A stretch of DNA of 21,461 nucleotides. Origin: a virus. The stretch spans positions 1 through 21,461 of IMG/VR virus record IMGVR_UViG_3300008113_001711; one strand, 5' to 3'. The notes beneath the pieces were generated by a model. The model did no database searches. It was given only the letters and a program-made list of their open reading frames with translations, and was not told the origin of the DNA. How positions within the stretch are numbered: the stretch's first letter is position 1; each line of letters begins with the position of its first letter. This document shows positions 1 to 21,461 of the stretch, in pieces. The position numbers were made by a program, and so were the translations under genes.

Positions 1-1
1 A

Positions 2-556
2 CACCGTCATTACTCTAATACCTCTTTGGCTTCCTATCATTATTGTTCCAAGTTTTATTCTGACACTTATGGTGCTTATAATGTTTCTCTTTATGACATG
101 ACTCACCGTTTTATCACCCATATTCTTTTGCCCGATAGTGTTGACCATCTTTCTTTAAAAGATTTGGAAATCTGCTCTTGGTCTGTTATGCGTGATAAAA
201 TTGACCCAGAGTTTTCTGCCCCTTTTCTTCGTCATTCTTTAGATTTTTTGCTTCTCCAACGTCGTCATGATGTTGTTATTGGTGCTATCCGTAATCCTCA
301 TGAATTATCCATTCTCCAATCTTATATCCTTTCTCAATCCTGTATTCCTTATTGTATTTCTATTCAACGTCCCGGTATTACTTCTCTTAATACTGACGTT
401 GACCAACCTAAACTTTTAAGCTGGTGTTTAACCAATCTCCCTTCTGAACAATGCTTTAATCTTTCTAATTCCCGTTCCCTTGAACATTGGAGTTCCTTTA
501 ATCGTCAGTTAGCTTTTGACATCAAATATCGACTTGGTTCTACCTGTTCTCTTTGA
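2..556 (+). CDS. Unrecognised protein, 5' end outside window
   Basis: The frame is open from base 2 to the TGA at 554-556 with no stop upstream, so the start very probably lies outside the window; a TTG at 26 is in frame but has no convincing ribosome binding site. About 184 residues are visible. They are mixed alpha/beta in character, with a short hydrophobic stretch (HDVVIGAIRN) and several Cys residues (SQSCIPYC), but I recognise no family. A terminator follows within 35 bases, so this is the last gene of its transcript. It is transcribed away from the left edge and towards the first large inverted-repeat element, opposite to the small genes that follow. Confidence 0.7.
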   Translation, partial: HRHYSNTSLASYHYCSKFYSDTYGAYNVSLYDMTHRFITHILLPDSVDHLSLKDLEICSWSVMRDKIDPEFSAPFLRHSLDFLLLQRRHDVVIGAIRNPHELSILQSYILSQSCIPYCISIQRPGITSLNTDVDQPKLLSWCLTNLPSEQCFNLSNSRSLEHWSSFNRQLAFDIKYRLGSTCSL

Positions 557-586
557 TTTCCACTTTAGCCGTTTAACCCTTCTTTT

Positions 587-610
587 AGTCCCAAAAGAGG
601 GGCTTTTTTT
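587..610 (+). terminator. Rho-independent terminator after the first gene
   Basis: AGTCCC and GGGGCT form a short stem around AAAAGA and are followed by a run of seven T residues, 31 bases after the stop at 556. Confidence 0.7.
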
Positions 611-631
611 GTTGTTTTTCGCTGTACTCAA

Positions 632-823
632 AAAACTGTACTACCCCTCTAAAAATCAATAAAACTCAATCTTATTAAGGGTTTTAACATTTTTGACTTT
701 AAAAAACACCATTTAAAAATCAATAAAATTCAGTCATAGCATAGCTTAGACCTGTTTGTACTATGTAGTAGGGGGGATAACTTTATTTTTTTTATCTACT
801 ACACTTTTAATCATCGCAGTTTA
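632..823 (+). repeat. IR1, left arm of large inverted repeat
   Basis: About 190 bp that match, in reverse complement and with scattered differences, 1321-1512. The outer end is AAACTGTACTAC and the inner end is ATCATCGCAGTTTA. Inside the arm the motif AAAATCAATAAAA occurs twice, 64 bases apart (651 and 715). It is followed by GTACTATGTAGTA, a run of six G and GATAAC, then a T-rich tract. The same internal motifs are present in the arms of the second element at 17.4-18.7 kb. No coding frame is visible. Confidence 0.85.
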
Positions 824-892
824 AAAACTCTCATACTTTTTTGCCTCTCTCCCTTACCCCACCCCCCAAAAAAAATATTTTTCCACTACCCC

Positions 893-922
893 TTGACATT
901 TTGTTTATACCCATGCTATGCT
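893..922 (+). promoter_or_regulatory. Promoter in the loop of IR1
   Basis: TTGACA (893-898) is followed after 18 bases by TATGCT (917-922). The surroundings (CTTGACATTT then ACCC/AACC and TAT) resemble the promoter in the loop of the second inverted-repeat element at 18141-18169. It would direct rightward transcription through the hairpin at 961-992 and the right arm. Confidence 0.55.
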
Positions 923-929
923 ATATACA

Positions 930-1015
930 TAGCGAAAAAAAAAAAATAGAATGGGGGATAGGATACTAGATTACTTTAATTCTAGGGTATTCAAAAATCA
1001 ACCTACCAAAAATTA
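930..1015 (+). ncRNA. Candidate small structured RNA in IR1
   Basis: Downstream of the promoter at 893-922, GGATAC (961-966) pairs with GTATTC (987-992), and TAGA (967-970) pairs with TCTA (981-984). A GG bulge lies on the 3' side and the loop has 10 bases. The same two-helix, GG-bulge layout with a different outer-stem sequence is found in the second element at 18183-18210, which is compensatory change. The 3' flank AACCTA followed by A-rich sequence is also shared. The RNA ends are not defined. Confidence 0.45.
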
Positions 1016-1320
1016 AATACATATTTTAAATATTTAGCCCACATTTGCTCATTTACCCATTTTTAACCCCTTAGACCATTACAAATTCGTTTAATAGTAA
1101 AAGTATCACGACCCGCTCTGAAGTGTGGTAAAAGGCTGTTTATTATTGTCTGTAGTGTATGTCCACCTTAAAGTGGAACAATGCTAAAAGAAAAAAGCCA
1201 CTATACGGAAAAGTCTAAAACCCGCCCTGTTAAAGCAAAAAAAAAAAACAGACTCACCTTATTAGGACTTCCGAATGCTTTAATTTGCTCATTCTATATA
1301 GTTTATGTTTTTTTTGTACC

Positions 1321-1512
1321 TAAACTGCGATGATTAAAGGCGTAGTAGATAAAAAAAAAATAAAGTTATCCCCCCTACTACATAGTACAAACAGGTCAAA
1401 GCTATACTATGACTGGGCTTTATTGATTTTAAAATGGTGTTTTTTAAAGTAAAAACGCTAAAACCCTTGATATGATTGAGTTTTATTGATTTTGGTTAAG
1501 TAGTACAGTTTT
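1321..1512 (-). repeat. IR1, right arm of large inverted repeat
   Basis: Reverse-complement partner of 632-823. It carries GTTATCC followed by CCCCTACTACATAGTAC, next to a run of ten A, and two TTTTATTGATTTT motifs. The ~500-base loop between the arms (824-1320) holds the promoter and hairpin listed separately, a short CCACCTTAAAGTGG palindrome near 1164, and no convincing ORF on either strand. GTTATCCCC beside an AT-rich tract is reminiscent of a DnaA box next to an unwinding element, but this is only a resemblance. Confidence 0.85.
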
Positions 1513-1637
1513 ACGCCTAAATTGATTTTTCATTTTCAAAAAAAAAATTTAGGACAAAAAGGAGGCACTTTCTTTTTTAGCCTAAAAGAGGGGTAGGGGT
1601 ATCACCTGCATAAATTTTACTTTTTGTCAAGTCCTAT

Positions 1638-1719
1638 TGTGACACTTTTTAAACTGGCACATTGGGACTTGACATTTTTACCTTTTTATGGTAGGTGTGC
1701 CAATTTATAAACTGGCACA
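1638..1719. repeat. Dyad repeats, group 1 (2 copies)
   Basis: Two 24-bp dyads of the form TGTGMCA-N10-TGGCACA, at 1638-1661 and 1696-1719, 58 bases apart. They lie just 3' of the HigA-like gene at 1735-2010. A linker of the form ACTTGACATTTTTACC separates them. Confidence 0.85.
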
Positions 1720-1734
1720 TTTCCTATTGACATT

Positions 1735-2010
1735 TTACGCTTTTCTTGCTAGAGATTCTCGGTAAAGCTCTTCACTCAATATCCAAAAATGAGCATTAGG
1801 TAAACCGAAAGCATTCTCCAATTTGCAAGCAATACTATCAGTAATCTCGGTTTCACTTGCCAGCAGTCGAAAGGCTTCCTTTCTTGACATCTCCATCCGA
1901 TTAGCGAATATTCGTAAGGGTATTCCTCTGTCTCTCATGATGTAGTCAATGATTTCTCCAGGGGGCGAAAACCAATCTGATGTGTATTCGTTCTCAATTG
2001 TGTTAGTCAT
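1735..2010 (-). CDS. HigA-like orphan antitoxin, XRE family
   Basis: A 91-residue protein of the HigA/VapI addiction-module antidote type. From about residue 17 it reads PPGEIIDYIMRDRGI, then an XRE-type helix-turn-helix (IPLRIFANRMEMSRKEAFRLL) and the family's ITDSIACKLENAFGLP segment and a WIL/YRESLA tail. HigA proteins normally bind HigB RNase toxin and repress their own operon; no HigB-like gene lies beside it, so toxin neutralisation in cis is not supported. The start is fixed by AGGAG 11 bases upstream and by the promoter at 2047-2075. The final codons (ARKA, then TAA) and the sequence after them match the ends of the unrelated KTSC genes at 4110 and 5545. A second, altered copy is at 3267-3587. 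Confidence 0.85.
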   Translation of the reverse strand: MTNTIENEYTSDWFSPPGEIIDYIMRDRGIPLRIFANRMEMSRKEAFRLLASETEITDSIACKLENAFGLPNAHFWILSEELYRESLARKA

Positions 2011-2046
2011 AGATTGTGGAACTCCTTTGTTTTTCTTTATATTACT

Positions 2047-2075
2047 ATTATGTCATCTTTTTTTAGATTTGTCTA
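2047..2075 (-). promoter_or_regulatory. Array promoter for the HigA-like gene
   Basis: Reading leftwards: TAGACA (2075-2070), 17 bases, CATAAT (2052-2047), then a leader ending AAAGGAGTTCC. The same leader precedes most genes of the array. A dyad at 2083-2103, truncated on its right side, lies immediately upstream of the -35. Confidence 0.8.
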
Positions 2076-2082
2076 TGCCATA

Positions 2083-2217
2083 TGTGACACTTTCTAAACT
2101 GGCTTCCTATTGACATTTTTACTTTTTTGTGGTAGATGTGACACTTTATAAACTGGCACATTACCTATTGACATTTTTACTTTTTGTGGTAGATGTGCCA
2201 ATTACTAAACTGGCACA
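2083..2217. repeat. Dyad repeats, group 2 (3 copies)
   Basis: Dyads at 2083 (right half cut to TGGC), 2137-2160 and 2194-2217. The last two are 57 bases apart, with the linker TTACCTATTGACATTTTTAC between them. Confidence 0.85.
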
Positions 2218-2252
2218 TTTCCTATTGACTCTTTAGTAGTTTGCCGTCTTCA

Positions 2253-3008
2253 CTAAAAACGGTATTCACGATATAAGTTTTCAAATTGTGCTGAGTTTTG
2301 TGTGATTGTATATCTCAAGAAATCTCGACGCAGAAAGACAATCAATCCTAGATTAGATTGCTTAATTTCTGTTAATTTATTCGGTAAATGATCGATCAAA
2401 GCTTTCAAGGCTTTTCGTTGAAGGTTATCGTTATCATTGGCGACATTAGGAAAAGCATCTTCTAATCCATCAATTAAAAATATAATCTTCGAGTTTTTTT
2501 GTTTAAGGTATTCATGCAGTTTATTTAGTTGATAATTTTCCTGATTATACCCTAAAACTCTCGAAAATTCTTTGACCCAAAATTTTGCCCAATCTACCTC
2601 GTTCCAATCTTGATTAGATAGAGACTGCGTTATTCTGTCTTTAAAATCCGATATGGAAAATTGACAATTATGATTGAGTGTATTATTTACATTTAGCCGT
2701 GCTTGTTCAAGAATATTTTTGGACTTATCATTTAAATTTTGTGATTGGAGTAAAGGAAATATTAAACCCAGATTTTCTCCGGAATTTTCTTGATTTTTAG
2801 GATCAACTTTATTTAAAAAATTTCCCCAAGACTGTAGGCGAGATAGCTGAATATAATTAAAGGTTTTTCCCGCATCTTTAGCACCAATTGAGATAACTAC
2901 CGGTAGTTTATCTTGAAAATTACTAGCCATGTTTTTTAATAGCTGTTCATAACCGACAGCTAATAAGTCAGAGGATTTAACTTCAATCAGGAAGGTGTCG
3001 TAACTCAT
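2253..3008 (-). CDS. Chimeric P-loop ATPase fragment with KTSC-like N-terminus
   Basis: A 251-residue protein made of two parts. Residues 1-21 (MSYDTFLIEVKSSDLLAVGYE) closely follow the first residues of the KTSC proteins at 4110-4358 and 5545-5793, also at nucleotide level. From about residue 34 it is an NTPase: Walker A GAKDAGKT near 42-49, Walker B-like KIIFLIDGLED near 173-183, and NLGLIVFLRRDFLRYT near the end, typical of large AAA/STAND-like or Sll1717-type cyanobacterial ATPases. It stops soon after that motif, so the C-terminal part of such an ATPase is missing. The start has GGAGTTCC upstream and the best -10 of the array (TATAAT). Activity is doubtful. Assignment as an ATPase fragment is firm, the exact family is not. 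Confidence 0.75.
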   Translation of the reverse strand: MSYDTFLIEVKSSDLLAVGYEQLLKNMASNFQDKLPVVISIGAKDAGKTFNYIQLSRLQSWGNFLNKVDPKNQENSGENLGLIFPLLQSQNLNDKSKNILEQARLNVNNTLNHNCQFSISDFKDRITQSLSNQDWNEVDWAKFWVKEFSRVLGYNQENYQLNKLHEYLKQKNSKIIFLIDGLEDAFPNVANDNDNLQRKALKALIDHLPNKLTEIKQSNLGLIVFLRRDFLRYTITQNSAQFENLYREYRF

Positions 3009-3039
3009 GCGGAACTCCTTTGTTTTTCTTTATATTACT

Positions 3040-3068
3040 ATTATATCATCTTCTTTTAGAATTGTCTA
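3040..3068 (-). promoter_or_regulatory. Array promoter for the ATPase chimera
   Basis: TAGACA (3068-3063), 17 bases, consensus TATAAT (3045-3040). The dyad at 3076-3099 is 7 bases upstream of the -35. Confidence 0.8.
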
Positions 3069-3075
3069 TACCGTA

Positions 3076-3220
3076 TGTGACACTTTCTAAACTGGCATAA
3101 TTTGACTTGACATTTTGACCTTTTTGTGGTAGATGTGACTCTTTTTAAACTGGTTCATTACTTCCTGCATAAACTTTGCTTTTTGTTAAGTCCTATTGTG
3201 CCAATTAATAAACTGGCACA
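3076..3220. repeat. Dyad repeats, group 3 (3 copies)
   Basis: Dyads at 3076-3099 (ending TGGCATA), 3134-3157 (degenerate, ending TGGTTCA) and 3197-3220. The last linker is the alternative type containing CCTGCATAAACTTTGC and TTAAGTCC. Confidence 0.8.
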
Positions 3221-3266
3221 TCTGGACTTGACATTTACGCTTTTTTTGTTACTTTTAGCACTTGTA

Positions 3267-3587
3267 CTACTGTACAGTCGTATCTGTTTCGGATAGTACG
3301 ATTGAACTATTGTTCCCTAGATTCTGCATTACATTGTTTTGATTTGCTAGAGATTCTCGGTAAAGTCTTTCACGCTCTTTCCAAAAATGAGCAGTAGGTA
3401 AGCCGAAAGCATACTGCAATTTGCAAGCAATACGACCTGTAATCTCAGTTTCACTTGCCAGCAGTCGAAAGGCTTCCTTTCTTGACATTTCCATCCGATT
3501 AGCAAATATTCGTAAGGGTATTCCTCTCTCTTTCAAGATGTCGGAAATGGTTTCTCCAGGGGGTGTGTTCTCAATTGTGTTAGTCAT
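3267..3587 (-). CDS. HigA-like antitoxin with frameshifted KTSC tail
   Basis: 106 residues. Residues 1-80 are a second copy of the HigA-like protein at 1735-2010, with a short deletion after MTNTIEN and the same helix-turn-helix (IPLRIFANRMEMSRKEAFRLL). The last 25 or so residues differ completely. The DNA encoding them (about 3240-3345) matches the 3' end of the KTSC genes (compare GTAATGCAGAATCTA and TTCAATCGTACTAT), but is read in another frame because one base is missing near the junction. The gene is therefore a recombinant between two array members. The KTSC-derived match continues past the stop to the common AAAAGCGTAAATGTCAA end. No toxin gene is adjacent. DNA binding is plausible; the tail is probably not functional. 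Confidence 0.8.
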   Translation of the reverse strand: MTNTIENTPPGETISDILKERGIPLRIFANRMEMSRKEAFRLLASETEITGRIACKLQYAFGLPTAHFWKERERLYRESLANQNNVMQNLGNNSSIVLSETDTTVQ

Positions 3588-3623
3588 AGATTGTGGAACT
3601 CCTTTGTTTTTCTTTATATTACT

Positions 3624-3652
3624 ATTATGTCATCTTTTTTTAGATTTGTCTA
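3624..3652 (-). promoter_or_regulatory. Array promoter for the HigA/KTSC chimera
   Basis: TAGACA (3652-3647), 17 bases, CATAAT (3629-3624). The dyad at 3660-3683 lies 7 bases upstream. Both the -35 and the dyad sit inside the 3' end of the upstream ORF 3640-3825. Confidence 0.8.
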
Positions 3653-3825
3653 TGCCATATGTGACACTTTCTAAACTGGCATAAGTATTCTTTGCGTACC
3701 GTTGCAGGACTTTGATTTTCAACTTCACATTCTACTTTTTTCTGGTTAGGTATCGTAGCCATAAATAAAAGTCCGATAATTAATACTGAAAATAATACTG
3801 AAATTATTAGGTCGATAGTTTTCAT
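3640..3825 (-). CDS. Small membrane protein whose 3' end runs into the next dyad
   Basis: 61 residues. Residues 5-25 form one transmembrane helix (LIISVLFSVLIIGLLFMATI), followed by a short polar part. The last 13 residues (CQFRKCHIWHRQI) are simply translation of the dyad at 3660-3683 and of the -35 of the next gene, so the native 3' end has been lost and replaced by array sequence. The usual TAAATGTCAA stop junction is absent here. GGAGTTCC precedes the ATG at 3825 and the array promoter is at 3857-3885. Function is unknown; it may be a remnant. Confidence 0.6.
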   Translation of the reverse strand: MKTIDLIISVLFSVLIIGLLFMATIPNQKKVECEVENQSPATVRKEYLCQFRKCHIWHRQI

Positions 3826-3856
3826 ATGGAACTCCTGTGTTTTTCTCTATATAACT

Positions 3857-3885
3857 ATAATGTCATCTTTTTTTAGATTTGTCTA
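3857..3885 (-). promoter_or_regulatory. Array promoter for the small membrane protein
   Basis: TAGACA (3885-3880), 17 bases, CATTAT (3862-3857). The leader downstream is slightly diverged from the other copies. The dyad 3893-3916 is 7 bases upstream. Confidence 0.7.
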
Positions 3886-3892
3886 TACCGTA

Positions 3893-4095
3893 TGTGACAC
3901 TTTCTAAACTGGCATAATTGGACTTGACATTTTGACTTTTTTGTGGTAGCTATGACACTTTATGAACTGGTACATTTTCACCTGCATTGACTTTACTCTC
4001 TGTCAAGTCCTATTGTGACACTTTCTAAACTGGCATAATTGGACTTGACATTTTTACTTTTTTGTGGTAGCTGTGCCAATTAATAAACTGGCACA
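3893..4095. repeat. Dyad repeats, group 4 (4 copies)
   Basis: Dyads at 3893-3916, 3951-3974 (degenerate, TATGACA and TGGTACA), 4014-4037 and 4072-4095. Spacings are 58, 63 and 58. The 63-base step holds the alternative linker CACCTGCATTGACTTTACTC ... GTCAAGTCC. Confidence 0.85.
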
Positions 4096-4109
4096 TTACC
4101 TATTGACAT

Positions 4110-4358
4110 TTACGCTTTTCTTGCTACTTTTAACTCTTGTACTAGAGTACAATCGTATTTGTTACGAATAGTACGATTGAACTCTCGTCCTATAGATTCT
4201 GCATTACAGAGATTTTGATACACCTGAATTGGTACTCCTGTATATTTGTACTCACTTCCAGATTTAAATACTATTCTTAATGTTTCGCTAATTGGCTCAT
4301 AACCTACAAACATTAAGACAGAGGATTCAACTTCAAACAGGGGGATGTCGTAAATCAT
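4110..4358 (-). CDS. KTSC-domain protein, copy 1
   Basis: 82 residues, almost entirely one KTSC domain (named after the C-terminus of some lysyl-tRNA synthetases, proposed to bind nucleic acid). Recognisable elements are ESSVLMFVGYEP, LRIVFKSGSEYKYTGVP, VYQNLCNAESIGREFN and IRNKYDC. It is nearly identical to 5545-5793, differing at only a handful of residues. The start ATG at 4358 has GGAGTTCC in front and the array promoter at 4390-4418. The last codons ARKA and the TAAATGTCAA that follows are shared with the HigA-like gene at 1735. A function in this context is unknown. Confidence 0.85.
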   Translation of the reverse strand: MIYDIPLFEVESSVLMFVGYEPISETLRIVFKSGSEYKYTGVPIQVYQNLCNAESIGREFNRTIRNKYDCTLVQELKVARKA

Positions 4359-4389
4359 TTGGAACTCCTGTGTTTTTCTTTATATTACT

Positions 4390-4418
4390 ATTATGTCATC
4401 TTTTTTTAGAAATGTCTA
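4390..4418 (-). promoter_or_regulatory. Array promoter for KTSC copy 1
   Basis: TAGACA (4418-4413), 17 bases, CATAAT (4395-4390). The dyad 4426-4449 lies 7 bases upstream of the -35. Confidence 0.8.
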
Positions 4419-4425
4419 TACCCTA

Positions 4426-4742
4426 TGTGACACTTTCTAAACTGGCACATTACCTATTGACATTTTTACTTTTTGTGGTAGATGTGCCAATTACTAAACT
4501 GGCACATTACCTATTGACATTTTGACCTTTTTATGATAGCTGTGACACTTTCTAAACTGGCACATTTCCTATTGACAGTTTGACTTTTTTGTTGTAGCTG
4601 TGACACTTTATGAACTGGCACATTTCCACCTGCATTGACTTTACTCTTTGTTAAGTCCTATTGTGCCAATTTATAAACTGGCACATTACCTATTGACATT
4701 TTTACCTTTTGTGATAGATGTGCCAATTAATAAACTGGCACA
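4426..4742. repeat. Dyad repeats, group 5 (6 copies)
   Basis: Dyads start at 4426, 4483, 4541, 4599, 4662 and 4719, giving spacings of 57, 58, 58, 63 and 57. Left halves alternate between TGTGACA and TGTGCCA; right halves are TGGCACA. The 63-base step again holds the CACCTGCATTGAC linker. No gene lies within. Confidence 0.9.
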
Positions 4743-4756
4743 TTACCTATAGACAT

Positions 4757-4900
4757 TTAGCTAAACAATAGTTTTTTTAACCATTTAGCTTTTTTTTTCC
4801 AATTATTTGTGGGCATAAAATTATAGATCACTACTATTTCTTTACCCCGTTTAGCCACAATATGTTTAGCAGATAATTTGATTCTGAGTGGGTTAATCAT
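4757..4900 (-). CDS. Small basic protein of 47 residues
   Basis: An ORF of 47 codons starting MINPLRIKLSAKHIVAKRGK and ending KKAKWLKKLLFS, rich in Lys. I chose it because it occupies exactly the position of a gene in the array: GGAGTTTC precedes the ATG (one base from the usual GGAGTTCC), the array promoter is at 4932-4960, and the stop is the shared TAAATGTC junction. The start shares ATGAT with the KTSC genes. No family is recognised. It is inserted between the first KTSC copy and the first WFRILGQDW copy, a position empty in the second copy of that block. Confidence 0.6.
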   Translation of the reverse strand: MINPLRIKLSAKHIVAKRGKEIVVIYNFMPTNNWKKKAKWLKKLLFS

Positions 4901-4931
4901 TTGAAACTCCTGTGTTTTTCTTTATATTACT

Positions 4932-4960
4932 ATTATGCCATCTTTTTTTAGAAACGTCTA
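4932..4960 (-). promoter_or_regulatory. Array promoter for the 47-residue protein
   Basis: TAGACG (4960-4955), 17 bases, CATAAT (4937-4932), with the dyad 4968-4991 immediately upstream. Confidence 0.75.
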
Positions 4961-4967
4961 TACCCTT

Positions 4968-5107
4968 TGTGACACTTTCTAAACTGGCATAATTTGACTT
5001 GACATTTTTACTTTTTTGTGGTAGATGTGACAATTAATAAACTGGCACAATCGGTATTGACATTTTTACTTTTTTGTGGTAGATGTGCCAATTTATAAAC
5101 TGGCACA
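4968..5107. repeat. Dyad repeats, group 6 (3 copies)
   Basis: Dyads at 4968-4991, 5026-5049 (TGTGACA with the AATTAATAAAC spacer) and 5084-5107, at 58-base spacing. Confidence 0.85.
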
Positions 5108-5126
5108 TCTGGACTTGACATTTAGC

Positions 5127-5471
5127 TTAGATAAGTCTTAGTATCTCTTGATACTTAGCATAGTTTTTATCGTCCTCCCAATTTACACTTAAATAGTGTC
5201 CATCACTTAACTCAATCTGACAATCATAATCCGTTACTGAACTAAAATCAACACTCCAAAAGCCATGAGGTTCATAAATACCTATAGCCCTCAACCATTG
5301 ATTTATCACCTCTCTCGCTTCTTTTTCGGATTCTCCTAATCCTAATCCTAAGTTTTCTAATTCCCCTACGTCATACTTGCCTAACTCTATCTCCATTGTA
5401 CGAGTCTTACCATTCCAATCTTGCCCTAATATTCTGAACCAAGTTAGTTCACCGTTTACCGTGTTAGTCAT
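5127..5471 (-). CDS. Unknown WFRILGQDW-family protein, copy 1
   Basis: 114 residues of unrecognised function. Conserved segments are TWFRILGQDWNGKT, YDVGELENLGLGLG, EAREVINQWL, SVTDYDCQIELSDG and WEDDKNYAKYQEI; the protein is acidic. Near-identical to 6254-6598 and related to 14623-15015 and more distantly 15220-15549, so this is a four-member family in the window. It begins ATGACTAACAC, the same first bases as the unrelated HigA-like genes. GGAGTTCC precedes the ATG, but the rest of the usual leader and its promoter are missing: the ribosome binding site joins directly to dyad-linker sequence. It is probably co-transcribed from the KTSC gene at 5545-5793. Confidence 0.8.
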   Translation of the reverse strand: MTNTVNGELTWFRILGQDWNGKTRTMEIELGKYDVGELENLGLGLGESEKEAREVINQWLRAIGIYEPHGFWSVDFSSVTDYDCQIELSDGHYLSVNWEDDKNYAKYQEILRLI

Positions 5472-5506
5472 TTGGAACTCCTGACATTTTTACTTTTTGT
5501 GGTAGA

Positions 5507-5530
5507 TGTGCCAATTTATAAACTGGCACA
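5507..5530. repeat. Single dyad between KTSC copy 2 and WFRILGQDW copy 1
   Basis: One TGTGCCA-N10-TGGCACA dyad. It sits where a complete promoter-leader would be expected for the gene starting at 5471. Confidence 0.85.
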
Positions 5531-5544
5531 TTTCCTATTGACAT

Positions 5545-5793
5545 TTACGCTTTTCTTGCTACTTTTAACTCTTGTACTAGAGTACAATCGTATTTGTTAC
5601 GAATAGTACGATTGAACTCCCGTCCTATAGATTCTGCATTACAGAGATTTAGATACACCTGATATGGTACTCCTGTATATTTGTACTCACTTCCAGATTT
5701 AAATATTATTCTTAATGTTTCGCTAATTGGCTCATAACCTACAAACATTAAGACTGAGGATTCAACTTCAAACACGGGAATGTCGTAAATCAT
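5545..5793 (-). CDS. KTSC-domain protein, copy 2
   Basis: 82 residues, a duplicate of 4110-4358 with a few substitutions (for example PVF for PLF, IIF for IVF, VPYQVYLNL for VPIQVYQNL). Same KTSC hallmarks (ESSVLMFVGYE, FKSGSEYKYTGVP, IGREFNRTIRNKYDC) and same ARKA end. GGAGTTCC precedes the ATG at 5793, with the promoter at 5825-5853. It lies upstream of 5127-5471, with only one dyad and no promoter between, so the two probably form an operon. Both coding frames are intact, so both copies look maintained. Confidence 0.85.
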   Translation of the reverse strand: MIYDIPVFEVESSVLMFVGYEPISETLRIIFKSGSEYKYTGVPYQVYLNLCNAESIGREFNRTIRNKYDCTLVQELKVARKA

Positions 5794-5824
5794 TTGGAAC
5801 TCCTTTGTTTTTCTTTATATTACT

Positions 5825-5853
5825 ATTATGTCATCTTTTTTTAGATTTGTCTA
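5825..5853 (-). promoter_or_regulatory. Array promoter for KTSC copy 2
   Basis: TAGACA (5853-5848), 17 bases, CATAAT (5830-5825). The dyad 5861-5884 is 7 bases upstream. Confidence 0.8.
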
Positions 5854-5860
5854 TGCCATA

Positions 5861-6234
5861 TGTGACACTTTATAAACTGGCACATTACCTATTGACATTT
5901 TGACTTTTTTGTTGTAGCTGTGACACTTTATAAACTGGCACATTTCCTATTGACATTTTTACTTTTTGTTGTAGCTGTGACACTTTATGAACTGGCACAT
6001 TTTCACCTGCATTGACTTTATTCTCTGTCAAGTCCTATGTGACACTTTCTAAACTGGCACATTTCCTATTGACATTTTTACTTTTTTGTTGTAGCTGTGC
6101 CAATTACTAAACTGGCACATTTCCTATTGACATTCTGACCTTTTTATGGTAGATGTGACACTTTCTGAACTGGCACATTACCTATTGACATTTTTACTTT
6201 TTGTGGTAGATGTGCCAATTATTAAACTGGCACA
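5861..6234. repeat. Dyad repeats, group 7 (7 copies)
   Basis: Dyads start at 5861, 5919, 5976, 6038, 6096, 6154 and 6211, at spacings of 58, 57, 62, 58, 58 and 57. The 62-base step holds the CACCTGCATTGAC linker. The order of linker types parallels group 5, as expected if both derive from one duplicated block. Confidence 0.9.
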
Positions 6235-6253
6235 TCTGGACTTGACATTTAGC

Positions 6254-6598
6254 TTAGATAAGTCTTAGTATCTCTTGATACTTAGCATAGTTTTTATCGT
6301 CTTCCCAATCTACACTTAAATAGTGTCCATCACTTAACTCAATCTGACAATCATAATCCGTTACTGAACTAAAATCAACACTCCAAAAGCTATGAGGTTC
6401 ATAAATACCTATAGCCATCAACCATTGATTTATCACCTCTCTCGCTTCTTTTTCGGATTTTCCTAATCCTAATCCTAAGTTTTCTAATTCTCCTACGTCA
6501 TACTTGCCTAACTCTATCTCCATTGTACGAGTCTTACCATTCCAATCTTGCCCTAATATTCTGAACCATGTTAGTTCACCGTTTACCGTGTTAGTCAT
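6254..6598 (-). CDS. Unknown WFRILGQDW-family protein, copy 2
   Basis: 114 residues, differing from 5127-5471 at only a few positions (for example GKSEK for GESEK, LMAIG for LRAIG, EPHSF for EPHGF, SVDWE for SVNWE). Unlike that copy it has the complete leader: GGAGTTCC before the ATG at 6598 and TAGACA-N17-CATAAT at 6630-6658. The stop lies in the shared CTAAATGTCAAG junction. Together with 5545-5793 and the intervening dyads it repeats the KTSC-dyads-WFRILGQDW block at 4110-5471. Function unknown. Confidence 0.8.
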   Translation of the reverse strand: MTNTVNGELTWFRILGQDWNGKTRTMEIELGKYDVGELENLGLGLGKSEKEAREVINQWLMAIGIYEPHSFWSVDFSSVTDYDCQIELSDGHYLSVDWEDDKNYAKYQEILRLI

Positions 6599-6629
6599 GT
6601 GGAACTCCTGTGTTTTTCTTTATATTACT

Positions 6630-6658
6630 ATTATGTCATCTTTTTTTAGAAATGTCTA
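6630..6658 (-). promoter_or_regulatory. Array promoter for WFRILGQDW copy 2
   Basis: TAGACA (6658-6653), 17 bases, CATAAT (6635-6630). The dyad 6666-6689 is 7 bases upstream. Confidence 0.8.
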
Positions 6659-6665
6659 TACCCTA

Positions 6666-6747
6666 TGTGACACTTTCTAAACTGGCATAATTTTACTTGA
6701 CATTTTGACTTTTTTGTGATAGATGTGACAATTAATAAACTGGCATA
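6666..6747. repeat. Dyad repeats, group 8 (2 copies)
   Basis: Dyads at 6666-6689 and 6724-6747, both ending TGGCATA. A more degenerate third (GTGATACCTCTTAAACTAGCAC) follows near 6781. This is the right end of the dense array. Confidence 0.8.
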
Positions 6748-6816
6748 ATTGGACTTGATATTTTGACCTTTTTTGCAGGTGTGATACCTCTTAAACTAGC
6801 ACTTTTGGAATAGGCT

Positions 6817-7017
6817 CTAAGGTTTCTTAGGCGGTTCATCATTTTGTTTAGGATGTTCATCACTTTGTTTGGCTAAGGTGATAACTGACGTTATTAGCAC
6901 CGCTGTTATTTCTACAACGTTTCGCCCGAATTTGTCAGGGTTTTGAATAGCCAATACGCTAACCCCTAATAAGCCTACTGAAGACATTATTACTAACCAA
7001 TTTTTTATTAGATTCAT
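6817..7017 (-). CDS. Small membrane protein with two helices
   Basis: 66 residues with two hydrophobic segments (WLVIMSSVGLLGVSVLAI, residues 7-24; VVEITAVLITSVITLA, about 34-49) and a charged, Pro-rich tail ending PPKKP. The size and layout resemble small holins or plasmid membrane peptides, but no family motif is recognised. There is no clear Shine-Dalgarno sequence. It does not carry the array leader; it follows the tiny Lys-rich ORF at 7066-7134 with a hairpin (7038-7057) between. Confidence 0.6.
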   Translation of the reverse strand: MNLIKNWLVIMSSVGLLGVSVLAIQNPDKFGRNVVEITAVLITSVITLAKQSDEHPKQNDEPPKKP

Positions 7018-7037
7018 AACTTTTATTTTAATAAAAT

Positions 7038-7057
7038 AGGACGGGATACACCGTCCT
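7038..7057 (-). terminator. Hairpin after the tiny Lys-rich ORF
   Basis: AGGACGG pairs with CCGTCCT around a 6-base loop. Read leftwards it is followed by ATTTTATT, so it may be a terminator or attenuator between 7066-7134 and 6817-7017. Confidence 0.5.
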
Positions 7058-7065
7058 TATCTTGA

Positions 7066-7134
7066 CTATTTAGAAGGTTTAACCGGCTTTGGAGTAACCT
7101 TTTTAATCTTCTTACCGCACGATTTCTTTTTCAT
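7066..7134 (-). CDS. Possible tiny Lys-rich peptide, 22 residues
   Basis: ATG at 7134 opens 22 codons, MKKKSCGKKIKKVTPKPVKPSK, closed by TAG and followed by the hairpin at 7038-7057. Tiny, strongly basic ORFs like this occur in phage and plasmid genomes. The upstream ribosome binding site is weak (AAAGCTAC), and no other evidence supports translation. Confidence 0.35.
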   Translation of the reverse strand: MKKKSCGKKIKKVTPKPVKPSK

Positions 7135-7159
7135 TGTAGCTTTATAAATAAACACTCAC

Positions 7160-7555
7160 TTAAATATTGAGCGAACTATTTATCCGTTTTAGATTTTTAT
7201 TTTCTCTGATTAGCTTGGATTTCCAAAGTCCTAAGTTTATCTCAAATATTTTATTAACTAAACCTAAGTCCTCACCTGAATCACTTTTTATATCTAAACG
7301 GTAATTTTGGTCGTAGGAGTACCAGTAAGAAAGTTCCCAGTAAGGAAAATCACTTAATGTAACATTAGATTCTATTCCTAAATTTGAACAATACTCACAA
7401 ACATTTTCTAATTTATCCGCCGTCAACTCTAACCATCCAAAATTATCATAGTCTTCTATGTCATCTAGTGATACCTGACACTTAGTGTTTAAGTCAATGA
7501 CCCCCGCATCAAACAAATAAAGTCGTCGTGTATAGCTTAATCTTACTTTAATCAT
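7160..7555 (-). CDS. Unknown RLSY/FDAGVIDL-family protein, copy 1
   Basis: 131 residues with no recognised domain. It is paralogous to 7927-8274: both share RLSY near the start, LFDAGVIDL, the IEDYDNFGWLELT block, a CEYC pair and GIESN, and then WYS(Y/A)D and an IKSD/LKSD stretch. This copy has an extra SYWYSYDQNYRLD region and a longer basic tail. The start at 7555 is supported by a strong promoter (7590-7618). The perfect dyad at 7634-7657 lies upstream of that promoter. Confidence 0.75.
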   Translation of the reverse strand: MIKVRLSYTRRLYLFDAGVIDLNTKCQVSLDDIEDYDNFGWLELTADKLENVCEYCSNLGIESNVTLSDFPYWELSYWYSYDQNYRLDIKSDSGEDLGLVNKIFEINLGLWKSKLIRENKNLKRINSSLNI

Positions 7556-7589
7556 TGTCTAACCCCTGTACTTTTTGGCTTATTTCTCT

Positions 7590-7618
7590 ATTATGCCACT
7601 GTTCTATTGAATTGTCAA
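7590..7618 (-). promoter_or_regulatory. Promoter for 7160-7555
   Basis: TTGACA (7618-7613), 17 bases, CATAAT (7595-7590): consensus -35 and near-consensus -10 with ideal spacing. The 17-base spacer is the same as in the promoter of the paralogue at 8308-8336. Confidence 0.85.
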
Positions 7619-7633
7619 GGAGATTTAATTAGA

Positions 7634-7657
7634 TTGTGACAGTTTTTTAATTGTCAC
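7634..7657. promoter_or_regulatory. Perfect dyad, TGTGACA / TGTCACA
   Basis: A perfect inverted repeat, extendable to GATTGTGACA and TGTCACAATC, with a 10-base T-rich spacer. It has the geometry of the array dyads but with compensatory base changes in both arms. It lies 15 bases upstream of the -35 at 7613-7618, so it fits an operator or activator site. Confidence 0.7.
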
Positions 7658-7673
7658 AATCCCTCTGGCTCTC

Positions 7674-7835
7674 TTATTTTTCCTGAATTTGTACCCTTGC
7701 ACTATCTCTTAATGTACCACCATTTTTGAAATGGTTATACTGCTCGATTACTCCCCAGAGAAACATAAGAATCAGCAGTTCTATCAATGCTATTCTATGT
7801 AAGCCGTTAAACTGTGAAAACAATTTTTTTCGCAT
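7674..7835 (-). CDS. Small single-helix membrane protein, 53 residues
   Basis: An ATG at 7835 opens 53 codons ending at TAA (7676-7674). The protein starts MRKKLFSQFNGLHR, has one transmembrane helix (IALIELLILMFLWGVIEQY, about 15-33) and a polar tail (ARVQIQEK). A positively charged N-terminus before the helix suggests N-in topology. The Shine-Dalgarno sequence is weak (AAAGA). It lies between the two RLSY paralogues. No family recognised. Confidence 0.55.
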   Translation of the reverse strand: MRKKLFSQFNGLHRIALIELLILMFLWGVIEQYNHFKNGGTLRDSARVQIQEK

Positions 7836-7890
7836 TCTTTAAATGGTACAAACATGATAATTTACCCTTGCACTCGATTAGACACAAATT

Positions 7891-7920
7891 AAAAGGTTGA
7901 GCTATTGCTCTCAACCTTTT
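7891..7920. terminator. Terminator hairpin after 7927-8274
   Basis: AAAAGGTTGAG and CTCAACCTTTT form an 11-bp stem around an 8-base loop. It lies 7 bases beyond the stop of the minus-strand gene. The T-run is longer on the plus strand, so it may act in both directions. Confidence 0.7.
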
Positions 7921-7926
7921 TTTTTG

Positions 7927-8274
7927 TTAGCTTTCGTTTTTAATTAATTTTAACCCCTCTAGCTTTAAGTTGATTTCTCCAATTTTAACCTCTAAGTTTT
8001 CAGACTGGTCACTTTTTAACTCTAAATGGTAGTTCATGTCCGCAGAATACCAGTAACGAAAATCACCTAATGAACCATTAGACTCTATACCTAACTCTGC
8101 ACAATATTCACAAATTGCCTCTAAATTTTTACTCGTTAACTCTAACCATCCAAAATTATCATAGTCTTCTATTTCTGATAGGGATACCTGAGACTTAGTT
8201 TTTAAGTCAATAACCCCAGCATCAAACAAAATAAAGAGGTCGTCGATATTGTGATAGCTTAATCTTACAAACAT
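7927..8274 (-). CDS. Unknown RLSY/FDAGVIDL-family protein, copy 2
   Basis: 115 residues, paralogue of 7160-7555. Shared blocks are FVRLSY, LFDAGVIDL, SLSEIEDYDNFGWLELT, ICEYCAELGIESN and WYSADMNYHLELKSD. The CxxC pair (CEYC) is conserved in both, though a single pair is not enough to claim zinc binding. It has its own strong promoter (8308-8336) with the same spacer sequence as that of the paralogue, so gene and promoter were duplicated together. A terminator follows at 7891-7920. Confidence 0.75.
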   Translation of the reverse strand: MFVRLSYHNIDDLFILFDAGVIDLKTKSQVSLSEIEDYDNFGWLELTSKNLEAICEYCAELGIESNGSLGDFRYWYSADMNYHLELKSDQSENLEVKIGEINLKLEGLKLIKNES

Positions 8275-8307
8275 AATTGGTGACTCCTATTTTTTGCTTA
8301 TGTGTCT

Positions 8308-8336
8308 ATTATGCCACTGTTCTATTGAATTGTCAA
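8308..8336 (-). promoter_or_regulatory. Promoter for 7927-8274
   Basis: TTGACA (8336-8331), 17 bases, CATAAT (8313-8308). A degenerate dyad (GGACAGTTTATAAACTGGCACA) lies just upstream, around 8357-8378. Confidence 0.85.
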
Positions 8337-8396
8337 GGGGTTTTTTGGTGTTTTAGGACAGTTTATAAACTGGCACATAGCCCCTTGACTTTTTTC

Positions 8397-8810
8397 TCAA
8401 CTCTGTTGAATTTTTTCTATCAATTGTTGTTTTGTCATACTTCCATAACCTTTAATTTTTAATTCTCTGGCCATCACTTTTAATTGTCTGATTGATACCA
8501 CTTCTGATTCTACCAGTTCCTGTTTAATCGCCACTTGAGATATTGACTCTATTTTAGACACTAAATTTAAGTCTTCCTCTAGATTTTCTAAATTAGGAAT
8601 TTGGGTATCAATTTGTGTATCGGTCGTGTCCATATTATGCAAGTTTTGAGGATAAAATATTCGGCTATCCACCCCCTCTAAAATGCCCCAAAATGCGTGC
8701 AAAACACCCGATATTATCATCATTACGGTAAAGAATACAACGGTAGCGTTAAATGCCCAATATGCCCCAATTGCGATATAATCTAAAATCATTGTGTCTA
8801 GTGTAGTCAT
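8397..8810 (-). CDS. Membrane-anchored protein with SAP/Rho-N-like C-terminus
   Basis: 137 residues from the ATG at 8810. A longer in-frame start at 8861 is rejected because it would lie within the promoter (8843-8871), while GGAG sits 8 bases before 8810. Residues 11-43 are strongly hydrophobic (AIGAYWAFNATVVFFTVMMI onward), one long or two short transmembrane helices. Residues 50-100 are an acidic linker. Residues 105-135 (VSIRQLKVMARELKIKGYGS, then MTKQQLIEKIQ) have the helix-extended-helix pattern of SAP or Rho N-terminal domains, which bind nucleic acid. This suggests a protein that tethers DNA or RNA to the membrane; that is inference. Confidence 0.65.
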   Translation of the reverse strand: MTTLDTMILDYIAIGAYWAFNATVVFFTVMMIISGVLHAFWGILEGVDSRIFYPQNLHNMDTTDTQIDTQIPNLENLEEDLNLVSKIESISQVAIKQELVESEVVSIRQLKVMARELKIKGYGSMTKQQLIEKIQQS

Positions 8811-8842
8811 GGTTGGTAACTCCGGTTTTCGTTTATGTTTAT

Positions 8843-8871
8843 AGTATGTCATCTTTTTCAAAAAATGTCAA
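8843..8871 (-). promoter_or_regulatory. Promoter for 8397-8810
   Basis: TTGACA (8871-8866), 17 bases, CATACT (8848-8843). Its position decides the start codon of the gene downstream. The upstream stretch to 9050 holds two diverged copies of GTCATAAGTTTATCTAATAT and no gene. Confidence 0.75.
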
Positions 8872-9054
8872 TACTTTTAGTTTTGTCTTTTTTTATCTGT
8901 TTTAGGTATTGTCATAAGTTTATCTAATATTATTTTTGCTTATAATTTTGTCCTATCGTCATAAGATTACCTAATATAACTTTTGATTATCCTTGTAATA
9001 AGTTTTTATTATGTGCTAACCTCATGCACACACCTGCAATTGTTATTTTAGATT

Positions 9055-9080
9055 AAAGCAGTGATTCTTACCACTGCTTT
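9055..9080. terminator. Terminator hairpin after 9096-9524
   Basis: AAAGCAGTG and CACTGCTTT pair perfectly around an 8-base loop, 16 bases beyond the stop codon. A T-run is present on the plus-strand side only, so efficiency in the leftward direction is uncertain. Confidence 0.6.
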
Positions 9081-9095
9081 AGCTTTTTTGGTCTG

Positions 9096-9524
9096 TTAAT
9101 CTAGTTCAGATTCTAGTTCAGATTCTATTTCTGATGAATCTTTGACATCCCAGCCCTTTTTAAAAACTACATACTCTTTCATTAATGCCTCACTAAAAAT
9201 ATCATGTAAGTAGTCCTTAACGTTGTCCTCATTTTTACCAGTTATTCGGATGTTTATTTCGTCCTCAAAACTAGGTGTTATTACTACTTGATGCTCTGTC
9301 CATTGTCTTATGATTGGATGCCAATACGCTGTGTCTATCACTATTCTTTTGTGAGTTGATTTTAGGGATATAATGCAACTCACAGTTGATAAGTTATGAC
9401 GTTGTAATCCGATTACATTACCATTAGGCAATAACTCTTTCAACAAAGTTAACTCTTTCTCTATCACATTTAGCGACTTGTTTTTTTGACTTAAAACTCT
9501 TGCAATCTTTTGGTACAACTTCAT
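9096..9524 (-). CDS. Unknown protein, 142 residues
   Basis: No family is recognised. The N-terminal third is Lys-rich and helical (MKLYQKIARVLSQKNKSLNV), followed by a KELTLLKELLPNG segment and a middle part predicted as strands (STVSCIISLKSTHKRIVIDT, HQVVITPSF, INIRITGK). The C-terminus is acidic with the repeat SELESELD. The start at 9524 is supported by a strong promoter at 9558-9586 and the end by the hairpin at 9055-9080, so it is a one-gene unit like its neighbours. Confidence 0.7.
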   Translation of the reverse strand: MKLYQKIARVLSQKNKSLNVIEKELTLLKELLPNGNVIGLQRHNLSTVSCIISLKSTHKRIVIDTAYWHPIIRQWTEHQVVITPSFEDEINIRITGKNEDNVKDYLHDIFSEALMKEYVVFKKGWDVKDSSEIESELESELD

Positions 9525-9557
9525 AATTGGGTACTCTTGTTTTTTGTTTATGTCTCT

Positions 9558-9586
9558 ATTATGTAACTTATCTCTTGTAATGTCAA
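9558..9586 (-). promoter_or_regulatory. Promoter for 9096-9524
   Basis: TTGACA (9586-9581), 17 bases, CATAAT (9563-9558). A degenerate dyad with GGGACAGTTTATAAACTGGC lies upstream around 9605-9627. Confidence 0.85.
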
Positions 9587-9701
9587 GGGGTTTTTGGTGT
9601 TTTGGGACAGTTTATAAACTGGCACATATCCGCTTGACTTTTTGGCTTTTTAGTGCATATACTACCATGATTTTTTTATTTTTAAAAATTTTTTATTGTG
9701 T

Positions 9702-9707
9702 TATAAT
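9702..9707 (+). promoter_or_regulatory. Candidate -10 for the di-iron protein gene
   Basis: TATAAT with a TG-containing upstream context (ATTGTGTTATAATG) and an A/T tract before it; no good -35 is seen. The resulting leader is about 70 bases and contains TTTCCTT ... AAGGAAA, which can pair. The AAGGA at 9753 is too far from the start at 9784 to act as a normal ribosome binding site. Confidence 0.5.
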
Positions 9708-9783
9708 GCAGGGGTAATCTTTCCTTCAAGGGGTTCACTCAATCCTTTAATACAAGGAAAAATTTTTTACTGGTAAAAACTTT

Positions 9784-10554
9784 ATGTCTGATCAATTAAT
9801 TTTTCAACGTCTATTAAACGCTAAACGAGATTGGGCAGTTATGCCTATTCAAAACGGTCACTGTGTTCGGGGTGCGGAAAAAACTATCCAAAAAGCATTA
9901 GAGGCTCGACACTTAGAGTTACCCGTTGGTCAATGGATTAAAGAGTGTGCTAGTCGAGAGAGAAAATGGTTATCTGATTACGGTATTTTATTATTAGCCT
10001 CTAATTTTAAAGACGAAAAAAAACATGACTCTCAGTTAAATTATGCCTATTCAAATATCTCTTTAGCTAATCTTACTGATAAACTACAAATTGAGTCTGA
10101 ATCTCGTTCTTTAGTCTCTAAATGGTTAAAAATGGGAGAGAAATATCACCCCGTTTTAGTTACTTGGGTCGCCGAACAATCTATCTTTTTTCCGGTCTTA
10201 ACTTTATACCGCCGTTTAGGTGGTACTCAGTTAGCTATGGTTTCCGCAGAGATTAGCAGGGACGAGACAATTCACGCTAGAACTAACGGCACTATCGCTA
10301 AAATGTTAGGACTTTCTATTCCCCCTGACTTGGATGACCTTAGACAGGAAACCATCGAGTGGCTTGTTTCAGACCTTGATGATTCTGGGATTGAAGGTAA
10401 ATACGGTCAATCTAAAAATTATATTGACCAGTCTTTTCAATTACTTCATCAAGGTTCTTACGCTAAGTTTAAAGATACCTCCTTCGCTGTTTTGCCCGGT
10501 TTCTTTGAAACACATCGTAGTCATTTACCTAAATATGGTAAGGTAGCTAACTAA
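9784..10554 (+). CDS. Ferritin-like di-iron protein (R2/oxygenase-like)
   Basis: 256 residues. Two ExxH motifs mark a ferritin-like carboxylate di-iron fold: DEKKH (E78, H81) and DETIH (E161, H164). A Glu in a hydrophobic helix lies between them (WVAEQS, E131), and candidate first-helix Glu residues lie at 45 and 54. The order E, ExxH, E, ExxH and the 30-residue step between the last two match ribonucleotide reductase R2 and related proteins. The protein is shorter than R2 (usually above 320 residues), and no radical tyrosine can be assigned by eye, so its reaction is unknown. It is the only plus-strand gene among the minus-strand genes from 1.7 to 17.1 kb, with its own -10 and a shared terminator at 10569-10601. 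This suggests independent acquisition or a role apart from its neighbours. Confidence 0.65.
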   Translation: MSDQLIFQRLLNAKRDWAVMPIQNGHCVRGAEKTIQKALEARHLELPVGQWIKECASRERKWLSDYGILLLASNFKDEKKHDSQLNYAYSNISLANLTDKLQIESESRSLVSKWLKMGEKYHPVLVTWVAEQSIFFPVLTLYRRLGGTQLAMVSAEISRDETIHARTNGTIAKMLGLSIPPDLDDLRQETIEWLVSDLDDSGIEGKYGQSKNYIDQSFQLLHQGSYAKFKDTSFAVLPGFFETHRSHLPKYGKVAN

Positions 10555-10568
10555 CAATTTACATCTAA

Positions 10569-10601
10569 AAATAGGGTAACTTTTTTTAGGCTACCCTATT
10601 T
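10569..10601. terminator. Bidirectional terminator between convergent genes
   Basis: AAATAGGGTA and TACCCTATTT form a 10-bp stem around a 13-base T-rich loop. It lies between the convergent ends at 10554 and 10607. Confidence 0.75.
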
Positions 10602-10606
10602 CTTTG

Positions 10607-11038
10607 TCAAGGTGTTTTTCTTACCTCGAACATCTCATTTATTGCATCAAATATTTGAGGTAATACTATCTGATTGATTCTGTCAACCTCTGCTTTATTT
10701 TTGATTACCTCTGCTAACGGGTTTACCGTTACATGAGAACCACCTCTACCTAATATTTCCGCTACTTCCTTTAATCCATAAGCTGTTTTCGCTAGTTCGT
10801 AAAACTTCCATAGGTTATCCCCTCTCAATTTTACGTTTAAAGTGTAGTCTCTTTCTAGAGCCTCTTGCCAGTTGATATTCCCATAGTTGCTCAAGTGGTA
10901 ATGTTCCCCTTTTGCCCTTAAATACCCGAAAGACCAGTACCAATCACAATCCCATGTCGGGGCGGCTATATATATTAGTTTTCCGTCTTTTTTTCGTTTT
11001 CCCAGATAGTGTATTTCTGTCCATTTTGTGCTATACAT
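10607..11038 (-). CDS. Conserved phage/plasmid-type hypothetical protein
   Basis: 143 residues. The N-terminal half is rich in aromatic residues (TKWTEIHYLGKRKKDGKLIY, PTWDCDWYWSFGYL, GEHYHLSNYG), a pattern I associate with small hypothetical proteins carried by phages and plasmids; I cannot name a function. The C-terminal half is helical (DNLWKFYELAKTAYGLKEVA onward). The start has GAGGAAA upstream and a consensus promoter at 11071-11099. The next gene to the right (11314-11895) shares a KWTE motif near its N-terminus (QYLKKWTEAPNYLG), so the two may be distantly related. Confidence 0.65.
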   Translation of the reverse strand: MYSTKWTEIHYLGKRKKDGKLIYIAAPTWDCDWYWSFGYLRAKGEHYHLSNYGNINWQEALERDYTLNVKLRGDNLWKFYELAKTAYGLKEVAEILGRGGSHVTVNPLAEVIKNKAEVDRINQIVLPQIFDAINEMFEVRKTP

Positions 11039-11070
11039 TGTCTTTTTCCTCTTTGTTTGCTTATGTACCC

Positions 11071-11099
11071 ATTATGCTATCTTTTCAGTCCTGTGTCAA
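11071..11099 (-). promoter_or_regulatory. Promoter for 10607-11038
   Basis: TTGACA (11099-11094), 17 bases, CATAAT (11076-11071). The sequence beyond it (11110-11225) resembles 8935-9050 upstream of the SAP-like gene, including TTGCTTAT and a CACATACCTGCA segment. No dyad is seen here. Confidence 0.8.
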
Positions 11100-11277
11100 T
11101 ACTTTTCGTATTTTATTTTCTTATCCCTATCCGCCCTTGCTATAACTTTACCTTATATAATTTTTTCTTATCTTTGTTATTAGTTTTGCTTATATACAAA
11201 CCTGATACACATACCTGCATTATTCATTCTTTATTACACAACTCCTACATATTTCTGCCTTGTTTGGTATAGACAAG

Positions 11278-11306
11278 AAAAGGTGAGTACATTAACTCAC
11301 CCTTTT
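11278..11306. terminator. Terminator hairpin after 11314-11895
   Basis: AAAAGGTGAG pairs with CTCACCCTTTT around an 8-base loop, 8 bases beyond the stop codon at 11314. Confidence 0.65.
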
Positions 11307-11313
11307 GTTTATG

Positions 11314-11895
11314 TTAGTTTTCCTCAGTTCGGCTTAAAATGTCCTCTAGTCTTTTCAGTAGCAATTCCTTCTCAGACTCGCTAAAATTAAAACTAATACT
11401 AAAATCGTCTAGATTCGCAAAATCGTTAGCAAAATCCTCAATTAACTCACCTAACTCATCACTGGTTAATACACACTTATTATCCAGACTCGTTACTCGT
11501 TCATCATCTTTTAACTCAGGTATTGCTATTAACAATTCCTTAAAACACTCAATATATCCCCAATTTGACCAATACTCATACCACTGCTCATATTCTAAGT
11601 CAGACAAGTCTTGTTCATCTAGTATTGAGTAGTCTTCCAAGCTTTTCTTTTTCTCATCTATTGCTTCTAATAGCAAAGAATCTTTATGAATCATTAAAGC
11701 TTTAAATTCCATGCAACCCCCAAAACTAAACTCTTCTAAGTCTGGAAATAATCGATGCCATACTCGATAATTACTCATATCTACTGAATCACTCTGCTCT
11801 GATTCAGCCGCTACTACATAGAAGTCCGTTAAATCCATCCCTAAATAATTTGGTGCTTCTGTCCATTTTTTAAGATATTGCGGTTGATAGTTCAT
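11314..11895 (-). CDS. Acidic unknown protein with KWTE N-terminal motif
   Basis: 193 residues, strongly acidic overall (EDYSILDEQDLSDLEYEQWY; ELGELIEDFANDFANLDD). It begins MNYQPQYLKKWTEAPNYLGM; the KWTE...YLG element also begins 10607-11038. The last third is predicted helical and ends LLLKRLEDILSRTEEN. No family is recognised. Small very acidic proteins on mobile DNA sometimes act as DNA mimics, but nothing here is specific enough to claim that. It has GGGAG 6 bases before the ATG and a consensus promoter with a perfect dyad upstream. Confidence 0.65.
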   Translation of the reverse strand: MNYQPQYLKKWTEAPNYLGMDLTDFYVVAAESEQSDSVDMSNYRVWHRLFPDLEEFSFGGCMEFKALMIHKDSLLLEAIDEKKKSLEDYSILDEQDLSDLEYEQWYEYWSNWGYIECFKELLIAIPELKDDERVTSLDNKCVLTSDELGELIEDFANDFANLDDFSISFNFSESEKELLLKRLEDILSRTEEN

Positions 11896-11926
11896 GATGT
11901 ACTCCCGTTTTTTTGCTTATGTACCT

Positions 11927-11955
11927 ATTATGTCATTTATCTCTTGGATTGTCAA
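11927..11955 (-). promoter_or_regulatory. Promoter for 11314-11895
   Basis: TTGACA (11955-11950), 17 bases, CATAAT (11932-11927), 17 bases downstream of the dyad at 11973-11996. Confidence 0.85.
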
Positions 11956-11972
11956 GGGGTTTTTTGGTAGGT

Positions 11973-11996
11973 TGTGACAATTTATAAACTGTCACA
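11973..11996. promoter_or_regulatory. Perfect dyad, TGTGACA / TGTCACA
   Basis: A second perfect copy with both arms changed relative to TGTGCCA/TGGCACA. Its spacer (ATTTATAAAC) is that of the dense array 5 kb away, so it is clearly the same element. Confidence 0.75.
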
Positions 11997-12023
11997 TATA
12001 CTCTTGACTTTTTGGCTTTTTTT

Positions 12024-12037
12024 ACTGATAACTGATA
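12024..12037. repeat. Heptamer repeat ACTGATA, 2 units
   Basis: Two units just 3' of the gene at 12046-12237; same heptamer as 12264-12305. Confidence 0.75.
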
Positions 12038-12045
12038 ACTCCTAC

Positions 12046-12237
12046 TTAATCTTCTATATCCCAACTATTTTCGAGTAATCCCAGATTATCGCTAACTATC
12101 TCTATCAATTGGTTCCCGTCATTTTCTATGCTGATTTGAGTGTATAAATCGTCAAACATTGACGACGCTTCTTTTCTGTTTTTTGCCTTAACCGTGACCT
12201 CAATTGTGAGGTTTAAACTCCCTGTATATTCCTTCAT
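12046..12237 (-). CDS. Small unknown protein, 63 residues
   Basis: Begins MKEYTGSLNLTIEVTVKAKN and ends ENSWDIED; a predicted strand-helix-strand layout (RKEASSMFDDLYTQ in the middle). AGGAG lies 7 bases before the ATG. No promoter is visible before it and the interval to 12308 is filled by heptamer repeats, so it is probably the last gene of an operon that begins at 14069. No family recognised. Confidence 0.65.
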   Translation of the reverse strand: MKEYTGSLNLTIEVTVKAKNRKEASSMFDDLYTQISIENDGNQLIEIVSDNLGLLENSWDIED

Positions 12238-12263
12238 TTTTTTACTCCTATTATGTGTTAATT

Positions 12264-12305
12264 ACTGATAACTGATAACTGATAACTGATAACTGATAAC
12301 TGATT
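12264..12305. repeat. Heptamer tandem repeat ACTGATA, 5 units plus one variant
   Basis: Five perfect ACTGATA units followed by ACTGATT, between 12046-12237 and 12308-12631. Shorter copies lie at 12024, near 12661, near 12914 and at 13094, always between genes of the same operon, and once near 19938. This resembles the short tandemly repeated heptanucleotides described in cyanobacteria. Confidence 0.85.
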
Positions 12306-12307
12306 AA

Positions 12308-12631
12308 TTAAAAGTCCTTAATAATTACACCACCCTCAAATTGAATTACGGTCGTCCGATCCTCCAAATATTTAAGTGCCTCCGCTTCTATCTCATCCTC
12401 ATCCTCATCATCGGGGGGAATAAAATCATAATGTTCCGCCGCCTCTAGGACGCTATCATATTCTGAAAAATCACACCGCAAAGCGACTCTATCAAATTTG
12501 ATAGGCTTATCACTATCCTCTAAGTTTTCTAGGTACTCAATTAAAGCTGTAGCACCCTCCCATGACCAACCAGCACTATGATCATATTTCAGTAATTTAA
12601 TAGCTTCATCGGTGCTTAATTTTTGGTACAT
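12308..12631 (-). CDS. Small acidic protein of a phage/plasmid-borne family
   Basis: 107 residues. Motifs WSWEGATALIEYLENLE, IKFDRVALRCDFSEYDS, an Asp/Glu tract (PPDDEDEDEIEAEALKYLED) and TTVIQFEGGVIIKDF match my recollection of a widespread acidic family found in phages and plasmids and usually annotated only as hypothetical. AGGAG precedes the ATG by 7 bases. Operon position is between heptamer-repeat spacers. The strong negative charge would fit DNA mimicry or an anti-defence role; that is speculation. Confidence 0.7.
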   Translation of the reverse strand: MYQKLSTDEAIKLLKYDHSAGWSWEGATALIEYLENLEDSDKPIKFDRVALRCDFSEYDSVLEAAEHYDFIPPDDEDEDEIEAEALKYLEDRTTVIQFEGGVIIKDF

Positions 12632-12683
12632 TTTTCTACTCCTAAATGGTTAATGTTTACCGATAACTGATAACTGGAACTGA

Positions 12684-12887
12684 TTAAAAATAAGGCTCGA
12701 TCAAAACTTCTAAATGTTTCTCGTAGCTAGGGAAAACTTCATAGTTAGGATTGCCATTTTCCCATAATTCCTTAAGGGTATCGACTTGTTTTAAGAAGAT
12801 TTCAGCATCCTCACCCTGTAGTAAAATGTCGGTTTCCCCATTGGTCAATTTCACTGCATAGCCTAGATCAAAAAAGGTAAAGTTCAT
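12684..12887 (-). CDS. Small unknown protein, 67 residues
   Basis: Begins MNFTFFDLGYAVKLTNGETD. It has the layout strand, NGE turn, then LQGEDAEIFLKQVDTLKELW helix, and ends LIEPYF. The F-x-LxNG-x-LQGEDAxxFL pattern is seen in small mobile-element proteins of unknown role. AGGAG lies 11 bases before the ATG. Same operon as its neighbours. Confidence 0.65.
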   Translation of the reverse strand: MNFTFFDLGYAVKLTNGETDILLQGEDAEIFLKQVDTLKELWENGNPNYEVFPSYEKHLEVLIEPYF

Positions 12888-12935
12888 CTTTTTGGTACTC
12901 CTAAATAATGGCTACTGATAACTGATACCTGGTCA

Positions 12936-13037
12936 TTAATCCTCTATCTCCCAATCGGCTGTGTCGATATGAGTATCCCAATCAATGAGTTCAGGTATCT
13001 CATCCTCTATGTCATACCTGTTTAACTCTATGTCCAT
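12936..13037 (-). CDS. Possible acidic micro-protein, 33 residues
   Basis: ATG at 13037 opens MDIELNRYDIEDEIPELIDW ... ADWEIED, ending TAA. Composition and position in the operon fit a real gene. The end (ADWEIED) resembles that of 12046-12237 (SWDIED). There is no good Shine-Dalgarno sequence, and the frame is open upstream of the ATG as far as a TAA near 13078, so it could also be the 3' remnant of a longer gene. Confidence 0.4.
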   Translation of the reverse strand: MDIELNRYDIEDEIPELIDWDTHIDTADWEIED

Positions 13038-13093
13038 ATAGCTTAAACTGATAAGCGGGTAGATATTTTTTCTCTCTTAATGGGTGTTTTTTA

Positions 13094-13114
13094 CTGATAA
13101 CTGATACCTGATAA
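13094..13114. repeat. Heptamer repeat spacer (ACTGATA and variants)
   Basis: ACTGATA followed by ACTGATACCTGATAA between 13115-13411 and the micro-ORF; related spacers occupy about 12661-12680 and 12912-12930. Confidence 0.65.
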
Positions 13115-13411
13115 TTAATGCTTCACAACTTTCTCAACATCCACATCATACCACGAAAAAAGGAGCGTATAAGTCCTTGAAATAGAATCAAAGACATAAG
13201 CATCTATTCCGATTTTTCGATCATCTGGCATCCAAGCCTTTAATGTTTTCCCCGTTGATTTTAGGTGAGAAATTACCTGCTTATCGGTCAACTCAGCTAA
13301 GTCAAAGCTAATCCGTGTGTTGTCAGTTGTTTCGTCGCACGGAATAAGTTTTCCGTCCTTATCCCTTACCTTAACCAAAAAGCTGTAATTTCTTTTGTTG
13401 TCCTGTGTCAT
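13115..13411 (-). CDS. Unknown protein, 98 residues
   Basis: Begins MTQDNKRNYSFLVKVRDKDG and contains DETTDNTRISFDLAELTDKQ, then a strand-rich end (YTLLFSWYDVDVEKVV). AGGAGGG precedes the ATG by 5 bases, a strong ribosome binding site. It starts 10 bases after the stop of 13421-13753, so it is co-transcribed with the IFRKW pair. Not recognised. Confidence 0.65.
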   Translation of the reverse strand: MTQDNKRNYSFLVKVRDKDGKLIPCDETTDNTRISFDLAELTDKQVISHLKSTGKTLKAWMPDDRKIGIDAYVFDSISRTYTLLFSWYDVDVEKVVKH

Positions 13412-13420
13412 GATACCCTC

Positions 13421-13753
13421 CTATAATTGGGCTATGTTTTTGCTTCTTACCTTTATGGCAGTTCTGGGTATTCTTTTCAGAACCTTTAGATTATACCCGT
13501 AATGATTTTCTAGGTAATTTTTGTCCTCTAGATATTGACTTTCAGTAGCAAGTTTTGAACCCTTAATTACTACTTCAGGATTGCATGGACTCCAAGAATT
13601 AATATCACCATATTCTCCGACTCTTTGCCATGAATCACAATCTAAGAATGACAGTGATACTATTTCCTCTGGGAATATTGCGATTATGCCTTGTTTAGGG
13701 TCTATATCTTTATTCCATTTACGGAATATTACTTTAGTTTTTTGAGTGTCCAT
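13421..13753 (-). CDS. IFRKW-family phage/plasmid protein, copy 1
   Basis: 110 residues. KVIFRKWNK, GIIAIFPEEI, SWQRVGEYGD and YLENHYGYNLKVLKR identify a small family common in phages and plasmids (typically vIFRKW...G.viAlFP...HyG.adp.vi) without assigned function. It is a tandem paralogue of 13734-14069 and overlaps it by 20 bases, so the two are translationally coupled. Both copies are intact and differ at many positions, so the duplication is not recent. Confidence 0.75.
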   Translation of the reverse strand: MDTQKTKVIFRKWNKDIDPKQGIIAIFPEEIVSLSFLDCDSWQRVGEYGDINSWSPCNPEVVIKGSKLATESQYLEDKNYLENHYGYNLKVLKRIPRTAIKVRSKNIAQL

Positions 13754-14069
13754 TACCTATCTCCCGGATTTTTTGTTGTCTGATTTCTATGGCATTGTAA
13801 CGTAGTCTTTGGTTAACCTCTAACTTGTACCCGTAATGATTTTCTAGGTAATTTTTGATTTCTTGGTATTCAATCTCTTTAGCAGGTTTTGAGTTTTTGA
13901 TTACCTCCGCAGGGTCACAAGCACCATGTTCACCTACCCATTCCCACGCACTACAAGTATAACTTGACATTGTTCCAATATCTTCAGGGAATATTGCGAT
14001 AATTCCTTGTTCTTTGTCCACCGACTTATTCCATTTACGGAATATTACTTTAGTGATTTCAGTCTCCAT
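13734..14069 (-). CDS. IFRKW-family phage/plasmid protein, copy 2
   Basis: 111 residues and closest to the family consensus: KVIFRKWNK, GIIAIFPEDIG, YTCSAWEWVGEHGACDPAEV and YLENHYGYKLEV. It is the first gene of an operon running down to 12046. Its promoter (14099-14127) lies partly inside the end of 14117-14425. AGGAG is 7 bases before the ATG. Confidence 0.75.
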   Translation of the reverse strand: METEITKVIFRKWNKSVDKEQGIIAIFPEDIGTMSSYTCSAWEWVGEHGACDPAEVIKNSKPAKEIEYQEIKNYLENHYGYKLEVNQRLRYNAIEIRQQKIREIGNGHSKN

Positions 14070-14098
14070 TTATTTACTCCTAACTTACTAATGTCTCT

Positions 14099-14127
14099 AT
14101 TATGTCACAATCTGCATTACTTGTCAA
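14099..14127 (-). promoter_or_regulatory. Operon promoter inside the upstream gene's 3' end
   Basis: TTGACA (14127-14122), 17 bases, CATAAT (14104-14099). The -35 and a degenerate dyad (GACAGTTTAGAATTTGACACA) form the last codons of 14117-14425. Confidence 0.8.
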
Positions 14128-14425
14128 GTGTGTCAAATTCTAAACTGTCCCCGAATTTACCATTAAATTTTTTGACCCCTGAAAAGGTTCTTTTGCAGTC
14201 CTTACATTGAAACATTGGGTATTTCTCTCCCTTAGCTGTTTCTTTATACGCCCTGATTACCACATCATAACTTCCACAATGTGGACACTGGCGACCCTCT
14301 AGAATTTTGTAGAACTTATCACAGGTACTCAGAAATTCTTGATCTGTTACTGTTTTGTTACCCCATTCTACTATTAATGGTAACAATCTCTTTACTAACG
14401 GTTCTCTCGAATGTGACGGTGACAT
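14117..14425 (-). CDS. Zinc-ribbon protein, transposase-N-terminus-like
   Basis: 102 residues. CPHC (47-50) and CKDC (74-77) form a zinc ribbon; the intervening SYDVVIRAYKETAKGEKYPM and the following KRTFSG match the zinc-binding N-terminal domains of IS1/InsA- and IS1595-type transposases. No catalytic domain follows, so it is either a transposase remnant or a stand-alone zinc-ribbon DNA-binding protein. Its last residues (GDSLEFDTLDK) are encoded by the dyad and -35 of the next gene, which suggests the original 3' end was replaced. It has its own consensus promoter at 14456-14484. Confidence 0.7.
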   Translation of the reverse strand: MSPSHSREPLVKRLLPLIVEWGNKTVTDQEFLSTCDKFYKILEGRQCPHCGSYDVVIRAYKETAKGEKYPMFQCKDCKRTFSGVKKFNGKFGDSLEFDTLDK

Positions 14426-14455
14426 TTTAGCTCCTGTTTCTTTGCTTATGTACCT

Positions 14456-14484
14456 ATTATGGCATTCTTTAACTTCTTTGTCAA
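14456..14484 (-). promoter_or_regulatory. Promoter for the zinc-ribbon gene
   Basis: TTGACA (14484-14479), 17 bases, CATAAT (14461-14456). A degenerate dyad (TGTGACA ... TTGGCATA) lies just upstream near 14491-14514. Confidence 0.8.
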
Positions 14485-14622
14485 TTTGTTTGTGACACTT
14501 TTCAAATTGGCATATCTTTGTTCTCTCTACGTTACTTTCCTTTTTTATGTAACCCCCCCCCCTATTTTGGTATTTTTAAATTACCTTTTCGGGGGTGTTC
14601 TCAGGATTTATTGAGGTTTATA
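14485..14622. repeat. Duplicated intergenic segment, copy 1
   Basis: About 135 bases repeated, with small changes, at 15080-15219. Both contain a degenerate dyad, TATGTAACCCCC, TTCGGGGG and a TCAGGATTT ... TTGAGGTTTATACT end. CCCCC and GGGGG can pair as a loose hairpin and may end the upstream transcript. A run of nine C at about 14553-14561 is longer here than in copy 2. Confidence 0.75.
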
Positions 14623-15015
14623 CTATTCCTCATCACCATACATTGCTTCATACATTGCCTCTTGGTAACTAAGCATTATTTCTCGATACTTAGCATAGTT
14701 TGTATCGTCTTCCCAATCTAGACTAAAATAACTTCCATCACTTAGCTCAATCTGACAATCATAATCCGTTACAGAACTAAAATCAGGATTCCAAAAGCCT
14801 TGTGGGTCATAAATATCGGCGGCCAACAACCATTGGTTTATCACCTCTCTCGCTTCTTTTTCGGATTCTCCTAATCCTAATCCTAAGTTTTCTAATTCTC
14901 CTATGTCATACTTGTTTAACTCTATGTCCAGTGTACAAGTCTTACCAAACCAATCTTGCCCTAGTATTCTGAACCATGTTACATCCCCGTTATCGAGTGC
15001 CTTTGTGTAAGTCAT
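14623..15015 (-). CDS. Unknown WFRILGQDW-family protein, copy 3
   Basis: 130 residues. Close to 5127-5471 and 6254-6598 through VTWFRILGQDWFGKT, YDIGELENLGLGLG, EAREVINQWLLA, SVTDYDCQIELSDG and WEDDTNYAKYREI. It has a different N-terminal extension (MTYTKALDNGD) and an added C-terminal tail (SYQEAMYEAMYGDEE). The promoter is of the second-half type (TTGACA-N17-CATAAT at 15051-15079), not the array leader. The family is thus carried by two different promoter contexts. Function unknown. Confidence 0.75.
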   Translation of the reverse strand: MTYTKALDNGDVTWFRILGQDWFGKTCTLDIELNKYDIGELENLGLGLGESEKEAREVINQWLLAADIYDPQGFWNPDFSSVTDYDCQIELSDGSYFSLDWEDDTNYAKYREIMLSYQEAMYEAMYGDEE

Positions 15016-15050
15016 TTTTGTTACTCCTGTGTTTCTTTGCTTATGTACCT

Positions 15051-15079
15051 ATTATGGCATCCTTCATCTACTTTGTCAA
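15051..15079 (-). promoter_or_regulatory. Promoter for WFRILGQDW copy 3
   Basis: TTGACA (15079-15074), 17 bases, CATAAT (15056-15051); a degenerate dyad follows upstream near 15087-15110. Confidence 0.8.
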
Positions 15080-15219
15080 CTTGTTTGTGACACTTTTCAA
15101 ATTGGCATATCTTTGTCCTCTCTATGTTACTTTACTTTTTTATGTAACCCCCTATTTTGGTCTTTTTTAATTACCACTTCGGGGGTTTTCTCAGGATTTT
15201 TTGAGGTTTATACTAATCC
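15080..15219. repeat. Duplicated intergenic segment, copy 2
   Basis: Matches 14485-14622; see that entry. Each copy lies between the promoter of one gene and the stop codon of the next gene to the right. Confidence 0.75.
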
Positions 15220-15549
15220 TCATAACCACGGTAGATTGGCTAAACGACCCGTGCAGTCCATATATTCCCACTCGCTATCTTCGTTTAGCCAATCTAACGT
15301 AACATTACTCCCATCTCCTAACTCTATGTCAGCTTCAAAGTCTAAGATTATTTGAAAATCCCCGCTATTCTTTGCTAACCATCCTTCAATTACCTCTCTT
15401 TTTTGTTCTTTGCTCAATTCCGCACTTAATCCTGAGTCTTCTAAATTACCTACGTCATAGCGTTTTAACTCTTTAAACATTGCACAAGTCTGCCCGTACC
15501 AATTTAATCCTACGATTCTGATTATGCTTATGATTTCTGTGTACTTCAT
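15220..15549 (-). CDS. Distant WFRILGQDW-family member
   Basis: 109 residues. The motifs RIVGLNWYGQTC, LKRYDVGNLEDSGL, EQKREVIEGWL and DIELGDGSNVTLDW align in order with those of the other three family members, but identity is much lower. AGGAGG lies 6 bases before the ATG. The -10 (CATAAT, 15589-15584) is conserved but the -35 is poor (GGACAA), so expression may depend on an activator. It is the rightmost of the closely packed minus-strand genes. Confidence 0.65.
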   Translation of the reverse strand: MKYTEIISIIRIVGLNWYGQTCAMFKELKRYDVGNLEDSGLSAELSKEQKREVIEGWLAKNSGDFQIILDFEADIELGDGSNVTLDWLNEDSEWEYMDCTGRLANLPWL

Positions 15550-15773
15550 TTTTGACCTCCTATGGTCTTTTCTCTATGTACCTATTATGTCACTATTTAT
15601 CTTGACTTGTCCCGCTCTAGTGGACACTTTCAGAATTGGCACACATCTCCTATTTTTCCTCTATATATATATATTCCATTTTTTAACCGTCTTTCACCTC
15701 ACAGTAGCTCGTCCTTTACCCTCTTTGATAGGGTTAGAAACATCATTTTATCTGGTTTTCCCTGTGATAGCTA

Positions 15774-15862
15774 GTGGTCTAAGTATTTATACTCATAGTA
15801 TCCATGTCCTAACCTTTATTACAAGTGGTCTAAGTATTTATACTTATAGTATGCCTGTCCTA
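15774..15862. repeat. Tandem repeat GTGGTCTAAGTATTTATACT, 2 copies
   Basis: Copies begin at 15774 and 15825 (51-base period). Each continues with ATAGTAT and TGTCCTAACC. A third, diverged copy begins at 16156. GTATTTATACT is partly palindromic. Confidence 0.8.
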
Positions 15863-15899
15863 ACCTAACCTTTTTTGTTTCTTACTCGCTCGTGGCTCG

Positions 15900-16052
15900 A
15901 ACCCCAATTTTACCCCTGCATTTCTTTTAATTTTTTAGCTTTTTTTTTTTTACATTGGCGCAAACTCTATTTTTACCCCTGCATTTCTTTTTCTTTTTTA
16001 GCTTTTCTTACACATGGCGCAAACTCCAATTTTGCCCCTGCATTTCTTTTTA
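15900..16052. repeat. Tandem repeat with CCCCTGCATTTCTTTT, 3 copies
   Basis: Units of about 60 bases containing AACTCYAATTTT, CCCCTGCATTTCTTTT and TTTTTTAGCTTTT, with TGGCGCAAACT linking units 1-2 and 2-3. No coding frame is supported on either strand. Confidence 0.8.
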
Positions 16053-16070
16053 TCACAAGGAGGTTGTGAT
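16052..16070. other. Hairpin with GGAGG in its loop
   Basis: ATCACAA and TTGTGAT pair perfectly around GGAGG. No ORF of meaningful length starts downstream. Confidence 0.45.
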
Positions 16071-16250
16071 TTGTGTCACAGGGTTTTGAATTGTATGACT
16101 TTTGTGTGACATTCATATTGCAATTTTGTGTCACAGGTTTTGAGCCTTTGTGTGTGTGGTCTAGGTATTTATACTCATGGCATCCCTGTCCTGCCCTCCC
16201 CTTAATTTGTAGACTAAAGTATTCACAGGTTTAGAGTCTTTGTGTAAAAT

Positions 16251-16312
16251 GAGAATGATTATCATTCTCAGGTTTTAGGACTTTGTGTAAAATGAGAATG
16301 ATTATCATTCTC
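16251..16312. promoter_or_regulatory. Two Fur-box-like palindromes in tandem
   Basis: The perfect 19-bp palindrome GAGAATGATTATCATTCTC occurs at 16251-16269 and 16294-16312, as part of a 43-base tandem unit (TCAGGTTTTAGGACTTTGTG and flanks). It closely resembles the classical ferric-uptake-regulator box (GATAATGATAATCATTATC). No iron-related gene starts nearby; the nearest genes are 15220-15549 and 16607-17068, both minus strand with far ends here. Confidence 0.55.
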
Positions 16313-16406
16313 AGGTTTTACGACTTTGTGTGTGTCACCCTCCCGCTTTCCTTTCTCTCTATCTCTTCTTTTTACTTTCACCCCTTTTCTCATTTTTCTC
16401 TCATAT

Positions 16407-16545
16407 TTCTCTCATCTGGCATTATTGGTACTTTTTACCATAATTGCTTTTTCATATTTTTCTCATTTTTCTTTCATAATTCTCTCATCTGGCATTATTG
16501 GTACTTTTTACCATAATTGCTTTCTCATATTTTTCTCATGGGTCG
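16407..16545. repeat. Direct repeat of 83-base period, 2 copies
   Basis: TTCTCTCATCTGGC begins at 16407 and 16490. Each copy includes TTATTGGTACTTTTTACCATAA, an imperfect hairpin, and TCATATTTTTCTCAT. The whole gene-free stretch 15550-16606 is pyrimidine-rich on the plus strand; open frames there are long only because of composition. Confidence 0.85.
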
Positions 16546-16570
16546 ACCTTCTTTTATTCTTATCTAAATA

Positions 16571-16600
16571 TACCATAAGCTTGATAGAAAGCTTATGGTA
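16571..16600. terminator. Perfect 12-bp hairpin at the 3' side of 16607-17068
   Basis: TACCATAAGCTT pairs with AAGCTTATGGTA around a 6-base loop. It lies 6 bases past the stop of the minus-strand gene, without a T-run, so it may be a processing or mobile-element end rather than a terminator. The same 12 bases recur at 17108-17119. Confidence 0.55.
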
Positions 16601-16606
16601 AGAAGT

Positions 16607-17068
16607 CTAAAGATTTTTTGGGATACCAGTCTTTACACCAAAACCTATAGCCCAACCTTTATAAAAGTTAAATTTAGTAGTATCAATATAAAGAGGAAAC
16701 CCTAATACTTCCCAGCATTCTAATAGTCTTGGCACGTCAACAGTCTGAGCCTTATAATTTGTTCCTGTTTCAGTAATAAGAAATTTTTCAAAAATTTCTG
16801 GTGCGATGTAAACACGAAGGCTAGGAACATCAGCATGAGTTGAAAACAAATTATCAGACTCTTCGGCTAATTCAGAGGTAATCCCGACTGAAATATCGGT
16901 TACAAGCAATTCTTTAATAACTGAATCGCTTCCACCAGGAAAAACCCTTGCAATAAATCTAACAATATACTCAGGTTTTAATTCTACAACTTGATCTTTG
17001 ACAATCTTTCCAGCTACACTATAAACAGGAGCATTAAAATTTAGTTGTACTTTTGGAGAATTAGACAT
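16607..17068 (-). CDS. Unknown protein, 153 residues, flanked by 12-bp inverted repeats
   Basis: Begins MSNSPKVQLNFNAPVYSVAG; a strand-rich first half (VELKPEYIVRFIARVFPGGS, ELLVTDISVGITSE) and later a RVYIAPEIFEKFLI segment and VDVPRLLECWEVLGFPLYID. No family is recognised with confidence. The promoter is TTGACA (17133-17128), 18 bases, TATAAC (17109-17104), not the promoter type of its neighbours. The gene sits between AAGCTTATGGTA (16589-16600) and its inverted copy TACCATAAGCTT (17108-17119), which could delimit a small mobile unit. Confidence 0.65.
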   Translation of the reverse strand: MSNSPKVQLNFNAPVYSVAGKIVKDQVVELKPEYIVRFIARVFPGGSDSVIKELLVTDISVGITSELAEESDNLFSTHADVPSLRVYIAPEIFEKFLITETGTNYKAQTVDVPRLLECWEVLGFPLYIDTTKFNFYKGWAIGFGVKTGIPKNL

Positions 17069-17103
17069 AACTTAAGGCAGAAAAAGATGCTAAACTATAT
17101 TTA

Positions 17104-17133
17104 GTTATACCATAAGCTTACAGGAAATGTCAA
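17104..17133 (-). promoter_or_regulatory. Promoter for 16607-17068, containing the TACCATAAGCTT copy
   Basis: TTGACA, 18-base spacer, TATAAC. The spacer and -10 include TAAGCTTATGGTA, an exact copy of one arm of the hairpin at 16571-16600. The -35 overlaps the start codon of the divergent ORF at 17127. Confidence 0.7.
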
Positions 17134-17222
17134 GTAAAAAGCCTAGAAATTATTATACTCTTAAAGTCCGTACCTCATTATCTGAATATGAAAGACTAAA
17201 AAAATACTGTGATAAGGTTTAA
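17127..17222 (+). pseudogene. Truncated ribbon-helix-helix-like ORF
   Basis: 31 codons, MSSKKPRNYYTLKVRTSLSE then YERLKKYCDKV, ending TAA. The YYTLKVRTSLSEYERLKKYC part has the strand-helix pattern of CopG/ribbon-helix-helix plasmid proteins, which usually need a second helix (residues 30-45) that is absent here. The ribosome binding site (AGGAA) touches the ATG. It is likely a remnant; plasmid copy-control or antitoxin origin is a guess from pattern only. Confidence 0.4.
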
Positions 17223-17347
17223 TAGCCTAACCCAAATTAGCTCTGAAACACTTCTCAAGGGTAAAATGCCCAAAAATACGCAATTTTTTCGGTTTTGAGT
17301 TTTGAGTAAGATTAGCAATTAAGTTGCAATCACCAAAACCTTCAAGT

Positions 17348-17470
17348 CTAATCCTTAGCTAATTTCTTAATTTTAGCCTCAATAGGCTGTCTAGCTTTTT
17401 TTAGGTAGTTTAGTATTTCCGTCCTATAGTGACACCTTAAGTGTACTACTTTGTGAAAATCAATAAAACT
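17348..17470 (-). pseudogene. Possible 3' gene remnant running out of the IR2 left arm
   Basis: A short minus-strand frame reads FHKVVHLRCHYRTEIL, then NYLKKARQPIEAKIKKLAKD and TAG. It looks protein-like but has no start codon and hits a stop a few codons upstream inside the inverted-repeat arm, so it may be the tail of a gene interrupted by the element, or chance. Confidence 0.25.
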
Positions 17471-17698
17471 CAATCATATCAAGGGTTTTGTAATTTTGAG
17501 ACAGTTTAAATACTGTTTAAAAATCAATAAAACCTAATCACAGTATAGGTTTAGTCTGTTTTGTACTATGTAGTGGGGGGGATAACTTTATTTTTTTTAT
17601 GATAGGGGTATCTAATCAACACAGTGAAAAACCCCTAAAAAAAGCTTTTCGTACCTTTTGAGAGCATTTGGAAGCTACAAGTACCTTTGAGTACCTTT
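17429..17698 (+). repeat. IR2, left arm of large inverted repeat
   Basis: About 270 bp matching 18406-18678 in reverse complement. Outer end GTGACACC; inner end contains CTTTTGAGAGCATTTGGAAG and two copies of GTACCTTT. As in IR1, AAAATCAATAAAA occurs twice (17457 and 17520, 63 apart), followed by GTACTATGTAGT, a G-run and GATAACTTTATTTTTTTTAT. IR2 and IR1 are therefore diverged copies of one element. No gene is supported inside. Confidence 0.9.
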
Positions 17699-18140
17699 CG
17701 TTTATAGCTTTAACAATTTGTCTTGTTTTAAAAAGCTTTGCAAGTTTTTGATGTTCGGGCTTTAAAGGACTGGGTGATAGGTATAATTACTTAGGTACAA
17801 ATACTTAAACCACTGGCCTATCCTTTCTTGTGAGTAGTTCACTCGTTTTTAATCCTTTCACTCTCGGTCTTTCTCCAATTGCTACTTTTTAACACCTTAA
17901 AGACATTTTTACCCGTTTAGGCTATATTCACTCTCTTAATAAGACTGTAAGGTTTACAGGGCTATTTTCTACCCCTTCCTCACACTCCAACCCCCTTAGA
18001 CAATACCACGTTTACCCTATTAGGCCATGTTAAGCATATTAAAACATAAGGAAAAAAATGTTAAAAGTGTTGAAATCCTCTCTGAGAAAGGCTTTAGGGT
18101 GGGAAATCTTTTGGAAAAAGAAAAATCTTTAAAAAACCTC

Positions 18141-18169
18141 TTGACATTTCGCTCAAAACCGTATATGAT
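18141..18169 (+). promoter_or_regulatory. Promoter in the loop of IR2
   Basis: TTGACA (18141-18146), 17 bases, TATGAT (18164-18169). Sequence around it parallels the IR1 promoter at 893-922. Transcription would start near 18176, just before the hairpin. Confidence 0.6.
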
Positions 18170-18175
18170 ATAAGC

Positions 18176-18235
18176 ATGGATACGAGACTAGGAATTACCC
18201 TAGGGTCTTGAAACATTTAACCTAACAAAAAAAAA
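18176..18235 (+). ncRNA. Candidate small structured RNA in IR2
   Basis: CGAGAC (18183-18188) pairs with GTCTTG (18205-18210) and TAGG (18189-18192) with CCTA (18199-18202); GG at 18203-18204 is bulged. The layout equals that at 961-992 in IR1 while the outer stem differs in sequence. A further stem, TGAAACC with GGTTTCA (about 18282-18308), lies downstream. RNA ends are unknown; no protein-coding role is likely. Confidence 0.45.
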
Positions 18236-18405
18236 AGATATAATATATATAGATATGCCAGATTTTTGTGTAAAAATTGGCTGAAACCTATGCAGTGTAA
18301 GGGTTTCACGGTTTAGTATAAGGAGTGGTCAAAGAACAAAACCTTGAAAACACATTAAAAAAGATGACCTACGCCAAAACACAACTAATTGGGAAACTAA
18401 ATCTT

Positions 18406-18678
18406 CAAAGGTACTTAAAGGTACTCGTAGCTTCCAAATACTCTCAAAAGGTACTTGTTTCTCATTTTAGAGGAAAAACCACTGTGTTGATTAGATACCC
18501 CTATCATAAAAAAAAATAAAGTTATCCCCCCCACTACATAGTACAAAACAGACTAAACCTATACTGTGATTAGGTTTTATTGATTTTTAAACAGTATTTA
18601 AACTGTCCCAAAAATTTAAAACCCTTGATATGACTGAATCTTATTGATTTTTACTGAGTAGTACAGGTTAGGTGTCAC
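18406..18678 (-). repeat. IR2, right arm of large inverted repeat
   Basis: Reverse-complement partner of 17429-17698, ending TTAGGTGTCAC. The loop (17699-18405, about 700 bases) holds the promoter and hairpins listed and no convincing ORF; a GTG-started frame at 18325-18519 runs into this arm and is not called. TAGGTGTCAC is repeated outside the element at 18801-18810, before the gene at 18830. Confidence 0.9.
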
Positions 18679-18769
18679 ATTCTAAGTATCAAAAAGGGGT
18701 TCACACTTGTTCAGGAATAGATTTAAGGTTAACTATTAAAGGGGTTAACTGAGCGAATAAAGACAGATT

Positions 18770-18799
18770 TTGACAAATATAGTTATGTAAACTTAAAAT
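18770..18799 (+). promoter_or_regulatory. Candidate promoter for 18830-19318
   Basis: TTGACA (18770-18775), 18 bases, TAAAAT (18794-18799). TAGGTGTCAC, the same as the IR2 outer end, overlaps the expected transcription start. Confidence 0.5.
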
Positions 18800-18829
18800 T
18801 TAGGTGTCACAGTTGAGGTAATTTTTTCG

Positions 18830-19318
18830 ATGAAAGCAAAAACAAATAAAACCAAAGAAGAAATCAAAACACAGACAGAAACGTTGTTTGAAATCTATAA
18901 GCTAGGGGGAGTATCGGTTAGAAGTTTAGCTGAAAGATATGGAATCCCGTGGACAACATTAAGAGACAGATTTAAAAATAGGTATGGAAAAATCTATACA
19001 AAGTATAGGGCAGATGAGGGTACGGTGCATGGAATCATAAAAGAACACTTGACCAAATTAAAAGGAAAACAATTAAAGGAGGTTTCTGATTGGTATAAAG
19101 AACATAAACAGGAATTATTGTTAATGTCGTTAGATGACCAATTAAACCCAAATAGTACGAAAATATACACAGAACATCGTATGGATACGGAAACAAAAGC
19201 TCAATGCAGATTGCCGTATAGTTTAGGAGATTCCCCATATTTAACTGGAAAATATGAACCAACAATTGATGGTGAAGAAATAGAAGGGGATTTGCCAATA
19301 TCTTGGTGGACAGATTGA
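18830..19318 (+). CDS. Helix-turn-helix protein, terminase-small-subunit-like
   Basis: 162 residues, Lys-rich. Residues 27-51 (GVSVRSLAERYGIPWTTLRD RFKNR) are a Psq-type helix-turn-helix, as in phage terminase small subunits and some resolvase-like or replication-associated DNA-binding proteins. The remainder (HGIIKEHLTKLKGKQLKEVS, then a charged part with a DGEEIEGDLPISWW end) is not recognised. The ribosome binding site is modest (TTGAGG, 11 bases before ATG). It starts 150 bases outside IR2, so it could be the protein that acts on that element. No large terminase subunit is in the window, so the phage reading is unproved. Confidence 0.6.
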   Translation: MKAKTNKTKEEIKTQTETLFEIYKLGGVSVRSLAERYGIPWTTLRDRFKNRYGKIYTKYRADEGTVHGIIKEHLTKLKGKQLKEVSDWYKEHKQELLLMSLDDQLNPNSTKIYTEHRMDTETKAQCRLPYSLGDSPYLTGKYEPTIDGEEIEGDLPISWWTD

Positions 19319-19406
19319 TAAAATCGCCCAAATTGATATGTAGGTGCGAAACGTTTAGACGTTTACCCCAAATTCCACGTTATTTTTTAAAGTAGGTGAT
19401 TCAAAT

Positions 19407-19706
19407 ATGCCTTTAGTTTATACCCCCGCAGTCAAAGGGGGAGCAAATCCAGCCAGTGGTAGCTATCTACTTGACCCCCAATATGTAAATAGTGGTGTAG
19501 ATATTCTCCGGGCAACCTATGGTTACAATATTAATGGTTCGGCAAATGCTGACCAATTATTGCAACGAGACGCTATTTTAGCTATTCTTGAATTTGCTCT
19601 TAAAGATACCGCTTTTGTAAATGCTATTCAGGCTGTTGCGGCTGGTGCTGGGGTCACTACTCCTGCTAGTTTTGTTAGCGCCTGTGTGACTAAACTTACA
19701 GCTTAG
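19407..19706 (+). CDS. Unknown small Ala/Val-rich protein, 99 residues
   Basis: Begins MPLVYTPAVKGGANPASGSY, then LLDPQYVNSGVDILRATYGYN and an Ala-rich helical second half (DAILAILEFALKDTAFVNAI onward) ending in FVSACVTKLTA. AGGTGA lies 7 bases before the ATG, a good start. No signal peptide. The composition is more balanced than the surrounding AT-rich ORFs. It reads like a small structural or virion-type protein, but I recognise no family. A terminator follows at 19731-19761. Confidence 0.7.
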   Translation: MPLVYTPAVKGGANPASGSYLLDPQYVNSGVDILRATYGYNINGSANADQLLQRDAILAILEFALKDTAFVNAIQAVAAGAGVTTPASFVSACVTKLTA

Positions 19707-19730
19707 TTTGCTCCTGTGTTTTTCTCAAAA

Positions 19731-19761
19731 AGCCAATTCTGTAGGGGATTGGCTCTTTTTT
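19731..19761 (+). terminator. Terminator after 19407-19706
   Basis: AGCCAAT pairs with ATTGGCT around a 10-base loop and is followed by CTTTTTT. Confidence 0.8.
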
Positions 19762-19775
19762 AAGGATAAAAAAAA

Positions 19776-19946
19776 ATGGAATTAATTTTATTAACTGGCT
19801 TGATTTTAGGTTTTTTTATCGTTTTGTTTGGTATGTTTTTAGTGACAGTGATTGCCATTAACAAAAAAGATGAAGAAGACTTTGCGCCAACAATGGACGA
19901 TGAGATTGATAATTTTATCATGATGAGTCAAGCGAATGATAACTGA
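19776..19946 (+). CDS. Small single-helix membrane protein, 56 residues
   Basis: ATG at 19776 opens 56 codons to TGA at 19944-19946. One N-terminal transmembrane helix (residues 2-28, ELILLTGLILGFFIVLFGMF onward) is followed by an acidic cytoplasmic-type tail (KKDEEDFAPTMDDEIDNFIM). AAGGA precedes the ATG by 10 bases. It ends 18 bases before the convergent FGE-fold gene. The size and layout resemble small phage or plasmid membrane proteins; no function can be assigned. Confidence 0.6.
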   Translation: MELILLTGLILGFFIVLFGMFLVTVIAINKKDEEDFAPTMDDEIDNFIMMSQANDN

Positions 19947-19964
19947 TAAATAGCTAATTAGTAA

Positions 19965-20597
19965 TTAATTGTCACAGACTACCCGAAAACCATAGTTAAA
20001 ATCTGAGATGGAGTGATGGAGAAAGCCTCGGTAGGGGCAATAGCAGTTAATTTCATCGTTAACCCAAGAGCCTCCCCGACGCACGACAATATCTTTGTAA
20101 GATTTATTGCTAATTTCTATCCAAGCACTGCCGTCTGTTGGTGCGCCGCCATAACTAGCGCACCATTCCCAAACATTACCAATCATGTCATAAAGTCCCC
20201 AATTATTAGGCTTTTTTTGCCCTACGGGATGGGTTGTTCCCTGAGAATTTCTGAAATACCAAGCGTAGTCTCCTAACTCATTAGCATCATTGCCATAATA
20301 AAAGCGAGTAGTAGTACCAGCCCGACAAGCATATTCCCATTGGGCTTCCGTTGGTGGGCGATAGGTTTTCCCTGTTATTTGACTTAATTTCTGACAAAAA
20401 GCTTGAGCGTCGTCAAAACTGACTTGTTCTACTGGATTTTGTGGATTGTTTTTGAAATAAGAGGGGTTGGTTCCCATTACAGACTGATATTGTGCCTGAG
20501 TCACTGGATATTTCCCAAAATTAAAATTTGCATTGGGAATTTGAACTAAGTCAATTGAGCTTAGACAAGCAGATAGGGTTAGAGTATGGTTAGTCAT
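19965..20597 (-). CDS. FGE-sulfatase-fold (C-type-lectin-like) protein, candidate DGR target
   Basis: 210 residues of the formylglycine-generating-enzyme/sulfatase-modifying-factor fold: GKYPVTQAQYQSVMG (28-42), NPVEQVSFDDAQAFCQKLS (54-72), YRPPTEAQWEYACRAGTTT (79-97), GLYDMIGNVWEWC (134-146), RRGGSW (173-178) and GFRVVC (203-208). True FGE uses two Cys in the segment after GGS; only one aligned Cys seems present, so sulfatase activation is unlikely. The stretch between GGSW and GFRVVC (VNDEINCYCPYRGFLHH onward) departs from the usual R/N-rich consensus. That is exactly the part varied in retroelement-diversified receptors, where the fold displays ligand-binding loops. No template repeat or reverse transcriptase is in the window. 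ATG overlaps the TGA of the upstream gene (ATGA), so the two are translationally coupled. Confidence 0.8.
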   Translation of the reverse strand: MTNHTLTLSACLSSIDLVQIPNANFNFGKYPVTQAQYQSVMGTNPSYFKNNPQNPVEQVSFDDAQAFCQKLSQITGKTYRPPTEAQWEYACRAGTTTRFYYGNDANELGDYAWYFRNSQGTTHPVGQKKPNNWGLYDMIGNVWEWCASYGGAPTDGSAWIEISNKSYKDIVVRRGGSWVNDEINCYCPYRGFLHHSISDFNYGFRVVCDN

Positions 20598-21019
20598 TTT
20601 TTTTTTGGTTTAATCAAAGAATCGATTGTGTTGATTGCTTTGATTATAACAGATAAATCGGTAGTAGTGTGCAAAGAAAGATTTTCAGACCATTGGTAAA
20701 TGGCTTTTACCTGTTTTTTTAGGCGAAGGATGCGGGAATAGTTCTCGTAGAGCTTTTGAATAGCCTCAGTAACTAAAACAGCATCGACACCACCATAAGA
20801 ACCGTGAAAATGATAGAAAGCAATGCCGTCTTGATAATAAGGTGTACGGTCGAGGGTAAACACGACATCTTTGAGTCTTTGGCTATTGGTACAGAAAGCA
20901 CGACAGCGTTTAGCAGATACATGGTCAATATGGAATATATTAAAATATTCGCTCCCACATGATTTTCCAGCAAAACCTATACTTGCAACTTTGTCACCAA
21001 TATTTAATAATTTAGACAT
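20594..21019 (-). CDS. Unknown protein coupled to the FGE-fold gene
   Basis: 141 residues from the ATG at 21019, preceded by GGAGGA at a 7-base spacing; a longer in-frame start at 21091 has no ribosome binding site and overlaps the upstream gene, so I reject it. The first half is compact with several aromatic residues and Cys (KSCGSEYFNIFHIDHVSAKR, RAFCTNSQRL, YHFHGSYGGVDAV). The second half is helical and Lys-rich, ending SLIKPKKK. It overlaps the gene upstream by 8 bases and the FGE-fold gene by 4, so the three are one operon and probably act together. It is not recognisably an Avd protein. Confidence 0.7.
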   Translation of the reverse strand: MSKLLNIGDKVASIGFAGKSCGSEYFNIFHIDHVSAKRCRAFCTNSQRLKDVVFTLDRTPYYQDGIAFYHFHGSYGGVDAVLVTEAIQKLYENYSRILRLKKQVKAIYQWSENLSLHTTTDLSVIIKAINTIDSLIKPKKK

Positions 21020-21461
21020 CAGAAAAATCCTCCAAAATTTGATTAAATGTTTGAACTTCCAAAAGTTTAAGTTCAGTTTCAGAAAAAACAAGGTCTTTAG
21101 ATTTAGAAGGCGACAAACTGTTTAAAGTTTCAAATAGCCGAGTTAAAGTCTCAAAAACTTTTAAATTTTGGCGAAAGTTATCAGAATTTAAAAAGTCAGA
21201 TTGGCTTCTTAAACAGTTAAGATACCGTTTGATTTTGAGATTTAAGGCTGATTGAAGGTATTCTATTTTACAGACTTCATCCCATAGCCACAGATAGTCG
21301 AAGCTAGAAGAGAAAGCAGGGTGAGGTTTTCCTCTCCAATTAGCTATAAATCTGGATTCATGAGAGACTAAGGTACGATAAACTGTGTATTTAGACGATT
21401 GTTGGTAGTCATTATTGTCAAAAGGTTGAATATAGGCAAGTTTAGGGGTAACTGAGTGTAC
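21012..21461 (-). CDS. Unknown protein, 5' end outside window
   Basis: 149 codons are visible from the right edge to the TAA at 21014-21012, open from the first base, so the gene starts outside. It contains YIQPFDNNDYQQSSKYTVYR, FIANWRGKPHPAFSSSFDYL, a WLWDEVCKIEYLQSALNLKI helical stretch and an acidic helical end (QTFNQILEDFSDV). The composition is aromatic-rich then helical. No family recognised. It overlaps the next gene by 8 bases, in an operon with the FGE-fold protein. Confidence 0.65.
   Translation of the reverse strand, partial: VHSVTPKLAYIQPFDNNDYQQSSKYTVYRTLVSHESRFIANWRGKPHPAFSSSFDYLWLWDEVCKIEYLQSALNLKIKRYLNCLRSQSDFLNSDNFRQNLKVFETLTRLFETLNSLSPSKSKDLVFSETELKLLEVQTFNQILEDFSDV

Follow-up and report, generated by a model that had tools for sequence, protein, structure and literature searches.

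The stretch analysed here (the window, 21,461 nucleotides, the whole of virus record IMGVR_UViG_3300008113_001711) is, judged by its sequence, part of the genome of a relative of the Microcystis phage Mic1; the latter is a siphophage with a long tail according to PMC7156551 and PMC11237433. The host genus of Mic1 is the bloom-forming Microcystis. The window record (WIN) was compared with Mic1, a complete record of 92,627 bp, and with G001, G002, G003, G004, G005, G009, and G010; the window and most of these relatives are fragments. Nine genes, all on the minus strand, form an array in the window:

1735..2010, minus strand: HigA1, XRE/HigA-like, 91 aa (TIGR02607, 7.4e-07, below its cut-off)
2253..3008, minus strand: chimeric "ATPase," 251 aa, with a KTSC-derived start, a Microcystis-derived body, and a short tail
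3267..3587, minus strand: HigA2, HigA-like, 106 aa, its 3' end running into KTSC-derived DNA
3640..3825, minus strand: MKTI, small membrane-like protein gene, with a suspect junction near 3680/3681
4110..4358, minus strand: KTSC1, 82 aa, KTSC domain (Pfam PF13619, 3.2e-19)
4757..4900, minus strand: MINPL, 47 aa, no family match
5127..5471, minus strand: WFRIL1, 114 aa, promoter lacking in the window assembly
5545..5793, minus strand: KTSC2, 82 aa
6254..6598, minus strand: WFRIL2, 114 aa

The original prediction held that these gene bodies are all different; in fact, KTSC, WFRIL, and HigA genes form paralogue pairs, and the ATPase begins as a KTSC gene. Its observation of a near-identical leader on most array genes was borne out, with a promoter (TAGACA-like, N17, CATAAT-like) in eight of nine, and the constant edges are real. 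The intergenic gaps are filled by near-palindromes, often in tandem units of ∼58 bp, and repeat families D1 to D5 were identified in the array. The 24-bp near-palindrome exists in two forms, an upstream, promoter-proximal form and a 3' hairpin form, which are arranged around the genes as follows:

1638..6747: array of the 24-bp near-palindrome TGTGMCANTTNNTRAACTGGCAYA, spacing mostly 57 to 63 bp inside each intergenic gap
HigA1, minus strand: promoter TAGACA-N17-CATAAT 2047..2075; damaged promoter-proximal 24-mer at 2083; 3' hairpin (10/10 pairs) 1696..1719
ATPase, minus strand: same promoter element 3040-3068; promoter-proximal 24-mer (TATGCCAGTTTAGAAAGTGTCACA) 3076..3099; 3' hairpin 2194-2217
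HigA2, minus strand: promoter 3624-3652; 24-mer 3660-3683; hairpin 3197-3220
MKTI, minus strand: promoter 3857-3885; 24-mer 3893-3916
KTSC1, minus strand: promoter 4390-4418; 24-mer 4426-4449; hairpin 4072-4095
MINPL, minus strand: promoter 4932-4960; 24-mer 4968-4991; hairpin 4719-4742
WFRIL1, minus strand: hairpin 5084-5107
KTSC2, minus strand: promoter 5825-5853; 24-mer 5861-5884; hairpin 5507-5530
WFRIL2, minus strand: promoter 6630-6658; 24-mer 6666-6689; hairpin 6211-6234

The motif GGAGTT[CT]C is present in all nine array genes. WFRIL1 has lost its promoter in the window assembly and keeps only the leader remnant CAGGAGTTCC; the promoter is intact in G002. Proper alignment of the leaders, which had been set as a test, showed that they do not diverge like the bodies: between unrelated families in one genome, mean leader identity was 0.904 (91 pairs; shuffled floor, 0.59), against a mean body identity of 0.677 (floor, 0.66). 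This comparison rested on 29 leaders; excluded were WFRIL1, the seven window genes that lie beyond the array, and two cassettes whose promoter is of a different type (G003 MKTIb and Mic1 MKTIa). Within a single phage, the leaders of different genes resembled one another more closely than leaders from different phages did (reached in 0 of 2,000 label shuffles).

The gene ends required more revision. The common 3' sequence TAAATGTCAA follows five of the nine genes exactly and two in variant form, but is missing after the ATPase and MKTI; likewise, its stop codon, which the array had been thought to supply for most bodies, is in use by four of nine only (HigA1, KTSC1, MINPL, and KTSC2). The start ATGACTAACAC is indeed shared by the HigA-like and WFRIL genes, but is probably native to both. 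This same start is found on a WFRIL gene of Mic1 that is not part of the array, and the MaMV-DC HigA homologue reads LANTVEN at the place of the window MTNTIEN; these two sequences led us to drop the idea that HigA owes its initial codons to WFRIL.

The intergenic 24-mer occurs in 29 exact copies on the plus strand, with none on the minus strand, none with the reversed pattern, and none in 100 shuffles. The upstream form mostly lies 6 to 7 bp ahead of the −35 box: among 56 spacings from six strand scans of four phages (17-nt promoter spacers only), 35 were 6 to 7 bp, 17 were 16 to 17 bp, and 4 were 1 bp, so that the two main classes lie one helical turn apart. The 3' form makes a perfect 10-pair hairpin 13 to 46 nt past the stop codon in 30 of 31 genes from the four phages. 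All 10 positions pair at those 30 of 31 sites, compared with, most often, 7 of 10 at 32 promoter-side sites, and the changes G-T to A-T and C-G to T-G in the 3' hairpin preserve pairing. RNA folding of five 3' ends gave z values of −2.7 to −4.9. The hairpin, a possible terminator, is strong but has no T tract, and a terminator scan found one site against 2.1 in shuffles, with no intrinsic terminators at the gene ends. A search against Rfam returned no element at gathering score.

Eight more 24-mer sites lie outside the array, within 7635..15643 (7635, 8354, 9603, 11973, 14129, 14491, 15086, and 15620). A minus-strand gene has its CATAAT-type promoter right after each of them, with a weak −35 at 15620. 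By eye, the outside-array 24-mer stands just upstream of such a promoter in eight of eight cases in the window and eight of eight in Mic1. The original prediction did not mention these additional early promoters, nor the 3' hairpin or the palindrome units of 58 bp.

In Mic1, all 50 of 50 24-mer sites fall within 56,813 to 72,102 of 92,627 bp, the early-gene block, and 10 block shuffles gave 0 to 2 each. The early phase of Mic1 is reported to comprise gp49 to gp73 except gp61 and gp67, with gp49 and gp69 to gp73 peaking at 0.5 h as the fastest-expressed RNA-seq cluster (PMC11237433). The genes gp69 to gp73 are located in the Mic1 array. The immediate-early gp49 has no 24-mer nearby, and gp67 lies inside the 24-mer region yet is not early; 24-mer site and expression class thus have no one-to-one match.

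Foreign bodies appear, from sequence comparison, to have been captured behind the array leaders, namely, a host gene and HigA homologues of other phages. The ATPase combines the start of a KTSC gene from a phage with an internal piece of a gene from Microcystis:

2943..3095, minus strand: leader and first ∼22 codons of the ATPase, KTSC-cassette homology, 90% to G004 KTSC
2268..2944, minus strand: host-derived ATPase segment, 677 nt, 90 to 91% DNA identity to a Microcystis chromosomal gene
about 2230-2267, minus strand: ATPase short tail

The captured segment corresponds to about residues 466 to 689 of 912 in the host protein (ORF coordinates), and the other end of the Microcystis source gene matches a candidate defence family (PDC-M28B-like). 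The dN/dS of the segment was 0.40 to 0.43 versus four near hosts and 0.30 versus a distant host, compared with 0.22 to 0.23 between near and distant hosts and 0.30 to 1.80 among near hosts, where changes are few and one pair is undefined; these values reflect constraint over a joint history and are not evidence of function in the phage. The HigA-like genes carry KTSC tails, with a 6-nt microhomology as the joint: the final ∼17 nt of HigA1 (1735-1751) come from a KTSC gene, and HigA2 shows KTSC homology over 3197-3343, with the joint at ATCAAA. The ARKA codons noted earlier as common to the HigA-like and KTSC genes are indeed shared, but their source is a KTSC tail fused to HigA. Capture joints fall inside KTSC genes at short microhomologies and at no single fixed site.

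Gene content varies between homologous flanks, and gene sets and orders differ among the window, Mic1, G003, and G004. Mic1 and G003 are about 99% identical on one array side and, on the other, 85 to 89% in longer blocks and 79 to 80% in shorter ones. In Mic1, the MKTIa cassette looks like two neighbouring G003 cassettes joined into one, matching G003 at 100% over 1,063 bp on one side and at 97 to 98% on the other, with 297 bp fewer. One block is present in the window record and absent from five close relatives:

5482..6750: KTSC2+WFRIL2 block

We consider it likely that this locus holds the early genes of a Mic1-like siphophage of Microcystis as a cassette array, comparable to the promoter early stem-loops (PeSLs) discussed below and shaped by homologous recombination and microhomology capture. 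Each cassette would be an independent transcription unit, comprising the upstream 24-bp element, a sigma70-type promoter, the standard leader with its ribosome binding site, a small gene, and a presumably functional 3' hairpin built from the second form of the same 24-mer; the moving unit usually includes its own promoter and 3' hairpin. Host polymerase would read the cassettes immediately upon infection, and a putative phage-encoded regulator may bind the upstream element. Homologous recombination within and between phages would duplicate, delete, reorder, and fuse cassettes, a pathway proposed because neighbours have long repeat stretches in common; no RecT/ERF annealases were found in Mic1 and G003. 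Separately, foreign coding DNA would be joined illegitimately into a cassette already in place, wherever the two match over a few bases, to be expressed from the recipient promoter and, for the ATPase, also from the recipient start codon; the direction of each event is likewise a probable one.

The repeats might instead be static and ordinary, with the apparent turnover arising mostly from short-read misassembly, and some of the data do point this way. Three gaps in close contigs, upstream of WFRIL1, HigA1, and HigA2, are ragged on the left but mostly fixed on the right, where the edge coincides or nearly coincides with the first base distinguishing repeat copies (judged by eye), in contigs that otherwise show few or no differences; this pattern points to short-read scaffolding errors. 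G010 contains a 16-bp unmerged overlap. Since the fixed side coincides with repeat-copy boundaries and G010 has this overlap, we downgraded rapid natural deletion at these three junctions to a probable assembly artefact. The left edge of the KTSC2+WFRIL2 block (5482/5483) is also a suspect junction, with a clean block-free joint in G002 only. MKTI reads into the HigA2 promoter region in the window assembly and G009, and ends at 51 codons in G001, G002, G005, and G010. Several junctions in the metagenomic contigs are thus probable artefacts, and turnover on a fine scale between near-identical strains, whose absence had been named as a refuting condition, is a possibility rather than a proven fact, the differing joints being suspect. 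As an account of the whole array, however, misassembly seems improbable: families, order, and number of genes differ between phages about 80 to 90% identical, WIN, G001, and G005 share one identical ATPase protein, whose tail is also the same in G009 and G010, and a single HigA2 protein is common to WIN, G001, G002, and G005. Ns are present inside the Mic1 array sequence; that genome was assembled with Velvet, and its contigs are reported to have been ordered by PCR and Sanger sequencing (PMC7156551), which argues against misassembly there.

The original prediction described an exchange of bodies between fixed flanks, with an integron-like result. The varying content and the outside bodies behind leaders were upheld; fixed flanks and the integron-like character were not, because no integrase, resolvase, or attC was found in the records and region searched and there is no single joint site. 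A site-specific system, integron-like or dif-module-like, would use the 24-bp near-palindrome as the crossover site and swap bodies as cassettes, and palindromic sites in one orientation do flank the array genes, whose content is variable. Nevertheless, we regard such a system as very improbable. There was no Phage_integrase match over the cut-off in the window and six relatives (G002 and G010 not among them; one subthreshold match in G003 has 4 stops), no resolvase in the two records searched (Mic1 and G003), and no attC-like core pair, against a shuffle mean of 1.1, in a simple core-pair scan of 1600-6800. The same site stands at promoters of early genes outside the array, its two forms are under different constraints, and the capture joints lie within KTSC genes. 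Integrons resemble the array in their rows of small unrelated genes with constant edges, but integron cassettes are promoterless and read from one Pc, whereas in the array a separate promoter precedes eight of the nine genes. The cassettes of dif modules (Xer) carry 28-bp XerC/XerD sites in alternating orientation, in contrast to the 24-mer with 29 of 29 exact copies in one orientation. A plasmid origin was rejected, as a PLSDB search with 1600-6800 gave no match.

It is possible, though we doubt it, that the repeats are purely regulatory, forming operator clusters of a phage repressor like the SPBRE/MrpR system in SPbeta, with recombination incidental. The sites lie at promoters across the early block with helical phasing, Mic1 encodes a prophage antirepressor and ParA/ParB, and its E1 transcripts are reported to reach their minimum by 4 h (PMC11237433). 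Like SPBRE, the 24-mer recurs at a number of promoters within a single phage and a single regulon; SPBRE has MrpR as its binder, with no gene shuffling described in the available part of the source (PMC10516654), whereas the regulator of the array is putative. A purely regulatory role leaves unexplained the chimeras, the perfect hairpins at the 3' ends, and those tandem units that do not lie near a promoter; for the upstream form, regulation is compatible with, not opposed to, the recombining cassette array that we favour.

Such a cassette array recalls the PeSLs of T4-type myoviruses, reportedly the subject of Arbiol 2010 and Comeau 2014. PeSLs are described as many intergenic copies of an early promoter plus stem-loop in a region of shuffled genes, and have been proposed as mediators of gene exchange (PMC4503421, PMC3950731). 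The array likewise has intergenic promoter and stem-loop units, early by the Mic1 timing (PMC11237433), which recur many times in a region whose small genes vary. By analogy, it would work like a PeSL; it is not classed as one because its relative Mic1 is a siphophage, not a T4-like myovirus. In addition, the stem-loop here has no T tract, and the array differs further in the palindrome upstream of the promoter, the 58-bp tandem units, and the in-frame captured host fragment. On the best reading, it is a siphophage counterpart of the T4 PeSL cassettes. Promoter/inverted-repeat motifs are also described for HGTV-1, a haloarchaeal myovirus; that virus is archaeal, and turnover and chimeras are not part of its description in the portion available (PMC3950731). 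For Mic1 itself, 10 copies of a leader motif (66,031 to 71,646) and 8 copies of a second promoter motif have been reported, both the same elements as here; the accessible description treats the repeats as multiple promoters only, with no cassettes, hairpin, turnover, or capture (PMC7156551), and neither turnover nor capture is mentioned for Mic1 in the available parts of PMC11237433 or PMC7156551. The promoter repeats were therefore already known for Mic1, and the cassette anatomy, turnover, and host-gene capture appear to be new.

These data bear on the question of how phages gain small, fast-evolving early genes facing host defences, with several steps visible in the sequence. The expression units are constant, cassettes have been duplicated and fused, and an intermediate stage is seen where part of a host gene follows a phage start codon in frame. 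More speculatively, and in our view unlikely, the array might serve as a counter-defence gene nursery, placing host defence-gene fragments behind a phage promoter and start codon as decoys or dominant-negatives against the source system; the ATPase would then be a fragment, with the P-loop, from a protein that is PDC-M28B-like at its other end, and would poison or titrate the host complex.

The two-form 24-mer is a marker for array discovery and defines a testable early regulon. The 24-mer record count was nine, with arrays in five virus records and Mic1, and a later scan gave two more; two additional pattern scans yielded no new array record and one single match (L110). In 12 Microcystis-genus genomes, the pattern had no exact match and one site at one mismatch. 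Single 24-mer matches occurred in many unrelated IMG/VR contigs among the matches listed and were taken as background. The phage group is relevant to blooms and has a cultured member.

The sequence, 21,461 bases of an IMG/VR virus record, shares ∼80 to 91% DNA identity with Microcystis phage Mic1 across long stretches and represents part of the genome of a Mic1-related phage. At least five close relatives were found among the records searched (G001, G002, G005, G009, and G010), and comparable arrays were present in three more distant records, Mic1, G003 (96.8 kb), and G004. The array lies in the early-gene region of the phage. Ns are present within the Mic1 array, and Mic1 array open reading frames (ORFs), e.g., the second RNQ copy and the MINPL genes, lack annotation in the public record, as in this example:

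L001:18675-18917 (Mic1 68674-68916), unannotated Mic1 array ORF

The gaps between the nine minus-strand array genes are built of a 24-bp near-palindrome, mostly 57 to 63 bp apart, which occurs in two versions. Close to the promoter, its sequence reads TATGCCAGTTTAGAAAGTGTCACA on the gene strand in 19 of 32 genes; pairing in this promoter-proximal form is poor (most often 7/10), and the form usually ends 6 to 7 bp ahead of the −35 box; the site counted on the promoter side of WFRIL1 is actually the KTSC2 3′ hairpin. The post-stop form, TGTGCCAGTT-N4-AATTGGCACA, lies 13 to 46 nt from the stop codon and keeps 10/10 pairs in 30 of 31 genes from four phages, pairing-preserving changes included. The exception is G003 MKTIb; the window's MKTI gene, with no 3′ site within the 70 nt examined, is excluded from the 31. 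Five 3′ ends with this form gave RNA fold z-scores of −2.7 to −4.9. The terminator check found no T tract after the 3′ hairpin. Cyanobacteria are not known to possess Rho. A role of the hairpin in ending or protecting transcripts is possible. A second unit type is similar to the second of the repeated promoter motifs described in Mic1 (positions by eye):

1605-1660, 3140-3190, 3985-4015, 4625-4660, and 6000-6035, TTGACA-N-TGCAGG-like motif, unit of ∼62 bp

The ATPase gene is a clear case of capture. KTSC cassette sequence (90% identity to G004) makes up its leader and the first ∼22 codons, and the next 673 to 677 nt are 90 to 91% identical to the interior of a long gene in a Microcystis aeruginosa metagenome-assembled genome and in M. 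viridis FACHB-1342, with an overlap of at most 2 nt at the joint. The FACHB-1342 gene encodes 912 residues, of which approximately residues 466 to 689 were captured. Five of 12 Microcystis-genus genomes carry the 677-nt segment of the large gene at 76% identity or better, and two more carry only a ∼46-nt match. The host protein contains a KGGVGR-type ATPase domain (NF047398, 7.3e-47, residues 129 to 323) and matches the PADLOC candidate defense family PDC-M28B (1.7e-15, best stretch residues 125 to 181); the preceding gene matches PDC-M28A weakly (0.01).

L142:1103-4338, Microcystis locus of two genes (166 aa and 912 aa, the latter the KGGVGR ATPase), resembling PADLOC candidate PDC-M28

Both the NF047398 and PDC-M28B matches fall outside the captured part, and the phage protein gave no PADLOC match, so that the host gene is labeled here a candidate defense gene. 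The phage protein has a below-cutoff match to the P-loop ATPase family NF047389 (3.8e-07); its reading frame is intact across the captured segment, and a P-loop is retained.

HigA1 and HigA2 are homologous to an XRE gene found in MaMV phages (DNA identity of 79% and 85%, respectively). In HigA2, this homology stops at ATCAAA and is followed by KTSC DNA in another frame; in HigA1, it stops at TAGCAA, and the gene ends on the last KTSC codons. The joints of the three foreign bodies are short overlaps of 2 to 6 nt and place all three within remains of KTSC cassettes.

The array flanks are homologous among the compared phages, and the gene orders between them (gene strand, upstream side first) are as follows, a ribosome-binding site being required for each gene, so that some genes may be missed:

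Window: WFRIL2, KTSC2, WFRIL1, MINPL, KTSC1, MKTI, HigA2, ATPase, HigA1
Mic1: MINPL, KTSC, MINPL, MKTI, KTSC, MINPL, RNQ, MKTI, KTSC, MKTI, gp72 family gene, MKTI, RNQ
G003: MINPL, MKTI, KTSC, MINPL, MINPL, gp72 family gene, MKTI, MKTI, RNQ
G004: MINPL, KTSC, RNQ, then contig end

The original prediction had named a fixed gene order without turnover in close relatives as an observation that would speak against exchange; among the more distant phages, the orders differ. Mic1 and G003 are 98.6 to 99.3% identical on one array side and 85 to 89% (longer blocks) or 79 to 80% (shorter blocks) on the other, indicating that the array contains or borders interphage crossovers. In sequence, Mic1 MKTIa resembles a fusion of the start of one G003 cassette with the end of the following one, G003 having 297 bp more (either state may be older). 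Leaders of different genes resemble each other more when they come from the same phage than when they come from different ones (difference of 0.021; 0 of 2,000 label shuffles), as expected from homologous recombination between cassettes. The integron-like exchange of gene bodies originally proposed is disfavored: no tyrosine integrase above cutoff turned up in seven records, no resolvase in Mic1 or G003, and no attC-like core pairs in window positions 1600 to 6800. The nearest known system is the PeSL of T4-type phages, which shares its working principle with the array; the array differs in its phage group, in its added upstream element, and in the direct evidence of host-gene capture.

Among close relatives, the KTSC2-WFRIL2 block is confined to the window. 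On the right the block ends seamlessly; on the left the joint is suspect, and G002 is the only one of the five relatives in which a clean joint is seen without the block. For WFRIL1, a common right end near CAGGAGTTCC is combined with four different left ends in the window, G001, G005, and G009; G010 shows another deletion. The same four share one right end at HigA2 with differing left ends, G002 being intact there and an unmerged overlap of 16 bp being present in G010. The HigA1 region is covered by four contigs, which differ on the left only. Inspection by eye puts the fixed ends at, or close to, the first base that separates repeat copies. These ragged joints are likely assembly artifacts and were not counted as turnover; among near-identical phages, turnover is no more than possible.

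At ≤3 mismatches, the 24-bp element has 40 copies in the window and 50 in Mic1; each of 10 shuffled controls had 0 to 2. All 50 Mic1 sites lie within 56,813 to 72,102. Outside the array, all sites are, by eye, directly upstream of a CATAAT-type promoter (8/8 in the window and 8/8 in Mic1), the −35 box being weak at window position 15620 and its Mic1 counterpart. In six strand scans of four phages, restricted to 17-nt spacers, the distance to the −35 box was 6 to 7 bp in 35 of 56 cases, 16 to 17 bp in 17, and 1 bp in 4, the two main classes being about one helix turn apart. Twelve Microcystis-genus genomes are nearly free of the pattern (no exact match and one at one mismatch), so that the element belongs to the phage. 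Its upstream form is likely the operator of a putative phage regulator. In the Mic1 transcriptome report, the early genes are gp49 to gp73 except gp61 and gp67, and the fastest-expressed cluster is gp49 and gp69 to gp73 (PMC11237433). By position in Mic1, gp69 to gp73 are array genes; none of the 50 Mic1 element sites is near gp49. The leader itself appears as a repeated promoter motif in the Mic1 genome paper (PMC7156551).

A gp72 family copy sits inside the array in Mic1 and G003. Paralogues in the window are as follows, the second matching the solved cyanophage protein 6L2W (7.4e-60):

7160-7555, gp72 family paralogue
7927-8274, gp72 family paralogue

Other repeats in the window are as follows:

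680-793/1353-1466, large inverted repeat 1, 559 nt between arms
17429-17598/18509-18678, large inverted repeat 2, 910 nt between arms
12023-13131, clustered copies of ACTGATA, a 7-nt repeat, between small genes

The two inverted repeats are mutually similar, with arms 89 to 92% complementary, and could possibly be replication or terminal structures; Mic1 holds similar sequence. The ACTGATA unit is also described for Mic1 and the Microcystis genome (PMC7156551).
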